64,000 nucleotides of DNA. Origin: Novosphingobium aerophilum. GTDB taxonomy: Bacteria; Pseudomonadota; Alphaproteobacteria; Sphingomonadales; Sphingomonadaceae. The stretch lies in assembly GCF_014230305.1 (NCBI RefSeq), contig NZ_JACLAU010000001.1:248001-312000 (forward strand), written 5' to 3'. Within the stretch, counting starts at the first letter, position 1. The number at the start of each line of letters is the position of its first letter. The notes under the pieces are model-generated. The model was not told the origin of the DNA. It did not search any database and saw only the letters and a list, made by a program, of their open reading frames with translations. A program made the position numbers and the translations under genes. Positions 1 to 64,000 of this stretch are shown here, in pieces.

Positions 1-156
1 ACCGAACAGCAGCCCGGCACGATCGCGGCGCGCGAACTGGCCTGCCACCACCGGATAGGCGTTGGTCGAGGCTTCGGCCAGGTCATCGCCATCGAGCGCG
101 AGGCGCGGGTCCGTCGCATCCGGATGCGCGGCCTTGTGGGAAGGGAGCCGGGTCAT
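1..156 (-). CDS. virB10: Probable VirB10/TrbI-like T4SS protein, N-terminal part only
   Basis: Only the first 52 codons are in the window; the gene runs off the left edge. The ATG lies in an ATGA overlap with the virB9 stop, so the two are probably translationally coupled. The visible part is a polar cytosolic leader (MTRLPSHKAAHPDATDPRLA and on) ending in RRDRAGLLFG, which looks like the stretch just before the single inner-membrane helix of VirB10. VirB10 proteins span inner and outer membranes and form the core complex with VirB9 and VirB7. The identity is inferred mainly from position directly after virB9; the N-terminus of this family is poorly conserved. Confidence 0.6.
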   Translation of the reverse strand, partial: MTRLPSHKAAHPDATDPRLALDGDDLAEASTNAYPVVAGQFARRDRAGLLFG

Positions 157-947
157 CTTGTGCGCTCCACGGTATCGCCGGGCGTGAGCGGAGCCAGCCG
201 GGCCAGAACGGCACTGGCCTTGCCGATGCGCAGCACATAGCGCGGCGCCACGCCGTCGATCACGATCGTGCCCTCGCGGACGGTGAAGTTGACCGGGCCT
301 TCCTGACCGTCGGCGCCGACCGCCAGGATCGCCGGCAGGTCGCGGGCCGCACTCCACTGCAGATAGGTGGCCTGGCCATCGTCAGACACCGCCTCGGGCG
401 CGAGGGTCCGGTCTCCGGTGACGCGCCAGGCGGTGTTGCGGGGGGGCTCGGCGGGACGAGGCGGAACGGCGGCCGCGCCCGCCGGAGAGGCCGTGGCCGC
501 GCCGGTCGCAGGGCCGGATACAGCTTCGCCCGCGCCCGGCGCAGCGGCGGGAAGCAGCAGCAAGGGCTCGGGATAAGTGAAGCGCAGCACGTAGACTGGC
601 CGCACCCCGGCGCCCGCGCTGACCAGTTCGAACAGGTAGCGGCGTTGATCGGTGACCACGGTCATGTTGGTCCGTGCCCGAGCGCCCTGCGGCTTGAGGA
701 ACAGGAGGTTGCCGCGCTTGTTCGGGGTGACCTGCCAGGCCGCCGAATCGCCCACGGCGATGTTCTCGATCCGCTCGTCCGGGGCGAACTCGATCATCGT
801 CTGGACATTGCTCTGGCCGCGCAGCGTGACCACGCGGTCGGCATCGTAGCGCACCCGTTCGATCCGCGGGTCGGCCGCCGCCGGAGCCACGGCCGCGCCC
901 GTGGCCAGGGCCGCAGCGATCAGGAGGGAAGGGAAACGCACGGTCAT
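153..947 (-). CDS. virB9: VirB9/TrbG/CagX-like T4SS outer-membrane core protein
   Basis: 264 residues with a Sec signal peptide (MTVRFPSLLIAAALATGAAV, cleaved near AAAD), so it is periplasmic. The N-terminal lobe carries the family pattern of an R/Y-rich strand, then VVTLRGQSNVQTMIEFAPDE and NLLFLKPQGARARTNMTVV. An Ala/Pro-rich linker (about residues 130-165) joins it to a C-terminal beta domain ending VAPRYVLRIG, the part that contacts VirB10 and VirB7 in known core complexes. The ATG start (947) overlaps the virB6 stop by 4 nt and the stop overlaps the next ATG by 4 nt. Length is close to typical VirB9. No virB8 gene precedes it, which is unusual for the family's gene order. Confidence 0.9.
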   Translation of the reverse strand: MTVRFPSLLIAAALATGAAVAPAAADPRIERVRYDADRVVTLRGQSNVQTMIEFAPDERIENIAVGDSAAWQVTPNKRGNLLFLKPQGARARTNMTVVTDQRRYLFELVSAGAGVRPVYVLRFTYPEPLLLLPAAAPGAGEAVSGPATGAATASPAGAAAVPPRPAEPPRNTAWRVTGDRTLAPEAVSDDGQATYLQWSAARDLPAILAVGADGQEGPVNFTVREGTIVIDGVAPRYVLRIGKASAVLARLAPLTPGDTVERTR

Positions 948-2149
948 GCGGGAGCCTTTGCACGGGCGCGACTGATCTGGGTCGCCGGACGGATGCGCGG
1001 ATCGAGGCGCGAGGGGAGGGGGCCGGCTTCGCTCTCCGGGCCTGCGCCGGAGCCACCCTGACCCGACCGGGGGGACCAGGCCCGCACGGCGGAGCCGTCG
1101 AGCCGGATCGCCAGGTCCTGGTCCCGCGCACCGGCCGCCACGATCGTGCCCCGCAGCCGTTCGTCGCCGAGGGCCGGATCGCCGGCCAGGGGGGCGGGCC
1201 CGGCACCTGGCGCGGCGAGCGGGGAGGCAAGTGGCACGGCGACGGCGCCCGCCGGGTCCCGTCCGCCAAGGTGCCACGATCCCGCGATCAGCCGGGCTGC
1301 CCGCGTCGCCAGGACCATCAGCGCGACATAGACGAAGGCGGCGAGGAAGATCGACGCGGCGAGGCCGATCGGGACCTGGCCCCCGGCCTGGACGAGCGCC
1401 CCGATCATCGGATTGATCATCACCATCGTCGCGCCGCCGAGCAGCACCGCGAGGATCGGGGTGATCGCCAGCATCAGCGCCGCCTTCAGCCAGCCCTCGA
1501 ACAGTCCCCGCGTGCCGCGGAACAGGGCCAGGACGATGAACAGCGGCCCCAGTGCCATGACCGCGGCGAGCGCGATCCGGGCCACGACCAGCACGCCGAC
1601 GGTGCCGAGCAGCAGCAACAGGCTGGCCAGCCACAAGAGGTCGGCCGGGCGCGCCGGGGTGCCGGCGAACTGCGGCACCGGGCTGCCCGGCGCGGGGGCC
1701 ATGGCATTGGCGCCCTGGGCCATTTGGGCCGAGCGGGCGAGCACGTCGAACAGCCCGTCGAGCCGCAGCGCGAAGAGCTGGGTGGCGCTGCCCTTGGTGC
1801 CGAGCAGCAGGCTGGCGACCTGATCGGGCGCCTCGACCAGGAGGTTCCACGCGACGCTCTGGTAAGCCACCCATGAGGTGGCGAAGGTCAGGGCGAGCCC
1901 GAGCTGGAGCATGCGCGGGGTCAGCATGTCCATGGTCAGCCGCCCGCGCCCGGCCAGCAGGTTCAGCGCGAACAGGGCGACATAGATCGTCAGCAGGATG
2001 GTCAGCGCCTGGCCCAGCGCGCCGTGCTGCCCGAACAGCCGGTCGAAAGCCACGGCCACGGCCTGGCCCGACTGGCAATCGACCGAGCGCAGCGCGGTGA
2101 GCACCGAGCCAAAGCCGTCGGCCGGCAGGGGCGGGCAAGCGGGGGTCAT
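944..2149 (-). CDS. virB6: VirB6/TrbL-like polytopic T4SS inner-membrane protein
   Basis: About 401 residues from the ATG at 2149, chosen because it forms an ATGA overlap with the virB4 stop; an in-frame upstream start at 2194 would intrude far into virB4. Hydrophobic segments lie near residues 46-66, 80-98, 170-215 (probably two helices), 225-247 and 262-288. They are followed by a roughly 110-residue Ala/Pro/Gly-rich soluble tail. The conserved VirB6 layout is recognisable (a central periplasmic loop, then tightly spaced helices with the W-L-K-A-A-L-M motif). VirB6 forms part of the inner-membrane channel platform with VirB3, VirB4 and VirB8. The soluble tail is longer than in minimal homologues. 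Confidence 0.85.
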   Translation of the reverse strand: MTPACPPLPADGFGSVLTALRSVDCQSGQAVAVAFDRLFGQHGALGQALTILLTIYVALFALNLLAGRGRLTMDMLTPRMLQLGLALTFATSWVAYQSVAWNLLVEAPDQVASLLLGTKGSATQLFALRLDGLFDVLARSAQMAQGANAMAPAPGSPVPQFAGTPARPADLLWLASLLLLLGTVGVLVVARIALAAVMALGPLFIVLALFRGTRGLFEGWLKAALMLAITPILAVLLGGATMVMINPMIGALVQAGGQVPIGLAASIFLAAFVYVALMVLATRAARLIAGSWHLGGRDPAGAVAVPLASPLAAPGAGPAPLAGDPALGDERLRGTIVAAGARDQDLAIRLDGSAVRAWSPRSGQGGSGAGPESEAGPLPSRLDPRIRPATQISRARAKAPA

Positions 2150-4551
2150 GCTCCGGCTCCCATCCAGGGGGCTCCGGTCAGGGGTTCGTACCACTGGCCC
2201 GGGTGATCGCCCAGGGTCTCGCGCAGATGGTCGAGCCGCCGCACGCTGGCCTCGCGGCCCGACAGGACGGTCAGCAGCGCGGGCTCACCCGACAGGTCCA
2301 GCCGGACCACCACCGAATGCTGGGCATGGCGCACCAGGAAGCAGCGCCCGGCGGCGGGGAGGGCGCGGATCAGCTCAAGCTCGTGCGCGCTCAGGCCGAA
2401 GCCGTCGCAATAGTCCTCGGCGCGGGCCTTGGCATTGGGCAGGAAGATCTGGGTCGCGGTCTGTTCGACGATGGCGCTGGCGATCCGGCTGTCGAGCGCG
2501 TCGCGGGCGGACTGGGTGGCGAAGCCGACCACCGCATTGCGCTTGCGCAGGGTCTTGAGCCAGTCGCGGATGCGGGCGGCGAAGACCGCGTCGTCCAGCG
2601 CCTTCCACCCTTCGTCGATCACGATCATCGCCGGTTCGCCGTCCAGCCGCTGGTCGATGCGATGGAACAGATACATCATCGTCGGGGTGCGCAGCACCGG
2701 ACTGTCGAGCAGCGCGGTCATGTCGAAGCCGAGCACCGCCTGATCGAGATCGAGCGCGTCCACCTCGTTGTCGAACAGCCAGGCGTGGGGCCCCTCGTGA
2801 ATCCAGGGCCGCAGGCGCGAGGCCAGATCGCCTTCCTCGGGCCGCCGCCGCCCGGCGAGCAGCTCGTGGAAATGGCGCAGCCGGCGCAAGGCCGGATCGT
2901 TCTGGAAGGCGATGTCGACCGCCGCGGCGATCAGCGCCTGCTCCTCGCTGTCCCGGGGTGCGACCAAGGCCGCGAGCCATTCGGCCAGGAAGGCCCGGTT
3001 GGCGGCCGTGTCCTGAAGCCGCAGCGGGTTGAAGCCGGTCGGCTGGCCCGGCTCGATCCGGGCATAATGCCCGCCGAGCGCCCGCACGAAGATCTCCGAG
3101 CCGCGGTCCTTGTCGAACAGCACGGTGCGCGGTCGGACCTTCTGGGCCTGGGCCATCAGGAAGTTCATCGCCACGGTCTTGCCCGAGCCGGATGGGCCGA
3201 TCGCGGTGAAGTGGCCGAGGTCGCCCTCGTGGAAATTGAAGAAGTAGGGCGTCCCGGCAGTGGTTTCGAACAGGGCGATCGCCTCGCCCCAGTGGTTGCC
3301 CCCGCTCTGGCCCAACGGGAAGCCATGGAGCGAGAGGAACCCGGCGGCATTGCCGGTGGAAATCAACGCGCGGCGCACCGCAAAGTCCTCGTTGCCGGGG
3401 AACTGCGCCCAGAAGCCGGGCTCGAGGTTGACGTCCTCGCGCACCACGACGGCCCCGGTCTCGCCCAGCACCGTCGCCGCCTCGGCCACGGCGAGGTCGA
3501 GCGCGGGGAGGCTGGGGGCGCGGACCAGCAGGCTGAGGTGATGATCGCCGAACCCGGTCTGGCCGCTGACCAGCGCGTCCTTGGCCAGCAGCATCTCGCG
3601 CCGCTCGGTCGCGGTGTCGTCATCGGCGGCGCGCAGGCGGCGGACCGACAGGTCGATCCGTTCGCGTGCGATCTGTCGGTCCACGGGCGCGAAGCTTTCG
3701 GTCAGGACGCATTCGCTTTCCAGCCGCAGCACCCCGTCGAGGATGCCGGCGCGTGTGGTCGGCGGGTATTCCTTGACGCCGAGCAGCCCGGCGAAGTCGC
3801 GCCAGCCGCCGCTCCGGGTCTCCACCGCGTCGAGCCCGAAGCTGACCCGGGCATAGGGCAGGTGGTGGCCGATGTCGGTGCCCTCGGCCGGGGTCAGCAC
3901 CGGCTTCAGCTCACCGTTGTAAAGCAGGGACAGCAATTCGAGCAGCTCGTTCGCCTCGCCATGGGGAGTGGCATAGGCGCCGAGCGGGCGTGCCCCATAG
4001 GCCGCGAGACCGCTGGCCAGGGCCTGCATCGCGGCATCGAGTTCACGCTGCGGGGCAAGGTCGGTCACCGGATCGGCGCGTCCGGATCCCCGCTGCAGGC
4101 CGCGCCCGAACCAGCGCCCGATGCGCTCCGGCCAGCCGGTCTTGCCGCGGGGCGGGCGGCGGACCAGCGTCAGGTACTGGTCGTTGACGAACAGCCGGCG
4201 CTGCCGCAGCCGGTCCTGCCAGGCGCGATCGAGCGCTCCGGCGAAGGGATTGGCGAAGGTGCCGCCCGCCTCGACCTCGACCCGCCGGCGGACGACATGG
4301 TGGTACAGCACGAAGCTGGAATCGAGCGCGGCGCGCAGCATCACGTCGCGCACCGCCAGCAGATGGTCGAGCTGGTCCGCTTCCGCGGTCTCGAACGGCA
4401 GGCCGGTGATCTGCAGGGCCTGCAACAGCGAACCGTCGCGCAGACGCAGCGTGCGCGGATCGACCAGCGCCGCATAGGGCAGGCGGTCGCCCGCCCGGGC
4501 CTCGCGTCGCCACCAGGCGGCGGGCCCGCGAAACGCGGCGGCCGCGCTCAT
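2146..4551 (-). CDS. virB4: VirB4/TrbE/CagE-family T4SS ATPase
   Basis: 801 residues, the usual VirB4 size. The N-terminal CagE/TrbE/VirB domain (about residues 170-380) precedes a P-loop ATPase core with Walker A GPSGSGKT near residues 452-459 and Walker B AMIVIDEGWK near 640-650. A downstream TQSARDAL segment matches motif C of VirB4/TraB-type ATPases. The protein powers pilus biogenesis and substrate passage at the inner membrane. ATGA-type 4-nt overlaps join it to virB3 upstream and virB6 downstream. All nucleotide-binding motifs are intact, so the system looks potentially functional. Confidence 0.95.
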   Translation of the reverse strand: MSAAAAFRGPAAWWRREARAGDRLPYAALVDPRTLRLRDGSLLQALQITGLPFETAEADQLDHLLAVRDVMLRAALDSSFVLYHHVVRRRVEVEAGGTFANPFAGALDRAWQDRLRQRRLFVNDQYLTLVRRPPRGKTGWPERIGRWFGRGLQRGSGRADPVTDLAPQRELDAAMQALASGLAAYGARPLGAYATPHGEANELLELLSLLYNGELKPVLTPAEGTDIGHHLPYARVSFGLDAVETRSGGWRDFAGLLGVKEYPPTTRAGILDGVLRLESECVLTESFAPVDRQIARERIDLSVRRLRAADDDTATERREMLLAKDALVSGQTGFGDHHLSLLVRAPSLPALDLAVAEAATVLGETGAVVVREDVNLEPGFWAQFPGNEDFAVRRALISTGNAAGFLSLHGFPLGQSGGNHWGEAIALFETTAGTPYFFNFHEGDLGHFTAIGPSGSGKTVAMNFLMAQAQKVRPRTVLFDKDRGSEIFVRALGGHYARIEPGQPTGFNPLRLQDTAANRAFLAEWLAALVAPRDSEEQALIAAAVDIAFQNDPALRRLRHFHELLAGRRRPEEGDLASRLRPWIHEGPHAWLFDNEVDALDLDQAVLGFDMTALLDSPVLRTPTMMYLFHRIDQRLDGEPAMIVIDEGWKALDDAVFAARIRDWLKTLRKRNAVVGFATQSARDALDSRIASAIVEQTATQIFLPNAKARAEDYCDGFGLSAHELELIRALPAAGRCFLVRHAQHSVVVRLDLSGEPALLTVLSGREASVRRLDHLRETLGDHPGQWYEPLTGAPWMGAGA

Positions 4552-4823
4552 GGCGAATAGCTGTTGCAGCCCCAGCGGCGCCAGTTGGGCACGCGCGGGC
4601 AGCGGCTCACCCGGGTGAGCCAGAGATCGAAGATCCGCGGCTCGCGCAGGCAGGCGAGATAGCCGATCGCGTGGACCACCAGCGCCACCGGCAGGGCCAG
4701 GAACGATCGGGTGATGAGGAAGGCTTCGGTCGTCACGGCCGCGTTGACGATGAAAAAGCTGTAGGTCACCCCGCCGAACATCTGCGGGCGGGTCAGCGCG
4801 CGGAAGACGGGGATACGGTGCAT
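4548..4823 (-). CDS. virB3: VirB3-like T4SS inner-membrane protein
   Basis: 91 residues, matching the small VirB3 family. It opens with a short cytosolic leader carrying the family signature IPVFRALTRPQMFGGV, then two hydrophobic stretches (about residues 18-37 and 41-60), then a basic Trp/Pro-containing tail. VirB3 associates with the VirB4 ATPase and the pilin; in some species the two are fused, and here their genes overlap by 4 nt. The start at 4823 lies 4 nt after the virB2 stop. Small size lowers certainty slightly, but size, motif and position agree. Confidence 0.88.
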   Translation of the reverse strand: MHRIPVFRALTRPQMFGGVTYSFFIVNAAVTTEAFLITRSFLALPVALVVHAIGYLACLREPRIFDLWLTRVSRCPRVPNWRRWGCNSYSP

Positions 4824-4827
4824 CGGC

Positions 4828-5184
4828 TCAGTTCGCCACGCTGGCCGCGGCGCGGATACCCGAGACGATCGAGGCGGCGCCGAACAGGATGAAGCAGCCC
4901 AGGATCACGGTGGCGCCGAAGCGCCAGTTCATCCGCCCGGTCAGCATCATGAAGCCGACCATGGCCACCGCGATGACCGCCACGGCCGTGGCCACGTTGC
5001 CCATCAGCGTGCCCTGGATCCAGCCCAGCGCGGCGACGATCGGGCCCGACCCGGCCGGGTCCGTGCCCTGGGCAAAGGCAGGCTCGGCACCCGACAGCAC
5101 GCCCAGCGCAGCCGCCAGGCAGAGCCGGTGCTGCCGCGCCAGCCACTCGGCGCCGCCATTCCCCATCATCCGCATCGCGCTCAT
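4828..5184 (-). CDS. virB2: VirB2/TrbC-like major pilin precursor
   Basis: 118-residue precursor starting at ATG 5184 (a second ATG at 5175 is possible). A long n-region and hydrophobic stretch end in AEPAFAQG, a likely signal-peptidase site after residue 38. The mature part of about 80 residues has two hydrophobic helices (about 63-82 and 91-110) separated by the short basic loop GRMNWRFG, the classic two-helix pilin hairpin. The family is small and divergent, so the call rests on topology and on lying just before virB3-virB4. A 32-bp gap separates it from the transglycosylase gene upstream. Confidence 0.85.
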   Translation of the reverse strand: MSAMRMMGNGGAEWLARQHRLCLAAALGVLSGAEPAFAQGTDPAGSGPIVAALGWIQGTLMGNVATAVAVIAVAMVGFMMLTGRMNWRFGATVILGCFILFGAASIVSGIRAAASVAN

Positions 5185-5216
5185 CGTTCTGTCGTCCCCA
5201 AGTCCATGGTCCGATC

Positions 5217-5873
5217 CTAGCGGCTCAGCGGGGTGCGCTGAAGCCGGCCGAGGATGCTGGCCACATAATTCTGCGTCTCGGCGATCGGCGGCACACCGTT
5301 CCATGCCTCGACCCGGCGCGCGCCGGCATTGTAGGCCGCCAGGGCCTTGACCAGATCGCCGTCGAACCGGTCGAGCAGGCTGCGCAGATGGCGCGCACCG
5401 CCGTTGAGGTTGGCGACCGGATCGCGCGGATCGACGCCCAGGGCGCGGGCCGTGTCCGGCATAAGCTGGGTCAGCCCGATCGCGCCCTTGCGCGAGACCG
5501 CGCCGGGTTTCCAGCGGCTCTCCTGCCAGACCAGCGCCTCGAGCACGGCCGGGTGCAGCCCGGCCTGCGAGGCGGCCTGGTGCAGCAGGACATTGCCGTC
5601 CAGCGTGCCCTTCGGGGCGGTGGCGGGGGCCGGGGCGACCGAGCCGGGCTCGACCCGCGCTTCGAACGCGGCGAAGGCGGTTCGGGTGGGCCGGGCCGAG
5701 GCGGCCGCAGCGGGTTTCCGGCCGCGTCCATCGGCCCGTTCCCACCCGACGGCCGCCCCGGCCTGGCGGACCAGCACCGTGCCGTCGGCCTCGATCTGAT
5801 AGACCTTGCCGGCCGCCGGACTGGCGATCGGGCCAAGCATCAGCACGGACAGCAGGATGGACCTTGGGCGCAT
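5217..5873 (-). CDS. VirB1-like lytic transglycosylase
   Basis: 218 residues with a signal peptide, then a low-complexity linker, then an SLT domain from about residue 95 to 205. The catalytic Glu is Glu118 in VWQESRWKP; the other SLT motifs GAIGLTQLMPDTA, NLNGGARHL and AYNAGARRV are present. It should cleave peptidoglycan glycan strands so that the secretion apparatus can cross the wall, the usual role of VirB1. Its position just before virB2 supports that. Its ATG shares one base with the stop of the DUF1501 gene (TGATG), so translation of the two is probably coupled. A general MltE/Slt-type enzyme is the alternative. Confidence 0.88.
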   Translation of the reverse strand: MRPRSILLSVLMLGPIASPAAGKVYQIEADGTVLVRQAGAAVGWERADGRGRKPAAAASARPTRTAFAAFEARVEPGSVAPAPATAPKGTLDGNVLLHQAASQAGLHPAVLEALVWQESRWKPGAVSRKGAIGLTQLMPDTARALGVDPRDPVANLNGGARHLRSLLDRFDGDLVKALAAYNAGARRVEAWNGVPPIAETQNYVASILGRLQRTPLSR

Positions 5874-7270
5874 CAGACGAACCCGACGTTGGTGCCCAGC
5901 GCCGATCCGGCGAAGTTGCCGATGTTCGGGACCACCGTGGCAAGGTCCGAGGCAGCGACGCCGAACCAGCTCGCCAGGGTGGCGGCATACTGGTCGACCG
6001 ACATGGTCGGGATCAGGCGGCCCTGGCCGATGTCGTCCGGACCACCGTTGGCCAGCGTGGGGTTGATCCCGTAATAGCGCCCGCCCTTGACCGCGCCGCC
6101 CAGCACGAAGTGCATCGAGCCCCAGCCGTGATCGCTGCCATCGTTGTTGGCCGTGAGCGCCCGGCCGAAATCCGAGGCGGTGAAGGTGGTCACCTGGTTG
6201 GCGACGCCCAGTTCGACCGTGGTGTCGTAGAACGCGCGCAGCGCATCGCCGAGGTTGGTCATCAGCGTGGGATGGAGCGTGCCGAGCCCGTCGTGCGTAT
6301 CGTAACGGCCGGTCGAGACGAAGAACACCTGGCGCTTGGCGCCAAGCTGCTGGCTGACCGCGATCAGGCGGGCCACGGTCTGCAATTGCGCGCCAAGGCT
6401 GCTCGACGGATCGGCGGCGGCGGGGAAAGGGGTGGCGATGGTCGGCGCCTGGGCAAGGGCCCCGGTCACCTGGGTGTAGAGCCCGAGCGCGCGCGAGCCG
6501 ATCGTGCCGAGTGCCGTGCCGAACTGGTGGTTGCCCGCCACCGATCCCCCGATCAGCGACTGCAGCAGGGTCGAGGCCGCGGCCGAGCCGTTCAGGCTGG
6601 TCCGCGCGGTCAGCCCGATCGGCCCCGAGTTGGTGATCGAGTATTGCACCGCGGCCTTGCCGGTCAGGAAGACGGCGTTGCCCGACACGTTGATGCAGGT
6701 CAGCGTCGAGGTGCCATTGCCCGATTGCAGCAGGTCACCGATCCGTCCGCCCCAGCCCGAGGTGGCCCCTTCGGGCCCGGAGGCCTGCCAGTAGTTCTGC
6801 TGGTCGTTGTGGCTGAGCAGCTTGGGCGGCAGCGGCACGCTGCGCGCGTTGTACTGCGCCTTGGTGGTCGGCTGGACCAGCGTGCCGACGTTGAGCATCA
6901 CCGCCATCTTGCCGGCATCGAAGATCGGCAGCAGCTTGGCCAGCCCCGGAGTCAGCGCATACTGCGCACCCGAAGCCAGCGGGATCGATGGCCGCAGCAC
7001 GGTGGGGTCCAGCACGCTCTGCGCCAGGGCGAGGCCGGCGCGCTGGGTGCGATAGACCCCGTACTGGGTGGAATCATAGGGTACCAGCGTGTTGGCATAA
7101 TCGTTGCCGCCGAACAGGAACACGCAGACCAGCGCCTTGTAGTCGCTGGCGGTGGCGGCGGCGGCCTCGCCCATGGCCGCCAGGTTCATCACGAAAGGCG
7201 CGGCTCCCCCGGCCATCGAAAGCATCGAGGCCCGCTTGAGGAAGGCGCGGCGCGACTGGTCCATGGTCAT
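5873..7270 (-). CDS. DUF1501 family protein, Tat-exported
   Basis: 465 residues. The N-terminus carries a twin-arginine motif (SRRAFLKRASML, about residues 6-17) followed by a hydrophobic stretch and an Ala-rich cleavage region, so folded export is likely. The body has DUF1501 hallmarks: KALVCVFLFGGNDYANTLVP near the start, the internal FFVSTGRYDTHDG and the C-terminal TASDFGRALTANNDGSDHGWG block, a sulfatase/alkaline-phosphatase-like metal-site arrangement. Biochemical function is not established. It lies 15 bp after the DUF1800 gene, its usual partner in many bacteria. A GAGGGAG ribosome site precedes the ATG at 7270; Met3 (7264) is an alternative start. Confidence 0.9.
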   Translation of the reverse strand: MTMDQSRRAFLKRASMLSMAGGAAPFVMNLAAMGEAAAATASDYKALVCVFLFGGNDYANTLVPYDSTQYGVYRTQRAGLALAQSVLDPTVLRPSIPLASGAQYALTPGLAKLLPIFDAGKMAVMLNVGTLVQPTTKAQYNARSVPLPPKLLSHNDQQNYWQASGPEGATSGWGGRIGDLLQSGNGTSTLTCINVSGNAVFLTGKAAVQYSITNSGPIGLTARTSLNGSAAASTLLQSLIGGSVAGNHQFGTALGTIGSRALGLYTQVTGALAQAPTIATPFPAAADPSSSLGAQLQTVARLIAVSQQLGAKRQVFFVSTGRYDTHDGLGTLHPTLMTNLGDALRAFYDTTVELGVANQVTTFTASDFGRALTANNDGSDHGWGSMHFVLGGAVKGGRYYGINPTLANGGPDDIGQGRLIPTMSVDQYAATLASWFGVAASDLATVVPNIGNFAGSALGTNVGFV

Positions 7271-7285
7271 CGTCGGTTCTCCCTC

Positions 7286-9010
7286 TCAGCGCAGCACAAG
7301 GTATTCGGGGCTGGCCATGACCAGCAGGATGGCGGCGTAGATGCGGTTGTTGATCCCCGCCGTGGTGGTCACCGCGATCGTGTCCAGCGCGGTCTTCATC
7401 TGCGCGATCGTCGCCGAGCTGATCTGGTTGGCTGCCAGCACCAGGTTGAGTTCGGCCAGCAGCGCCTGGCTGTCGGTCGCGATCGTGGTCAGGCTGGAGT
7501 AGTCCGGCTTGGCCTCGCCCGCGCCGCTGGCGATCAGCGACTGCATGTAGTTGACGTAGGCGATGATGGTCGGCTCGTTGGCGATCTGGAACTCGGGTGC
7601 GACCTGGCCCGCCGCGGAGATGGCGGTGCCGGGCGGGGTGTAGCCGGGGCGGAACCAGTTGAACACCGAAGGGGACCGCCCGGGGCTCTGGCCGAGCCGG
7701 TTGGCGGTGGAGCTGGTGTTGCCGAACGGCCATTGGTTGGTCGGCGAGGTGACATTGAAGGCGCGGGCCCACTGGGTCAGCCGCAGGATCGGCTCACGCA
7801 GCTTGCCGAAGCTGGTGGACGTCACCTGATTGTCGTCGCGCGCCTCGGCGTCGGTCAGGATCGCGCGGATCACCGCCTTCATGTCGCCCCGCACGCCGTT
7901 GCCGTTGTTGACGAAGACATTGGCGACGCGGTTGATGTAGGCGGGCGAGGGGTTCGAGGTGACCAGCCGCTGGATCAACTGCTTGCTGATGAACGGCGGC
8001 ATGCTGGCGTGATTGAACAGCCCGTCGAGCAGGATCTTGCGCGCCGTGGCGCCGTCGGTGCCGGCGGGAATGGTGATCGCGCCGTTGAGCAGGCTGGATG
8101 CCCCGGTTTCGCGGGTCGAATTGTTGATGATCAGCGGCAGGCGCATCCGCGCCGGAGTGGTGTTGTCGGTGTTGGCGAGCGTGTAGCCGGTCCACACCCG
8201 TGCGGCCTGCGACACGTCGGCCTGGGTGTAGGTCGCCACCGGAGCGCCACCCGACAGCACCTGCGACCCGTCCATGTTGAGCTGGTAGAGCCCGATCGTG
8301 AACAACTGCATCAGTTCGCGGGCATAGTTCTCGTCGGGGATCGAGCCGGTGGCCGGATTGGCCTTGCTGTTGCCCAGGAAGGTCAGGAACTGCGCCATCG
8401 CCGGGCTGGTCGAGACGAACTCCATGATGTCGCGGTAATTGCCGAAGGCATTGTCCCACAGCCCGTCAAGATAGGCCGCCATCACGAAGGACCGCCACGA
8501 GCTGGTCAGACCGTCGATCCCGACCACCCAGATCGACAGCAGGGCCAGCCCGACACGCTGGCGCAGAATGTCGCCACTGTTGATCAGTTGCGACCACATC
8601 ATGGCATCGAAACCGGCGGTGGAGTTGATGTTGGCCGCGGCGTCGTAGCCACCGGCGATCAGGAAGTCCCAGAACTTCTGGGGCCGGGCCATGGCCAGTT
8701 GGGTGTCGAGCCAGGCGTTGTAGCTCGACCCGGCGAGGTTGATGACGTCGGTACGGCCATAGCCGACACTGGCTTGCGAAAGAAACCGCGAGGCCTGGGT
8801 CGTGGTGATCGCCGCCGGGGTGATCGTGCCGCCGCCCGGGCTGCTGCCGGAACCGCCATCGCCGCAGGCTTCCAGCAGTACGGCGCCGAGGCTTACACCG
8901 GCAAGGCCCAGCCGCGGATCGATCCCGTTCCGGTCGGGTGCTGACGGGGCTGCCGGCTCTGCGGCAGCCGGCGTCCGGGTCTCGGGCGGGGTCCCGACAG
9001 CGTCTGACAT
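7286..9010 (-). CDS. DUF1800 family protein
   Basis: 574 residues from the ATG at 9010, preceded by a strong GAAGGAGGATTGG ribosome site; longer in-frame starts reach into non-coding DNA. Around residues 33-50 a modest hydrophobic stretch ends in LLEACGDGG, a possible lipobox, with a Gly/Ser-rich spacer after it, suggesting a surface or periplasmic protein. The DUF1800 body starts with ASRFLSQASVGYGRTDVINL and contains the family's DENYARELMQLFTIGLYQ block and a C-terminal MASPEYLVLR. No catalytic activity is established for the family. It is the first gene of the run that continues into DUF1501 and the virB genes. Confidence 0.9.
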   Translation of the reverse strand: MSDAVGTPPETRTPAAAEPAAPSAPDRNGIDPRLGLAGVSLGAVLLEACGDGGSGSSPGGGTITPAAITTTQASRFLSQASVGYGRTDVINLAGSSYNAWLDTQLAMARPQKFWDFLIAGGYDAAANINSTAGFDAMMWSQLINSGDILRQRVGLALLSIWVVGIDGLTSSWRSFVMAAYLDGLWDNAFGNYRDIMEFVSTSPAMAQFLTFLGNSKANPATGSIPDENYARELMQLFTIGLYQLNMDGSQVLSGGAPVATYTQADVSQAARVWTGYTLANTDNTTPARMRLPLIINNSTRETGASSLLNGAITIPAGTDGATARKILLDGLFNHASMPPFISKQLIQRLVTSNPSPAYINRVANVFVNNGNGVRGDMKAVIRAILTDAEARDDNQVTSTSFGKLREPILRLTQWARAFNVTSPTNQWPFGNTSSTANRLGQSPGRSPSVFNWFRPGYTPPGTAISAAGQVAPEFQIANEPTIIAYVNYMQSLIASGAGEAKPDYSSLTTIATDSQALLAELNLVLAANQISSATIAQMKTALDTIAVTTTAGINNRIYAAILLVMASPEYLVLR

Positions 9011-9393
9011 CCAATCCTCCTTCGGGGCCTCACCTTGGGGGCGCAAAAAGCGGGGAGAACTTGGGCGAGAATGCTTAAGGTTTGATGAGAGGCCAAGGTT
9101 GCGGCGCCAATCAACCATACGCCTTTTGTGCGAAGGGGCATGGCGATCACTGCGGGTTTTCGACAGTCTTGGGTATTGTTCAACAAAACCAGATTCTTGC
9201 ATCGACGGCGCGGAAGCCCGCCAGCGGCTACCGGGGCGCGTGGATGGCATGGTTAAGGCCATTTGGCCCACGCTTGGCGGCAGACTAGGGGAATGGCCGG
9301 AAAGGCCCGGTATCCCGTGGTAAACGGCCGATCCTAACGGCCCGTTCAGCGGGCGGGCGCAGGCTGGGGCCAAGGGGGGTGAGGAGAACGATC
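9011..9393. promoter_or_regulatory. Intergenic region upstream of the DUF1800-virB run
   Basis: 383 bp without a convincing gene. It must hold the minus-strand promoter for DUF1800 and the genes behind it, and probably the plus-strand promoter of the small membrane peptide. It is less GC-rich than its flanks around 9085-9200. A short palindrome TTGTT-C-AACAA lies at 9176-9186. I could not fix -35/-10 boxes with confidence. Confidence 0.4.
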
Positions 9394-9537
9394 ATGAGTC
9401 GTCCCGCACTGCAAGCCATCGCCCTGGTCTGGGGCATGATGCTGTTCGCTGCCCTGGCCATCCTGATCCTGCACTGGCGTTCGGACCAGCCCCGGTTCGA
9501 CCGTCAGGTCGATACGGTGCCGGCCAGCCGGTTCTGA
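9394..9537 (+). CDS. Small single-span membrane protein, 47 aa
   Basis: Not recognised as a named family. The ATG at 9394 is preceded by GAGGAGAACGATC, a good ribosome site, and the frame runs to TGA at 9537. The product has a short polar head (MSRPALQA), one hydrophobic helix (about residues 8-28, IALVWGMMLFAALAILILHW) and a polar, charged tail RSDQPRFDRQVDTVPASRF. This is the profile of an inner-membrane microprotein with a cytosolic or periplasmic tail. It is divergent from the DUF1800-virB run and is followed 15 bp later by a large inverted-repeat element. Confidence 0.6.
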   Translation: MSRPALQAIALVWGMMLFAALAILILHWRSDQPRFDRQVDTVPASRF

Positions 9538-9551
9538 CCCGGGCTGCCGCT

Positions 9552-9820
9552 AGAGCCTGTCCTGTTGAGGTGGATGCGCCGGGATTGGGCGGAGCGGGTC
9601 GGTGGGGAGGCGCGGCGCGCCGCAGGGGCTGGTTGCCCCCTGCAAGCGCCGCAACGCTGCCACCGGCCCGCTCCGCCCAACCCCTCCGGGGCGGGCCGAT
9701 TTTGGTCCAGCGCAGCGTCCATCGTCGGTCACTATGCATCAGCATAGCTCCCTCCTCTCTCCTCGCGCTGAACCAAAATCGGCTCCGTCACGGCGCATCC
9801 ACCTCAACAGGACAGGCTCT
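9552..9820. repeat. 269-bp nested inverted-repeat (MITE-like or cloverleaf) element
   Basis: The ends are perfect 29-bp inverted repeats: 9552-9580 (agagcctgtcctgttgaggt and on) and 9792-9820. Inside lie two more inverted-repeat pairs: 9582-9605 with 9660-9683 (22 of 24 matching) and 9695-9713 with 9765-9783 (18 of 19). Each encloses a smaller hairpin, for example ctatgc-atca-gcatag at 9732-9747. A single strand could thus fold as a closed stem with two side arms. No transposase and no clear target-site duplication are visible. It ends 4 bp from the stop of the convergent LysR gene, so it could also stop transcription from either side. Confidence 0.75.
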
Positions 9821-9824
9821 TGGC

Positions 9825-10727
9825 TTAGTCCAGCGCGGCCACGGTGGCGAGATGGGCGGCGAGATGATCGACCATCGCCCGCAGCCGTGACGGCACGGCC
9901 GGCAGCGGGGCATGCACGGCGAAGATGCCGACATCCTGCGACCCTTCGTATTCGGTCAGGATGCGCCGCAGGGTCCCGGCAGCCAGGGCCTCGCCCACGT
10001 CCCACAGCGAGCGTAGCGCGATCCCGCAGCCGCCCAGCGCCAGTTCGCGCACGACCTCGCTCGAATTGGTCCGGACATGGCTTTGCCCGGCCAGTGTGAC
10101 CGTGCCTTCGGGCCCGTCGAGCTGCCATGGCAACTGGCTGGTGGTGGCGAGCAGGCGATGCCCGGCCAGGTCGGCCAGGTCCCCGGGCGCACCGAACCGG
10201 TCGAGATAGGCTGGCGCGGCACAGAGCACCCGGCGGCTGGTGCCCAGGCGATGCGCCACGAGGCCCTTGCCCAGCAGCGGCCCGCCCTGGGCGCCGATCC
10301 GGATCGCCAGATCGCAGCGACCGTCGAGCAGGTCGACGAATTCGTCCGACAGGTCGACCGTCAGGCTGACCTCGGGCCAGGCCGCGATGAACGCGGGCAG
10401 GCAGGGGATCACGTGCATCCGTCCGAACGAGGTGGGGGCGGTGATCCGCAGCGGACCACGCGGCGGGCCTCCACCTCCGCCCACCCGCTCCTCCGCTTCG
10501 AGCAGCGCCGTGCGCAGCGGCAGCAGGGTGTCATGGAGATCGCGCCCGGCCGGGGTCAGCACCAGCCGGCGGGTGGTGCGGTGGATCAGGCGCGTGGAGA
10601 GTCGCAGCTCGAGGCGCGCCAGCCGTTTCGACAGCGCCGCCGTGGTCAGGCCGCGCGCGCGGGCCGCGGCAGAGATCGATCCGGCCTCGACGATGGCGAG
10701 GAACAGGTCGTAATCGGGATCGAACAT
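9825..10727 (-). CDS. LysR-family transcriptional regulator
   Basis: 300 residues, the standard LysR length. The winged helix-turn-helix is at about residues 1-60 (FLAIVEAGSISAAARARGLT, then ALSKRLARLELRLSTRLIHRTTR). The substrate-binding domain (about 90-295) begins with GPLRITAPTSFGRMHVIPCL, typical of the CrgA/DmlR-type LysR subgroup. It lies downstream of the acetyl-CoA acetyltransferase gene on the same strand, 85 bp away. An 11-bp-arm palindrome in that gap overlaps a possible -10 box, suggesting its own autoregulated promoter. Effector and targets are unknown. Confidence 0.9.
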   Translation of the reverse strand: MFDPDYDLFLAIVEAGSISAAARARGLTTAALSKRLARLELRLSTRLIHRTTRRLVLTPAGRDLHDTLLPLRTALLEAEERVGGGGGPPRGPLRITAPTSFGRMHVIPCLPAFIAAWPEVSLTVDLSDEFVDLLDGRCDLAIRIGAQGGPLLGKGLVAHRLGTSRRVLCAAPAYLDRFGAPGDLADLAGHRLLATTSQLPWQLDGPEGTVTLAGQSHVRTNSSEVVRELALGGCGIALRSLWDVGEALAAGTLRRILTEYEGSQDVGIFAVHAPLPAVPSRLRAMVDHLAAHLATVAALD

Positions 10728-10746
10728 TGTTGACGCACCGGACGAG

Positions 10747-10771
10747 CTAGAACGGATTGTATCCGTTCTAG
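10747..10771 (-). promoter_or_regulatory. Perfect palindrome overlapping the LysR promoter
   Basis: Eleven-base perfect arms ctagaacggat and atccgttctag flank a tgt spacer. On the minus strand the centre reads TACAAT, a good -10 box for the LysR gene starting at 10727. No T-run follows in the thiolase transcript, so an autoregulatory operator is more likely than a terminator. Confidence 0.5.
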
Positions 10772-10812
10772 GCCAGTCCGGCGCGGCGCGATAGGGGTCG
10801 GCGCCCCCCGGA

Positions 10813-12000
10813 TCAGACCAGCTCGATCGCCACGGCCGTGGCCTCGCCGCCGCCGATGCACAGCGAGGCGACGCCGCGCTTCTTGCCGTGGTGCTTCAGC
10901 GCGGCAACCAGCGTGGCGATGATCCGCGCGCCGCTGGCGCCGATCGGATGGCCCAGCGCGGTCGCGCCGCCGTGGACGTTGACCTTCTCATGCGGGATGC
11001 CGAGATCGCGCATCGCGATCATGGTCACCGCGGCGAAGGCCTCGTTGATTTCGAACAGGTCGACATCGTCGATGGTCCAGCCCGCCTTGTCCAGCACCTT
11101 GCGGATCGCCGGGACCGGGGCGGTGGTGAACAGCGCCGGTTCGTGGGCGTGTCCGGCCGTGGCGATCAGCACCGCCTCGCGCGAGAGGCCCCGCGCCGCC
11201 GCAACGCTTTCGCGGGTGAGGACCAGCGCCGCGGCGCCATCCGAGATCGACGAGGCATTGGCCGCGGTGATCGTCCCGTCCTTGCGGAAGGCCGGCTTCA
11301 GCGTCGGGATCTTGTCGGGCCGGGCGTTGCCGGGCTGTTCGTCGACCGTCACCTCGGTCTCACCCGCGCGGCTCTTGACCGTGATCGGCACGACTTCGGC
11401 GGCGAAGGCGCCGCTGGCGATCGCCTGCCGGGCGCGGTTGAGGCTTTCCAGCGCATAGGCGTCCTGGTCGGCCCGGCTGAACTGGTATTGTTCGACCGTA
11501 TCCTCGGCGAATGCGCCCATCGCCTTGCCGGGGGTATAGGCATCCTCCAGCCCGTCGAGCATCATGTGGTCGTAGATCACGTCATGCCCGATGCGCGCAC
11601 CGGCGCGGTGCTTGGTCATCAGGAAGGGCGCGTTCGACATGCTCTCCATCCCCCCGGCAACGATCACGTCGGCGGTGCCCGCGCTCAGCGCCTCGTGCGC
11701 CATGATCGTGGCCTGCATGCCCGAACCGCAGACCTTGCTGACCGTGGTCGCCTCGACCGACAGCGGCAGTCCGGCCTTGAGCGCAGCCTGCCGCGCCGGG
11801 GCCTGCCCCAACCCGGCCGACAGGACACAACCCATGTAGAGGCGATCGATCGCTTCCGGCTCCACCCCGGCGCGGGCGACCGCCGCCTTGACCGCGGTCG
11901 CGCCCAGTTCGGTGGCGGAGACCCCCGACAGCGCGCCCTGGAAGCCGCCCATCGGGGTGCGGGCGAACGAGGCGATGATGACGGGATCGTGCTGGGACAT
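10813..12000 (-). CDS. Acetyl-CoA C-acetyltransferase (thiolase)
   Basis: 395 residues, typical of biosynthetic or degradative thiolase. The nucleophile is Cys91 in SKVCGSGMQA. The other active-site elements are NEAFA, His351 in GHPIGASGAR and Cys381 in CIGGGEA. The enzyme condenses two acetyl-CoA to acetoacetyl-CoA or runs the reverse cleavage, in the cytosol. The residue pattern near GGMESMSNAPFL is that of the AtoB/PhaA group rather than FadA. There is no phaB or phaC neighbour to settle a PHB role. The gene is divergent from malate synthase G (195-bp gap), which consumes acetyl-CoA in the glyoxylate shunt. Confidence 0.92.
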   Translation of the reverse strand: MSQHDPVIIASFARTPMGGFQGALSGVSATELGATAVKAAVARAGVEPEAIDRLYMGCVLSAGLGQAPARQAALKAGLPLSVEATTVSKVCGSGMQATIMAHEALSAGTADVIVAGGMESMSNAPFLMTKHRAGARIGHDVIYDHMMLDGLEDAYTPGKAMGAFAEDTVEQYQFSRADQDAYALESLNRARQAIASGAFAAEVVPITVKSRAGETEVTVDEQPGNARPDKIPTLKPAFRKDGTITAANASSISDGAAALVLTRESVAAARGLSREAVLIATAGHAHEPALFTTAPVPAIRKVLDKAGWTIDDVDLFEINEAFAAVTMIAMRDLGIPHEKVNVHGGATALGHPIGASGARIIATLVAALKHHGKKRGVASLCIGGGEATAVAIELV

Positions 12001-12195
12001 GGTCAGGACCTTCCGGTTGCGCTGGCTGGGCCGCGACGCGGCTCCGCTTTCGCCGCGCTAGGTGGCGTCCGACCGCCCGGGCGTCAAGGCGCTTTGCCCC
12101 GGGTGGCTCCATCGTTTCCCTGAAGTAAAAGCTGTGTTGAACTCTTTCCTTCTACCGAAAGGGCGGGGCCTCCGCTAGCAGGGCCGGGAAGGGAT

Positions 12196-14304
12196 ATGAC
12201 CATGACGGAATACGTGAATCGCGCCGGCCTGCAGGTCGCCACTGAGCTGGCGAGCTTCATCGAGACGCGGGCCCTGCCCGGCACCGGGATGGCACCCGAG
12301 GCGTTCTGGGAAGGCGCTGCCGCGATCTTCGCCCGGTTCACGCCGCGCAACCGCGACCTGCTTGCGCGCCGCGACGCGCTCCAGTCGGACATCGATGGCT
12401 GGCATCAGGCGCAAGCCGGCCAGCCGCAGGACCTGCCCGCCTACCGGGCCTTTCTGCAGGACATCGGCTATTTGGTGCCCGAGCCTGCCCCGTTCACCGT
12501 CGCCCCCCGCCATGTCGACCGCGAACTGGCCGAAGTGGCCGGGCCCCAGTTGGTCGTCCCGGTGCTCAACGCCCGGTTCCTGCTCAATGCCGCCAATGCG
12601 CGGTGGGGCAGCCTCTACGATGCGCTTTATGGCACCGACGCGATTCCCGGCGCGCCGGCCGGGCCTGGCTATGACGCGGCGCGCGGTGCCGAGGTGATCG
12701 CCTGGGCCAAGGCCTTCCTCGACGACGCCGTGCCGCTGGCTGCCGGACGCTGGGCCGACTGGGCCGGTGGACGGCCGGTGCTGGCCGATCCCGCCCAACT
12801 CGTTGGCCGTGCCGACGACAACTGGCTGTTCGCGCACCGTGGCCTGCACATCGAGGTGGTGATCGACCGCAGTCACCCGATCGGCCGCGACGATCCCGCC
12901 GGGATCGCCGACGTGATCGTGGAGGCGGCCCTGACCACGATCTGCGATTTCGAGGACTCGGTCGCCGCGGTCGACGCCGAGGACAAGGTGGCCGCCTATG
13001 CCAATTGGCTGGGGCTGATGCAGGGCGACCTGGCCGACACCTTCGCGAAGGGCGGGGAAACCATCACGCGGCGGCTCAACCCCGACCGCGCCTATGTCGC
13101 GCCTGACGGGACACCGTTCACGCTTCCCGGCCGCTCGCTCCTGCTGGTCCGCAACGTCGGCCACCTGATGACCAATCCGGCCGTGCTGCTCCCGGATGGC
13201 GGCGAGGCACCGGAGGGTATCCTTGACGGGATCGTCACCAGCCTGATCGCGCTGCACGATCTCAAGGGTGCCGGGCCGATCCGCAACAGCCGGACGGGAT
13301 CGGTCTATATCGTCAAGCCCAAGATGCACGGGCCGGATGAATGCGCCTTCGCCAATGACCTGTTCGACGCGGTCGAGGACCTGCTCGGGCTGGCGCGGCA
13401 CACGCTGAAGATCGGGGTGATGGACGAGGAGCGCCGGACCAGCGCCAACCTGGCCGCCTGCATCCATGCGGTGAAGGACCGCATCATGTTCATCAACACC
13501 GGCTTCCTCGACCGCACCGGGGACGAGATGCACACCTCGATGCGGGCCGGGCCGATGCTGCGCAAGGGCGACATGAAGGCCAGCGCCTGGATCCAGGCCT
13601 ACGAGGACCGCAATGTGCAGATCGGACTCGCCTGCGGGCTGTCGGGCCGGGCCCAGATCGGCAAGGGCATGTGGGCCATGCCGGACCGGATGGGCGACAT
13701 GCTGGTGCAGAAGGTCGGCCACCCGCGGACCGGCGCCAACACCGCCTGGGTGCCCTCGCCGACCGCGGCGACGCTGCATGCCACCCATTACCACCGGGTC
13801 GACGTCTTCGCCCGCCAGGCGGAGCGCCGGGCCGAACCGGTCGCTTCGCTCGACGCGCTGCTGACCATCCCGGTCGCCGCCGGCCAGAACTGGTCCGCCG
13901 GCGAGATCGCCGAGGAGATTGACAACAACGCCCAGGGCATCCTCGGCTATGTCGTGCGCTGGATCGACCAGGGAGTCGGCTGCTCCAAGGTGCCCGATAT
14001 CAACGATGTCGGGCTGATGGAGGACCGGGCGACGCTGCGCATTTCCAGCCAGCACATCGCCAACTGGCTGCTCCACGGAGTGGTCACGCCCGAGCAGGTC
14101 GATGCCGCGCTGCTGCGCATGGCGGCCAAGGTCGACGCCCAGAACGCCGCCGACCCGCTGTACCGGCCGATGGCCGTGGATCCGGACGGCAGCCTGGCCT
14201 TCCAGGCCGCCCGCGCGCTCGTGTTCGAAGGGCTGGAGCAGCCCAACGGCTACACCGAGCCGCTGCTCCACGCCTTCCGCCGCAAGGTGAAGGGGGAGGG
14301 CTGA
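12196..14304 (+). CDS. glcB: Malate synthase G
   Basis: 702 residues, close to the E. coli GlcB length. It condenses glyoxylate with acetyl-CoA to malate. Recognisable family blocks are [52 protein letters not shown] (Mg/glyoxylate site region), [12 protein letters not shown] and [20 protein letters not shown] near residues 595-615, which carries the catalytic Asp. The start is ATG 12196 (Met3 at 12202 is possible), with GGGAAGGG upstream. No isocitrate lyase or glycolate oxidase gene is adjacent. Glyoxylate could come from the hydroxyacid and glycerate genes further along, but that link is inference. Confidence 0.97.
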
Positions 14305-14325
14305 CCGGCGCCCGGCTTGGCGACA

Positions 14326-15699
14326 TCACTCCTGACGGAACTGTCCGGGCGCGAGGCACTGGCCGCGGTTATAGGCGCCGACGTTGCGGATCACGTCGTC
14401 CGGGCGAGCCTCCACCCGCCGGCCGGTGGCAACGCTGGCCAGGACCCGGGCGATGAGCTGGTCGAGGCGGGTGACCTGGTAGCAGGCGACATCGGGCTCG
14501 GCATGGCCATCGCCCACACCGCTGTCATCGGTGAGGAAAATGTAGCGGCCCTGGGTCAGCGCCGCCATCGATCGCAGCACGTACTGGGCATCGTCATCCA
14601 CTCCGCTGGCGCCGACCGGGATCACCTGGACTCCCTGGGCCCGCAGCCCCTGGGTCAGCGCCAGAGTGCGGCCGATCCGGTCGCCGTGCGGCGGCGCATC
14701 CGTGACCAGCAGCACCGCCTTGGCCGCGTTTGAGCGCCATTGCAGACGGGTCGAGGCCGCCACGGCCTGGTCGAGCGCTTCGGGCGCGTCGCCGCCGCCG
14801 CCGGCGTCCTGATCGGCGATGAAGTGGCGCACGTCATCCATGCGTTCGGTCAGCGGCGCCGTCCGCACGACGTAATCGTCCCCGTCGTCGCGGAACAGGA
14901 CCACGCCGATGCGCAGGCTGACATTGCCGGCATTGCGCTGGAGCCGCGCGATGATCGCATCGAGTTCCGCCCGCAGGAAGGCCATCTCGTCCCCCATGCT
15001 GCCGGTGGTGTCGACCACGATCGCCAGGTCCATCGCCGCAGGGGGCGTCGCGATCCCGCCGAGCAAGACCGGGATCAGGCGCTGGCCGTGGAGCCGGACC
15101 GGAACCATGACCGATCCCGCCGCCGAGCGGACATCGAGCACAGTCGATTCCGGGACCCCGTCCATGCGCGGATAGACCGAGGCCGTGCCGTCAGCCACGG
15201 TGGTGACCTGCAGCGGCGTCCCGTTGCGCCGCACGCTGATCCGCGCGAACGGCACGGGCTGTCCGCGGCGGTCGAACACGCGCAGCACCACGCGGGAGCG
15301 GGTGTCCACGAAATCGAGCTTCTGCCCGCTGGTTTGCAGGTAATGGCTGGCATAGCGGGCATACTGTGCGGGGTTGAGCAGATCATCGACATCCCCGGCG
15401 GTCAGGAGACCGGACTGCGGCGCGGGGCTGGGAGTTGCCGTCGGTCCGCGGTCCTCGATCACGGCCGGGCGATAGGCCGGTTCGACCACCGTGGTTTCGG
15501 TCCGGTGATCGACCAGACCCGGGATCGACAGCTCGGTCTTCGAGGTCGTGACCCGGACCGGGGCCTCGGCCCGACTGACGGTCGAAGGCGCCGGCGCCTC
15601 CTCCGCGCCCTTGCACCCCGCCGCGAGCAGGACAAGGGGCAGGGCCAGCCCGATCCGGCTGCCCAGGGTGTTGCGGGAAAGCTTGGCAGGGAGACGCAT
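14326..15699 (-). CDS. VWA-domain lipoprotein
   Basis: 457 residues. A type II signal peptide ends in LLAAGC (lipidated Cys29). A low-complexity region (about 35-100) precedes a beta-rich carboxypeptidase-regulatory-like segment (about 135-200, VVLRVFDRRGQPVPFARISV). A VWA domain follows with an intact MIDAS motif DTTGSMGDE near residues 229-237 and TDAPPHG further on. Anchored extracytoplasmic VWA proteins bind metal-dependent protein partners. The sequence recalls VWA proteins with a vWA/Mg-chelatase-like fold but no specific partner can be named. It converges on malate synthase G (21-bp gap) and is divergent from the photolyase-like gene. Confidence 0.85.
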   Translation of the reverse strand: MRLPAKLSRNTLGSRIGLALPLVLLAAGCKGAEEAPAPSTVSRAEAPVRVTTSKTELSIPGLVDHRTETTVVEPAYRPAVIEDRGPTATPSPAPQSGLLTAGDVDDLLNPAQYARYASHYLQTSGQKLDFVDTRSRVVLRVFDRRGQPVPFARISVRRNGTPLQVTTVADGTASVYPRMDGVPESTVLDVRSAAGSVMVPVRLHGQRLIPVLLGGIATPPAAMDLAIVVDTTGSMGDEMAFLRAELDAIIARLQRNAGNVSLRIGVVLFRDDGDDYVVRTAPLTERMDDVRHFIADQDAGGGGDAPEALDQAVAASTRLQWRSNAAKAVLLVTDAPPHGDRIGRTLALTQGLRAQGVQVIPVGASGVDDDAQYVLRSMAALTQGRYIFLTDDSGVGDGHAEPDVACYQVTRLDQLIARVLASVATGRRVEARPDDVIRNVGAYNRGQCLAPGQFRQE

Positions 15700-15729
15700 G
15701 GCACACCTCTCACATTGTTGTGCCGCTAT

Positions 15730-15752
15730 ATGTCTACTTAAATGATAGACAT
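15730..15752. promoter_or_regulatory. Operator-like inverted repeat between divergent genes
   Basis: ATGTCTA and TAGACAT are perfect 7-base arms separated by 9 bp. The site is in the AT-rich gap between the VWA lipoprotein (minus) and the photolyase-like gene (plus). It overlaps the first in-frame ATG (15742) of the latter, which argues that the true start is downstream. Confidence 0.5.
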
Positions 15753-15822
15753 TACAAGAGGGGGCAGCAGCGGCCGTGAGGGCAGGCTGACAGCACCCTT
15801 TCCCGGCGCTAGCGCGGGCCTC

Positions 15823-17064
15823 ATGCCTGCCCCTGCCGGTCCCGCTCCGTCGCCCCCTGAGCCGCTCTTCGGCGACCCGGCGTTCCCCCCGGGCCGGGCC
15901 GCCGGACTGGCGCGCCTAGCGCACTTCGTGCCGCGTTCCGGGGCCGCCTATGCCGCCGGTCGCAACACCGATCCTGGTCCGGACCAGCCGGGCGCGGTCT
16001 CGCGCCTGTCCCCCTGGCTGCGCTATCGCCTGATTGACGAGCAGGAGGTGATCGCGGCGGTGCTGGCCCGGCATCGTCTGCCCGACTGCGACAAGTTCGT
16101 GCAGGAGGTGCTGTGGCGCACGTACTGGAAAGGATGGCTCGAGCGGCGCCCCGCGGTCTGGTCGCGGTTCATCGAGGAGCGCGACCGGCAGCGGGACAAT
16201 CCGCCCGATCCCCTCCTGCTGGCCGATGCCGAGGCCGGGCGCACCGGCATCGAGGGTTTCGACGACTGGGCGCGTGAGCTGGTCGGGACCGGCTACCTCC
16301 ACAATCATGCGCGGATGTGGTTCGCATCGATCTGGATCTTCACCCTGCGCCTGCCCTGGGCGCTGGGCGCGGACTTCTTCCTGCGCCACCTGATCGACGC
16401 CGACGCGGCGAGCAACATCCTGTCATGGCGGTGGGTCGCCGGCCTGCAGACCGCGGGCAAGACCTATCTGGCGACGGCCGACAACATCGCCCGCCACACC
16501 GGGGGCCGTTTCGCTCCCCGCGGCCTGGCGAGTGAGGCCGTGGCCCTGGTCGAGCCGCCGATCGGGGCGGCCGGGCCTGTTCCGCCGGCGGCGCCCGCCC
16601 CGCCGCCTGACCCGGCCTTGCTGCTGGTCACCGCCGATGATCTTCACCCCGAAGCGCTCTGGACGCCGGGCCATCCGGTCGCAGGCGTGCTGGTGGTGGA
16701 CGATCCGGCCCTGCTATGGGGGGATCGCGCGCGTGGGTTCGTCAATGCAGCCATGACCGACACAGCGGCCCGTCTCGGCGCGCACTTCGCCGCCACACCT
16801 TCGTTGCGGACCGGGCTGGATGCGTCCGGCCTGGTCGCGGTGGCAGAGGCGGCGGGGGTTCGGCACATCGTCACCCCCTATGCTCCGGTTGGCCCGGTGG
16901 CCGATGCCCTGGCCGCTATCGAACCGACCCTCGCCGCCGCCGGGGTCGCGCTGCACCGGGTCCGGCGGGAGTGGGACGAATGGTTCTGGCCCCATGCGAC
17001 CAAGGGCTTCTTTCCGTTCAAGGAACGCATTCCGGCTGTCCTGCGCGAGCTGGGATTGACCTGA
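15823..17064 (+). CDS. Photolyase/cryptochrome-like flavoprotein with swapped domain order
   Basis: 413 residues from ATG 15823 (440 if 15742 is used; neither has a clear ribosome site). The helical FAD-binding domain of photolyases comes first: SRLSPWLRYRLIDEQEV, FVQEVLWRTYWKGWLE, the HNHARMWFASIW block and SNILSWRWVAGLQTAGKTYL. A Pro/Ala linker leads to an alpha/beta domain (LLLVTADDLHPEALWTPGHP through VRHIVTPYAPVGPVADALAA) ending in TKGFFPFKERIP. That ending recalls the stretch closing the N-terminal domain of ordinary photolyases. Normal photolyases have the alpha/beta domain first. Light sensing or DNA repair is possible; activity is unknown. Confidence 0.75.
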   Translation: MPAPAGPAPSPPEPLFGDPAFPPGRAAGLARLAHFVPRSGAAYAAGRNTDPGPDQPGAVSRLSPWLRYRLIDEQEVIAAVLARHRLPDCDKFVQEVLWRTYWKGWLERRPAVWSRFIEERDRQRDNPPDPLLLADAEAGRTGIEGFDDWARELVGTGYLHNHARMWFASIWIFTLRLPWALGADFFLRHLIDADAASNILSWRWVAGLQTAGKTYLATADNIARHTGGRFAPRGLASEAVALVEPPIGAAGPVPPAAPAPPPDPALLLVTADDLHPEALWTPGHPVAGVLVVDDPALLWGDRARGFVNAAMTDTAARLGAHFAATPSLRTGLDASGLVAVAEAAGVRHIVTPYAPVGPVADALAAIEPTLAAAGVALHRVRREWDEWFWPHATKGFFPFKERIPAVLRELGLT

Positions 17065-17128
17065 TACCGACTGGTGGTCGCCAAAGGCTTGTGGCACGCT
17101 TGGCGCCTCGGACTTGGAAGGAGAGACC

Positions 17129-18013
17129 ATGTTTCATCCTGTTGGCGCCGCCGTGGCGGCCATCGTGTTGGGGACCCTGGCGGTCGCTCCGGCCCAGGCG
17201 TTCACGTCGGACCGGATCATCGTCACCGTCCAGGGATCGGGCCCCGACGTGATCCTGGTACCGGGGCTGACCTCCAACCCGCGAATCTACAACGCGCTGG
17301 TCTCGGGCCTGCCCGGCTACCGCTACCACCTCGTCCAGGTGCGCGGGTTTTCGGGCACCGCTCCGGGCGCCAATGTCCAGGGCGATGTCTCCGCGGCCGT
17401 CGCGGAGGAGCTGGCGCGCTATGTGCGGGAGGAGAAGCTGGTCAAGCCGGCGCTGATCGGCCACTCGATGGGCGGCACGATCGGGATGATGCTGGCAAGC
17501 CGCCACCCCGATGCGCTCGGCCGCTTGATGGTGGTCGATATGGTGCCCTTCACCGGCGCCTTCTTCGGCGCCAAGACCGGGGCAGAAGCGCGCGCCATCG
17601 TCGAGGGCATGCAGGCGCGCATGGCCGGCAATCCCGATGGGATGAAGGCCATGATGACCCAGATGGTCGCCGGCATGGTCAACAACGAGGCAGAGCGCCC
17701 GGCGGTCATGGAGGATTCGCGCACCAGCGATCCGGCCCTGACGGCGCGCACCTATGCCGATATCCAGGCGACCGATCTGCGCGCTGAGCTCAAGGCGGTG
17801 ACCGTTCCGGTGACCGTGCTTTACGTCAAGCCGGCCATGGCCGCGGGCGTGCCCGACGACCAGTTCGATGCCGGCTACCGCATCCAGTATGCCAATGTCC
17901 CGGGCGCCGTGCTGACCCGCATTCCGGATGCGGCCCACTTCATCATGCTCGATGCCCCGGCGCGCTTCCTGGCCGAGGTCAAGCAGTTCCTGCCCGCCCC
18001 GCCGCGTTCCTAG
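17129..18013 (+). CDS. Secreted alpha/beta hydrolase
   Basis: 294 residues from the ATG at 17129, which sits behind GGAAGGAGAG. A Sec signal peptide (MFHPVGAAVAAIVLGTLAVA) is cleaved near AQAF. The alpha/beta-hydrolase fold shows the nucleophile elbow GHSMGG (Ser113), an oxyanion-region LVPGLTSNPRIY and the catalytic His near residue 269 in DAAHFIML. It is probably a periplasmic esterase or amidase of the lysophospholipase/MhpC-like group; the substrate is not deducible. It lies 64 bp after the photolyase-like gene and converges on the M24 peptidase. Confidence 0.85.
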   Translation: MFHPVGAAVAAIVLGTLAVAPAQAFTSDRIIVTVQGSGPDVILVPGLTSNPRIYNALVSGLPGYRYHLVQVRGFSGTAPGANVQGDVSAAVAEELARYVREEKLVKPALIGHSMGGTIGMMLASRHPDALGRLMVVDMVPFTGAFFGAKTGAEARAIVEGMQARMAGNPDGMKAMMTQMVAGMVNNEAERPAVMEDSRTSDPALTARTYADIQATDLRAELKAVTVPVTVLYVKPAMAAGVPDDQFDAGYRIQYANVPGAVLTRIPDAAHFIMLDAPARFLAEVKQFLPAPPRS

Positions 18014-18030
18014 ACCCGGGTCGGGTCGCG

Positions 18031-19395
18031 TCAGGGGTCGGACGGGATCAGGGTGAGTTCGGTCTGGCGTCCGTCGATGTAGCGCAGGCTGCGCCCGTCG
18101 AAGAGCGCGTTCTCCTCGGTCCGGAAGTCCACCCGCTGGCCGCCCCATTCGGGCACGGCGGCATAGGACGTCAGCTCGATCGACCAGGCGGTATTGGGCC
18201 GGATCGGCCCGGTGCCGCGCGGATCGGCGTTCTGGTTGTCCCAGAACCCGATCGACGGACCGGCGCCGTGGCCGTGTAGCCCGATCGGGTGCGCATAGAT
18301 TGACGGATCGAGCCCGGCCGCCTTGGCCTCGGCGCGGGCCCTGGCGAGCGCCTCGTTGCCGCTCCGCCCGATGGCGAACTGACGGGTCAGGATGTCCTGC
18401 ACGCGGTTGCTGTTGGCCAGCCCCTGCCGCAGACCGGCCGGGGCGCTGGTCTCGCCTGGCTTCAGGACATAGGCCAGATGCTGGGTATCGGTGTTGAGCC
18501 GCAGATAGGTGATGCCGAAGTCGGTCCACAGCAGGTCCCCGGGACGGATCACCTCCGATCCCTCCAGCATGCCCTTCACCCCCTGCCGCTGGATCGCCAC
18601 CGAGGGATGGAACCATGGCTCCAGGCCCAGTTGGAGCAGACGGTCGCGATACCACCACTGGACCTGCTCGGCCGTGGTCACCCCCGGGGTGATGACCGCG
18701 CGCGAGAAGGCCTGCGCGATCACTGCATGGGCGGCCCGCATGATCGTGGGGTAGAGCGCCATCTCGGCCGGTGTGCGGGTCTCCAGCCAGCGCACCGCCA
18801 GCCCCTCGCCGCTGACGATCCGGGGGCGCAGCGCCGGGGGCAGGGCCGCGGTGAAGGCCGCATACTGGCTGACCGTCATCCCGTCGGCAAACTGCGACAG
18901 GTCCGAGATGTTGACCGCGATCCGCGCCGGATTGCGCGCGGCGATCAGATCGGCGGCGGCTTGCCACTGGTCGGGCTGCTTGTCCGGGTCCCAGGCCGGG
19001 GCGAACAGACCGCCCAGGCCATACCGGCTCACGGTCAGCCGCTCGACCGGCTTGCCGTCGCCCGGATCGTGGAAGATCAGGATGGTCCGGCGCCGCGCAT
19101 GCATGTTGTGCGCATCGAGCATCGAGGCAACCACCGGCTCCTCGAAGTATTCGCGCGCGACCAGCAGCCACAGGTCGACCCCCTCGGCCCGCATGATGGC
19201 CGGAACGATCTCGTCAAGCCGGGTGGCAAGGATGCGGTTCTCGGTCTCGGCCCGTTCGCGCGCGGACAGGATCGGAGGGAGGGCGGAGGCGCCCTGCTCG
19301 GATTGGCTGAATGCGATCGGGGTGTCCTGGGCGCCGGCCGGTGCGGCGAGAGTGGCCCAGGCCAGCATGGCGGCGGATAGGAATCGGTTCGCCAT
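18031..19395 (-). CDS. Secreted M24-family metallopeptidase (Xaa-Pro aminopeptidase type)
   Basis: 454 residues from ATG 19395 with GAGGGAGAG upstream. It has a signal peptide ending PAGAQD. A creatinase-like N-terminal domain precedes the pita-bread M24 domain. The metal ligands are visible in order: two Asp in WTDFGITYLRLNTDTQ (11 apart, as in the family), His in HPIGLHGHG, Glu in WSIELTS and Glu in RTEENALF. It should release N-terminal residues before Pro, or act on a related amide, in the periplasm. The N-terminal domain is not of the standard PepP type, so another amidohydrolase specificity is possible. It follows the DUF1338 gene on the same strand by 72 bp. Confidence 0.88.
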   Translation of the reverse strand: MANRFLSAAMLAWATLAAPAGAQDTPIAFSQSEQGASALPPILSARERAETENRILATRLDEIVPAIMRAEGVDLWLLVAREYFEEPVVASMLDAHNMHARRRTILIFHDPGDGKPVERLTVSRYGLGGLFAPAWDPDKQPDQWQAAADLIAARNPARIAVNISDLSQFADGMTVSQYAAFTAALPPALRPRIVSGEGLAVRWLETRTPAEMALYPTIMRAAHAVIAQAFSRAVITPGVTTAEQVQWWYRDRLLQLGLEPWFHPSVAIQRQGVKGMLEGSEVIRPGDLLWTDFGITYLRLNTDTQHLAYVLKPGETSAPAGLRQGLANSNRVQDILTRQFAIGRSGNEALARARAEAKAAGLDPSIYAHPIGLHGHGAGPSIGFWDNQNADPRGTGPIRPNTAWSIELTSYAAVPEWGGQRVDFRTEENALFDGRSLRYIDGRQTELTLIPSDP

Positions 19396-19467
19396 TCTCT
19401 CCCTCACGGCGTGTCACGTCGCGCCGACACTGGCGGTTCCCGCCGCGGGGATCAAGCGCAGCGTCCG

Positions 19468-20784
19468 TCAGGTCTCGTGCAGCGCCACCGACCCGCGCAG
19501 ATGGGCCAGCGCCGCCTCGCGCGAGGCGTCCTCGATCGCCTGGTACAGGGCAAAGGGATCCAGGATCGCCCGGCCGATCGCCGCTTCCAACTCGGCCTGC
19601 GATGAGGCCTGGGTGCTGGCGCTGTAATCGTCATCGGCCAGGTTCGAACGGAAGATGCCGGCAGCGCTGACGGGAAGGAAATCCTCGTAGAGGATCGGCT
19701 CGGCCACGATCAAGCCGCGGTCCAGCGCCTCCTCCAGGTCCGTCGCCCCGCCGCTCGTGCCGGTGGCGACATAGCGGGCATAGGCCAGGCCGTTCCGGCG
19801 CAGGGTCACGAAATCGTCGGGGAAAGCGGCGAAGGCCTCGTCCGGGGAGGTCCCCTCATTGCGCAGGGTGGCCAGGCACTGGTCGTAAAGGGCCCGTCCC
19901 CTGGGGGTCAGCGCCGCGCCGCGCTGCTCGACCTCGCCGAAGCGGGCGGTGTGGCGCAGGGGCTCGCTGGCGGGATCGGCACCGGCCGGAACGAAGGGTT
20001 CGGCCAGGGCGCTGAAGCTGGTCTGGCGCAGCAGGATCGCCGTCCGACGCCGCGGCGGCCCTTCGATGCTGGCCTTGTGGGGCAGGCCGCGCGCGGCCAT
20101 CTCGGCCTGGACGCGGTCGATGTCGTGCGTGTGCGGGGTCAGGTGATTGATGTGCGGGCCGCCGAACGCGACCACGTCGGCCACCAGCCGGTGCGAGCCG
20201 AGCAGCCGGGCATAGGTCTCGCCGTCGACCCGGGCGGTTCCGTGCCAGCGGAAGACCTCGAGCGCGCCGGCCACGAAGGCCTCGGCCTGGGCCTCATCCA
20301 GCCCGCCCTGCGCCTCGGCGCGATCGACCAGGGCCAGCGTTTCCGCCGACACGATGGTCCGCCCGGCCAGGATCGTCTCCGCCGCTGCGCGCAATGCGGC
20401 GTCCTCGATCAGTTCCAGCCGCAGCAGCGAGGTGAACACACGGAACGGGTTGATGGCCAGCCCCTCGGCGGTGACCGGGCGGAAGGCGGTCGAATGGACG
20501 GGCACGCCCACCGGGGTCAGATCGTAGTAGCCGACGGGGTGCATGCCCATGACCGCGAACAGCCGGGCGATGGCCCGCATCTCTGCCGGGGTGCCGACGC
20601 GGATCGCGCCATGGCGTTCGACCGCGGCGTCCGGTTCGCCGGTGATCGCCTCGTTCACCTCGGCGACGATGTCGCGCAGCGTGGTGTAGAGCGGCACCTC
20701 GTCGCGGTACATCGCCGACATGGCCGCGGCGAAGCGCCGGCGGATCACGTCGGGGGAAACGAAGCACGTGTCCGGACGGACCAT
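19468..20784 (-). CDS. DUF1338 family, 2-oxoadipate dioxygenase/decarboxylase (HglS/YdcJ-like)
   Basis: 438 residues, start ATG 20784 behind GAGGAGCC. DUF1338 is a VOC-related metal enzyme family; the characterised member HglS converts 2-oxoadipate to D-2-hydroxyglutarate in lysine catabolism. Family features are the N-terminal RHGAIRVGTPAEM (candidate metal His), the central GPHINHLTPHTHDID and the RQTSF segment, with a C-terminal LIVAEPILYEDFLPVSAAGIFRSNL. It lies after the 2-hydroxyacid dehydrogenase gene. Whether it belongs to the glycerate locus or to amino-acid degradation cannot be told from sequence. Confidence 0.85.
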   Translation of the reverse strand: MVRPDTCFVSPDVIRRRFAAAMSAMYRDEVPLYTTLRDIVAEVNEAITGEPDAAVERHGAIRVGTPAEMRAIARLFAVMGMHPVGYYDLTPVGVPVHSTAFRPVTAEGLAINPFRVFTSLLRLELIEDAALRAAAETILAGRTIVSAETLALVDRAEAQGGLDEAQAEAFVAGALEVFRWHGTARVDGETYARLLGSHRLVADVVAFGGPHINHLTPHTHDIDRVQAEMAARGLPHKASIEGPPRRRTAILLRQTSFSALAEPFVPAGADPASEPLRHTARFGEVEQRGAALTPRGRALYDQCLATLRNEGTSPDEAFAAFPDDFVTLRRNGLAYARYVATGTSGGATDLEEALDRGLIVAEPILYEDFLPVSAAGIFRSNLADDDYSASTQASSQAELEAAIGRAILDPFALYQAIEDASREAALAHLRGSVALHET

Positions 20785-20888
20785 GGCGGCAGGCTCCTCG
20801 ATCTGGCCCGGTGCTGGACACCCGGGCTTGCTCAAGAGCGCAACATAGTTGCGTGACTTGGCAATGTCGACCGGGGTCGCGCGGGTCG

Positions 20889-21830
20889 TCACACCGGCGT
20901 CAGCGGATGTCCCCGTTCGAACCAGGCGATCAGGTTGTCGGCCACCAGGTGGCCCATGGCGCTGCGGGTGTGCTCCGAAGCCGATCCGACGTGGGGCAGC
21001 AACACGGCATTGGGCAGGGCGAGCAGCTCGGCCGGGACCTCGGGCTCGGCCGCATAGACGTCGAGCCCGGCGGCCAGGATCGTGCCCTGGCGCAAGGCGT
21101 CGATCAGCGCATCCTGATCGACCACGCTGCCCCGCGCGACATTGATCAGCACCCCTTGCGGGCCCAGCGCGGCGAGGACCGCCGCATCGATGATGTGCCG
21201 CGTCGCGGGACCGCCCGGCAGGATCGCGATCAGCGTGTCGCAGGCCTCCGCCAGGGCGAGGGGCGTGGGATACCAGGGATAGGCCACTGCCGCCTGCCGG
21301 GTGCGGCCGTGATAGGCCAGGTCCACCCCGAATCCCTCCAGCCGCCGCGCGATCGCCTTGCCGATCCCGCCCAGCCCCAACAGACCGACCCGCCGCCCGC
21401 GCAAGGTGGGCGAAAGCGGGAAGCCGCCGTCGCGCCACAGTCCCGCGCGCAGGAACCGCTCGGCCTGCGGCAACTGCCGGATCGTGGCGAGCAGCAGCGC
21501 CACGGCCAGATCGGCCACCTCCTCGTCCAGCACGCCGGGGGTGTTGGTCACCACGATCCCGCGCGCCCGGGCCGCGGCGATATCGACATTGTCATAGCCG
21601 ACGCCGAAGTTGGCGACGATCTCCAGCGCGGGCAGCCGGTCGAACAGGTCGGCGCCGACCGGCCCGGCAAGGGTGCTCACCGCCAGGGCGCGGATCGAGG
21701 GGCCATGGGCGCGCAGGAAGGCGTCCGGATCGTCCTCCTGCCACAAGCGGTGCAGGGTGAAGCGGGGTTCCAGCGCGGCGGCGACCGAGCCGTGCATCGG
21801 GGCGGGTAGCAGGATGGATTCGCGGCTCAC
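20889..21830 (-). CDS. D-2-hydroxyacid dehydrogenase (hydroxypyruvate/glyoxylate reductase type)
   Basis: 313 residues. The NAD(P)-binding motif is GLGGIGKAIARRL near residues 150-162. The catalytic triad of the family is present: Arg in NVARGSVVDQDAL, Glu in AEPEVP and His in LPHVGSASEHTR. The nearby NFGVGYDNVDI and NTPGVLDEEVADL are characteristic of plant-type hydroxypyruvate/glyoxylate reductases. It would interconvert hydroxypyruvate or glyoxylate with D-glycerate or glycolate in the cytosol, a good match for the glycerate kinase two genes upstream. It follows the MFS gene by 55 bp. Confidence 0.9.
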   Translation of the reverse strand: MSRESILLPAPMHGSVAAALEPRFTLHRLWQEDDPDAFLRAHGPSIRALAVSTLAGPVGADLFDRLPALEIVANFGVGYDNVDIAAARARGIVVTNTPGVLDEEVADLAVALLLATIRQLPQAERFLRAGLWRDGGFPLSPTLRGRRVGLLGLGGIGKAIARRLEGFGVDLAYHGRTRQAAVAYPWYPTPLALAEACDTLIAILPGGPATRHIIDAAVLAALGPQGVLINVARGSVVDQDALIDALRQGTILAAGLDVYAAEPEVPAELLALPNAVLLPHVGSASEHTRSAMGHLVADNLIAWFERGHPLTPV

Positions 21831-21885
21831 CGGTGGGTGATAGCCAAGCCGCCGGGCGCGGTCACCAGTCGCCGCAGGCGATCCG

Positions 21886-23166
21886 TCAGCCTTGCTGCAG
21901 CACCCGCCGTACGACTGGACGACCCGCCAGCAGCAGCAGCACGGCCAGCAGGTAAAGCCCGGCCATCATCCCGAAACCCGCGGCCAGCCCGGTGAGCGTG
22001 GCGATCGCGGGCAGGGCGACCGTCGCGATCCCGGCGCCGATGAAGCCCATCATGGTCATCAGTCCTGCGGCCGTCGCGCGGGCGGCGTCGGGCATGACAT
22101 CGTGCATCGCGGCATAGATGCAGCCGTCGAACAGGCCCTTGCCGAAGCTGGTGGCGAACAGCATGGCGCCGACCATCGTCGCCGACCGTGCCCAGGGGAA
22201 GGGGAGCAGGAAGGTGGCGGCGACCGTCAGGCCAAGGGTCAGGACGGTGATCCGGCCCAGCGGATTGCGCGCGGCGAGGACGTCGGCCAGCCACCCGCCG
22301 ACGAGCACCGAGCAGAACCCGGCCGTGGTGATCATCACCGGTCCGACCAGTGCGCTGTCGGCCAGATCGAGCTTGAGCACGTCGTGAGCGTAGGTGTTGC
22401 TCCAGTTGAGCACGGCCGAATAGGCCGCCGTGGCCAGGAAGAACACCGCGCAGAGCAGCAGGGCGGCCGGGTTGCGCAGGACCATGCGCAGCGGCTCGGC
22501 CGGTTCGGACGGGTGGGCCTGCGCCTGCGGCGTCCGGGACGGGGCATCATCGCGCAGTTTGCCGAGCAGCACGACCAGGACCACGAAGCCCAGGCCCGAA
22601 AAGACCAGGAACGGCATCCACCAGCCGTGCAGGTCGGCCAGGCGCCCGGCCGCCCAGCCGCCGATCCCGCCGCCGGCGAACACGGCGGTCTGGTGGATGG
22701 CCAGGGCGCGGCTGCGCCGGGCCGGGCTCTGCCAGGCGCTGATCAGCGCCGTGGCCGTGGGGTAATAGGTGGACTCGCCGACCGCGACCAGCGTGCGCAT
22801 GGCCAGGAGCATGGCGAAGCCCGTGGCGATCGGCATCAGCCCCGTGGCCGTGCTCCAGAACACCAGCCCGAACACGATCATGTTGCGGCGCCGGACCGAG
22901 TCCCCGATCCGTCCGAACAGGAACGCGCAGACCGCATAGGTCCAGAAGAACACGGTATCGACCAGGCCGAGCTGGATGTCGCTGATCGCGAAGGCATCGC
23001 GCAGCAGCGGCTTGACCGAGTTGAGGATGGCCCGGTCCGCCGAATTGAGGAACGAGACGCACCACAGCAGGCCGACCAGGATCCAGGGGTAGTTGGCCGG
23101 GGCGGGCCGGTCGAACCGTCCGGCGACCCAGCGACCGACCGGTCCGGCGGCACCCGGCCGGTTCAC
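21886..23166 (-). CDS. MFS transporter, probable organic-acid/sugar-acid permease
   Basis: About 426 residues with twelve predicted membrane helices. A GTG at 23166 forms a GTGA overlap with the glycosidase stop, so I prefer it to ATG 23202, which would overlap by 40 nt; no ribosome site precedes either, as expected for coupled translation. The loop-2/3 region FGRIGDSVRRRNMI and the helix-4 segment GESTYYPTATALIS resemble the hexuronate/D-galactonate anion-symporter and spinster-like families. It probably carries glycerate, a glycosylglycerate or its sugar across the inner membrane. The assignment of substrate rests on neighbours only. Confidence 0.88.
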   Translation of the reverse strand: MNRPGAAGPVGRWVAGRFDRPAPANYPWILVGLLWCVSFLNSADRAILNSVKPLLRDAFAISDIQLGLVDTVFFWTYAVCAFLFGRIGDSVRRRNMIVFGLVFWSTATGLMPIATGFAMLLAMRTLVAVGESTYYPTATALISAWQSPARRSRALAIHQTAVFAGGGIGGWAAGRLADLHGWWMPFLVFSGLGFVVLVVLLGKLRDDAPSRTPQAQAHPSEPAEPLRMVLRNPAALLLCAVFFLATAAYSAVLNWSNTYAHDVLKLDLADSALVGPVMITTAGFCSVLVGGWLADVLAARNPLGRITVLTLGLTVAATFLLPFPWARSATMVGAMLFATSFGKGLFDGCIYAAMHDVMPDAARATAAGLMTMMGFIGAGIATVALPAIATLTGLAAGFGMMAGLYLLAVLLLLAGRPVVRRVLQQG

Positions 23167-24446
23167 TGTCCGCACCAGGCCAGCCACATCGCGGCGGTCC
23201 ATGAGAAATCGCCGCCGCCCGAACCTTCGCCGGTCTCCGGGCTGAAGCTTTCATAGAACCCGGAGCGGATGATCAGGCGGGTCGAATCCGCCCGGATCCG
23301 CTCGGCCCAGTCGGCCTGGCCCTGCTCGGCCAGACCCCGGGCGACCATGTAGCTGACCACCAGCCAGATCGGGCCGCGCCAGTAGCGCCGGTGATCGTAA
23401 TCGCGGCTCCCCGCCTCCAGACTGGGCAGGAGGTACTGCGCCGAGCGGCCCATCCGCTCGAGCGCGTCGAGCAGGCGCTGCCGCTGCGCGGGGGTGCCGA
23501 CCCCGGCATAGAAGGCCAGGAAGCTGGCATTGGTGACCAGGCCCGAACTCTCCCCGGTAATCACGTCGCGCGAGCAGAAGGCCCCGACCTCTTCGTTCCA
23601 CAGCCAGTCCATGCCCTGTTCCGACAGGGCGACGCGCCCGCGCAATTCGTCGGCCGCGGCCTCGTCCCCGATCGCCTCGGCCAGGGCCAGCAGGTCGCGG
23701 TTGGCGCGCAGCAGCATCATCGACATGCCGACATCGATCATCCGGAACGGACCCTGATCCGCGATCACGCGGTGATCCCATCCGCTGGACCGGCCGAACT
23801 GCAGGATCGCCACGTAGCGATCGTATTCGCGCTGGGTCGGCCGCATCGCGGCATCGACGTGGCCGGTGTCGCGCCGCTGGTAGGATCCCACGCCCGATGT
23901 GTCGATCCGGTCGAGCGCATGGTCCCACTCGCTGGAGTTGTCGCGCCCGGTTTCCCAGTTGTGCGTGACCATGACCAGCCCGTTGCCCAGCGGATCGCGA
24001 TAGGTGTGAAACCAGCGATGGCTCTTCAGGCAGGCGGCGTAGAGCGCGCGCATCCGCGGATGGGACGGATCGGCGCCTTCCTGCTCCCACAACTGGCGGA
24101 CCACGCTGGCCAGCACCGGGGGCTGAGTGATCCCGGATGTTGGCGGAGTCCGGCCGGTGTTCCACACCTCGGGACCGGGGAAATAGCCGGCGTCGTGCTG
24201 GTGGAACACGATGTGCGGGATCATCCCGTCTTCCCACTGGGCGGAGACCAGGCTTTCGATCTCCTGCCAGGCGCGGTTCCGGTCGAACTCGGCGAAGCCC
24301 AGCGCGACGAAGGCCGAATCCCAGTTCCACTGGAACGGGTAGAGCCCGCCGGTCGGCACCGTGTAGCCGCCCCGGTCGTTGCGGCGCAGGATATCGCGCG
24401 CCAGATCGTCCAGTGTCGGTTCCGCCGGCTGGGCCGTCAGGGTCAT
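23163..24446 (-). CDS. MGH1/GH63-type glycoside hydrolase, probable glucosyl(mannosyl)glycerate hydrolase
   Basis: 427 residues with no signal peptide, so cytosolic. It has the alpha/alpha-barrel hallmarks of MGH1-type (GH63-related) hydrolases: YPFQWNWDSAFVALGFAEFD at residues 36-55, a central HNWETGRDNSSEWDHAL, and YWRGPIWLVVSYM near the C-terminus, ending SWTAAMW. Characterised relatives of this size hydrolyse mannosylglycerate or glucosylglycerate. The ATGA overlap with a glycerate kinase supports that substrate: hydrolysis would release D-glycerate for the kinase. A trehalase-like or alpha-glucosidase role remains possible. Confidence 0.82.
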   Translation of the reverse strand: MTLTAQPAEPTLDDLARDILRRNDRGGYTVPTGGLYPFQWNWDSAFVALGFAEFDRNRAWQEIESLVSAQWEDGMIPHIVFHQHDAGYFPGPEVWNTGRTPPTSGITQPPVLASVVRQLWEQEGADPSHPRMRALYAACLKSHRWFHTYRDPLGNGLVMVTHNWETGRDNSSEWDHALDRIDTSGVGSYQRRDTGHVDAAMRPTQREYDRYVAILQFGRSSGWDHRVIADQGPFRMIDVGMSMMLLRANRDLLALAEAIGDEAAADELRGRVALSEQGMDWLWNEEVGAFCSRDVITGESSGLVTNASFLAFYAGVGTPAQRQRLLDALERMGRSAQYLLPSLEAGSRDYDHRRYWRGPIWLVVSYMVARGLAEQGQADWAERIRADSTRLIIRSGFYESFSPETGEGSGGGDFSWTAAMWLAWCGQ

Positions 24447-25681
24447 GTGCTGTCTCCCACCGCGATCATGCGGATGTCGTTCACGTTGGTGCGCGTTGGC
24501 CCGGTCTTGATCAGACCGCCGAAACTGTCGAACAGGTCATAGCTGCGGTTACCGGCCAGCGCGTCGAAGCAGGCCTGGGCCGGGGCGCGAACGTCCGAAT
24601 CGAAGTAGCCGCCGGCATTGTCCTCGCTGCCGTCGATCCCGTCGCTGTCGCCTGCCAGGGCGGCGATCGGCGCGCCGTCGGGCAGGCCGGCCATCAGCCG
24701 GGTCAGGTATTCGAGGTTCGGCCCGCCGCGCCCGTCCGTGGCCTTCACCCGGACGGTCAGCTCGCCGCCGGTGAGGATCAGGTGGCGGCCCGGCCGGCTG
24801 GCCAGGTCCAGGGCCAGGGCCGCGTGGTCGCGACCGGTTTCGGTCGCATCGCCGGTCAATTCGTCGCCTGGCCGGATCACGTTCCAGCCCTGGGCGCGGG
24901 CGGCCCGCTCCACCGCGTCGAGCGCGGTCCGGCCGTTCGCCACGATCTCGACCGGATGGATCGGGGCATCGACCCCATTCCAGTTCAGCACCGCCTGGGC
25001 CAGACCCGGGCTAACCTCCCAGCCATAGTGTTCGAGGATGTCCAGCGCCCGTTGCGGCTCGAACGGTGCCGCAATCGAAGGACCCGATGCGATGGCCGCG
25101 GGATCATCCCCGGCCACGTCCGAGATCAGGAAGGTATGCATGTCGCCCGCTGCCTCGGCCGCCGCGGCGGCCAGCCGGCCACCCTTCACTTGCGAGAGAT
25201 GGCGCCGGACCAGATTGATCTCTCCGATCGGCGCTCCCGACTTGACCAGATGGTCGGTGATCCGGGCCTTCATCGGCAGGAACAGCCCCGGGATCGGCTG
25301 GCACAGCAGGGCCGATCCCCCGCCCGAGATCAGGAACACCACCCGGTCGCCCGGCGCGGCCGTACCGGCGAGGCGGCGGATCGTCTCCCCGGCCGTCAGG
25401 CTGGCCGAATCCGGCACCGGATGGCTCGCCTCGATCACCTCGATTCCGCCCGTATCGCCGCGCGCGCCATGGCCATAGCGGGTGACCACGCAGCCGATGA
25501 CCTCGCCGGGCAGCTCCGCGGCGGCGACCTCGGCCATCGCGGCTGCGGCCTTGCCGCAGCCCAGGACGATGGTGCGGCCGCGAGCCGGGGTGGACGGCAG
25601 CCGGCCGCCCAGGGCCGTCGGCGCGCTTGCCGCATCGACGCCGGCCAGGAACAGCGAGGTCAGGAGGGGTCGCAGCGACAT
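24443..25681 (-). CDS. Glycerate 2-kinase (GckA/TtuD, DUF4147 family)
   Basis: 412 residues from ATG 25681 (ribosome site GGAAGGATC); an upstream in-frame start at 25717 is less likely. The family blocks are GCGKAAAAMAEVA near residues 40-52, FLISGGGSALLCQPIPG in the middle, ISDVAGDDPAAIASGP, and the C-terminal LTGGELTVRV and AGDSDGIDGSEDNAGGY. It phosphorylates D-glycerate to 2-phosphoglycerate, which enters lower glycolysis. It is the first enzyme gene behind the TonB receptor and overlaps the glycosidase gene by 4 nt. Confidence 0.93.
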   Translation of the reverse strand: MSLRPLLTSLFLAGVDAASAPTALGGRLPSTPARGRTIVLGCGKAAAAMAEVAAAELPGEVIGCVVTRYGHGARGDTGGIEVIEASHPVPDSASLTAGETIRRLAGTAAPGDRVVFLISGGGSALLCQPIPGLFLPMKARITDHLVKSGAPIGEINLVRRHLSQVKGGRLAAAAAEAAGDMHTFLISDVAGDDPAAIASGPSIAAPFEPQRALDILEHYGWEVSPGLAQAVLNWNGVDAPIHPVEIVANGRTALDAVERAARAQGWNVIRPGDELTGDATETGRDHAALALDLASRPGRHLILTGGELTVRVKATDGRGGPNLEYLTRLMAGLPDGAPIAALAGDSDGIDGSEDNAGGYFDSDVRAPAQACFDALAGNRSYDLFDSFGGLIKTGPTRTNVNDIRMIAVGDST

Positions 25682-25721
25682 GGTGATCCTTCCGGGGTGG
25701 AGCGCCCGGGCTATCACGAAG

Positions 25722-25752
25722 CCCGGTGCGACGGCACTGCCGTCGCACCGGG
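25722..25752 (-). promoter_or_regulatory. Intercistronic hairpin between TonB receptor and glycerate kinase
   Basis: Perfect 13-bp arms cccggtgcgacgg and ccgtcgcaccggg with a 5-nt loop. It starts 12 bp after the receptor stop on the minus strand. No T-run follows, so it is more likely an mRNA-stabilising or attenuating hairpin than a full terminator. A comparable hairpin follows the second receptor at 38153-38181. Confidence 0.65.
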
Positions 25753-25764
25753 TGGGGGAGAGCC

Positions 25765-28284
25765 TTAGAACGAGTAGGCGATCCGGCCCATCACGCGCCG
25801 CGGCAGGACCGGGCGGCCGACGAAGAAGGCTCCGTTCGCGGCCTGGTTGTTGTCCTGACGGGGCGAACCCTCGGTCACGGCCGCGCTGTTGAACACGTTG
25901 AACACGTTCACGCTGACCCGCACCGAGCTGGCGCCGAGGGGCATCCGGTAGCCCGCGTCGAAGTTGGCCACGTTCCAGCCCTTGAGCCGGATCGTGTTGT
26001 TCGAGGCGGTGAAATTGTCACCGGTGTAGTTGGTGAAGAAGGACGCATCCAGCGTGCCATCGTCATAGTACAGCCCGGCGTTGTAGAGCACTTCGGGCTG
26101 GCGCTCGACATTGTTGCCGATGAAGGCGGGGGTCGTGTCGAAGGCGATGTACTTGGCGCTCTGGATGGTCAGATCGCCGTTGAAGCGCAGGTTCTTCATC
26201 AGCTTGAGGTCCAGCGTGGCCTCCACGCCGTAGCTCTCGGTGCCGACCAGGTTGACCCGCTCGATGAAGCCGCCAGCGCCGTCGTTGACGAAAAGGACCT
26301 GCCGGCGATTGTCGAGCCGGGTGTAGATCAGGGCCGCGGTCATCGAGAACTGCGGCTGGCTGACCTTGATGCCCGCTTCGGCCTGCTTGATGATCTCGGC
26401 GGTGTAGCTCTGCGTCCCCGGCGAGAGGCTGGCATTGGCCGCAGTGCCGGTCGGCAGGGTCTTGAACGCCACCGACCGCAGTTCGGGGAAGAAGAACCCG
26501 CGCGAGCCGTTGGCATAGAGGCTGACCCGGTCGGTCAGCTTGTAGAGCGCACCCACGGCGAGCGCCCATTCGGTGGTCGAGACCTTGCCGGTCAGGAAGC
26601 CGCCGTTGCCCCAGATCACGTCGCGCAGCGCCGACGAGAGGTTCGCCGTGGTGCTGTCGGTGATCGTGGTCGACGTCCGCTCGCGGCTGATATCGCCGTT
26701 GATCGTCTCGATGCGGCCGCCGATGTCCAGGTTGAAGCGGCTGCCGATCTTCATCTGGTCAGCGAAGTAACCGGCATAGCGCTCGGCCTTGTGCCAGTTG
26801 TTGACGTAACCGGCACCCGCGTTGAGCAGGCCGTTGTTGCTGACGATGGTCTGCCCGCCGGTGGCCGGGTTGGTGACGACCAGGTTGACCAGCCGCGGCC
26901 GGTTGTTGAATTCAGCCAGGTACGTGGTGGTGACGTTGTAGTCCCCGGCGCTGGCCCGGCCATAGAAGCCGCCGAAGGTCAGCGCATGATCGACCGCGCC
27001 GGTCTGCAGCTTCTTCGTCAGGTTGAGCTCGGCGGTGAAGTCCCGCGCCGGGCGGACGCGATCGGTGAAGCGGTTGGCGAAGAGCAGGAAGTTCGACGGC
27101 ACGGCGCCCCCGCCGAAGAAGGTGAACTGGGCGTTGGCCGGCGCGCCGAGACTGCGGTTGGTCAGGAAGCTCTGCAGGGTCTCGGGGACGTTGATCACGC
27201 CGTCACCGTCGGCCCACAGCCCGAACTTGTGCTTGTAGTCGCTGAACTTGAACTTGCCGTTCAGCGCCCAGCCGCTGTCCCCGAAGTCCTTGTCGAAGGT
27301 CAGCCCGATCATGCCGCCCTTGGTCCGGACACCCTCGTTGATGTCCGAATTGAAGGTACCGGTGGGGGTGCGGAAGCCGAGGCCCGCGGTGTTGAACTGG
27401 TTCTGCACCGAATTGACGACCGCGCCGTCGTTGCCGGCCAGGCGCTGCCGGGTCGGCCCGCTGAGCGGGATCGGTAGGTAGAACTGGACCTGGTCGTCGA
27501 TGTACTGACCCAGCACCTTCACGTTGCCACTGCCGTCGCTGAAGCGGTACTCTAGGTTGCCGCGCACCTGGCCGCCCTTGGTGTCCAGGTTGGTGCGGAT
27601 CGGGCCCTTGTCGGTGCGGTAGAAGGCGGCGAGCGAGAAGTAGACGTTGTTGCCGAGCGGGCCGCTCAGCGCCACGTCACCGCGATAGCGGTCGCGCTGG
27701 GCAACTTCGAGCTGCACCGTGCCCTCCAGGCGGTCACCACCGGTCTTGCTGATGTAGTTGATCAGGCCGGCGACCGAGCCGGGGCCGAACAGGTTCGACA
27801 CACCGCCGCGCACGAATTCGAGCCGGCTGATGCCCAGATCGTTGCGGGCATAGACGTCGTAGGCCGAGGAGTTGAGCCCGAACGACGAAAGCACGGCGAT
27901 GCCATCGTACATCAGCGGGGTGAACTGGTACTGGCCGCCCGAGGGCAGGCCCTTGACGAAGATGTTCGACGCCACTTCGCCGCCGCCGCCGTCGGCCTTG
28001 ATGGTCGGGATGGTGTTGAGGATGTCGGCCTGGCTGGACACGCCGGCGCGGGCAAGCGCCTGGGTGCTGACCTGGCTCACGGCGAGCGGGGTATCCAGCG
28101 CCACGCGCGAGCGGCTGGTGCCGGTGACGATGATTTCGGCCTGGTCGATTCCCGCAGTGTCGGTGCTGGCGTCCTCGCCGGCAGCCGTGGCGCCCTGCGG
28201 GGCGGCGGCCTGGGCCTGGACCGCGGCGGGCGCGATGGCCAGGGCCGAAACGCCGGCCAGCATGATCAGGGAAATGCGCTTCAT
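25765..28284 (-). CDS. TonB-dependent outer-membrane receptor
   Basis: 839 residues with a signal peptide (cleaved near VQAQ). A TonB-box-like AEIIVTGTSR precedes the plug domain (about 50-170, with QADILNTIPTIKADGGGGEV and ISRLEFVRGGVSNLFGPGSV AGLINYIS elements). The 22-strand barrel ends in RVMGRIAYSF with the terminal Phe needed for assembly. The start is ATG 28284 behind AGGAGGG. It is the first gene of the minus-strand glycerate/glycosidase run, so it is probably the outer-membrane importer of that substrate. No SusD-like partner is present, as is normal in alphaproteobacteria. Confidence 0.93.
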   Translation of the reverse strand: MKRISLIMLAGVSALAIAPAAVQAQAAAPQGATAAGEDASTDTAGIDQAEIIVTGTSRSRVALDTPLAVSQVSTQALARAGVSSQADILNTIPTIKADGGGGEVASNIFVKGLPSGGQYQFTPLMYDGIAVLSSFGLNSSAYDVYARNDLGISRLEFVRGGVSNLFGPGSVAGLINYISKTGGDRLEGTVQLEVAQRDRYRGDVALSGPLGNNVYFSLAAFYRTDKGPIRTNLDTKGGQVRGNLEYRFSDGSGNVKVLGQYIDDQVQFYLPIPLSGPTRQRLAGNDGAVVNSVQNQFNTAGLGFRTPTGTFNSDINEGVRTKGGMIGLTFDKDFGDSGWALNGKFKFSDYKHKFGLWADGDGVINVPETLQSFLTNRSLGAPANAQFTFFGGGAVPSNFLLFANRFTDRVRPARDFTAELNLTKKLQTGAVDHALTFGGFYGRASAGDYNVTTTYLAEFNNRPRLVNLVVTNPATGGQTIVSNNGLLNAGAGYVNNWHKAERYAGYFADQMKIGSRFNLDIGGRIETINGDISRERTSTTITDSTTANLSSALRDVIWGNGGFLTGKVSTTEWALAVGALYKLTDRVSLYANGSRGFFFPELRSVAFKTLPTGTAANASLSPGTQSYTAEIIKQAEAGIKVSQPQFSMTAALIYTRLDNRRQVLFVNDGAGGFIERVNLVGTESYGVEATLDLKLMKNLRFNGDLTIQSAKYIAFDTTPAFIGNNVERQPEVLYNAGLYYDDGTLDASFFTNYTGDNFTASNNTIRLKGWNVANFDAGYRMPLGASSVRVSVNVFNVFNSAAVTEGSPRQDNNQAANGAFFVGRPVLPRRVMGRIAYSF

Positions 28285-28429
28285 GGGGAATCCCTCCTCT
28301 GCACTGCGCCCCTGGCTCGGGGCGTTCGTTGCGAGGCTGGTACCACCCCTTCACACCATTTATAACCCGGGATGAGTATTAATAAGCGTTCTAATGTCCA
28401 TCAGGACAGGTCGGGCGGTTCGGCCCGGT
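28285..28429 (-). promoter_or_regulatory. Promoter region of the TonB receptor-glycerate locus
   Basis: 145 bp including an unusually AT-rich stretch (28355-28395). On the minus strand TTATAAAT lies at about 28357-28364 and is a plausible -10; no strong -35 was seen. The HxlR stop is at its right edge, so HxlR transcription may read through. Confidence 0.4.
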
Positions 28430-28801
28430 TCAGCGGGACTGGTAGCGGGCTCGGGCCGCGAGCACCTGATCGGCATGGCGGGTGGCCCATGTGACCAGTT
28501 GCGCGACGGTCGCGGCGAGGGACTGCCCCAGCGGCGTGATCGTGTACTCGACCGTGACCGGTACGGTGGCGAAGGCCGAACGGTCGACCAGGCCGTCGCG
28601 CTCCATATCCTTGAGGGTCTGCGACAGCATTTTCTGCGAGATTCCCGGGACCTGCCGACGCAGGGCATTGAAGCGCAGCGGCCCGGCGCTCAGCAGGCCC
28701 AGAACCAGCACGGTCCATTTGTCGCCGATCCGGTCGAGCATCATCCGGGTCGGACAGTCGGGATCATAGGGGTTCCAGGGCGGCAGGGATTCGTCGGCCA
28801 T
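28430..28801 (-). CDS. HxlR-family transcriptional regulator
   Basis: 123 residues. The single winged helix-turn-helix domain is characteristic: DRIGDKWTVLVLGLLSAGPL, RFNALRRQVPGISQKMLSQT and LKDMERDGLVDR, then the wing VEYTITPLGQSL. A Cys at position 16 (DPDCPTRM) sits where HypR/QorR-type members have a redox-sensing Cys. It is divergent from the SnoaL-like gene across a 109-bp gap, and the pair probably forms a regulator-target unit. Sensed signal is unknown; electrophile or quinone stress is common for the family. Confidence 0.9.
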   Translation of the reverse strand: MADESLPPWNPYDPDCPTRMMLDRIGDKWTVLVLGLLSAGPLRFNALRRQVPGISQKMLSQTLKDMERDGLVDRSAFATVPVTVEYTITPLGQSLAATVAQLVTWATRHADQVLAARARYQSR

Positions 28802-28910
28802 CGGTTACCTCGTGGTGACCAGGGCACGGCAAGGTGCCTTCTTTTGCCCTTATAGTCCGTTGGGTATCAGGTTTCCATTGGGAACTAACAACCAGAAGGA
28901 CTGCGCCATC

Positions 28911-29651
28911 ATGATGAGCCCGAGTGCTGCCGCCACCGCACTGCTGACCAACCGCAACCCGGCCGCGATCGACGGCTTCCTCGGCGGGCATGGTGTGGAC
29001 CTGGATCGGCTGCGCGATCTTGCCGAAATGCTGGCGGTTGCCGAGGGCCTCTCGCTGACCATCCATCGGGTGATCGAGGACGGTGACTGGGCGGTGGTTC
29101 ATGCCACTCAGACCGGACTGGCCTCGGGACCCTTGGTGGTGTTCGATGTCATGCGGGTGGTAGATGGCCGGATCGTCGCGCATCACGATGCGGCCGCGGC
29201 GATGGCTCCGCCCAATCCCTCCGGCCGGACCCAGGTCGATGGACCGGTCGCTGTCGGCGACCCCGGTCTGACAGACACGAGCCGCGCTCTCGTCAGGGAT
29301 TTCGTCGAGTCGATCCTGATCGGTGCCCGCTACGACGAGCTGCCCCGGTTCATCGCTGGCGATGACTATGCCCAGCACAATTCCCAGATCGCCGACGGTT
29401 TGTCCGGTCTGGGGGCCGCACTGGACGCCCTCGCCGCACAGGGACTGGCGATGGTCTACACCACCCTCCACCAGGTGGTGGCCCAAGGGCACTTCGTCTT
29501 CACCCGGTCGACCGGGCGCCTGGGCGACACGCCGATGGCCTATTTCGATCTGTTCCGGGTCGACCATGGCAAGATCGTCGAACACTGGGACATCATGCAG
29601 CCGATCCCGGCGGACAGATTGCGGTTCGGCTCGGCGCCACAGCGCGCTTGA
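28911..29651 (+). CDS. Two-lobed SnoaL/NTF2-like protein
   Basis: 246 residues from ATG 28911 behind AGAAGGA; longer frames lack support. It looks like an internal duplication: each half ends in a similar strand pattern, FDVMRVVDGRIVAHHDAAAA and FDLFRVDHGKIVEHWDIMQP. This is the signature of SnoaL-like polyketide-cyclase or NTF2-like small domains. Such proteins act as cyclases, isomerases or hydrolases or bind small hydrophobic ligands. Divergence from an HxlR regulator suggests induction by a small reactive compound. Exact activity cannot be assigned. Confidence 0.82.
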   Translation: MMSPSAAATALLTNRNPAAIDGFLGGHGVDLDRLRDLAEMLAVAEGLSLTIHRVIEDGDWAVVHATQTGLASGPLVVFDVMRVVDGRIVAHHDAAAAMAPPNPSGRTQVDGPVAVGDPGLTDTSRALVRDFVESILIGARYDELPRFIAGDDYAQHNSQIADGLSGLGAALDALAAQGLAMVYTTLHQVVAQGHFVFTRSTGRLGDTPMAYFDLFRVDHGKIVEHWDIMQPIPADRLRFGSAPQRA

Positions 29652-29663
29652 GTGCGCTGGCCA

Positions 29664-29682
29664 GTTCCGGCCGGGCCGGAAC
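29664..29682 (+). terminator. Hairpin after the SnoaL-like gene
   Basis: gttccggcc-g-ggccggaac is a perfect inverted repeat with 9-base arms, 12 bp after the stop. No T-tract follows, so an intrinsic terminator is uncertain; the 1-nt centre means the real loop would open several pairs. Confidence 0.35.
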
Positions 29683-29903
29683 CGGGTCCTCCCGCCCGTC
29701 GGTGAGGGCCGGATCATCCGATCGGACCTCCTGCCTTGAGCAGATCCCGACCCGAAACCCGGGAGTGGACATGGCGGCGCAGTCGGTCAATCCTGTCCTG
29801 GCGGCGATCGGTCCGGGTGCTGGCTGCCCAGCATGGGGCGCTTGACGTATTGGCAAGGCGTCAGTTCCGGACCAGCTTGCCTCGGCGATCTGGGGGGAAT
29901 GGC

Positions 29904-32321
29904 ATGTTGATCGGAACGTTCGCCAAGGCCGGCCGCGCGCTGGGTTATACTCTTGCGCTGCCCGCGGCGGCCCTGGCCATTCCTCCGGTGCAGGCCGAGC
30001 CGGTGCAGGAACAGCGCCGCCCGGCCGGGCTCGAGGCACCTGGGCGGATCGTTGTCGATCACTGGGGCATAGCCCATATCCAGGCGGCCAGCCGTCGCGA
30101 TGCGTTCTTCCTCCAGGGCTACAATGCCGCGCGCGAGCGGCTGTGGCAGATGGACCTGTGGCGCAAGCGGGGTCTCGGCCGCCTGGCGGCGAGCTTCGGC
30201 CCGTCCTTCGCCGACCGGGACCGCGCCGCCCGCCTGTTTCTCTACCGCGGCGACATGGCGGCGGAATGGGCCACTTATCCGGCCGGGGCCCGGGCCATGA
30301 CCGAGGCCTTCGTCGCCGGGGTCAACGCCTGGATCGCCGAAGTGGACAGCGGCCGGGCGCCCCTGCCGCGCGAATTCGTCCTGACCGGATCGCGGCCCGA
30401 GCGCTTCACTGTCGATGACGTGGTCCGCATCCGCAGCCATACGCTGGTGAGCAATGTCTCGGCCGAGGTCCAGCGCGCCCGGGCGGTGTGCCGGGGCGGA
30501 CTGCCGCTCGAGACGCTGCGCCGCAAGCTCGAGCCTGCGCACGAACCTGTCGTGCCCAGGGGGCTCGATCCCTGCGCCGTGCCGGACGATGTGCTCAAGA
30601 CCTACCTGCTGGCGACCGGGGAGGTCGCGTTCGACGGGGTGAAGCTGGCCGCGGCTCCGGTCGATGTCCGGCTGGCCATGGCCGATCGCAACGACCAGTC
30701 CGAGGGATCGAACAATTGGGTGGTCGATTCCACGCATTCCGCGACCGGGCGGCCGATCCTCGCCAACGATCCGCACCGCGGGCACACCATGCCCTCGCTG
30801 CGCTATCTGGTCGACGTCAGCGCTCCCGGGCTGCACTTCGCCGGGGCCGGCGAGCCGGCGCTTCCCGGGGTGACCTTCGGCCACAACGACCAGGTCGCCT
30901 GGGGCATCACGATCTTCTACGCCGATCAGGAAGACCTCTACGTCTACCGAACCAGCAAGGACCATCCGGGCCGCTATTGGTACCAGGGCCGGTGGGAGCC
31001 GTTCACGGTCGAGACCGAGCCGCTCGCGGTGAAGGGCGAGGGCGATCGTCCGGTCGAGCTGAAGTTCACCCGCCACGGCCCGGTCATCCGCGAGGACCCC
31101 GACAAGGGTCTCGCCTTTGCCCTGCGCACGGTCTGGACCCAGCCTGGAGCGGCCGGCTACTTCCACGCTGCGTGGTTCCTCGATGCCCGGGACTGGTCCG
31201 GGTTCGAACAGGCCCACAAGTCCTGGGGGGCGCCGCCGCTCAACCTGGTTTTCGCCAGCGCTGCGGGCGAGATCGGCTGGCGCGCCTCGGCGTATGTGCC
31301 CCGGCGCAAGGGCTGGGACGGGCTGCTGCCGGTGCCCGGCGACGGTCGCTATGAATGGCAGGGCCTGATCGCGGCCGATGACTTGCCGATGCAACGCAAC
31401 CCGCCGCGCGGCTTCGTCGCCACGGCCAATCACATGAACCTGGACCCCGGCTACGATTCCGCCCGCCAGCCGATCGGCTTCGAATGGGCCGACCGCTCGC
31501 GCATCGATCGCATCGAGGAACTGCTCGCCAGCCGCCCCCGCCACAGCCTGGCCGACATGGCGGCGATCCAGACCGACGTGACCAGTCCGCTCGCCCGCCG
31601 GAGCGTGGCGCTGATCGCCGCGACGGGCCCCTTCACCGGCGACGCAGCGCGCGCGGCGGCGCTGCTGCAGGGTTGGGACGGACGCGAGGACGTCGACAGC
31701 GCGCCTGCGGCCCTGTTCGAGGTCTGGCTGGACCGGCACTTCCGCGGGGCGGTTGCCGATGCGGTGGCGGGGCCGGAGCTGCGCGACCTGATCCGCACGG
31801 GCCTTGCCGCGGGCATGGTCGACTGGCTGGCCCGGCTCGATCCGCGCCTCGGGGCCGATCCGCGCGCGGTCCGCCAGCAGGTGATCGCCACCTCACTGGC
31901 GGCGGCCTGGGCCGATGTCGCCAAGCGGCTGGGCCCCGATCCGGCCCGCTGGCGCTGGGGCGACCTGCACCAGGCCCGCTTCGTCTCGCCCGTGGCGGCC
32001 CTCGCCAGTCCGGCCGAGCGGGCGCAGTGGAGCGTCGGGCCCTTGCAGGTGGGCGGATCGGCCAGCACGCCGATGGCCGGAGGCTTCCGCGCCGGAGGGT
32101 TCGAGGTGAACGCCGGTGCCGCGGTCCGCATGGTGCTGGACGTCGGCGCCTGGGACAACTCGCGCGTGACCAACATGCCCGGGCAGTCGGGCGATCCCTA
32201 CAGCCCGCATTACCGCGACCTGTTCCCGCGCTGGGCCGCCAGGGAGAATGTCCCCTTCCTGTTCAGCCCGGCCGCGGTCGAGGCCAACGCCGAACGGGTA
32301 ATCGAACTGCGTCCGCGTTGA
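29904..32321 (+). CDS. Penicillin-acylase-family Ntn hydrolase (S45), exported
   Basis: 805-residue precursor from ATG 29904 behind GGGGGGAAT. A signal peptide (to about residue 33, ending VQAE) precedes the alpha subunit, which starts RIVVDHWGIAHIQAASRRDA and includes FLQGYNAARERLWQMDLWR. A spacer ends at the autocatalytic cleavage site; the nucleophile is Ser269 in EGSNNWVV. Oxyanion residues are in NDPHRGHTMPSLRY and in TANHMNLD. Mature S45 enzymes are periplasmic heterodimers that hydrolyse amides such as penicillin G, aculeacin A or acyl-homoserine lactones. This substrate is unknown. Confidence 0.92.
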   Translation: MLIGTFAKAGRALGYTLALPAAALAIPPVQAEPVQEQRRPAGLEAPGRIVVDHWGIAHIQAASRRDAFFLQGYNAARERLWQMDLWRKRGLGRLAASFGPSFADRDRAARLFLYRGDMAAEWATYPAGARAMTEAFVAGVNAWIAEVDSGRAPLPREFVLTGSRPERFTVDDVVRIRSHTLVSNVSAEVQRARAVCRGGLPLETLRRKLEPAHEPVVPRGLDPCAVPDDVLKTYLLATGEVAFDGVKLAAAPVDVRLAMADRNDQSEGSNNWVVDSTHSATGRPILANDPHRGHTMPSLRYLVDVSAPGLHFAGAGEPALPGVTFGHNDQVAWGITIFYADQEDLYVYRTSKDHPGRYWYQGRWEPFTVETEPLAVKGEGDRPVELKFTRHGPVIREDPDKGLAFALRTVWTQPGAAGYFHAAWFLDARDWSGFEQAHKSWGAPPLNLVFASAAGEIGWRASAYVPRRKGWDGLLPVPGDGRYEWQGLIAADDLPMQRNPPRGFVATANHMNLDPGYDSARQPIGFEWADRSRIDRIEELLASRPRHSLADMAAIQTDVTSPLARRSVALIAATGPFTGDAARAAALLQGWDGREDVDSAPAALFEVWLDRHFRGAVADAVAGPELRDLIRTGLAAGMVDWLARLDPRLGADPRAVRQQVIATSLAAAWADVAKRLGPDPARWRWGDLHQARFVSPVAALASPAERAQWSVGPLQVGGSASTPMAGGFRAGGFEVNAGAAVRMVLDVGAWDNSRVTNMPGQSGDPYSPHYRDLFPRWAARENVPFLFSPAAVEANAERVIELRPR

Positions 32322-32348
32322 GCCTGCCCCAAGGGGTCGGCCAGCGGG

Positions 32349-34919
32349 TCAGCGCGGGCATGCGGCGACGCGGTCTGCCAGGGTGCCGAGGGACACCTGC
32401 GCCAGGCTGAACGTCAGGCTGCCGCGGGTGGTCAGGGCCCAGGGGCTGGTGATCCGGCCCATGTCCGCCCCGGCCCGCGCAAAGCACTTGAGCGGCACGC
32501 CCAGCACGGTCCAGGTGCCGGCAGGCAGGGACTTGAGCTCGGGCAAGGGGATCGTCGCGGCGCAGCGGTCGCCGCAGCTTTGGGTCAGCGAGACCGGCCC
32601 GCTCGGCGGGCTGTCGATGCGCAGCGTCGCCAGCAGCATCAGCTCGCCGTTGCTCTGGCGGCCGATGTCGATCGGGCTGGTGGTGGTCAGGCGGATGGTC
32701 GTGCCCGACGGGTTGGCGCGCAGCCGGAACTGGCGGGCGCCCTCCTGGACCAGATGATCGACCGCCGCGATCTGCACCCTGCCGCCAAGGGCCAGGGCCG
32801 GGACCTTGGTGACGCGCAGCGATTCGCCGCCGCCCGCGCGATCGACCTCGAGCGACCAGGCCGCGGTCGGTTGGCCCTTGGCCAGGTAAACCCCGGCGCT
32901 GCCTTCCTCGGCCACCCCGGAATCCTCGGGCAGGACCGTCCAGCCCTGCGGCCCGTCAGCCAGGGTCAGGCCATAGCCGAAGGGGAACAGCGGCTTGGCG
33001 CCGGGGCGGGCCTCGGCTGGCCAGACCATCGGCAGCCGCCCGCGGAAATCCTCGCCGTTTCGGGCGAACAGCAGGTCGGCCACCCCGCCTCCTTCGGATC
33101 CTGGCAGCCAGGCCGTGATGAAGGCATTGGCGGCATTGAGTTCGGGATTCACGAAAAGCGGCCGGCCGGTCAGCATCACGGCCACCACCGGGATCCCCTG
33201 GGCGCGCAGGCGGTGCATGGTGGCGAGTGGTCCGCGCAGCTCGGGCTTGAGCTGGAGCGAGGTGAGATCGCCCTGGAACTCGGCATAGGGGGTCTCGCCG
33301 AAGACGACCACGGCGGCGTCGGGCCGGGTCCTGAACTGGCCATCCGGGGCCAACTCGGCCGAGCCGCCACCGCTGCGGGCCGCCGCCGCGATACCCCCCC
33401 ACAGCGAGGTGGCGCCCGGGAACTGCGCATTGGTCAGGCCCGTGCCCTGCCAGCTCAGGGTCCAGCCGCCCGCCTGCCGCGCGATATCGTCGGCCCCGTC
33501 CCCGGCGACGAGGATGCGCGCCGCGGGCCTGAGTGGCAGGACCCCGTCGTTCTTCAGCAGGACCAGCGACTTGCGGACGGCCTCGCGGGCGATCGCGCGG
33601 TGCTCGGCGCTGCCGAGCAGCTCGTAGCGCCCGGCGAGGAGGCGGGTCGACGGCTTGCCGGCGTCGAACAGGCCTAGCCGCTGCTTGACCCGCAGCACCC
33701 GGGCGACGGCGTCATCGAGCCGGGCCATAGGGATCGTCCCGTCGCGCACCTGTCCCAGCAGCGAGGCGTAGAGCAGCTTCCAGCTATCCGGGGCCATCAG
33801 CATGTCCAGCCCGGCGTTGACCGTCGCCGGGCAACTGGCGTTGCTGCAGCCGGCGACCTGGCCGTGCGCGTTCCAGTCGGTCACCACCAGCCCGCCGAAG
33901 TTCATCCGACCCTTGAGCAGATCGGTGACCAGTCCGCGGTGGCCGGCGATCTTCACGCCTTGCCAGCTCGAGAAGCTGGTCATCACCGTGGCCACCCCGT
34001 TCTCGATCGCCGGCAGGTATGGTGCGCCATGGATCAGGCGCAGCTCGGTCTCGCCGATCCGCGCGTCGCCCTGGTCGATCCCGTCATGCGTGCCGCCGTC
34101 GGCCAGGAAGTGCTTGGTGCTGGCGATCACGTGCGGCCCCGCAAGGATCGGTGCGGTGGATGGCGGTCCCTGCAGCCCGCGCACCATCCGGCCGACATAG
34201 GATGCGACCAGCGCCGGATCGGACGAATAGCCTTCGTAAGCGCGCCCCCAGCGATAGTCCTGCGGTACGGTGACGGTCGGTGCGAAGGTCCATTCCTGCC
34301 CGGTGACCCGGATCTCGGCGGCCGTGGCCGCACCGATCCGCTCGATCAGATCGGGGTCACGCGCCGCGCCGAGCCCGACATTGTGCGGAAACAGGGTGGC
34401 GCCGACGATGTTGCTGTGACCGTGCACGGCATCGGTGCCCCACATCACGGGGATTGGCGGGCAGTCCGCCGAGGGGGTGATGGAGGCCTCGTAATAGGCA
34501 TCGGCCAGGGCCAGCCATTGGGCCGGACCGGCCAGGTCATCGCCGCCCGGCCCCGAGTTCCCGCCATTCAGCACCGAGCCGAGGTGATAGGTCCGGATAT
34601 CCTGCGGCGTGACCGTGCCGATATCGCCCTGCAGGATCTGGCCCACCTTGCACGCCAGGCCCATCCGGCCGAGCAGGGCCTGAACCCGAGCTTCCCCTGC
34701 CTCGTCGATCACGCGCGGCCAGGCCACGGCCGGCCACAGCTCGGGATGGACCTCGGCAGAATGGCTCGCAGAATGGCCCTGGCCCGATTCGGCGCCGGTT
34801 GGTGCGTCCGCCGCCGCTGCGGGGGAGGTGGTCGCGTGGGCCGGCTGATCGATCCAGCCCCCCAGGGCGGTCGAAAGCAGCAGGGCCATCAGCCCCGCGT
34901 TGGCAGCCTTGCGCGTCAT
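32349..34919 (-). CDS. GH3-family beta-glucosidase/exo-glucanase, exported
   Basis: 856 residues with a signal peptide (to about 29). The GH3 barrel domain begins VQALLGRMGLACKVGQILQG and carries the substrate-binding KHF element (STKHFLADGGTHDGIDQGDA) and the nucleophile Asp348 in GGLVVTDWNAHG. The second domain (LVLLKNDGVLPL through FPFGYGL) is standard. A C-terminal galactose-binding-like module of about 170 residues follows, the architecture of ExoP-type periplasmic exo-1,3/1,4-beta-glucanases. It is divergent from the second TonB receptor across 231 bp holding a LacI-type site, so the two are probably co-regulated. Confidence 0.93.
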   Translation of the reverse strand: MTRKAANAGLMALLLSTALGGWIDQPAHATTSPAAAADAPTGAESGQGHSASHSAEVHPELWPAVAWPRVIDEAGEARVQALLGRMGLACKVGQILQGDIGTVTPQDIRTYHLGSVLNGGNSGPGGDDLAGPAQWLALADAYYEASITPSADCPPIPVMWGTDAVHGHSNIVGATLFPHNVGLGAARDPDLIERIGAATAAEIRVTGQEWTFAPTVTVPQDYRWGRAYEGYSSDPALVASYVGRMVRGLQGPPSTAPILAGPHVIASTKHFLADGGTHDGIDQGDARIGETELRLIHGAPYLPAIENGVATVMTSFSSWQGVKIAGHRGLVTDLLKGRMNFGGLVVTDWNAHGQVAGCSNASCPATVNAGLDMLMAPDSWKLLYASLLGQVRDGTIPMARLDDAVARVLRVKQRLGLFDAGKPSTRLLAGRYELLGSAEHRAIAREAVRKSLVLLKNDGVLPLRPAARILVAGDGADDIARQAGGWTLSWQGTGLTNAQFPGATSLWGGIAAAARSGGGSAELAPDGQFRTRPDAAVVVFGETPYAEFQGDLTSLQLKPELRGPLATMHRLRAQGIPVVAVMLTGRPLFVNPELNAANAFITAWLPGSEGGGVADLLFARNGEDFRGRLPMVWPAEARPGAKPLFPFGYGLTLADGPQGWTVLPEDSGVAEEGSAGVYLAKGQPTAAWSLEVDRAGGGESLRVTKVPALALGGRVQIAAVDHLVQEGARQFRLRANPSGTTIRLTTTSPIDIGRQSNGELMLLATLRIDSPPSGPVSLTQSCGDRCAATIPLPELKSLPAGTWTVLGVPLKCFARAGADMGRITSPWALTTRGSLTFSLAQVSLGTLADRVAACPR

Positions 34920-35006
34920 CCTTGTCCCCTCGTCGCACGATCTGTTGGTCGGGCCCTCCGGCGGGACCGGTGGACCCGTCCCGCTGCCCCGGTGCTGAAA
35001 TTCAAT

Positions 35007-35021
35007 TTGACAACGTTGACA
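35007..35021. promoter_or_regulatory. LacI-type operator / promoter between GH3 and second TonB receptor
   Basis: ttgacaacgttgaca is a near-palindrome centred on AACGTT. It contains two overlapping TTGACA boxes usable as -35 for the receptor gene. The same TTGACAACG half recurs upstream of the lacI gene (42180-42196, minus strand), suggesting control by that LacI protein. Confidence 0.5.
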
Positions 35022-35150
35022 GGTTTAAGCAAGATGCTTTTCGTCCTGAGGCACCGGGACAGGCCGCGATGCGGCACCTGAGGCTGAGCCAAGGGGCGCG
35101 CAGAGCACAACAGACGCCACGGCGAAGCCGGGCGGCTCAGGGGAGAGATT

Positions 35151-38146
35151 ATGAAGCATCAGAGTATCTTGCGTGCGTCGCTGCTGACCGCCAGCTCGGT
35201 CGTGGCGCTCATTGCCGCACCCGCCGCCCTCGCGCAGGACGCCGCACCGGCCGATTCGCCTGAAGCTGACATCGTTGTCACCGGTTTCCGCCAGTCGCTG
35301 GCGACCGCGCTGGCCGCCAAGAGGCGCTCCACGCTGATCATCGAATCGATCACGGCCGAGGACATCGGCAAGTTCCCCGACCAGAACATCACCGAGTCGC
35401 TGCAACGCCTGCCGGGCATCCAGATCGACCGCGAGAATGGCCAGGGCACCAAGGTCCGCATTCGCGGTCTCGATCAGAACGTCACCGTGCTCAACGGCGA
35501 AACCTTCGTCACCGGGCTCGAGATCTTCAAGGTGGGCGAGGGCAACTTCACACGCGATTCCTCGCTCGAAGGTGTCCCGTCGGACCTGATCGGCGGCGTC
35601 GATGTCTACAAGTCGCCCAACGCCACCCTGCTGGAGGGCGGCCTGGGCGGCATCGTCGACCTGAAGACCCGCAACCCGCTGGACTTCAAGAACGGTCTGA
35701 CCGTGGCCGGCAACGCCCGCATGAACAAAGGCAGCGACATCGAAGGCTGGAAGCCTACCGGATCGGTGGTTGCCGGCTACAATCTGAACGACCGGCTGGG
35801 CATTATCGCCTCGCTCAGCTTCGACGAGACCAATGATCACCACGATGTGCTGGGCGGCGAAAACCGCGGCAACTGGGTCTTCGCGAACCGCGTCGACAAG
35901 GCCACCGTGCCCAACTACTACGCGCCCGAATACCGTTATGTCACCGATCGCGACCAGTACCGCCGCCGCTGGGGCGCCACCCTGGGCGTGGTGTTCAAGC
36001 CGACCGACGAGCTCGAGGTCTCGGCGAACTATTTCCATTCGTCACTGAAGGTCGACACGCGCGAGGCTTCGCTCAAGTACCCCTTCTCGCAAGGCGAAGC
36101 GCTGGGCCTGACCGGGGCCTTCTCGATCTCGCCCAATGGCGTGCTCAACAGCGGAACGATGCGGGCCCAGTCGGCCGAGGCGATCTCGATCGTCGATGTC
36201 TCCAACATCACCTCCGACAACGCGCAGTTCGGATTGAAGTGGAACAACGGCAGCAATTTCCGGGTCAACGCCTTCGCCACCTGGTCGAACGCAGACCTGA
36301 CCCGCGAAGTCGGCAACAATGACGTGCGCTATACCCAGTATGGCGTCCGCGGCCTGACCGGCGGCAGCAACGGCGTGCCGGGGGTGGGCGGTCCGGGCAA
36401 TCCGGCCGCGCCGCCGACTTTCAACTTCACCTACCAGAACGCCCCGTTCCCCACCTTCGGGATCGGCGCGGGCAGCCCGCAGGACCTGTTCAGCAACCCC
36501 GCGAACGGCTTCTTCAAGTCGCACTGGGCCTTCGGGGATCGCTCCAAGGTCGATGGCAACTCGATCCGTGCGGACCTGGCCTATGATGCCAAGGGCGGGG
36601 ACAAGGGGGCGATCACGCTGAGCGCCGGGTTCCGTTATGGCCAGCGCAACGTCTCGTTCACCTCGGGCCGCTACCTCGCCGACTACAGCAAGAAATGCGT
36701 GACCGGCGCGGGCGGCGTGCAGCAGTGCGAGGTGGATTCGACCAAGATCGCCGCGGCCCAGCGCGATCCGACCTATCAGTACAACTGGACGCCCTATGGC
36801 TACTTCCAGGACGGGGCCATCGGCTTCAAGTCCTGCGAACTGCCCGCGATCAATGCGTCGCTGCGGCCCAACGGCTGCACCTCGCGCTTCGGGGATTCGC
36901 CGGCGCTGATCACGCCCTACCAATCGTTCACCAGCGCGTCGGGCCGGGTCGAGGCCGTGCTGAACTCGATCTTCCCGGGCGGCAAGATCCTGGTGCAGAA
37001 CCGCGATCAGATGGCTAATCCGCTGCAGTGGATCCAGGCGCTTTATCCCAGCACGCCGTTCAGCTTCTTCCAGGATCCGCTGCAGACCTTCCGGGTGCGC
37101 GAAGAGACCAAGACCGGCTACGTCATGGCCGATCTGGGCGGGACCGACGATCCCTATCACGTCAACGTTGGCCTGCGCATCGTCAACACCAGGCTGACCG
37201 TCGACCAGAACCAGGGCACCGCCAACCCGACCTACTTCGGCACCGACAGCTGGAACGGCGTGCTGCGCGACTTCAGCACGACCACCACCGTCCGCAGCTA
37301 CACCGATTTCCTGCCCAGCATCAGCGGCTTCGCCAATGTGGCCGATGGGCAGAAGGTGCGCTTCTCCGCCGCCCGGGTGGTCGCCCGCCAGAACCTGTTC
37401 GATCTGGGTCGCGGCTTCGCCACCGACTTCACCCGCAACCCCGGACCGACCTGTTCACCTTCACCAGCGGCAGCCGTGGCAATGCCGCGCTCGATCCCTA
37501 CCGCGCCTATCAGTTCGACATCACGTATGAATACCACTTCGGACGGCAGGGCCTGATCTCGGTCGGCGGGTTCTGGAAGGAGGTCGACTCCTTCGTGCGG
37601 ACCGATACCGTTCCGGTCTTCGTCAACGATCAGGCCGGCGGGCGCCTGGGGCCGGTGTCACAGCCGGTCAACGGCAGCGGCGGCCGGGTGCGCGGCTTCG
37701 AGCTGGCGGCCCAGTACGCCTTCGACTTCGGCCTGGGCTTCAACGCCAACTACACGTTCTCGGACACCAGGACCGACGCCAAGAACGATTTCAACAGCAA
37801 CCTGCCGCTGCCGGGGGTGTCCAAGCACTCGGTCAACGGTCAGGTCTACTATCAGACCGGCGGCCTGACCGCGCGCCTGTCCTACTCGTGGCGGTCGAAG
37901 GCCTATCTCGGCAATTTCGGCTTCGGCGATGGGGCGGTCACCCGCACGCTCGGGATCTACGGCAAGTCCTATGGCCAGCTCGACGGGCAGATCTCGTACG
38001 ACATCAACAAGCAGTTCGGCGTCTTTGTCCAGGCGATCAACCTGACCAAGGCCGACCAGTCCGCCTATCTGCAGTTCCCCGAGCTGCCGTTCCGCTATGA
38101 AACCGGCTCGCGCCGGATCTATATCGGCGCCAAGGTCAGCTTCTGA
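35151..38146 (+). pseudogene. TonB-dependent receptor, frameshifted near its C-terminus
   Basis: The reading frame from ATG 35151 encodes a signal peptide (ending ALAQD), TonB-box-like EADIVVTGFRQS, a plug (AEDIGKFPDQNITESLQRLP) and most of the barrel. Near 37440-37450 the frame is lost. Translation resumes one frame over as DLFTFTSGSRGNAALDPYRA and continues to the proper terminal IYIGAKVSF at 38146. Restoring one base in the CCCCGGACC stretch (for example GG to GGG) would join them at NPGTDLF. This is one missing base, either a sequencing error or a recent mutation. Plug motifs are those of receptors in carbohydrate-use loci. The halogenase gene follows. Confidence 0.85.
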
Positions 38147-38152
38147 CCCCCG

Positions 38153-38181
38153 CCGGGGGCGGCGCGTCGCGTCGCCCCCGG
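38153..38181 (+). promoter_or_regulatory. GC-rich intercistronic hairpin after the second TonB receptor
   Basis: ccgggggcg and cgcccccgg are perfect 9-base arms, extendable inward with a G-T pair to about 12. It starts 6 bp after the receptor stop and lies before the halogenase gene. No T-run is present. A second, mutually exclusive hairpin (ccccc-gcc-ggggg, 38147-38159) overlaps it. Confidence 0.6.
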
Positions 38182-38229
38182 ACCCCTTCGCGGGAGGCGC
38201 GGGCAGGGCCGCAGGGCAAGGATAGGGCA

Positions 38230-39780
38230 ATGACAGGAGCCGAACCGATCCGTTCGATCGCGATTGTCGGCGGCGGCACCGCTGGGTGGTCCGCCGCGGC
38301 GCTGCTTTCGCGCGTGCTGGGCCCGGACTGCCGGATCACCCTGATCGAATCGTCGGACATTCCGACCGTGGGCGTCGGGGAAGCGACTATCCCGCCGATC
38401 TTCGAGTTTCTCCAGCTCGCCGGCATCGACGAGCTGGATTTCATCCGCCACTGCCAGGCCACCTTCAAGCTGGCGATCGAGTTCCGGGACTGGCATCATG
38501 TCGGCCACCGTTATTGGCACCCGTTCGGCAATCTCGGCCTGACCATCGACCAGCGGCCGTTCTCGCACTTCTGGTGGGCGCGCAAGGCTGCTGGCGAGCA
38601 CCTCGACATGGCGGACTTCTGTCCGCCGATCGCCCTCGCCCGGGACCACAAGTTCGCCTTTCCTCCCCGCGACGGGAGCTATCCGGGCGGAGCCGTGGGC
38701 TTTGCCCTGCACTTCGATGCTGGGCTGGTCGCCGCCTATCTGCGCCGTCACGCCGAGGCCGCCGGCGTGGTCCGGCTTGACCGGCGCATCCGCGGGGTCG
38801 ACCTCGGGCGCGAGGGCCATATCGCCGCCGTGGTCTGTGAGGACGGCGAGCGGATCGAGGCGGACCTCTACCTCGATTGCTCGGGCTTTCGCGGCCTGCT
38901 GATCAAGGAAGGGCTCGGCACCGGCTTTGTCGACTGGAGCCACTGGCTGCCCTGCGACCGGGCCGTGGCCGTGCCCAGCGCGCACGTGCCGGATCGCACC
39001 CCCTACACGGTGTCGCGCGCGCAGGAAGCGGGCTGGCAGTGGCGCATCGCGCTGCAGAACCGGGTCGGCAACGGCTATGTCTACGCCAGCCGCTTCACAG
39101 ATGATGACCGGGCGGCCGAGGTGCTGCTGCGCAGCCTCGACGCACCGGCTCTCGCCGAGCCGCGCGTGCTGCGCTTCACCGCCGGGCACCGCGAGCGGAC
39201 CTGGGTGGGCAACTGCGTGGCCATCGGCCTGTCGGGCGGCTTCCTCGAGCCGCTGGAATCGACCAGCATCCACCTGATCCACACCGGGCTCAACCGCCTG
39301 CTCGATTACTGGCCCGATCGCCATTTCGCCCCCGAACTGGCGGAGGCCTACAATCGCGAGGTGGCTGACGAATACGCCCACATCCGCGATTTCCTGCTGC
39401 TCCATTACTATCCCAACGCGCGCCACGGCGAGCCGTTCTGGGACCACATGCGCGGGCTGGATCTGCCTGACAGCCTGGTCCGCAAGATGGCGCTGTTCAC
39501 CTCCGCCGGTCGCATCGTCTCGCGCCGGCGCGAGCTGTTCGCGGATATCAGTTGGTTCTTCGTCGCAGCCGGAATGGGGCTGGAGCCGCGCACGTTCGAT
39601 CCGCTGGTGCTCAAGGCGCCGGCCGACGATCTGGCGGGGATCATGGGGCAGGTCCGCGACGTGGTGCGCGCCTATGCCGCCGCGGCTCCCAGCCATGATG
39701 CCATCCTGGCGCGGGTCCTCGATCCGGCCGAGCGTCACCGCCCGAACTTCGCCTCCGGGGGAGCCTGGGGCCAGCGCTGA
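38230..39780 (+). CDS. Tryptophan-halogenase-family flavin-dependent halogenase
   Basis: 516 residues, start ATG 38230 behind AAGGATAGG. The FAD motif GGGTAGW is at residues 14-20. Lys80 (ATFKLAIEF) and Glu343-Ser344 (LEPLESTSIHLI) align with the catalytic Lys79 and Glu346 of PrnA/RebH. The halogenase signature WxWxIP reads WQWRIA (269-274), so its Pro is Ala. Many relatives in Caulobacter and sphingomonads lie beside TonB receptors in carbohydrate loci, and their true substrates are unknown. No flavin reductase gene is near, so FADH2 must come from elsewhere. Halogenation of indoles has been shown for some relatives. Confidence 0.88.
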   Translation: MTGAEPIRSIAIVGGGTAGWSAAALLSRVLGPDCRITLIESSDIPTVGVGEATIPPIFEFLQLAGIDELDFIRHCQATFKLAIEFRDWHHVGHRYWHPFGNLGLTIDQRPFSHFWWARKAAGEHLDMADFCPPIALARDHKFAFPPRDGSYPGGAVGFALHFDAGLVAAYLRRHAEAAGVVRLDRRIRGVDLGREGHIAAVVCEDGERIEADLYLDCSGFRGLLIKEGLGTGFVDWSHWLPCDRAVAVPSAHVPDRTPYTVSRAQEAGWQWRIALQNRVGNGYVYASRFTDDDRAAEVLLRSLDAPALAEPRVLRFTAGHRERTWVGNCVAIGLSGGFLEPLESTSIHLIHTGLNRLLDYWPDRHFAPELAEAYNREVADEYAHIRDFLLLHYYPNARHGEPFWDHMRGLDLPDSLVRKMALFTSAGRIVSRRRELFADISWFFVAAGMGLEPRTFDPLVLKAPADDLAGIMGQVRDVVRAYAAAAPSHDAILARVLDPAERHRPNFASGGAWGQR

Positions 39781-39826
39781 CGCCGCCGGCCCGGACGCCC
39801 GCCCAGTCGAACGCCCGTACGCTCGC

Positions 39827-41131
39827 TCAGTCTTTGGCGCGGCCTGCCGGCGGATCGTGGTCAGCCAGTGCGGAACCGGCCGCGCGTTCGACCGGACAAT
39901 AGAGAAATCCGGCCGCGGCGGCGCAGCACGCCCCAGCGACTAGGCCGGGCAGGATCGAATGGTCGCTGGCCAGCATCAGGCTGGCGGCCATCGCCGGCGG
40001 GGCCAGGGCCTGGCCCAGCTTGCGCGCGGTGGTGGCCAGCGCAAAGACCCGCGCGGCGCAGCCGGCGTGGCGGCGCTGCTCCAGTTCGGCGATGATTTCG
40101 GGCACCAGCGCCCAGAACATCAGCGACATGCCGCAGCCGGCCAGGATCGCTAGGCTCAGCGTGACGATGACCAGCGGCAGCGAACCTGCGCAGGCCCAGG
40201 CCAGGGCCAGGGCCGCCAATTGCAGCACGATCGCCACCCGCAGCGTCGGGACCCGGCCCAGCCGTCCGCCCAGCCGGGTCCAGCCGGGCACGCTGACCAG
40301 CAGCATCACCGCCGGGACGATCGCCGCGCGATAGCCGAGGTCGGCATGGCCGATCTGCTTGAACAGGAACAGGATGCCCTTGGTTACCATCGTGATCGAC
40401 AGACCCGAGGCGATGATCGTCACGGTGAGCCGCCGCAGCGCCGGGGATTGCCGGAACAGCACGCCGAATTCGCGGAGCTGCGCCAGCGGCGATGCGCCGA
40501 CCGTGTCGAGCGGCGGGCGCAGCCGTTCGCGCACGCCCAGTGCCGTCACCAGGAAGCAGGGCTGCGCGAGCAGGCCGAGCACGATCGCCCCGGTCAGGAA
40601 GCGCCGCGCCCCATCGTCGCCCCCGGTCGGGACCAGCGCATAGACCAGCGCCGCGATGATCCCCCCCAGCGCCGCGCCCTGCATGCGCAATCCGGTCAGG
40701 ACCACGTGTTCGGCCCGGATGTCGCTCATCCGGGTGGTCAGCGCGGCATAGGGGATGTTGCCAAGGCTGTAGCACAGCCGCAGCACGACGTGCCCGGTGA
40801 TGACATAGAGGGTCAGCCCCGGATCGTGCAGACCCGGATCGGTGAAGGCCAGCGCCAGGGCCAGACCCACCGCCGGCCCCCCGATCAGCACCCAGGCCCG
40901 CATCGGCAGGCGGGAAGACAAGCGGTCCGCGACGATGCCGATCGTCGGATCGGCCAGCCAGTCGACCACCGCGCCGATCAGGAAGATGCTCGAGGCGACC
41001 GGCAGGGGCAGCCGCAGCACCTCGACGTAGTAGAAGAACAGGTACAGCTCGATCGATTGCCAGACCAGGTTGAAGCCGGTGTCGCCCGCGGCATAGCTGA
41101 TCCGCTCGCCGCGTGAAGTCAGCAGCGCCAC
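39827..41131 (-). CDS. GPH-family (MFS) sugar:cation symporter
   Basis: About 434 residues from GTG 41131, which lies 4 bp after the lacI stop; a longer frame starting upstream would overlap lacI. The N-terminal GDTGFNLVWQSIELYLFFYY and VDWLADPTIGIVADRL are the signatures of glycoside-pentoside-hexuronide transporters (MelB type). Twelve helices are expected. It probably imports the sugar released by the GH3 enzyme. No ribosome site is visible, consistent with coupled translation from lacI. Confidence 0.85.
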   Translation of the reverse strand: MALLTSRGERISYAAGDTGFNLVWQSIELYLFFYYVEVLRLPLPVASSIFLIGAVVDWLADPTIGIVADRLSSRLPMRAWVLIGGPAVGLALALAFTDPGLHDPGLTLYVITGHVVLRLCYSLGNIPYAALTTRMSDIRAEHVVLTGLRMQGAALGGIIAALVYALVPTGGDDGARRFLTGAIVLGLLAQPCFLVTALGVRERLRPPLDTVGASPLAQLREFGVLFRQSPALRRLTVTIIASGLSITMVTKGILFLFKQIGHADLGYRAAIVPAVMLLVSVPGWTRLGGRLGRVPTLRVAIVLQLAALALAWACAGSLPLVIVTLSLAILAGCGMSLMFWALVPEIIAELEQRRHAGCAARVFALATTARKLGQALAPPAMAASLMLASDHSILPGLVAGACCAAAAGFLYCPVERAAGSALADHDPPAGRAKD

Positions 41132-41135
41132 GGGA

Positions 41136-42161
41136 TCAGGTCGAGGCGGGCGCGGCGGTGCTCTGCCGCAGTTGCAGGATATGGCCATGCACCGCGGACG
41201 GTCCCGGCGCGTCGCCGGCCAGCGTCGCCAGCAGCATGTCCATCGCCTGATGCGCCATGGCCTCGACCGGCTGGCGCACGGTGGTGAGCGCGGGCCAGAC
41301 GACCCGGGCAATGTCGCTGTCATCGAAACCGGCCACCGACAGGTCGCGCGGCACCTCGATCCCCAGGCTGCGGGCGGCGGCGATCGCGCCGGCGGCCATG
41401 TCGTCGTTCTGGGCGAGGATCGCGGTCGGGCGAACCGGACGCTTCAGCAGTCGCAGCGCCGCATCGTGGCCGGATTCGAAGCTGAACAGCCCGCTTTCGA
41501 CGAAATCGAGATTGAGCGGAATGCCGTGCCGCGCCATGGCCTGGGCATAGCCGAGCAGGCGGGCCTCGGTCGCCGCATGGGTCGCGTCGCCCTTGATGAT
41601 CCCGATCCGGCGATGCCCCAGGCCGATCAGGTGTTCGGCGATCTCGCTGGCCGCCGCGATGTCATCGATCGCGACTGAGGGCCCGAATTCGGGCAGCCGC
41701 GTCGGCGAGATCCGCGCGAAGGGAATGTGCAGCTCGTCCAGCTCGGTCAGAATCAGGCTGTCGTCCGAGGCCGGCGGCGCCAGCAGCACGCCGTCGACCG
41801 CGGTGGCCTGCAGCAGCTTGACCACCGCCTCGCTGTCGCTCGCCACCGATTCCACCGGCAGCACGATCAGGCGGTAGCGTTCGCCATGAAGCCGTTCGAG
41901 CGCGCCCTTCTGCAGATCGACGACATAGCTGGGGCTGGGTTTCTCGTAGATCAGACCGATCAGGTAGGAGCGGCGGCTGACCAGCCCCTGGGCGACCACA
42001 TTGGGCTGGTACTTCAGCTCCTTGGCCGTCGCCAGGACCTGGTCGCGGATCTTGTCGGTGACATGGGGCTCGCCGTTGAGCACGCGCGACACGGTCTTGG
42101 CCGAGACCCCGCAGAGCTTGGCGATGTCGACGATCGTGACGCGTTTCTTGCCCCGGGCCAT
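41136..42161 (-). CDS. LacI-family transcriptional regulator
   Basis: 341 residues from ATG 42161. The LacI headpiece is exact: VTIVDIAKLCGVSAKTVSRV with the hinge-helix segment NVVAQGLVSRRSYLIGLIYE. The effector domain (about 65-335) has the PBP1 fold with GHRRIGIIKGDATHAATEAR and ILAQNDDMAAGAIAAARSLG. It probably represses the sugar-uptake genes (GH3, receptor, halogenase, transporter) until a sugar binds. A half-site shared with 35007-35021 lies just upstream of its own start, which suggests autoregulation. Confidence 0.92.
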   Translation of the reverse strand: MARGKKRVTIVDIAKLCGVSAKTVSRVLNGEPHVTDKIRDQVLATAKELKYQPNVVAQGLVSRRSYLIGLIYEKPSPSYVVDLQKGALERLHGERYRLIVLPVESVASDSEAVVKLLQATAVDGVLLAPPASDDSLILTELDELHIPFARISPTRLPEFGPSVAIDDIAAASEIAEHLIGLGHRRIGIIKGDATHAATEARLLGYAQAMARHGIPLNLDFVESGLFSFESGHDAALRLLKRPVRPTAILAQNDDMAAGAIAAARSLGIEVPRDLSVAGFDDSDIARVVWPALTTVRQPVEAMAHQAMDMLLATLAGDAPGPSAVHGHILQLRQSTAAPAST

Positions 42162-42179
42162 TGACCAGCAGTCTAGCAA

Positions 42180-42196
42180 TTGTCCTTCGTTGTCAA
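42180..42196 (-). promoter_or_regulatory. lacI promoter/operator
   Basis: On the minus strand TTGACAACGAAGGACAA is an imperfect inverted repeat. TTGACA could be the -35 of lacI, with TAGACT about 16 bp later as -10. It shares TTGACAACG with the site before the second TonB receptor. Confidence 0.45.
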
Positions 42197-42259
42197 TTTC
42201 CGATCCGACCGCCGCATCCGCACCGTTCCTCGCGGCCGGTTGCCGACGCAGCACCCGCC

Positions 42260-42922
42260 CTAAAGTTCGACCACCGAGAGGATGTGGCTGTCCTTGCCGG
42301 GGAAGACATAGTCCAGTTCCAGGTGCATGGACTCGCCCAGTTGGCCGGCGCGGATGAGATCGGTTTCGACGAAGACCTGCACCCCGTTGCTGCCATAGGC
42401 ATAGCGGGTGCAGTCTCCGAACACGGGCGAGGCATCCAGCCGGGCATCCACCTCGGCCTCGCCGCGCCGGGCCCGGTTCAGGCCGATCCTGATCCGGCCC
42501 TGCAGTTCCGGGTCGTTCTGATTGAGGTCGCGCAAGCGAAGCACGATCGCCTCCAGCGCCTCGAGCGAGTCGATCAGCAGGGCGAAGTGGAAACTCGCCT
42601 CGAAATCGGCCGCCATCATGGCGCGATAGCCGGTCACGGCTTCTTCCTCGTGGTCGGTCCCGACGCGTAGCGCAGCGTGGATCGCGGCAATCAGCCGGGC
42701 CTGCGGCTCGGGCAGGGCGGACAGGTAGACGATCCCGTCCCCCCGGGAAAAATGCGCGTCGTCCACCACGAAGCGATAGAAATTGCCGTTGGGCAGGGGC
42801 AGGACCTGGGTTTCGCGCAGCCCCACCTCGGTGAGCAGGCGGGCCGCCACCGGTCCGTCCTCCGCCGTCGCGTAATGGAGCGCCAGGTGGCCCATGCTGA
42901 GCTGTGCGGCGTGGCTGGTCAT
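42260..42922 (-). CDS. Hypothetical protein, 220 aa
   Basis: Not recognised. The start is ATG 42922 behind GGGGACGACG; an upstream in-frame extension overlaps the aldo/keto reductase. It is soluble with no signal peptide. A segment FYRFVVDDAHFSRGDGIVYL and a helical centre (FEASFHFALLIDSLEALEAI, then VLRLRDLNQNDPELQGRIRI) are visible, and it ends LDYVFPGKDSHILSVVEL. The 19-bp spacing after the reductase gene places it in the HsaA-like/reductase operon. A role in the island's catabolism is plausible but unproven. Confidence 0.7.
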   Translation of the reverse strand: MTSHAAQLSMGHLALHYATAEDGPVAARLLTEVGLRETQVLPLPNGNFYRFVVDDAHFSRGDGIVYLSALPEPQARLIAAIHAALRVGTDHEEEAVTGYRAMMAADFEASFHFALLIDSLEALEAIVLRLRDLNQNDPELQGRIRIGLNRARRGEAEVDARLDASPVFGDCTRYAYGSNGVQVFVETDLIRAGQLGESMHLELDYVFPGKDSHILSVVEL

Positions 42923-42941
42923 GTTCGTCGTCCCCGTCGTG

Positions 42942-43904
42942 TCAGGCGTCACGCAGCCGGGCCAGTTCCCCGGGCGACAGGACCAGCGTCGCCGCCCTGA
43001 CGCTGGCCTCGATCTGCTCGACGCTCGATCCCCCGAAGATCGGAATGGTCTGATGCGGCTGGCACAACAGGTATGCGAGCACGACATTGTTGATCCCAAC
43101 GCCGTGCTCGTCCGCGATCGCCTGCGCTGCCGCAAACCGCCGCGCATTCACCGGGTTGGCATAGCGGGCTGCCAGCGCCTCGGGGACCTCGCCTGTCGCC
43201 AGCTTGGTGAAGTAGCCGCCGCTCTGCGCCGCATAGGCGATGATCGGCAGGCCTGCTGCATGCAGCGCCTCGTACTCGCCCTCATAGTAATGGACATAGC
43301 CCTGGGCGGCGGCGGCGGCAGGTTCGGGGGCGGCGAGACCCCAGAACGTCTCCGACGCGACGAAGCCCGGCTGGCCGAGCGATGCGGCATAGGCGTTCGC
43401 GGCAGCGATCCGTTCGGCCGCCCAGTTCGACGCCGCAAAGTGGCGGATGCGCCCCGCCTCGCGGTGACCGATCAGCATGTCGATCAGCGGTTCGACCGGC
43501 ATCTCCGGGTTGTCCGCGTGCAGGAAGTACAGATCGATCGTGTCGATCCCGAGGTGGTCGAGGCTCTGGTGCAGGTCCTGCGTCACGTCGTCGGGCGTGC
43601 ACCGGTTGCGATAGTCGCCGGCCCGCAGGTCGAAGAACCCGCCCTTGGTCGCCACGACCACCTCGGACCGCTTGCGGGTCTTGAGCCAGGCGCCGATCGC
43701 CCGCTCGCTCGCTCCGACCGGCGCGTCGGGGATCCAGTCGCCATAGGAGCGGGCCGTGTCGATGAAGTTGCCGCCCAGCGCGACGAAGCCATCCAGGATC
43801 GCGTTCGTCTGCCCCTGGTCGAGCATCCAGCCCAGCATGTTGGTGCCATAGCAGAGCCGGCTGACCGCAAGGTTGGTGTTGGCGAGAGTGGTTTTGCCCA
43901 GCAT
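42942..43904 (-). CDS. Aldo/keto reductase
   Basis: 320 residues from ATG 43904 (AAGGAG lies 11 bp upstream; a TTG at 43913 is possible). The (alpha/beta)8 AKR fold shows the catalytic Asp/Tyr in NFIDTARSYGDWIPD, the Lys in VVATKGGFF and the His in DLYFLHADNPEMP. The C-terminal GGSSVEQIEASV binds NADPH. It reduces aldehydes or ketones, or oxidises alcohols, in the cytosol. It lies between the HsaA-like hydroxylase and the 220-residue unknown protein, so it likely handles a ketone intermediate of the same pathway. Confidence 0.9.
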   Translation of the reverse strand: MLGKTTLANTNLAVSRLCYGTNMLGWMLDQGQTNAILDGFVALGGNFIDTARSYGDWIPDAPVGASERAIGAWLKTRKRSEVVVATKGGFFDLRAGDYRNRCTPDDVTQDLHQSLDHLGIDTIDLYFLHADNPEMPVEPLIDMLIGHREAGRIRHFAASNWAAERIAAANAYAASLGQPGFVASETFWGLAAPEPAAAAAQGYVHYYEGEYEALHAAGLPIIAYAAQSGGYFTKLATGEVPEALAARYANPVNARRFAAAQAIADEHGVGINNVVLAYLLCQPHQTIPIFGGSSVEQIEASVRAATLVLSPGELARLRDA

Positions 43905-43967
43905 GGCGATCAAGGCTCCTTAACTGCGAGGACCAGGGCGCATTGGCCGGGCAGGCGCCCTTGGCGC

Positions 43968-45182
43968 TCAGAGGAAGGTGAAGGTCGGGTCCTGTCCGGT
44001 CAGGCCGCCGATCAGGTCTTGCGTGCGGTTGGCGGGATCGTTGGCGACATGGGCCCGACCGGCATTGAGATCGAGCCAGGGCTGGATGATCGGGCTGGTC
44101 ATGTAGATCGCCCGGCCGCCGAGCAGCTTGACCATGTCGTCGACCAGATCGGCCAGCCGCCGCACCACGCTGGACGAATTGTAGGCATAGTGGGTGCGCT
44201 TGATCATCGGGATCGGCTCACCCCGGTCGGCGTGGCCCATCAGGTCCTCGAAGGTGAGGCGCAGGGTCTGCTCCATCTCGGTCACCTCGGCATGGGCCCG
44301 GGCGATGGCGGCGTGGAGGAAGGGATCGTTCTTTGATGCCTTGCCGGTGTTGGTGGACACCCGGCTTTCGGCAATCTCGAGCGCGGCGGCAATGGCTGCG
44401 CGGGCGCCGCCGAAGGCTGCGGTCGAAACCGAGCGCATGAACACCTGGGCCCAGGGCAGGGTGTACAGCGGCCCGGGATTGGTCTCCTGCCCGGGATTGG
44501 CGCAGAGGAAGCCGTCCACCGCGCGGTGAGTGCGGTGTTCGGGGACGAAGACGTCGTCGACGATGATATCGTGGCTGCCGGTGCCCTGCAGGCCGAACAC
44601 GTGCCAACTGTCGGTATCGATCGCGTAATCCTCCCGCGGCAGCAGGAAGGCCCGCATGTCCGGCGGCTCGCCGGGGCCTGCGGGCGGGACCATGGCCCCC
44701 AGCACGACCCACTGGCAATGAACCGATCCGGTCGAGAAGCCCCAGCGACCCGACAGGCGGAAGCCGCCCTCGACCCGGGTGACCCGCCCGACCGGCTGAT
44801 AGCTCGACGAGACCAGCGTGGCGGTGTCCTCGCCCCAGACCTCGGCCTGGGCCTCCTCGTGGAACAGGGCGATCTCGTAGGGATGGCAGCCGACCACGCC
44901 AAACATCCAGCCGGTCGACATGCATCCTTCGGCCAGGGCCTTCTGCACGTCGTAGAAGACATTGGGGTGCATCTCGTAGCCGCCCCAGCGGCGCGGCTGG
45001 AGGATGCGGAAGAACCCGGCATCGTGCAGCTCGGCGATGGTCTCGGCAGGCACGTCGCGCCCGGCCACGCAGCGTGCGGCGCGTTGCCGCAACGTCGGGA
45101 TCATGGCGCGGGCGCGGGCGACCAGGTCTTGCGGGCTCGGGACGAAGGCGCGCTCAACGGACAAAGAAGCAGACATCACCAT
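43968..45182 (-). CDS. HsaA-like flavin-dependent hydroxylase (acyl-CoA dehydrogenase fold)
   Basis: 404 residues from ATG 45182 behind GGGGGAGGAC. The two-component monooxygenase family (HsaA, HpaH-like group D) is recognisable from TIAELHDAGFFRILQPRRWGG, the STGW-FGVVG block, RVTRVEGGFRLSGRWGFSTGS and FGLQGTGSHDIIVDDVFVPE. The C-terminal half has RAIYMTSPIIQPWLDLNAGR. Such enzymes hydroxylate phenols (HsaA acts on 3-HSA in steroid breakdown) with FMNH2 or FADH2 from a separate reductase. No HsaB-like reductase gene lies in the window. A close paralogue is at 50391-51503. Confidence 0.85.
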   Translation of the reverse strand: MVMSASLSVERAFVPSPQDLVARARAMIPTLRQRAARCVAGRDVPAETIAELHDAGFFRILQPRRWGGYEMHPNVFYDVQKALAEGCMSTGWMFGVVGCHPYEIALFHEEAQAEVWGEDTATLVSSSYQPVGRVTRVEGGFRLSGRWGFSTGSVHCQWVVLGAMVPPAGPGEPPDMRAFLLPREDYAIDTDSWHVFGLQGTGSHDIIVDDVFVPEHRTHRAVDGFLCANPGQETNPGPLYTLPWAQVFMRSVSTAAFGGARAAIAAALEIAESRVSTNTGKASKNDPFLHAAIARAHAEVTEMEQTLRLTFEDLMGHADRGEPIPMIKRTHYAYNSSSVVRRLADLVDDMVKLLGGRAIYMTSPIIQPWLDLNAGRAHVANDPANRTQDLIGGLTGQDPTFTFL

Positions 45183-45381
45183 GCTGGTGTCCTCCCCCGG
45201 GCAGAATCGGGCTTTCCCGGACATTTCTATCACGCGTAAACTATAGCGCCAAAAGGTACGCAATTGCCAATCAAAAACCGCTTATGACGCGAATATGTGA
45301 TGATGTTCGCGGCTTCGGGAAGTCAATGCCATGCGCTGGCGCTGCAACGCATCGGGTCAGGCGGGTTGGACCGGCACCGGT
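45183..45381 (-). promoter_or_regulatory. Promoter region of the HsaA-like operon
   Basis: 199 bp with an AT-rich core (45225-45300). On the minus strand TTGGCA and CTATAG about 18 bp apart near 45240-45275 are candidate -35 and -10 boxes. The BVMO stop lies at the right edge. Confidence 0.35.
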
Positions 45382-47310
45382 TCAGCGATGGAGGATGTAG
45401 GTTCCGTCGGCCGGCGCCCGCGTCTCGTTGAAATAATCGACCAGCCGCCAGGGCCACGAGAGAAAGACCCGGCCTTTCGAGTTGTTGTAGTAGCTGTTGG
45501 CCCGGGGGTGGCTCCAGATCATCTCGGGCATGCGCGCGTCGACCTTGCGGTTCCAGGCGTCGAAGGCGTCCCGGGTGACCTCGAAGGCCTTGGCGTCGGC
45601 GGCGACGGTCCGGTCGAGCGCCTCGATGATCCAGTTGACCTGGCACTCCGAGATCAGGTTCTGCCCGGCGGCGTGATTGGGTGCGCTGTTGGGCCCCACG
45701 GTGTGGAAGTAGTTGGGATAGCCCGGCACGCACATGCCCAGATAGCTGCGCGGATCCTCTTCACCCCATTCCTCGCCAAGGTCGCGGCCGCCGATCCCCC
45801 TGATCGTCAGATCGCCCAGCATTTTCGCGACATTGAAGCCGGTGGCGCAGACGATGACGTCACATTCGAACACCGTGCCGTCCCTGGCCTCGATCCCGTG
45901 CGGCAGGATCCGTGCGATCCCGCTCGTCTCCAACTGGACGTTGTCGCGGCGGAGGGCGTCGAACCAGCCGTTGTCCAGGATGATCCGCTTGGAAAAGATC
46001 GGGAAGTCGGGCGTCAGCTTGGCGATCAGGTCCGGCCGGTCGGCGAACTTCTGGCGCATGTATCCCAGCGCGTACTGGCGGGTCAGCTCGTTGCCTTGGG
46101 ATACGGCCAGGTCATTGCCCTCCCATGCCGGATCCTTGAGCACGTTTGCGAAGAGGCCGTCGGCCTCGGCCCAGAACACCCGGAAGCGGAACCACTGCTT
46201 GAAGGTGGGGATGTGGGCGAGGGCCCACTTCATCCCGTCGGCCACCTCGTGGGCGATCTCGGGGTTGAACAGCACCCAGTGTTTGGTCCGCTGGTAGACC
46301 GTCAGTTGCGCAACCTGCGGCGCGATGGCCCCGACCAGCTGGGCCGAACTGGCACCCGTGCCGATCACCGCGACCCGCTTGCCGGTGATGTCCAGATCGG
46401 TCGGCCAGGCTGCCGTGTGGACGACCGGTCCGGTGAATCCCTCGAGCCCCGGAATGTCCGGGAACTTGAAGCGGTTGACCGGTCCGTGGCCGTTGATCAC
46501 GGCATTGGCCACGATCTCCTCGCGCTGGCCATCCGCGGTCAGCACGGTGACCGTCCAGGTCCCCGTGCCTTCATCGTAGACCAGGGATTCAACCTTGGTG
46601 TTGAACCGCATGTTGCGGCGCAGATCGTACTTGTCCGCCACCTCGAGCAGGTACTGCTGCATGTCGCCGCCCTGCGGGTGGTAATGGTGCCAGTCGGGCC
46701 AGATCTCCCAGCTGAAGCTGTAGAAATGGCTCGATGTGTCGACGCCGACCCCGGGGTAGCGGTTTTCGTACCAGGTGCCGCCGATATCGGCGTTCTTCTC
46801 GATGACGATGTGATCGTAGCCGGCTTCGCGCAGCTTGGTCGCGGCGGCCATGCCGGTCAGGCCGGCCCCGATCACCAGGACCCTGAAGCCCGCGGGCGGG
46901 TGGCTGCGTCCGGGGATCGCCGAGCGGTCGATCCACGGCTTGAAGCCGCATTGGTCGTAGACCAGCGCGATGAATTCATCCTCGACCGGCTCGCCGACTG
47001 TCACGCTCATGATCCGCTGGGCCAGGGTGTCGGGCAGCGGGGTGGACGCCAGGCCTGCGCCAGTGGTCAGCAGGCGCCGCAGCCGCGCCCGCAGCTCGTC
47101 GGCCAGGGCCGGGGGAATGTCGGTCGGCGGGACCGAGAAGGCCGGCCGAATGTGGGGCGCGAAGCGCTCGAGGAAATCGGCATCCTGCGACAGGTGGACA
47201 TAGGCCGCCAGCAGGGTGGGCAGATTGGCCGTCGCCAGCGCTTCCGTCAGTTCGGGCGAGTCCCCGAGCAAGGCGCGGCTGGCGCGCTCGGACATGAGGA
47301 TGGTGGACAT
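45382..47310 (-). CDS. Baeyer-Villiger flavin monooxygenase (HAPMO-like)
   Basis: 642 residues. Two Rossmann motifs are clear: GAGLTGMAAA near 146-155 for FAD and GTGASSAQ near 316-323 for NADPH. Between them lies the BVMO fingerprint FTGPVVHTAAWP (FxGxxxHTxxWP) near 291-302. The roughly 140-residue N-terminal extension (starting MSTILMSERASRAL) resembles that of 4-hydroxyacetophenone monooxygenase-type BVMOs. It inserts oxygen next to a carbonyl to make an ester or lactone, a typical ring-opening step for cyclic or aryl ketones. It is divergent from the epimerase-type gene at 47556. Confidence 0.92.
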   Translation of the reverse strand: MSTILMSERASRALLGDSPELTEALATANLPTLLAAYVHLSQDADFLERFAPHIRPAFSVPPTDIPPALADELRARLRRLLTTGAGLASTPLPDTLAQRIMSVTVGEPVEDEFIALVYDQCGFKPWIDRSAIPGRSHPPAGFRVLVIGAGLTGMAAATKLREAGYDHIVIEKNADIGGTWYENRYPGVGVDTSSHFYSFSWEIWPDWHHYHPQGGDMQQYLLEVADKYDLRRNMRFNTKVESLVYDEGTGTWTVTVLTADGQREEIVANAVINGHGPVNRFKFPDIPGLEGFTGPVVHTAAWPTDLDITGKRVAVIGTGASSAQLVGAIAPQVAQLTVYQRTKHWVLFNPEIAHEVADGMKWALAHIPTFKQWFRFRVFWAEADGLFANVLKDPAWEGNDLAVSQGNELTRQYALGYMRQKFADRPDLIAKLTPDFPIFSKRIILDNGWFDALRRDNVQLETSGIARILPHGIEARDGTVFECDVIVCATGFNVAKMLGDLTIRGIGGRDLGEEWGEEDPRSYLGMCVPGYPNYFHTVGPNSAPNHAAGQNLISECQVNWIIEALDRTVAADAKAFEVTRDAFDAWNRKVDARMPEMIWSHPRANSYYNNSKGRVFLSWPWRLVDYFNETRAPADGTYILHR

Positions 47311-47341
47311 GAGGCCGATTTCTCCCGTCAGCCGAGTCTTA

Positions 47342-47361
47342 TTGTGAGTATGTACTTACAA
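47342..47361. promoter_or_regulatory. TetR-type palindrome between BVMO and epimerase genes
   Basis: TTGTGAGTATGTACTTACAA is a 20-bp inverted repeat with 8 of 9 arm matches around a TG centre. It sits 31 bp upstream of the BVMO start. GAGT/ACTTA half-sites resemble those at 52550-52559 and 52680-52697 near the TetR gene. Confidence 0.5.
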
Positions 47362-47555
47362 CAGGGAATGCGGATTGCAAGCTGCGGCTGAAGCGGCGCC
47401 GGCAGGCCATCCAAGCGTCCGATCGGTGCCACGCCCGCGGTCTGGTGGTGATTCCCCGGCGAGGAAGCGTTTCCGTTCGCCGGGAAGCTGGCCTATCCCA
47501 CTCCAGGCGCCGCGACACCGGTCGCGACGGCACATTTGGCGAAGGCGCAGTTGGC

Positions 47556-48980
47556 ATGTCGGGTTGGCAGAAGATCGTCTTCCTCACCGGGGCCACCGGC
47601 AATATGGGCCGGGTCACGCTGGCCGAGCTGCTGGCGCGGTCGGACCGTTTCCGGGTCCGCGCCCTGGTCAGGCCGGAAGACAGGAACCATCCTGTGGTCC
47701 GGCGCTTCACCGGCCGGGCCGCGCTGGAATGGGTCTGGGGAGACCTGACGCGCTACGAGGACGTTCTCGCCGGCGTCACCGGGGCGGACCAGGTGCTGCA
47801 CATCGGGGGCATGGTCTCGCCCCTGGCCGACCGGTTTCCCGAGCTGACGATGCAGGTCAACGTGGGCGGCGCCCGCAACATCGTCGATGCGATCCGGCGG
47901 TCGGGGCAGGCAGACCATACGGCGCTGGTCTACATCGGTACGGTCGCCCAGACCGGCCACCGCAATCCCCCGGTGCACTGGGGCCGCACCGGTGATCCGA
48001 TCAAGATCAGCCGGTTCGATCACTATGCCGTCAGCAAGACCGAGGCCGAGGCCATCGTCGCGCAATCCGGGCTGACGCGGTGGGTTTCGCTGCGCCAGAC
48101 CGGCATTCTCCACCCCGACATGTGGAAGATCCACGATCCGATCGTCTTCCATAATCCCCACAACGGGGTGTTCGAATGGATCACGGTGGGGGACTCGGCG
48201 CGGCTGGCCGTCAACACCTGCGAAGACGCGGTCCCGGAGGCCTTCTGGCGCGGCTTCTACAACATCGGCGGCGGTGAGCGGATGCGGCTGGTCAACCACC
48301 AGTTCTCGCGCCATCTGGCCGCGGCCTTGGGCACCGACATGCAGGCCAGCACCCGCCCCAACTGGACCGGGACGCGCAACTTCCATGGCCAGTGGTACGC
48401 CGATTCCGATCGGCTGGAGCACCTGGTGCCGTTCCGCAGCGAGACGATGGACGACTTCACCCGCCAGTTGGCCGCGGGGGTGCCGGGGATCGTCCGGCTG
48501 CTGGCGCGGATGTTTCCCGGCGCCGGGCGGCGGCGGATGGAGAAGCTGGCGCGGGGGCCGGGCGGCACCTTGCACTGGATCGCACACGACGACCGGGCCC
48601 GCATCGACGCCTACTTCGGTTCACGCGCGGCCTGGGATGCGCTTCCGGCCGAGTGGGGCGACTTTGTCTATCGCGAGCCGTCTCGTGAGGTGTGCTGTCT
48701 GGACCACGGCCACGATGCGGACAAGCCGATCGAGGAATGCAGCACGGCCGATCTCAAGGCGGCAGCGGCCTTCCGCGGTGGCCGTTTCGCCGGCGACGCC
48801 TTCGAGCCCGATGCGCCGGCGCGCTTCGCCTGTGCCCTGGGTCACGACTTCAGCATGACGCCGCGGCTCTACCTGAAGGGCGGGCACTGGTGCCCGACCT
48901 GCATGACCAACCCCGACAGCTACGACGCCAATCGGGCGCGCAACCCGTTTTTCGCCCAGGTCTGGCCGGACACGGATTGA
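47556..48980 (+). CDS. NAD-dependent epimerase/dehydratase (extended SDR) with Cys-rich C-terminal tail
   Basis: 474 residues from ATG 47556. Residues 1-330 form an extended SDR: nucleotide motif FLTGATGNMGR at 9-19, and the catalytic Tyr157 and Lys161 in DHYAVSKTEAE. The remaining 140 residues are not SDR. They contain CCLDHGHDADKPIEEC and CALGHDFSM, then GGHWCPTCMTNP, several Cys and His as in a zinc- or iron-binding module. Probable role: 3beta-HSD-like oxidation or isomerisation in the island's pathway. The tail's function is unknown. It is divergent from the BVMO and converges on the putative Fe(II) oxygenase (16-bp gap). Confidence 0.8.
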   Translation: MSGWQKIVFLTGATGNMGRVTLAELLARSDRFRVRALVRPEDRNHPVVRRFTGRAALEWVWGDLTRYEDVLAGVTGADQVLHIGGMVSPLADRFPELTMQVNVGGARNIVDAIRRSGQADHTALVYIGTVAQTGHRNPPVHWGRTGDPIKISRFDHYAVSKTEAEAIVAQSGLTRWVSLRQTGILHPDMWKIHDPIVFHNPHNGVFEWITVGDSARLAVNTCEDAVPEAFWRGFYNIGGGERMRLVNHQFSRHLAAALGTDMQASTRPNWTGTRNFHGQWYADSDRLEHLVPFRSETMDDFTRQLAAGVPGIVRLLARMFPGAGRRRMEKLARGPGGTLHWIAHDDRARIDAYFGSRAAWDALPAEWGDFVYREPSREVCCLDHGHDADKPIEECSTADLKAAAAFRGGRFAGDAFEPDAPARFACALGHDFSMTPRLYLKGGHWCPTCMTNPDSYDANRARNPFFAQVWPDTD

Positions 48981-48996
48981 GCCCTGCCGCCGTCCG

Positions 48997-50079
48997 TCAG
49001 GCGGCCATGCCGAACGGCGGGTCGACCGGCGCTTCGTCCGGATACTCGGCCGGTCCGCCAAAGTCGTAGGCCGCGTTGAGCGCGCGGATGAACACCGGAT
49101 CGCCCAGCGGATCGCTCGGGGTTTCGATCGCGATCCCGCGCGAGCGAACGTCCTTGATCAAGGTGTCGATCGCCTGCTCGTGGGTCAGGTTGTCGCTGCC
49201 GTCCATATTTGTCTTCAGCTCGTCATAGTCGCTGAAGACCTCGGCCGACCAGTGGACCAGGAAGCGTAGCTCGTCGGTGTGGTAGCGTTCGATCTCGGTA
49301 TCGCCGGTCCGAACCACCCACCCGTCGCGATCGTCCGGATCGCCCGCGAAGACGCTGTCGAATGCCAGTCCCGCCGGGCGGCGACGCTCGCGGGGGCCGT
49401 TGGCCTCGCCGCGGTGGACCAGCATCTCGTTCTGGACCACCACCGCGCGGTTGTAGATCGGCGACTGCACCCGCGCGGGCTTGTTCAGCGGGCCTTCCGG
49501 CCAGTAGGTGAAGCCACTCTCCGGATCGTGGCTGAACCAGGTGATGACCTGGGCCATCTTGATCAGATAGTCCTGGAACAGGCCCGACCGGCCCATGATC
49601 GAACACAGCCAGGTCGGGGAGTTTTCGTACCGGATTCCCCGGAAGCTGGGCGAATCCAGGTGGCCCGGGTCGGTGTTGGCGCAGGGACCGTTGACGTTGA
49701 ACAGCATCATCTGCGGCTTGGCATAGGCCGCGCCCCAGTACGACTTGGCGTGATTGAGGAAGGCCTCGTTGTAGAACACCTCGTGCAGCTCGGGGTAGAG
49801 CGGCGTGGAATAGTTGCCGAAGTAGCCCCGGAAGGTCGGGGTCATGAACATGTCCAGGGTGGGCGTGAAGCCTTCGGGGAAACCTCCGGCGAAGGTCGCC
49901 AGCAGCGATTCGGGCGTGGGGAAATGCTGGGCGATGATCAGCTTCCACGGTCCCTGGTCATGGACCACGTCGAGCATCAGCCGCTTCTGCTCCTCGGTGA
50001 ACGGATTGGCGATCTCGCGCGGCGGGGCCACCGGCTTGAGGATGTCGGAAAGGTACTGCCTGCGGGCCTCGTCGAGCAT
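48997..50079 (-). CDS. Putative Fe(II)-dependent oxygenase (phytanoyl-CoA dioxygenase-like)
   Basis: 360 residues. An HxD-type dyad occurs in DPGHLDSPSFRG (His about 139, Asp about 141), with a later His in QNEMLVHRGEANGPRERRR about 70 residues downstream followed by conserved-looking Arg residues. That spacing and order fit a 2-oxoglutarate/Fe(II) facial triad with an Arg for 2-oxoglutarate. I did not recognise a named family, and overall similarity to phytanoyl-CoA dioxygenases is by pattern only. It could hydroxylate a terpenoid-like substrate. It shares a divergent promoter with the second HsaA-like gene. Confidence 0.6.
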   Translation of the reverse strand: MLDEARRQYLSDILKPVAPPREIANPFTEEQKRLMLDVVHDQGPWKLIIAQHFPTPESLLATFAGGFPEGFTPTLDMFMTPTFRGYFGNYSTPLYPELHEVFYNEAFLNHAKSYWGAAYAKPQMMLFNVNGPCANTDPGHLDSPSFRGIRYENSPTWLCSIMGRSGLFQDYLIKMAQVITWFSHDPESGFTYWPEGPLNKPARVQSPIYNRAVVVQNEMLVHRGEANGPRERRRPAGLAFDSVFAGDPDDRDGWVVRTGDTEIERYHTDELRFLVHWSAEVFSDYDELKTNMDGSDNLTHEQAIDTLIKDVRSRGIAIETPSDPLGDPVFIRALNAAYDFGGPAEYPDEAPVDPPFGMAA

Positions 50080-50390
50080 CGCGGTCTCCTGTCGATCGGA
50101 TCGGTGCCAACCGGGTTATGACGGGTTAGTTATAGATCGATAACTTCTTGCGCAAGTCGGTTTGGCGAAACGGGATTTGCGCGCCCGGCAGTGGCGTTCC
50201 CGGAGCCGATCCCGGCGGCCGGTGGCCGCGCCGGATCCCCGCCACGCCCCCGGCGCTGCCCCTGTTCCTTGGTGCAGTCGGGGAAAGAGTGGTAATTTTA
50301 TACGCGCAACACTTGTTTTGAGCGCATATAGGCGGCGGACGCGAAGGTCCGTCCTTCACGTGGTACGCAATGTAAGGTTGGAGATTGTCG
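50080..50390. promoter_or_regulatory. Divergent promoter region with two inverted repeats
   Basis: 311 bp between the putative Fe(II) oxygenase (minus) and the second HsaA-like gene (plus). AGTTAT-agatcg-ATAACT (50128-50145) has perfect 6-base arms and lies 49 bp from the oxygenase start. A second imperfect repeat, TATACGCGC with GCGCATATA, spans 50299-50330, on the HsaA side. Both are plausible regulator sites; which protein binds is unknown. Confidence 0.5.
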
Positions 50391-51503
50391 ATGCCGGTGT
50401 CCGCTTCCACGCTCGAGCTGATTGGCGCCAAGGCCGCGCAAGGGCGCAAGGATCGTCGGATCGCGTCCGAAGTGGTCGAGGCGCTGAAGGCCGACGGCTT
50501 CTTCCGCCACTTCACGCCCCGGCGCTATGGCGGCACCGAGGGGCGCCCGCAGGACTTCTTCCGCGATCAGATCGCCATCGGCCAGCGTGACATGAGCACC
50601 GCCTGGGCGCTCGGGATCGTCGGCGTGCACAATTTCCAGATCGCCATGATGGACCATCGCACCCAGGCCGAGATCTTCGCCGAGGGGCCCGACGCCCTCA
50701 TCTCCAGCTCGTACAACCCGTTCGGCGCCCGGGCCGAGAAGGTCGACGGCGGAGTCATGCTGTCGGGTCGCTGGGGCTGGTCGAGCGGCTGCCTGCATTG
50801 CAACTGGGTCCTGCTCGGCGGGGTCGTGCCCGAAGAGGGATACCGGACCTTCCTGGTGCCCGCCGCCGATTACCGGATCGAGGACACCTGGTACACGATG
50901 GGCCTGCAGGCCACCGGTTCGAACGACATCGTGATCGACACGCCGGTGTTCGTGCCCGATCACCGCACCCACCGGCAGATGGACGGGTTCAACGGCGTCC
51001 ATTTCCAGGAACCGGGCGTCTACGACATGCCCTGGGCCCAGGTCTTCATCCGCGTGGTCAACACCGCCGCGATCGGCGCGGTGCGCCATGCGATCGAACT
51101 GATGCGGGACCGGGTGGGACTGGGCACGACCGACCAGACCAAGGCGCTTGGCGATCCTGACGTGCTGGACCGGATCGCGCGGGCCGCCAACCTGGCCGAC
51201 GAGGCCGAGGCGGTGATGCTGCGGGCCTTCGACGAGATGGAGGCCAAGGCGTGGAAGCCCAGCCTGCTCGACCGGGCGCGCTACCGCTACCAGGCCAGCC
51301 TGGTCGGCGATCGCTGCATCGAGGCGATGGACCTGATCATGGATATCGGCGGCGGTCGCTCGGTCTACACCGGCAACGCGCTGCAGGATATCTGGCACGA
51401 TGTGCGGATGGCGCGGGCCCATGTGGCGAACAACCCGGCCGGCTTCGCCCGCAACTATGCCAACATGCTGATGGGCGCCGAGAACGCCGACCTGTTCATC
51501 TAG
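50391..51503 (+). CDS. HsaA-like flavin-dependent hydroxylase, second copy
   Basis: 370 residues from ATG 50391 (GGAG lies 9 bp upstream). It is the same family as the protein at 43968-45182: EVVEALKADGFFRHFTPRRY, ISSSYNPFGARAEKVDGGVM, LSGRWGWSSGCLHCNWVLLG and MGLQATGSNDIVIDTPVFVP line up block for block. It is about 34 residues shorter at the ends. The active-site region is intact. Two copies suggest two hydroxylations or two related substrates in the island. As with the first copy, no partner flavin reductase is visible nearby. Confidence 0.85.
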   Translation: MPVSASTLELIGAKAAQGRKDRRIASEVVEALKADGFFRHFTPRRYGGTEGRPQDFFRDQIAIGQRDMSTAWALGIVGVHNFQIAMMDHRTQAEIFAEGPDALISSSYNPFGARAEKVDGGVMLSGRWGWSSGCLHCNWVLLGGVVPEEGYRTFLVPAADYRIEDTWYTMGLQATGSNDIVIDTPVFVPDHRTHRQMDGFNGVHFQEPGVYDMPWAQVFIRVVNTAAIGAVRHAIELMRDRVGLGTTDQTKALGDPDVLDRIARAANLADEAEAVMLRAFDEMEAKAWKPSLLDRARYRYQASLVGDRCIEAMDLIMDIGGGRSVYTGNALQDIWHDVRMARAHVANNPAGFARNYANMLMGAENADLFI

Positions 51504-51585
51504 GCGGCGGATTGGCGGCCGATCTGGGTGGGGAATGGACGGTAGGCTGGAGCCCTCAGTGATGCTGGCCGTCTTCCCATAGCCA

Positions 51586-51676
51586 TCGTCATCCCGGGCT
51601 TGACCCGGGATCCAGCTTGCAGATCGCGCAGGGGCACGAAGGACAGCCTGGCCCCGGATCAGGTCCGGGGCGACGA
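51586..51676. repeat. Two-hairpin intergenic palindromic repeat
   Basis: atcccggg-cttga-cccgggat (51591-51611) and ccccgga-tcagg-tccgggg (51652-51670) are perfect hairpins. They are flanked by atcgtc and gacgat, which pair with each other, so the whole can fold as a closed element. The left hairpin resembles the widespread alphaproteobacterial cgtcatcccgggcttgaccc repeat. It lies in the 353-bp gap between the HsaA-like gene and tetR; the rest of that gap shows nothing recognisable. Confidence 0.75.
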
Positions 51677-51856
51677 TAATGGAGGGATGGGCCGACAGAT
51701 GCGCCACCACAGCATGGCCCGTGCCTCAGCTTGAGCGGGCACTGGCGCTGGATCGGCATGCTTCTTTACGGCCTAAACCGGGTGCAAGCCGTCAAAGGCA
51801 GCGTCCAAACGCCCCGGGATCAGAACGGCGAGACCCCTGAGTTCGGCGGCCCGCCT

Positions 51857-52546
51857 TCAGGCCGCCGTCTGGCCGCTGGCGGGCGTCGAATCCGCCTCGA
51901 GATGCCGCGCGATCACCGCTTCGCTGATGCCCATTCCGCGGCAGCAGAACCAGGTCGCCTGCCGGGCGAGTTCCCCGTCCGTCACGCCATAGGGGCGGGC
52001 TCCGGCGGGCAGTGCGCAGATCGCGGTCATCATCGTCCCGACATGCTCGGCAAACATCGACAGGGTGTTCACGTCCAGCGGCTCGCCAGCGATCTCCCCG
52101 GCGGCCCGGCCCTGTTCGTGTGCCGCCAGCACGCTCTGCTGGTTGCGGCGCAGCGATCGGCGATAAATCAGGGCGGCATAGCTGCCGTCGCCGGCCAGGC
52201 TGGCCAGCATCATCCGGTTCGGATCGGGCGATCCGGTGCGCTCCGTCCCCGGCACGCAACTGCGAAAGAAGGCATGCAGCGCCCGGACGATGCCCCCGGC
52301 GCCCGCCGACTTGATCCCGACGTCCTCCCAGTTGCGGTCCTGTTCAACGAACACCTGCCGCAGCACCGCACGGTAAAGCGCCAGCTTCGACGGGAAATGG
52401 CGATAGACCAGCGCTTCGGACACGTTGGCCTCGCGGGCGATCTGCAGCGTCTTCGCCCCATCGTAGCCCTGCTGCGAGAACACGCGGCGCGCGGCGGCGA
52501 TGATCTGCGAGCGGCGTTCGCTGCCAGGCATGCGCTTCTTGGCCAT
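51857..52546 (-). CDS. TetR-family transcriptional regulator
   Basis: 229 residues from ATG 52546. The N-terminal domain is typical TetR: RRSQIIAAARRVFSQQGYDG, KTLQIAREANVSEALVYRHF and PSKLALYRAVLRQVF. The C-terminal domain is ligand-binding and not assignable to a subgroup. It is divergent from the HSL-type hydrolase and SDR genes. Ten-base TAAGTGAGTG sequences lie immediately upstream of its own start (52550-52559, minus strand) and at 52680-52689 (plus strand), so it probably represses itself and the hydrolase pair. Confidence 0.9.
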   Translation of the reverse strand: MAKKRMPGSERRSQIIAAARRVFSQQGYDGAKTLQIAREANVSEALVYRHFPSKLALYRAVLRQVFVEQDRNWEDVGIKSAGAGGIVRALHAFFRSCVPGTERTGSPDPNRMMLASLAGDGSYAALIYRRSLRRNQQSVLAAHEQGRAAGEIAGEPLDVNTLSMFAEHVGTMMTAICALPAGARPYGVTDGELARQATWFCCRGMGISEAVIARHLEADSTPASGQTAA

Positions 52547-52683
52547 GGGCACTCACTTAAGTTCACCGTCCGCGCAGTCAACCGACGGTTTTGCGCGATC
52601 CCGGCGGTCCCTGCGGGAGAGGGTTTCACTTACCAGGCGGTCCGGTGCAGCCGATTGACTCGGCTCCGGGGCCCATGCATAAG

Positions 52684-52697
52684 TGAGTGAACACTCA
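52684..52697. promoter_or_regulatory. TetR operator candidate
   Basis: TGAGTG-aa-CACTCA is a perfect palindrome with 6-base arms, upstream of the HSL-type hydrolase gene. TAAGTGAGTG overlapping it recurs inverted at the tetR start. The 266-bp gap (52553-52818) holds no convincing gene. Confidence 0.55.
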
Positions 52698-52818
52698 ACA
52701 AGATGCGCGGTTCATCGGGTGACAAGGCCGGCGGGATCGGGCGCGGGGCCGGTGGCGTTCCGGTTCGGGGCCCGGGGCTGGCCGGCCCGGCACCGCGACC
52801 GGGCATGAGGAGCAGGAC

Positions 52819-53751
52819 GTGCCGATCGATCCGCAGATTGCCGCAATGCTGGATGCCATGCCGGAATGGCCGGGTGTCCGCCACGTTCCTCTCGCCATGC
52901 TGCGCCAGTCGGTGCGGGACAGTTCGATCGGTATTCCCCCTGCGGCCGATGCGGTCGTGGCCGCAGTGCGCGATGCGGTGATCCCCGGGCCCGGCGGCGA
53001 TCTGCCGATCCGGATCTACACGCCCGAGGGGCAGGGGCCGTTTCCCGTCGTCGTCTACATGCACGGCGGAGGCTATGTGGTGGGCGATCTCGACACCCAG
53101 GACATGATCGCCCGGGCGCTGTGTGCCTGGAGCGCGGCCGTGCTGGTCTCGGTCGATTACCGGCTCGCCCCGGAACACAAGTTCCCGGCCGGAGTGGATG
53201 ATAGCGTAGCGGCGCTGCGGTGGGTGGCCGGGAACGCGGCCGCCATCGGAGGCGATGCCAGCCGCCTGGCCCTGGCGGGTGACAGCGCCGGTGCGAACAT
53301 GGCCTGCGCGGCAGCCCTGGTCGCGCGCGACGAGGGCGGGCCGGCGGTTCGCGCCGTGGTCAACATCTATGGCTCGTGCAACTACCCCGGCACGGCGACA
53401 CCCTCCGCGATCGCGTTCGCCGATGGACCGATCCTGCGCGCGGACGATGTGGCCTGGTTCTGGGAACAGTACCTGGAGCACCCCTCGCAACAGGACGATC
53501 CGCGAGCCTCGCCCCTGCGCGCGGCGAGCCATGCCGGACTGCCACCCCATTTCGTCGGCACGGCCGAGTGCGACCCCTCGCGGGATGATGCGGAGGACTT
53601 CGCCCGCAAGCTGATCGCGGCCGGTGTGGAAACCCGCCTGCAGCGCTACCCCGGCATGGTCCATGGCTTTGCCTCGTGGGTCGGGTTCCTGCCGGGGGCC
53701 CGCGCGGTCTTGCAGGATGCCGCCGCGTTCCTGAAAACCCATTTGCACTGA
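52819..53751 (+). CDS. Hormone-sensitive-lipase-family alpha/beta hydrolase
   Basis: 310 residues, GTG start at 52819 behind GAGGAGCAGG. The HSL (class IV) signature HGGG is at 82-85. The nucleophile is Ser156 in GDSAGAN, with an acid in AECDPSRDDAE near 252 and the catalytic His282 in MVHGF. No signal peptide, so cytosolic. It hydrolyses esters or lactones, a suitable partner for the Baeyer-Villiger monooxygenase, whose product is an ester or lactone. It is probably co-transcribed with the SDR at 53826 and controlled by the adjacent TetR. Confidence 0.92.
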   Translation: MPIDPQIAAMLDAMPEWPGVRHVPLAMLRQSVRDSSIGIPPAADAVVAAVRDAVIPGPGGDLPIRIYTPEGQGPFPVVVYMHGGGYVVGDLDTQDMIARALCAWSAAVLVSVDYRLAPEHKFPAGVDDSVAALRWVAGNAAAIGGDASRLALAGDSAGANMACAAALVARDEGGPAVRAVVNIYGSCNYPGTATPSAIAFADGPILRADDVAWFWEQYLEHPSQQDDPRASPLRAASHAGLPPHFVGTAECDPSRDDAEDFARKLIAAGVETRLQRYPGMVHGFASWVGFLPGARAVLQDAAAFLKTHLH

Positions 53752-53825
53752 CACCCTGTCGATGCTCCCGCCGCGGCCCGGGTCGTGGCGGGGCTCCATC
53801 GCAGGTTACCGGAGGATAAGCGAGG

Positions 53826-54692
53826 ATGGCGCAAGACGCGGAAGTGTTCGGGGGCGGGGTTGCCGTCATCACGGGGGCGGGCTCGGGCATCGGGGCCGGG
53901 CTCGCGCGGCGGGCCGGTGCGCTCGGCATGACCGTGGTGGTCGCCGACGTGAACCAGGCCGCCGCCCAGGCCACGGTCGACCAGATCGTGGCGGCCGGAG
54001 GCCAGGCCGAGGCGGTGCGGGTCGATGTCTCACATCCCGAGGAACTCGATCGGCTGGCCGACCACGTGTTCGCGGCCCATGGCGAGGTCCGCCTGCTGAT
54101 CAACAACGCCGGGATCGAGACCGTGGGCTACACCTGGGAGGTGCCCACCGCGCGTTGGGAAGCCACCCTGAACATCAACCTGCACGGCGTGATCCACGGC
54201 GTCCGGGCCTTCATGCCGCGCCTGATCGCCAGCGGGAAAGAGGCCTGGATCGGCAACCTCTCGTCGGTCGGCGCCTTCGGCATGATGCCCGCGCAGACCG
54301 CCTATATCGTCACCAAGCATGCGGTGCAGGCCTTCTCGGAATGCCTCTACCTGGAAGCGCAACTGAAGGCGCCGCAGATCCACGTCTCGGCGATCATCCC
54401 GGGCATGCTGAAGACCAACATCTTCAACGCCGGTGCCGGTGATGACGTCGCGGGCCATGAACCCGAAAGCGCAAGGGCGCATCGCCAGCGGATGTTCGAG
54501 ATGATGCGGGACTACGGCATGGACCTCGACGAAGGCTGCCGGCTGTTCCTCGAGCAGATGGCGGAAAACCGGTTCTGGGTGCACAGCCAGCCCGACATGA
54601 GCCGGGAGGTGCTGGACGGGCGCATCGCGTTTTTCCAGGCGCAGCAGGCTCCGGTCCTGCCCGAGTCGGTCCGCCACATCATCGCCGAGTGA
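53826..54692 (+). CDS. Short-chain dehydrogenase/reductase (classical SDR)
   Basis: 288 residues, start behind GGAGGATAAGCGAGG. GAGSGIG is at 17-23, NNAG near 93-96, and the catalytic set is Ser (NLSSVGAFG) and Tyr160-Lys164 (AYIVTKHA). It oxidises or reduces a hydroxyl/keto group using NAD(P). The C-terminal extension (about 225-288) is rich in Met, Glu and Arg, longer than the usual 250-residue form. Its 74-bp gap from the hydrolase gene suggests co-transcription. The substrate is unknown. Confidence 0.9.
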   Translation: MAQDAEVFGGGVAVITGAGSGIGAGLARRAGALGMTVVVADVNQAAAQATVDQIVAAGGQAEAVRVDVSHPEELDRLADHVFAAHGEVRLLINNAGIETVGYTWEVPTARWEATLNINLHGVIHGVRAFMPRLIASGKEAWIGNLSSVGAFGMMPAQTAYIVTKHAVQAFSECLYLEAQLKAPQIHVSAIIPGMLKTNIFNAGAGDDVAGHEPESARAHRQRMFEMMRDYGMDLDEGCRLFLEQMAENRFWVHSQPDMSREVLDGRIAFFQAQQAPVLPESVRHIIAE

Positions 54693-54735
54693 GACATGGT
54701 CCGGTGCCGGTGGCGCGGCCCGCTCTGCCAGGGGG

Positions 54736-55632
54736 TCAGGTGCGTGGCGGCTCGATCCCGGCATTGGCGCAGGCGAAGTCCAGCAGCGCCGAATAGTCCC
54801 GGCCCGCGAGGTCGGTCGCCCGCGCCGCGCCATAGACGGCATAGGCGGCCGACCCCACCGGCAGCCCCATCCTGAGCTCGCCCGCCGCGGTCATCGCAAG
54901 GGTCATGTCCTTGTGCGCCAAATCGATCGTGAAGCCGGGCGCGGTGTCGTCTTTCAGCACCTTGTTGACCATCAGGGTGTGGAGCTGGCCGTTCTGCGCC
55001 GTGGTCGCGCCGGTCACCTGCAGGATCGTGCCGATGTCGAGCCCTAGTTTGGTGCCGAGCGCCACCGCCTCGGCGCTGACCTGCGCCACGGTCAGGAGGA
55101 GGAAGTTGTTGACCAGCTTCATGCGGCTGCCCATGCCGCGCCCGCCGCAGCGGTGGATGTCCTTGCCCATGGCCTGCAGCAGGGGTTCGACCCGGGCGAA
55201 GTCCGCGTCTGTCGCGCCGACCATGAACAGCGATTCGCCCCGTTCGGCATGCAGCACCAGGCGGCCGATCGGGCTGTCGACGAAGGCGACATCCCGGGCC
55301 GCGCAGGCGGCGGCGACCTTGTCGGTGCCCCTGGCGTCGATCGTCGACATCTCCAGCAGCAGCGCGCCCGCCGCCATGTGCGCCAGCGCGCCATCGGGTC
55401 CGAGGACGACCGCCTCGACATGCGGAGTGGCGGGCAGGCAGGTGATGACGACATCGGCGCGCTCGGCCGCTTCAGCGATTGATCCGGCGCGGCTGCCACC
55501 CAGCGCCACGATGGCGTCGGCACGGTCGGGCGCGATGTCATACGCGCAGACCGGGAAGCCCTTGCGCTGCAGGTTCCGGGCGAGGGGCAGGCCCATCGCG
55601 CCCAGTCCGATGAAGCCGATCTTGGTGGTCAT
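54736..55632 (-). CDS. 3-hydroxyisobutyrate dehydrogenase-family enzyme
   Basis: 298 residues with the beta-hydroxyacid dehydrogenase layout. The Rossmann motif GFIGLGAMGLPLARNL is at 6-21. The substrate-site blocks are FVDSPIGRLVLHAERGESLF and the catalytic Lys in GMGSRMKLVNNFLL (near 171). It oxidises a 3-hydroxy acid with NAD(P), such as 3-hydroxyisobutyrate, tartronate semialdehyde or a pathway intermediate. The gene sits 121 bp downstream of the CoA-transferase gene on the same strand. GAGGATC upstream of ATG 55632 is a good ribosome site. Confidence 0.9.
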   Translation of the reverse strand: MTTKIGFIGLGAMGLPLARNLQRKGFPVCAYDIAPDRADAIVALGGSRAGSIAEAAERADVVITCLPATPHVEAVVLGPDGALAHMAAGALLLEMSTIDARGTDKVAAACAARDVAFVDSPIGRLVLHAERGESLFMVGATDADFARVEPLLQAMGKDIHRCGGRGMGSRMKLVNNFLLLTVAQVSAEAVALGTKLGLDIGTILQVTGATTAQNGQLHTLMVNKVLKDDTAPGFTIDLAHKDMTLAMTAAGELRMGLPVGSAAYAVYGAARATDLAGRDYSALLDFACANAGIEPPRT

Positions 55633-55753
55633 GGCATGATCCTCGCTTTCGGCTGGCGCCGGGGTCGATGTCCGACGGTCAGGCCCTGGCTGTCAGTCTC
55701 CGTCGATGGGGTTCAGGCCCGCGAACCCCGTGCGCGTCATGACCCTGTTCGCG

Positions 55754-57007
55754 TCATGACAATGTCTCCGCGATGATTCCCGCCGTGAGCAGCCGCTCGA
55801 GCTCATGCTTAGTGAGTCCCAACTCATCTTCCAAGACCGCCGCGGTGTCTTCACCCGATCGCGGCGGGGCATGGCGATAATCGGCCGGCGTGGCCGACAG
55901 CCTGGCCGGAAAGCCGAGGAACTTGACGGGAGTCCCGTCGCGCCGGGCGATCTCCTGGACCAGACCGCGCGCCCGGATCTGGGGATGATCGAGCGCTTCG
56001 GGAATCTCGTTGACCTTGCCGCCGGGCAGGCCGGCCTGTTCCATCGCACCGATCAGGTCCTCGGCCTTCCACCGGGCAATCGCCGCGTTCATCTCGGGGA
56101 TCAGCTCCGCTCGGTTGACGCTGCGATCGGCACTGGTCGAGAAGCGCGGATCGTCGGCCAGCTCGGGCCGCTCGATCAGGCGGGTGAAGGTGCGGAACTG
56201 GCGATCGTTGCCCAGCGCGACCAGCACCTCGCCATCGGCGCAGCGGAAGTCCTGGTAGGGGACGGTGTTGGGATGGGCATTGCCCAGCCGGCGCGGCGCC
56301 ATGCCCCCGTTCAACCAGTTGGAGGCCTGGTTGGTCAGCAGCGAAACCTGCGTGTCGAGCAGGGCCAGATCGATGTGCTGGCCTTCGCCGGTCTGGTCAC
56401 GATGGCGCAGCGCGGCCAGGATGGAGATCGTGGCATAGAGCCCGGTGAAGAGGTCGCTGACCGGCAGGCCCACCTTCATCGGCCCGCCTCCGGGGACGCC
56501 ATCGGGCAGGCCGGTGACGCTCATCAGACCGCTCAGGCCCTGGATCAGGAAGTCATAGCCGCCAACGTCCTTGTAGGGGCCGTCCTGACCGAACCCGGTG
56601 ATCGAGCAATAGACCAGATCGGGCTTGAGAGCCCGCAGCGACGGGTAGTCCAGCCCGTACCGGGCGAGGCCACCGACCCGGAAGTTCTCGACCACCACGT
56701 CCGCATTCAAGACCATCCGCCGGATCAGCGCGGCTCCCTCTGGAGCGGAGAGGTTGATCGCGACCGACCGCTTGTTGCGGTTCGCACAGAGATAATAGGC
56801 GGAATCGCGCGACCCGTCGTCCAGGAAGGGCGGTCCCCAGCGGCGGGTGTCGTCGCCCTGTCCGGGCTGCTCCACCTTGATCACCTCGGCCCCTAGATCG
56901 CCCAGCACCTGGGTGCACCAGGGTCCGGCCAGCACCCGCGACAGGTCAAGCACGCGAAGCCCGACGAGCGGACCGGTCGGGCTCGGGGGAGCGGCAGGTT
57001 CGGTCAT
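55754..57007 (-). CDS. Class III CoA-transferase (CaiB/BaiF family)
   Basis: 417 residues. The family opening LRVLDLSRVLAGPWCTQVLG and the LGAEVIKVEQPGQGDDTR block are present. The catalytic Asp of class III enzymes lies in LALLDTQVSLLTNQ (about Asp218). It moves CoA from a donor acyl-CoA to a carboxylic acid without forming a free acid anhydride intermediate, activating a substrate for beta-oxidation. It is divergent from a LysR regulator that probably controls it. Neighbouring acyl-CoA dehydrogenases fit that role. The acceptor acid is unknown. Confidence 0.93.
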   Translation of the reverse strand: MTEPAAPPSPTGPLVGLRVLDLSRVLAGPWCTQVLGDLGAEVIKVEQPGQGDDTRRWGPPFLDDGSRDSAYYLCANRNKRSVAINLSAPEGAALIRRMVLNADVVVENFRVGGLARYGLDYPSLRALKPDLVYCSITGFGQDGPYKDVGGYDFLIQGLSGLMSVTGLPDGVPGGGPMKVGLPVSDLFTGLYATISILAALRHRDQTGEGQHIDLALLDTQVSLLTNQASNWLNGGMAPRRLGNAHPNTVPYQDFRCADGEVLVALGNDRQFRTFTRLIERPELADDPRFSTSADRSVNRAELIPEMNAAIARWKAEDLIGAMEQAGLPGGKVNEIPEALDHPQIRARGLVQEIARRDGTPVKFLGFPARLSATPADYRHAPPRSGEDTAAVLEDELGLTKHELERLLTAGIIAETLS

Positions 57008-57064
57008 TGCAGGAGCCTTTCACAGCGGTTGCAAGCCGGTTCTATGCTTTGCCCCCTGGCGCCG

Positions 57065-57105
57065 CTAATATTAGTTGTCCGTTTTGTGATAGACGATCGG
57101 TATCA
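57065..57105. promoter_or_regulatory. LysR-type operator region between CoA-transferase and LysR
   Basis: CTAATATTAG (57065-57074) is a perfect palindrome. TGATA-gacgatcgg-TATCA (57087-57105) is an inverted repeat with a T-N11-A LysR box, and it overlaps the LysR start codon at 57105. Divergent arrangement with CoA-transferase makes these likely regulator sites. Confidence 0.55.
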
Positions 57106-58007
57106 TGGATCTCCGTCAGCTTCGCTATTTCTCGGTTCTCGCCGATACGCTCAACTTCCATCGCGCCGCCGAGCGCCTGGGGATGTCGCAGCCCCCACTC
57201 ACTGTCGCCATCCGCCGTCTCGAGGACGAGCTTGGGGCGCCCCTGTTCGAGCGGGATTCGCGCGGCGTGCGGCTCACCGCCGCCGGGCTCGCCGCCTTGC
57301 CGGCGGCGCGGGCGGCGCTGGCCCAGGCCGATCAGGTGCGCGAGGCGGTCCGCCAGGGCGCGGCCGGGCTGCGGGGCCGCCTGGTGATCGGTTTCATCGG
57401 TTCGGCGGTCGGTTCGCTGCTGCCGCGGATCATTTCCCCGTTCCGGCAGGCGCTGCCGCTGGTGGAACTGGTGCTGCAGGAGATGAACAGCGTCGAGATC
57501 GTCCGGGCCATCGCCAGCCGGTCGGTCGATGTCGGCCTGGTCCGTCTGCCGCTGATGGAGGCGAGCCCGGTCGAGATCGCGGTGATCGAGCGTGACGAGC
57601 TGGTTGCCGCCCTCCCGCCCCACTTCGAGCCCGTGGCGCGGGGTGGCCGGATTCCCCTGGGTGCTCTGGCGGAGACGCCGTTCATCCTCCACACCCCGGT
57701 CAGCGTGCTCAACGCGACGGTCCGTCTGGCCTGCCAGCGGGCCGGTTTCACGCCGCGGGTCGCGCAGGAGGCGGTTCAGGTGCAGACCATCCTCGGCCTG
57801 GTCCAGGCCGGACTGGGCGTCGCGCTGGTCCCCGGGCGCACCTCGCGATCCGCGCCGGACGGCGTCCGGATGGTTCCCCTGGAAGAGCCGATCCCGATCG
57901 ACATGGGCATTGCCTGCAGGCCGGACGCGGGACCGCTGGCGCGCAACTTCATCGCCATGTCCCTGGCCAGCGACGATACCTCAACAATATCACAAAACAG
58001 CGATTAA
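57105..58007 (+). CDS. LysR-family transcriptional regulator
   Basis: 300 residues. The N-terminal helix-turn-helix begins MDLRQLRYFSVLADTLNFHR, then AAERLGMSQPPLTVAIRRLE, and the effector domain begins LRGRLVIGFIGSAVGSLLPR. The opening pattern is that of the CatR/BenM/CbnR group, which activates aromatic or acyl catabolism in response to pathway intermediates. It is divergent from the CoA-transferase gene and 93 bp upstream of the acyl-CoA dehydrogenase pair, either or both of which may be its targets. The start ATG is inside a LysR box, so autorepression is likely. Confidence 0.93.
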   Translation: MDLRQLRYFSVLADTLNFHRAAERLGMSQPPLTVAIRRLEDELGAPLFERDSRGVRLTAAGLAALPAARAALAQADQVREAVRQGAAGLRGRLVIGFIGSAVGSLLPRIISPFRQALPLVELVLQEMNSVEIVRAIASRSVDVGLVRLPLMEASPVEIAVIERDELVAALPPHFEPVARGGRIPLGALAETPFILHTPVSVLNATVRLACQRAGFTPRVAQEAVQVQTILGLVQAGLGVALVPGRTSRSAPDGVRMVPLEEPIPIDMGIACRPDAGPLARNFIAMSLASDDTSTISQNSD

Positions 58008-58100
58008 ATATTTGAACGCCAGGCCAGGGCAGCGCATCCCTGCTTAGGGCGAACCCCAACCCGCCCCCATTTTGTCCAAGGCCGACATCAGGATTCTGCC

Positions 58101-59249
58101 GTGTTCGATACCTTCGCATTCGCGACCTTGCCCGAGGATCATGGCGGCTTGCGCCAGGCGGTCCGCGAGATCATCGCGCGTCATGTTGCGACCCTGCCGC
58201 TCGAACGGCGGGCGCGGTCGTGGCAGGGCTTCGATTCGGCCTTCAGCCGCGCGCTCGGTGCGGCGGGCCTGCTCGGCCTGACCTTGCCGACCGCGTACGG
58301 CGGCGGGGGCCTCGGTCCGTTCGAGCGGTTCATCGTGGTGGAAGAGCTGCTGAGCGCCGGTGCGCCGGTGGCGGCCCACTGGATCGCTGACCGGCAGAGC
58401 GCGCCGCTGATCCTCAACTTCGGAACCGAGGCGCAACGCCAAGCCTACATCCCCCGCATCTGTCGAGGCGAGCTGGTGTTCTGCATCGGGATGAGCGAGC
58501 CGGGTTCGGGGTCCGACCTGGCCAGTGTCCGCACCCGGGCCGAGCGCACGGCCGGAGGGAGATGGCGGGTCAACGGGCAGAAGATCTGGACCACCAATGC
58601 CATGCATTCCGACTGCATGATCGCCCTGGTGCGCACGTCGGGCACCGCGGCCGACCGCAATGCCGGACTGTCGCAGCTGATCATCGACCTGAAGGCGCCA
58701 GGAGTGACCGTGCGCCCGATCGTCGACCTGACCGGCGATGCCCACTTCGCCGAGGTGTTCTTCGACAATGTCGAGCTGGGCGAGGACGCGCTGATCGGCA
58801 GCGAGGGCGAAGGCTGGAGCCAGGTGGTCGCCGAGCTGGCCTTCGAGCGCTCGGGGCCGGAACGGATCTACTCCAGCGTGGTGCTGCTGGACGCCTGGGT
58901 GGCGCACCTGCAGGCGCTGGGCCGGCGCGATGCCGATGCCTTGGTCGGGCGTCTGACCGCCGAGCTGGCGACGCTGCGCGCCATGTCGATCGCCTGCACG
59001 GCCCGCCTTGCCCTGGGCGAAAGCCCGGTGGTCGAGGCGAGCATCGTCAAGGACCGGGGCACCACCTTCGAGCAGGACCTGCCGTTGGCGATTGCCGACG
59101 ATCTGGCGGCCCATCCCGACGAGCTGGTGTCCGCGGACCTCTACCGCGCGCTGATGTACGTCACGCACATCGCCCCGAGCTTCTCGTTGCGGGGCGGCAC
59201 CCGCGAGATCCTGCGCGGGATCATCGCCCGCGGCATGGGTCTGCGGTGA
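58101..59249 (+). CDS. Acyl-CoA dehydrogenase, large partner of a pair
   Basis: 382 residues, GTG start at 58101 behind AGGATTCTGCC. Domain order is the usual helical-beta-helical ACAD fold: LGAAGLLGLTLPTAYGGGGL, the FAD-contact block FCIGMSEPGSGSDLASVRTR and WRVNGQKIWTTNAMHSDCMI. The C-terminal signature reads RGGTREILRG, so the usual catalytic Glu position of YEGTSEIQ-type enzymes is Arg. Heteromeric FadE28/FadE29-type dehydrogenases of steroid side-chain degradation have one catalytic and one degenerate partner. The next gene, 22 bp on, is such a partner. Confidence 0.9.
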   Translation: MFDTFAFATLPEDHGGLRQAVREIIARHVATLPLERRARSWQGFDSAFSRALGAAGLLGLTLPTAYGGGGLGPFERFIVVEELLSAGAPVAAHWIADRQSAPLILNFGTEAQRQAYIPRICRGELVFCIGMSEPGSGSDLASVRTRAERTAGGRWRVNGQKIWTTNAMHSDCMIALVRTSGTAADRNAGLSQLIIDLKAPGVTVRPIVDLTGDAHFAEVFFDNVELGEDALIGSEGEGWSQVVAELAFERSGPERIYSSVVLLDAWVAHLQALGRRDADALVGRLTAELATLRAMSIACTARLALGESPVVEASIVKDRGTTFEQDLPLAIADDLAAHPDELVSADLYRALMYVTHIAPSFSLRGGTREILRGIIARGMGLR

Positions 59250-59271
59250 CTGGGGCAGGGAGGACAAGGCG

Positions 59272-60243
59272 ATGAACGAGCTGCTCTCACCTTTTGACGG
59301 TCTGTTGGAACGCCTGGCGACGCCCGAGGCGATCAAGGCGATCGAAACCGGCGCCTCGCCGGCTGCCATGTGGCGCGATCTGGACGAGTCTGGCTTCCTC
59401 GATGCGCTGGTGGACGAGGCCCACGGAGGGTCTGGGCTGGCCCTGGCTGATGTCGAACCGCTGATCGCCGCCGCCGGAGCCCGGGCGGTGCCGCTGCCGA
59501 TTGCCGAGACCATGGTCGCCCGCGCGCTGATCGCGGCTGCGGGAATCGCGGCACCGCGCGGGCCGATCGCCATCGCCGGTTCGGCGCAGGCCGGACAGAC
59601 CGTGCCGCTGGGCCTGGTGGCGGAGCATGTCCTGCTGGACACGGGAACCACCCTCGTGCTCGCCGCCCGGGACGATCTGACGCCAGCCGTGACCGGGGTT
59701 CATCGCGACCTGGCGGCGCGGATAACCTGGGATGGCGCGCCGCAAGGCCTGTCCGTCGCCCGGCCCGACCATGGGCTGCGCCCGATCGCGGCGGTGCTGC
59801 GCGCCACCCTGATCGCGGGCGCCGCGGCACGGTTGACCGAGCAGACCACCGCCTATGCCAACGACCGGGTGCAGTTCGGCAAGCCGATCGGCAAGCAGCA
59901 GGCGTTGCAACAGCAACTCGCGGTGATGGCCGAAGACATGATCGCCGCGCGCATCGCCGCGCAACTGGGCTGTGCGGCGGGGCTGACGGTCTCGCCGCTC
60001 CAGGCTGCCGTGGCCAAGGCCACCGCCTCGGCCTTGGCGCCGCGGATCGCCAACACGGCTCACGCGGTGCACGGTGCGATCGGCATCTCCGAGGAATTCG
60101 CACTGCAGTTGCTGACGCGCCGTCTCCACGAATGGCGCCTGGCCGATGGCTCGGAGGGATACTGGACCGCCGTGCTGGGCGGGGCGCGGTTGGCGGACCC
60201 GGCGCCCTCGGTTGACTGGGTGCGGGCACGGGTGTTCGCCTGA
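59272..60243 (+). CDS. Acyl-CoA dehydrogenase-like small partner
   Basis: 323 residues, shorter than the family norm of about 380, start ATG 59272 behind GGGAGGACAAGG. The N-terminal helical domain is weakly conserved. The beta-domain motif with SEPGSGSD is missing. The C-terminal FAD-binding half is clear: TTAYANDRVQFGKPIGKQQA, HAVHGAIGISEEFALQLLTR. The pairing with a full-length ACAD just upstream is the pattern of alpha2beta2 dehydrogenases acting on bulky CoA esters. It is probably the second subunit and is not active alone. Confidence 0.87.
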   Translation: MNELLSPFDGLLERLATPEAIKAIETGASPAAMWRDLDESGFLDALVDEAHGGSGLALADVEPLIAAAGARAVPLPIAETMVARALIAAAGIAAPRGPIAIAGSAQAGQTVPLGLVAEHVLLDTGTTLVLAARDDLTPAVTGVHRDLAARITWDGAPQGLSVARPDHGLRPIAAVLRATLIAGAAARLTEQTTAYANDRVQFGKPIGKQQALQQQLAVMAEDMIAARIAAQLGCAAGLTVSPLQAAVAKATASALAPRIANTAHAVHGAIGISEEFALQLLTRRLHEWRLADGSEGYWTAVLGGARLADPAPSVDWVRARVFA

Positions 60244-60619
60244 ACCCGCGGGTGCCGGGCCAGCGGTCGGATCGGCTCCTGCGGCGTGGGCACAGTCAGG
60301 GCCGGGATTGATGCAAGGGGCTGGTGAGGAGCGGATCTTGGTCGGCTCGACGAATAGGGTCACGAGCAACACGATCGGAATATCCCCACACCGCGCTCCG
60401 CCTCATCGGGGGGGGTGCGGAACCAGCGTGGGCCCTCCCGTCCTGACCCGGGCGTCAGCGGCCTTACCCGCCCCGGACCAGACGCCCCGCCGAGCGGTTG
60501 AGCCCAGGCCCTGCTCTGGCAGAGGTCACGCCCGATAGCGCCCGATCGCCGGCGACCCTCACCGGCCGTTCAATCGGAAACCGGTGCCAGCCTTTGGCCC
60601 GGGGCGAGCCAGCCGGGGG
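60244..60619. other. Convergent intergenic region, no gene recognised
   Basis: 376 bp between the ACAD pair (plus) and the thiolase (minus). Short open frames here are GC-driven and lack ribosome sites. No hairpin with a T-run was seen that would act as a clear bidirectional terminator. Confidence 0.6.
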
Positions 60620-61780
60620 TCACAGCGCCTCGATGATCGTCACATTGGCGATGCCGCCGCCCTCGCACATCGTCTGCAGGCCATAGCGCTTGCCGTGTGT
60701 GCGCAGGGCATGGACCAGTGTCGCCATCAGCTTGGTGCCGCTGGCCCCGAGGGGATGGCCCAGCGCGATCGCGCCGCCATGGACGTTGAGCCGGTCGGGG
60801 TCGGCGTCGAGCGCCTTGAGCCAGGCCAGCGGGACCGAGGCGAAGGCCTCGTTGACCTCGAACAGGTCGATCTCGTGCAGCGCCAGACCCGCCCGGCGCA
60901 GCGCCTGCGGCGTGGCGAAGACCGGTTCCTCCAGCATGATCACCGGATCGCCGGCGGTCACGGTCAGGTTGACGATGCGGGCCAGCGGGGTGAGGCCAAG
61001 GTCCCTGAGCGCCCGCTCGCTGACGATCAGCACGCCCGAGGCGCCGTCGCAGATCTGGCTGGCATTGGCCGGGGAGATCACCCCGCCTTCCTGCAGCAGC
61101 TTGACTGAGGCGATCGATTCCAGCGTGGCATCGAAGCGGATGCCCTCGTCGCGCGTGTGGGCCCCGTTGGCGGTCATGACCGGCACGATCTCGGCGGCGA
61201 AATGGCCCGCCTCGGTCGCGGCCGCGGCGCGGCGATGGCTTTCCAGTGCAAAGTGGTCGAGTGCTTCGCGATCCAGGCCGTACTTGGCCGCGACCATCTC
61301 GGCCCCGGTGAACTGGCTGAAGCTGGCGACGCCATAGCGTTCCTGGATGCGCGAACTGAACGGCCCGGTGCCGATCCCGTCCCGTTCATGCAGCGTCATG
61401 TTCGAGAACATCGGCACCCGGGTCATGCTCTCCACCCCCGCGGCGATGACGATGTCCTGCACACCGGACATCACCGCCTGCGCGGCGAAGTGGATCGCCT
61501 GCTGCGACGATCCGCACTGCCGGTCGATGGTCACCGCGGGCACGCTGTCGGGCAGCCGCGATGCGAGCACCACGTTGCGGGCGAAGGCGAAGGCCTGTTC
61601 GCCCGCCTGGGTGACGCAGCCCAGGATCACGTCGTCGATCGTCGCCGGATCGATCCCGCTGCGATCGACCAGCGCGTTGAGCACCTCGGCGCCCAGATCG
61701 GCCGGATGCCAGTCGGCCAGGGCACCCTTGCGCCGCCCGCCGGCGGTCCGCACCGCCTCGACAATGTAAGCCTGGGTCAT
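60620..61780 (-). CDS. Acetyl-CoA acyltransferase / thiolase
   Basis: 386 residues, start ATG 61780 behind GAGGAGAGCC. Nucleophile Cys89 lies in DRQCGSSQQAI. The other active-site blocks are NEAFASVP, His in GHPLGASGTKLM and Cys in MCEGGGIAN. The RQCGSS pattern and overall size are those of degradative FadA/FadA5-type thiolases, which cleave 3-ketoacyl-CoA to acetyl- or propionyl-CoA and a shortened acyl-CoA. It is the third gene of an ACAD-SDR-thiolase operon on the minus strand. Steroid or branched-chain specificity is inference. Confidence 0.93.
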   Translation of the reverse strand: MTQAYIVEAVRTAGGRRKGALADWHPADLGAEVLNALVDRSGIDPATIDDVILGCVTQAGEQAFAFARNVVLASRLPDSVPAVTIDRQCGSSQQAIHFAAQAVMSGVQDIVIAAGVESMTRVPMFSNMTLHERDGIGTGPFSSRIQERYGVASFSQFTGAEMVAAKYGLDREALDHFALESHRRAAAATEAGHFAAEIVPVMTANGAHTRDEGIRFDATLESIASVKLLQEGGVISPANASQICDGASGVLIVSERALRDLGLTPLARIVNLTVTAGDPVIMLEEPVFATPQALRRAGLALHEIDLFEVNEAFASVPLAWLKALDADPDRLNVHGGAIALGHPLGASGTKLMATLVHALRTHGKRYGLQTMCEGGGIANVTIIEAL

Positions 61781-61810
61781 CTCGGCTCTCCTCTTACGCT
61801 CGCGCTGCGC

Positions 61811-62575
61811 TTACCGCGGGGCCATCCGGATCGCCCCGTCGAGCCGGATCACTTCGCCGTTGAGCATCGGATTGGCGATGATCTGTTCGACCATCAGGGC
61901 ATATTCGTCCGGCCGCCCGAGCCGCGTGGGGAAGGGGACCTGGGTGGCGAGCGAGGCCTGGGCTTCCTGCGGCAGACCTTCCATCATCGGGGTAAGGAAC
62001 AGGCCCGGGGCGATGGTCACCACGCGAATGCCATAGCGGGCCAGCTCGCGCGCCGCCGGCAGGGTCAGACTCGCCACGCCCCCCTTCGAGGCGGCATAGG
62101 CGGCCTGGCCGATCTGGCCCTCGAAGGCGGCCACGCTGGCGGTGTTGACGATCACGCCGCGTTCCTCGGGGCCGACCGGATCGGCATCGTGAATGCGCGC
62201 GGCGAACTTCGACAGCACGTTGTAGGTGCCGATCAGGTTGATCTGGACGACCTTGGCGAAATCGCCGAGCGGAGTGGCCGTGCCATCGCGCCCGACCACC
62301 TTGGCGGGCGGGGCAATACCGGCGCAGTTGACCAGGATGCGGGCCTTGCCATGGGCGGCTTCCGCCTCGGCGATGGCCTGTTCCACCGCCGCTTCATTGG
62401 TCACGTCGACCGACTGGAAGCGCCCCCCGATGGCCTTGGCGTGGGCTTCCCCGGCCTGGGCGTTGAGGTCGAACAGGGTGACCCGGGCGCCCGCCCGCGC
62501 CAGTCGCGCGGCGGTGGCCCCGCCCAGACCCGAAGCGCCCCCGGTGACGATGGCGGCAAGACCGTTGATCTCCAT
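61811..62575 (-). CDS. Short-chain dehydrogenase (HSD10/3-hydroxyacyl-CoA dehydrogenase-like)
   Basis: 254 residues. GGASGLGGATAARL follows MEINGLAAIVT, and the body has NCAGIAPPAKVVGRDGTATP, VNTASVAAFEGQIGQAAYAASKGG and APGLFLTPMMEGLP. This block order is the HSD17B10/type II 3-hydroxyacyl-CoA dehydrogenase signature. Catalytic Ser (TAS), Tyr (AYAAS) and Lys (SKGG) are all present. It oxidises 3-hydroxyacyl-CoA to 3-ketoacyl-CoA. It lies 30 bp before the thiolase gene, so the two would do consecutive beta-oxidation steps. Confidence 0.93.
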   Translation of the reverse strand: MEINGLAAIVTGGASGLGGATAARLARAGARVTLFDLNAQAGEAHAKAIGGRFQSVDVTNEAAVEQAIAEAEAAHGKARILVNCAGIAPPAKVVGRDGTATPLGDFAKVVQINLIGTYNVLSKFAARIHDADPVGPEERGVIVNTASVAAFEGQIGQAAYAASKGGVASLTLPAARELARYGIRVVTIAPGLFLTPMMEGLPQEAQASLATQVPFPTRLGRPDEYALMVEQIIANPMLNGEVIRLDGAIRMAPR

Positions 62576-62666
62576 GCTGCTGACTGCCTTTCTGATGGAC
62601 TGTGTTGGCCCGTGCGGGCGGTTGGGGGGTAGTGCCCGATGCGGCCGGGCGACCTGATCGACGCAC

Positions 62667-63794
62667 CTAGAGCGCGCGCGCGATCACCATGCGCTGGATG
62701 TCCGAGGTGCCTTCGTAGATCTGGCAGACCCGGACGTCGCGGTAGATCTTGGCCACGCCGTATTCCTCCAGATAGCCGTAGCCGCCCAGCGTCTGCAGCG
62801 CGGCCGAGACCACGCTCTCAGCCGTTTCCGAAGCGACCAGCTTGGCCATCGAGGCTTCCTTGAGGCACGGCTGTCCGTCATCCTTGAGCGCCGCGGCGTG
62901 CAGCACGAGCTGCCGCGCCGCTTCCAGCTTTGCGGCTTGGTCGGCCAAGCGGAAGCCCACCGCCTGATGCTCGAGGATCGGCTTGCCGAAGCTCTTGCGG
63001 TCGCGCGCATAGTCGATCGCGATGCCCAGCGCGGCGTCGGCCATGCCGATGCATTGCGCGGCGATGCCGATGCGTCCCGCCTCCAGGTTGCCCAGCGCGA
63101 TCCCATAACCGCCGCCGGCCTGACCGAGCATCAGGTCGTCGGGCACGAAGACATCGTCGAGACGGATCGCGCAGGTGTCCGACGCGGCCTGCCCCAGCTT
63201 GTGCTCGACCTTGTCGACCGTATAGCCGGGACTGTCGGTGGGAACGATGAAGGCCGAGATGCCGCGTTTGCCGGCGGCCGGATCGGTCGCGGCAAAGACG
63301 ATGGTGATCCCGGCGATCCGCCCGGAGGTGATGAACTGCTTGGCCCCGGTCAGCCGGTAGCCGCCCTCGACCCGATGGGCCCGGGTCCGGATCGCCGAGG
63401 CGTCCGATCCGGCGTCGGGCTCGGTCAGCGCAAAGGCCCCGATCATCCGCCCCGCCACCAGGTCAGGCAGAAACCGGGCCTGCTGCGCGGCGGACCCGTC
63501 CTTGAGCAGCCCGCCGACGATCAGGCTGTTCTGGATGCTGACGACGGTCGACAGCGCACCGTCCGCAGCGGCCAGCTCGATCAGCGCCAGGGCGTAGGAC
63601 ACATAGTCGGTCTCGGCCCCGCCGACCGCCGCGGGCGCGGTCATGCCCATCAGCCCCAGTCCGGCGAGCTGCTCGAACAGGCCGGGGGGAAAGGCGCCGG
63701 CTGCCTCGAAGGCCATGCTGTGGGGCCTGATCTCGGCCTGGGCATAGTCGCGGACGGCGTCGCGGACGGCCCGCTGCGTTCCGGAGAGAATCAT
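62667..63794 (-). CDS. Acyl-CoA dehydrogenase
   Basis: 375 residues. The FAD block ALTEPDAGSDASAIRTRAH, GGYRLTGAKQFITSGRIAGI and the C-terminal YEGTSDIQRMVIARAL are all present; the catalytic Glu of YEGTS is intact, so this is a classical active enzyme of short- or medium-chain/branched type. It forms the first double bond of beta-oxidation and passes electrons to ETF. It starts the minus-strand ACAD-SDR-thiolase operon. A 12-bp perfect palindrome 21 bp upstream is a likely regulator site. Confidence 0.95.
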   Translation of the reverse strand: MILSGTQRAVRDAVRDYAQAEIRPHSMAFEAAGAFPPGLFEQLAGLGLMGMTAPAAVGGAETDYVSYALALIELAAADGALSTVVSIQNSLIVGGLLKDGSAAQQARFLPDLVAGRMIGAFALTEPDAGSDASAIRTRAHRVEGGYRLTGAKQFITSGRIAGITIVFAATDPAAGKRGISAFIVPTDSPGYTVDKVEHKLGQAASDTCAIRLDDVFVPDDLMLGQAGGGYGIALGNLEAGRIGIAAQCIGMADAALGIAIDYARDRKSFGKPILEHQAVGFRLADQAAKLEAARQLVLHAAALKDDGQPCLKEASMAKLVASETAESVVSAALQTLGGYGYLEEYGVAKIYRDVRVCQIYEGTSDIQRMVIARAL

Positions 63795-63814
63795 GACCTC
63801 ACCAGTTAAATGTG

Positions 63815-63826
63815 CACTCGCGAGTG
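63815..63826. promoter_or_regulatory. Perfect palindrome between ACAD and the divergent TetR gene
   Basis: cactcgcgagtg is a perfect 12-bp palindrome, 21 bp upstream of the ACAD start and 71 bp before the TetR start. It is a likely operator of that TetR. The half-site order differs from TGAGTG-aa-CACTCA at 52684. Confidence 0.55.
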
Positions 63827-63896
63827 TATTGCGCTCTTCACGGTTTCACGTCAAGAAACGGAGGCTGGCCCGTTCGGGCGAGCCCCGGGATCGACG

Positions 63897-64000
63897 ATGC
63901 TGCCAGACTCACCGTTCCGCTCTCCGGCCCAGCGTGCCGCAGACCGCGCCGCCAAGCGCGATGCCGTGCTGCGCGCCGCAGTGCGGATGTTCAACGAGCG
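63897..64000 (+). CDS. TetR-family regulator, N-terminal part only
   Basis: The frame from ATG 63897 runs off the right edge after 34 codons. It starts MLPDSPFRSPAQRAADRAAK and continues RDAVLRAAVRMFNER, the first helix of a TetR DNA-binding domain. It is divergent from the ACAD-SDR-thiolase operon with the palindrome between them, a standard arrangement for fatty-acid or acyl-CoA-responsive TetR repressors. No good ribosome site is seen, so the exact start is tentative. Confidence 0.6.
   Translation, partial: MLPDSPFRSPAQRAADRAAKRDAVLRAAVRMFNE

Follow-up and report, generated by a model that had tools for sequence, protein, structure and literature searches.

The window analysed here is a 64,000-nucleotide stretch of Novosphingobium aerophilum DNA located on a 484 kb contig. 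Between positions 43968 and 51503 it carries genes for an HsaA-type flavin monooxygenase (HsaA1), a type I Baeyer-Villiger monooxygenase (BVMO), an extended SDR, a protein of an unnamed family (orfan B) and a second HsaA-type enzyme (HsaA2). This content and order agree with the preliminary description, which had placed two HsaA-like genes around a BVMO, an SDR and a putative oxygenase. These genes and their neighbours are as follows.

42260..42922, minus strand: orfan A, 220 amino acids; a vicinal-oxygen-chelate (VOC) fold is predicted, and H13, H113 and E203 are conserved
42942..43913, minus strand: aldo/keto reductase (PF00248, 172 bits); its orthologue adjoins orfan A in pNL2 and ES2-1
43968..45182, minus strand: HsaA1, oxygenase component of an HsaA-type flavin monooxygenase; start codon inferred, longest open reading frame from 45263
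45382..47310, minus strand: type I BVMO, 642 amino acids, with an N-terminal extension of about 140 amino acids
47556..48980, plus strand: extended SDR, 3-beta-HSD/epimerase-like N-terminal domain and an extra C-terminal part
48997..50079, minus strand: orfan B, 360 amino acids, carrying H140xD142 and H222; an Fe(II)/2-oxoglutarate oxygenase fold is predicted
50385..51503, plus strand: HsaA2, second HsaA-type monooxygenase, 40% identical to HsaA1 and 71% to HsaA3
51857..52552, minus strand: TetR-family regulator
52819..53751, plus strand: esterase-like alpha/beta-hydrolase (PF07859); a relative lies near orfan B in mycobacteria
53826..54692, plus strand: SDR; 56 of 58 mycobacterial loci have a relative close to orfan B
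54736..55632, minus strand: 3-hydroxyisobutyrate-dehydrogenase-like protein
55754..57007, minus strand: class III CoA-transferase; its orthologue lies at most 20 kb from orfan B in ES2-1 and TomMM7A
57105..58007, plus strand: LysR regulator
58101..59249, plus strand: acyl-CoA dehydrogenase subunit, one of a pair kept near orfan B in several relatives
59272..60243, plus strand: acyl-CoA dehydrogenase, second subunit of the pair

The loci compared around orfan B (58 mycobacterial and 22 others) were assigned from record titles and have flanks of unequal length. A single 41 kb region of the N. aromaticivorans plasmid pNL2 holds orthologues, at 64-90% identity, of orfan A, the aldo/keto reductase, HsaA1, the BVMO, orfan B and HsaA2. 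In strain DSM 12444 these loci include SARO_RS19285 for orfan A, SARO_RS19325 for HsaA1, SARO_RS19385 for the BVMO, SARO_RS19335 for orfan B and SARO_RS19390 for the HsaA2-type gene. Because six orthologues cluster in this way, the grouping of the block is not a matter of chance. A TonB receptor gene near the block is split across two frames.

The HsaA-type enzymes are assigned to their family by sequence. With the NCBIfam HsaA model (NF045629), HsaA1 scores 362.8 bits and HsaA2 270.5 bits, below the curated cut-off of 450, which no protein in the whole genome passes. Thus, HsaA1 is classed as HsaA-type and is not filed as an HsaA equivalog. Its best relatives of solved structure are 2rfq, a 3-HSA hydroxylase (269.9 bits), and 3afe (251.7 bits), which we take to be the HsaA of M. 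tuberculosis; the C2 hydroxyphenylacetate hydroxylase structure scores lower than both (130.4 bits). A third HsaA-like gene, HsaA3, lies on the same contig (contig positions 244701-245813). HsaA1 and HsaA2 had been described as two copies, but their identity of 40% places them in two sub-clades.

The BVMO in the window carries the type I fingerprints FxGxxxHxxxW[P/D] at residue 292 and [A/G]GxWxxxx[F/Y]P[G/M]xxxD at residue 177, in the motif forms given in PMC9836352. The anthraquinone model of that paper was rejected, since its main BVMO is luciferase-like (type II); this judgement concerns the main enzyme, beside which the model has a second BVMO of type I. According to PMC12239570, the progesterone BVMO of the pdc cluster is EGO55_13845, with Saro_3708 as its pNL2 homologue. 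Like the BVMO in the window, it is a type I enzyme encoded on the replicon of a steroid-degrading sphingomonad, whereas the window enzyme is of another, N-terminally extended type. Saro_3708 most likely corresponds to SARO_RS19410, judged by the number of genes and the spacing from the LLM gene; this assignment comes from numbering rather than from a printed coordinate. The orthologue of SARO_RS19410 here is BVMO2 (contig positions 238838-240325), which lies outside the window and is 32% identical to the window BVMO. BVMO2 thus probably corresponds to the progesterone BVMO of the literature, and the window BVMO was rejected for that role.

Orfan A matches no Pfam or NCBIfam model. Its structural model (pLDDT 92.3) has a paired beta-alpha-beta-beta-beta fold, with structure matches of Z up to 9.8 and an rmsd of 3.4 over 124 residues. 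In an alignment of 25 rows H113 and E203 are invariant and H13 is nearly so. The predicted fold is that of the VOC metalloenzymes FosX, GloA2, glyoxalase I and L-DOPA dioxygenase, and the two His and the Glu are candidate metal ligands, but unlike these enzymes, orfan A is a single 220-residue protein outside Pfam.

Orfan B likewise has no Pfam or NCBIfam match, and a sequence search of the PDB returned nothing up to E = 10. The HxD...H facial triad (H140, D142 and H222) is present in all 120 aligned rows (112 distinct; translations longer than 200 residues only, 8 rows repeating the last 250 residues of another), and R272 is invariant in the same alignment. The structural model (pLDDT only 70.1) is a double-stranded beta-helix. 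Its best structure match is SnoN (Z 13.0), and 2-oxoglutarate oxygenases make up nearly all of the best 50 matches listed. Orfan B has its predicted fold and HxD...H motif in common with SnoN, OkaE, FtmOx1 and PHD2. However, identity to such enzymes is at most 12% among the 50 rows of one listing and at most 16% in another, and orfan B differs from them in lying outside Pfam and NCBIfam and in its steroid-cluster context. Judged by motif and model, orfan B is very probably an Fe(II)/2-oxoglutarate oxygenase, which supports the earlier guess of an Fe(II) oxygenase.

Sequence searches establish that both orfans co-occur with hsaC throughout the genus. Of 25 genomes with orfan A, 23 have HsaC, as do 16 of the 17 with orfan B; the base rate of HsaC is 48 of 195 genomes, and relatedness is uncorrected. 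Weak cases were dropped from these counts, namely G527 for orfan A (34% over 70 residues) and G547 and G562 for orfan B (29-40%), as were HsaC matches below 49%; with the weak cases kept, the counts become 23/26 and 16/19. Neither orfan is universal to the pathway, as 25 of the 48 HsaC genomes are without orfan A and 32 are without orfan B. In Sphingomonadaceae and Nitrospirillum, orfan B occurs in or near steroid genes, and it is widespread in mycobacteria. Strain ES2-1, which we take to be an oestradiol degrader, carries both orfans, and RC1, which degrades saponins, has a plasmid that encodes a relative of orfan B (45% identity).

The window lacks HsaB, HsaC and HsaD. No flavin reductase is encoded there, as the genome's three PF01613 matches are all elsewhere. 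Searches of the whole genome place the relatives of HsaC and IpdA outside the window, and the contig's HsaD relative likewise maps outside. Two other alpha/beta-hydrolases, scanned by Pfam only, lie inside the window (17114-18013 and 52819-53751). The preliminary description had noted that HsaB, HsaC and HsaD are missing nearby, and this holds for the window but not for the contig, where HsaC and HsaD are in fact present. A 9,10-seco steroid cluster is located 30-39 kb to the left of the window (contig positions 209057-218122), with a Trb-type transfer region (window positions 944-4551 and just left of the window) between it and the block. Its genes were called by orthology and gene order, and they form two divergent arms as in relatives, hsaF-hsaG-hsaE-hsaD and SDR-hsaC-ipdA-ipdB, without hsaA. 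The contig also encodes a KshA-type oxygenase (27323-28555; KshA_C PF19298, 185.7 bits), a KSTD-like dehydrogenase (186638-188329; 544.5 bits, under the model cut-off of 789) and a PF01613 flavin reductase beside HsaA3 (244112-244627). In G003 and G004, a PF01613 reductase lies between HsaE and HsaD, where our genome has none.

The cluster position missing an hsaA is the one that HsaA1 occupies in relatives. Orthologues of HsaA1 (at least 74% identity) are found in 8 of 61 genomes, our own included, and all eight have an IpdA relative of at least 79% identity (partial in G001). Seven of them hold HsaA1 and IpdA on one contig, and in five of the seven HsaA1 sits exactly between hsaD and the SDR (HsaD-HsaA1, then the divergent SDR-HsaC-IpdA-IpdB), with IpdA at a distance of 1.95-1.98 kb and HsaC at 1.00-1.02 kb. 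HsaE, HsaG and HsaF follow HsaD in four of these five relatives, G024 being otherwise, and HsaD is in place in G007 and G028. The exceptions among the seven are our genome and G028. In our genome, HsaA1 lies 75.6 kb from the hsaC cluster position kept in relatives. HsaA1 adjoins HsaD in pNL2, G028 and Nitrospirillum; in pNL2 it is followed directly by HsaD, HsaE, HsaG and HsaF. In Nitrospirillum, relatives of IpdB, IpdA, HsaC, orfan B, ferredoxin, a KSTD-like protein, KshA, the extended SDR, HsaA1 and HsaD lie within 19 kb, with the extended SDR between KshA and HsaA1. Clustering with HsaC, HsaD and IpdA/B was found for HsaA1 orthologues only, not for HsaA2. Comparison of gene sequences and positions thus fixes both the orthology of HsaA1 and its displacement.

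These arrangements bear on the earlier proposal of an undescribed route operating without HsaB, HsaC and HsaD, in which two HsaA-type hydroxylases and a BVMO would process a non-steroid cyclic ketone or terpenoid independently of hsa/ipd. Other substrates are conceivable, as the sub-clade of HsaA2 and HsaA3 is only about 40% identical to HsaA1, the BVMO is just 32% identical to BVMO2, the likely counterpart of the progesterone enzyme, and the carriers of the orfans differ in their known substrates, as ES2-1 and the RC1 plasmid illustrate. However, HsaC/D/E/F/G and IpdA/B are present on the contig with a reductase beside HsaA3, HsaA1 resides inside the cluster of five relatives and beside HsaD in pNL2, G028 and Nitrospirillum, a single steroid cluster of Nitrospirillum holds orfan B, the extended SDR and HsaA1, and both orfans track HsaC. 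We therefore rejected a steroid-independent route on the basis of synteny with hsaC, hsaD and ipdAB, and consider it very unlikely. The description had itself named a standard steroid cluster with HsaB, HsaC and HsaD close outside as evidence against its route. Such a cluster largely exists 30 kb outside the window, and "close" is arguable at about 75 kb from HsaA1, yet five relatives hold HsaA1 inside it. Its alternative guess of a steroid-like substrate gains support from the same cluster and relatives.

Taken by sequence, the block is in all likelihood a displaced part of the known sphingomonad set for aerobic (9,10-seco) steroid catabolism. From the gene content we infer the reactions and substrates of a route. 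The most likely step for HsaA1 is conversion of 3-HSA to 3,4-DHSA, a hydroxylation of the aromatic A-ring in the 9,10-seco steroid, and its reduced flavin would be supplied by a reductase whose gene lies elsewhere. The ring would then be cleaved and degraded by HsaC, HsaD and HsaE-G, 75 kb away, after which IpdA and IpdB would act on the C/D rings. Oxidation of the steroid side chain or of a ring ketone is the most likely task of orfan B, the BVMO, the extended SDR, the esterase-like hydrolase and the acyl-CoA dehydrogenase pair. Because the HsaA1, HsaC and HsaD relatives score under NCBIfam curated cut-offs, these matches do not certify a substrate. The score of the HsaC relative is 217.3 bits against 450 and rises to 247.0 with a model for biphenyl-diol dioxygenases, likewise under that model's cut-off, and the HsaD relative scores 160 against 400.

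The SD/tes/hsa clusters of Caenibius (Novosphingobium) tardaugens and Sphingobium sp. Chol11 resemble the set described here, with an HsaA/TesA2-type oxygenase, HsaC/D/E/F/G and IpdA/B, and with kstD and kshA outside the cluster. Our genome differs in that hsaA has moved 75 kb and lies beside a BVMO and two unnamed families, whereas pNL2 keeps HsaA1 beside HsaD. An absent or distant HsaB in sphingomonads is already published and not new: for C. tardaugens it is reported that no tesA1 (hsaB) homologue was found (PMC6895838), and for Chol11 a Table 1 gives HsaB as absent (PMC8399759). Plasmid-borne testosterone/cholate clusters were noted for two Novosphingobium species in 2016 (PMC4810484), and steroid growth of N. 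aromaticivorans DSM 12444 was stated in 2025 as not assessed (PMC12239570). Sphingomonad steroid genes can be widely scattered, with hsaA here 75 kb from the cluster site of its relatives.

What is new is the pair of orfans, two families unnamed in Pfam and NCBIfam that track steroid clusters. In the accessible part of the literature on 2-oxoglutarate oxygenases in bacterial steroid degradation, a partial coverage that does not prove absence, none was recognised as one of the orfan genes. We give about even chances to a broader proposal, in which orfan B founds an unnamed family of putative Fe(II)/2-oxoglutarate steroid oxygenases in sphingomonads, Haliea-type gammaproteobacteria, Nitrospirillum and many mycobacteria. 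These enzymes might oxidise the side chain or rings together with the N-terminally extended BVMO in proteobacteria or with an esterase and SDR in mycobacteria, and orfan A might belong to this gene set as another unnamed metalloenzyme.

A 20-bp promoter element, GATACGCAAATCGTCAATTG, is found with 0-4 substitutions in 10 of 27 loci scanned, once in each, before hsaA1 or SDR-hsaC, and this short element of relatives offers a handle on hsa/ipd regulation. In Nitrospirillum, the scan gave no such element ahead of the SDR-HsaC arm. The sole site on our contig with at most 4 substitutions precedes SDR-hsaC; before our own HsaA1 it was not recovered at up to 6 substitutions or 5 edits. This last result, the Trb-type region separating the steroid cluster from the block and the split TonB receptor gene would fit a remnant, in which rearrangement moved HsaA1 and its neighbours, expression or need was lost, and HsaA2 and HsaA3 took over. 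However, HsaA1 is intact and 83-88% identical to its orthologues in G028, G007, G003 and pNL2, its GC3 of 0.86 is like that of neighbouring genes, and G028 has an HsaA2-type gene alongside an intact HsaA1. A remnant thus seems most improbable, and we favour a displaced part of the steroid set.

Two matches to a 9-mer lie in the block.

45255..45263, plus strand: GGTACGCAA, 72 nucleotides before the inferred HsaA1 start, oriented as is the hsaA/SDR-hsaC element of relatives
50362..50370, plus strand: GGTACGCAA, before HsaA2

The stretch before HsaA1 was rejected as a degenerate copy of the 20-bp element, since the scans miss it, the best fit takes 6 edits and only the 9-mer is common to both; at best, this 9-mer is a strongly degenerate copy. 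The 9-mer was chosen by eye from two of its three contig matches, and the search is thus biased. Only three copies occur on the 484 kb contig, where 2.7 are expected from base composition, and the one before HsaA2 may be a chance match.

The gene block in the window is best read as a rearranged form of an already known type of steroid gene set. Comparison with related genomes indicates that HsaA1, one of its two HsaA-type flavin monooxygenases, is displaced from the hsa/ipd cluster of the same contig, C31 (484,048 bases, of which 248001-312000 constitute the window). The gene content named in the preliminary description is present in the sequence, and codon-position GC supports each of the following genes (window positions).

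42260-42922, minus strand, orfan A (220-aa protein)
42942-43913, minus strand, aldo/keto reductase (AKR)
43968-45182, minus strand, HsaA1
45382-47310, minus strand, type I Baeyer-Villiger monooxygenase (BVMO)
47556-48980, plus strand, extended SDR
48997-50079, minus strand, orfan B (360-aa protein)
50385-51503, plus strand, HsaA2

HsaA1 and HsaA2 are 40% identical. At E 0.01, neither Pfam nor NCBIfam gives a family match for orfan A or orfan B. To the right of HsaA2, up to 60243, follow in order genes for TetR, an esterase-like hydrolase, an SDR, a hydroxyisobutyrate-dehydrogenase relative, a CoA-transferase, LysR, and two acyl-CoA dehydrogenase subunits.

The reported absence of HsaC and HsaD holds for the window, whereas the contig carries genes of both types in a cluster at C31:209-218 kb. 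The window contains no flavin reductase gene; one lies nearby on the contig beside a third HsaA-like gene (contig positions).

C31:209057-214387, minus strand, FAD dehydrogenase, HsaF-type 4-hydroxy-2-oxovalerate aldolase, HsaG-type acylating acetaldehyde dehydrogenase, HsaE-type 2-oxopent-4-enoate hydratase relative, C-C hydrolase
C31:215500-216411, extradiol dioxygenase (HsaC relative; TIGR03213 247.0 bits, HsaC 217.3 bits, each below its cut-off)
C31:244112-244627, flavin reductase, adjoining HsaA3
C31:244701-245813, HsaA3

The best model for the C-C hydrolase is HsaD, at 160.0 bits against a cut-off of 400. The divergent arm of the cluster encodes an SDR, then the extradiol dioxygenase, then two CoA-transferase-type proteins related to IpdA and IpdB; these two are 83-89% identical to their counterparts in Novosphingobium sp. 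ES2-1, an oestradiol degrader. A KshA-type Rieske oxygenase and a KSTD-like dehydrogenase are likewise encoded on C31; a published account of C. tardaugens places kstD, kshA and hsd outside the cluster (PMC6895838).

Among 61 genomes searched, our own included, eight carry an HsaA1 match of at least 74%. All eight also have an IpdA relative of at least 79%, the one in G001 being partial; in a further genome, G018 (80% complete), IpdA is present but an HsaA1 match at this level is not. Where HsaA1 and IpdA share a contig (seven genomes), HsaA1 lies 1,002-1,022 bases from HsaC in five, 75,560 bases in our genome, and 161,000 in G028. The five close pairs show the divergent order HsaD-HsaA1 <-> SDR-HsaC-IpdA-IpdB, with HsaE, HsaG, and HsaF after HsaD in all except G024. 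Our genome retains both arms of the cluster, with a gap of 333 bases between HsaD and the SDR and no HsaA inside it. In G028, HsaA1 is flanked by HsaD and an HsaA2/HsaA3-type gene. On plasmid pNL2 of N. aromaticivorans, HsaD, HsaE, HsaG, and HsaF come straight after HsaA1; the same 41 kb also holds orfan B, HsaA2, BVMO, AKR, and orfan A. A 19 kb region of Nitrospirillum amazonense carries relatives of IpdB, IpdA, HsaC, orfan B, ferredoxin, KSTD-like, KshA, extended SDR, HsaA1, and HsaD.

In relatives, a 20-bp promoter element, GATACGCAAATCGTCAATTG, was found with 0-4 substitutions in 10 of 27 scanned loci, one copy apiece (L177 11713, L179 7420, L129 21751, L058 18688, and others). It always precedes HsaA1 or SDR-HsaC and sometimes also lies beside another divergent gene; in G028, where the arms are separated, each arm has one copy. 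Nitrospirillum has it before HsaA1 with 4 substitutions, and it was not found there before SDR-HsaC. The sole site on the whole of C31 with at most 4 substitutions is before SDR-HsaC, and a 200 kb sample of C31 held none at that threshold. Before HsaA1 of the window, scans that allowed as many as 6 substitutions or 5 edits recovered nothing; the best fit requires 6 edits, and only GGTACGCAA is shared with the element. C31 carries this shorter sequence at three sites, ahead of SDR-HsaC, HsaA1, and HsaA2. Because 2.7 occurrences are expected from base composition, only its positions are telling, and two of its three sites had prompted the search.

HsaA1 very probably belongs to the steroid gene set, where it would most likely catalyze the step of the 9,10-seco pathway that hydroxylates the A-ring, a reaction we infer. 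Its product would pass to HsaC and HsaD, encoded 75 kb away, and reduced flavin would be supplied from elsewhere. A published study found no homologue of TesA1 (HsaB) in C. tardaugens and suggests that unspecific reductases may supply the reduced flavin (PMC6895838). HsaB is also listed as absent from strain Chol11 in Table 1 of PMC8399759, in a row that names Nov2c347 beside 'absent'; at the position of Nov2c347, between HsaE and HsaD, G003 and G004 have a PF01613 flavin reductase. HsaA2 and HsaA3 form a second sub-clade, and it is HsaA3 that the flavin reductase adjoins. A separate, undescribed route, as originally proposed for the block, is not upheld, given the HsaC- and HsaD-type genes on the same contig and the location of HsaA1 within the hsa/ipd cluster in five relatives.

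The BVMO, orfan B, the esterase-like hydrolase, the SDRs, and the acyl-CoA dehydrogenase pair might carry out side-chain or ring-ketone oxidation, followed by ester cleavage and beta-oxidation, which is a tentative guess from their neighbourhood. PMC12239570 describes a progesterone BVMO in C. tardaugens together with a homologue on pNL2. We considered the window BVMO as the counterpart of this homologue, but gene numbering points instead to a second BVMO (C31:238838-240325), which is 80% identical to a pNL2 protein that is likely Saro_3708. The two BVMOs are 32% identical. The second lies just left of the window, in a stretch (C31:238838-245813) that it shares with an old-yellow-enzyme relative, assigned by eye, the flavin reductase, and HsaA3.

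The locus is of interest as a clean example of a displaced hsaA and for its two unnamed families. HsaC relatives (at least 49%) occur in 48 of the 195 genomes of the genus in the collection. Of the 25 genomes with orfan A, 23 also carry HsaC (Fisher p 1.5e-14); for orfan B the figure is 16 of 17 (Fisher p 2.9e-10). Both p values ignore relatedness, and the one orfan B genome lacking HsaC is 71% complete. Orfan A is missing from 25 of the 48 genomes with HsaC, and orfan B from 32 of them, which speaks against a core role. Both orfans are present in Sphingobium sp. TomMM7A.

The predicted structure of orfan A is good (pLDDT 92.3), and its best structural matches are vicinal-oxygen-chelate (VOC) proteins (Z up to 9.8). 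An alignment of 25 rows shows no change at H113 or E203 and almost none at H13, as would be expected of a VOC metal site. Orfan A may act as a dioxygenase or as an isomerase.

The predicted structure of orfan B is moderately reliable (pLDDT 70.1), one of five models being far above the rest. Foldseek and VIA-align rank 2-oxoglutarate oxygenases first (FtmOx1, OkaE, PHD2, SnoN), and SnoN superimposes with Z 13.0 and rmsd 2.9 over 175 residues. All 120 aligned rows, 112 of them distinct, have H140, D142, H222, and R272. Relatives are rare in the class (11 of 385 genomes, our own included, the other ten distant). Mycobacteria contribute 58 of the best 80 among 233 confirmed candidates in the genome collection; the remaining 22 come from sphingomonads, Haliea-type bacteria, Nitrospirillum, and further groups. 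Among these 80, a BVMO of at least 45% lies in the flanks covered for 10 of the 22 non-mycobacterial and none of the 58 mycobacterial loci; the latter have an SDR nearby in 56 cases and an esterase relative in 55. One mycobacterial locus inspected has a putative KSTD-like flavoprotein about 5 kb away (by eye and a general FAD domain). The orfan B gene of Chol11 is followed 0.6 kb downstream by a gene for a KshA-type oxygenase. A relative of 45% is on one plasmid of Sphingobium RC1, a strain that degrades steroid saponins according to PMC10653915.

One contig of G003 carries three paralogues of orfan B (67, 48, and 42% identical). A distance of 5.4 kb separates the most distant of these from a relative of KSTD (80% to our own KSTD), with ferredoxin- and P450-like genes, assigned by eye, in between. 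At G491:C3:396137-396729, a relative is broken by several stops, and intact copies exist on the same contig.

C31 may be a large plasmid, judging from its 484 kb size and relatives of pNL2 ParA and ParB (41-47% identity) at C31:51488-54154; a search of its predicted proteins yielded no relative of pNL2 RepA. Testosterone and cholate clusters are located on plasmids in two Novosphingobium species, according to PMC4810484. A set of Trb-type conjugation genes (TrbL, TrbE, TrbI, secretion ATPase) separates the block from the steroid cluster (window 944-4551 and L027 18038-19988; C31:246-252.6 kb). A carbohydrate-type region at window 20889-42254 (TonB receptors, GH3, MGH1-like glycosidase, tryptophan-halogenase-like protein, MFS, LacI) is probably unrelated to the steroid block. 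On the plus strand, a TonB-dependent receptor is broken across two frames (35151-37556 and 37028-38146), with the plug domain in the first ORF and the barrel end (PF00593, 92 bits) in the second, owing to a frameshift or a sequencing error.
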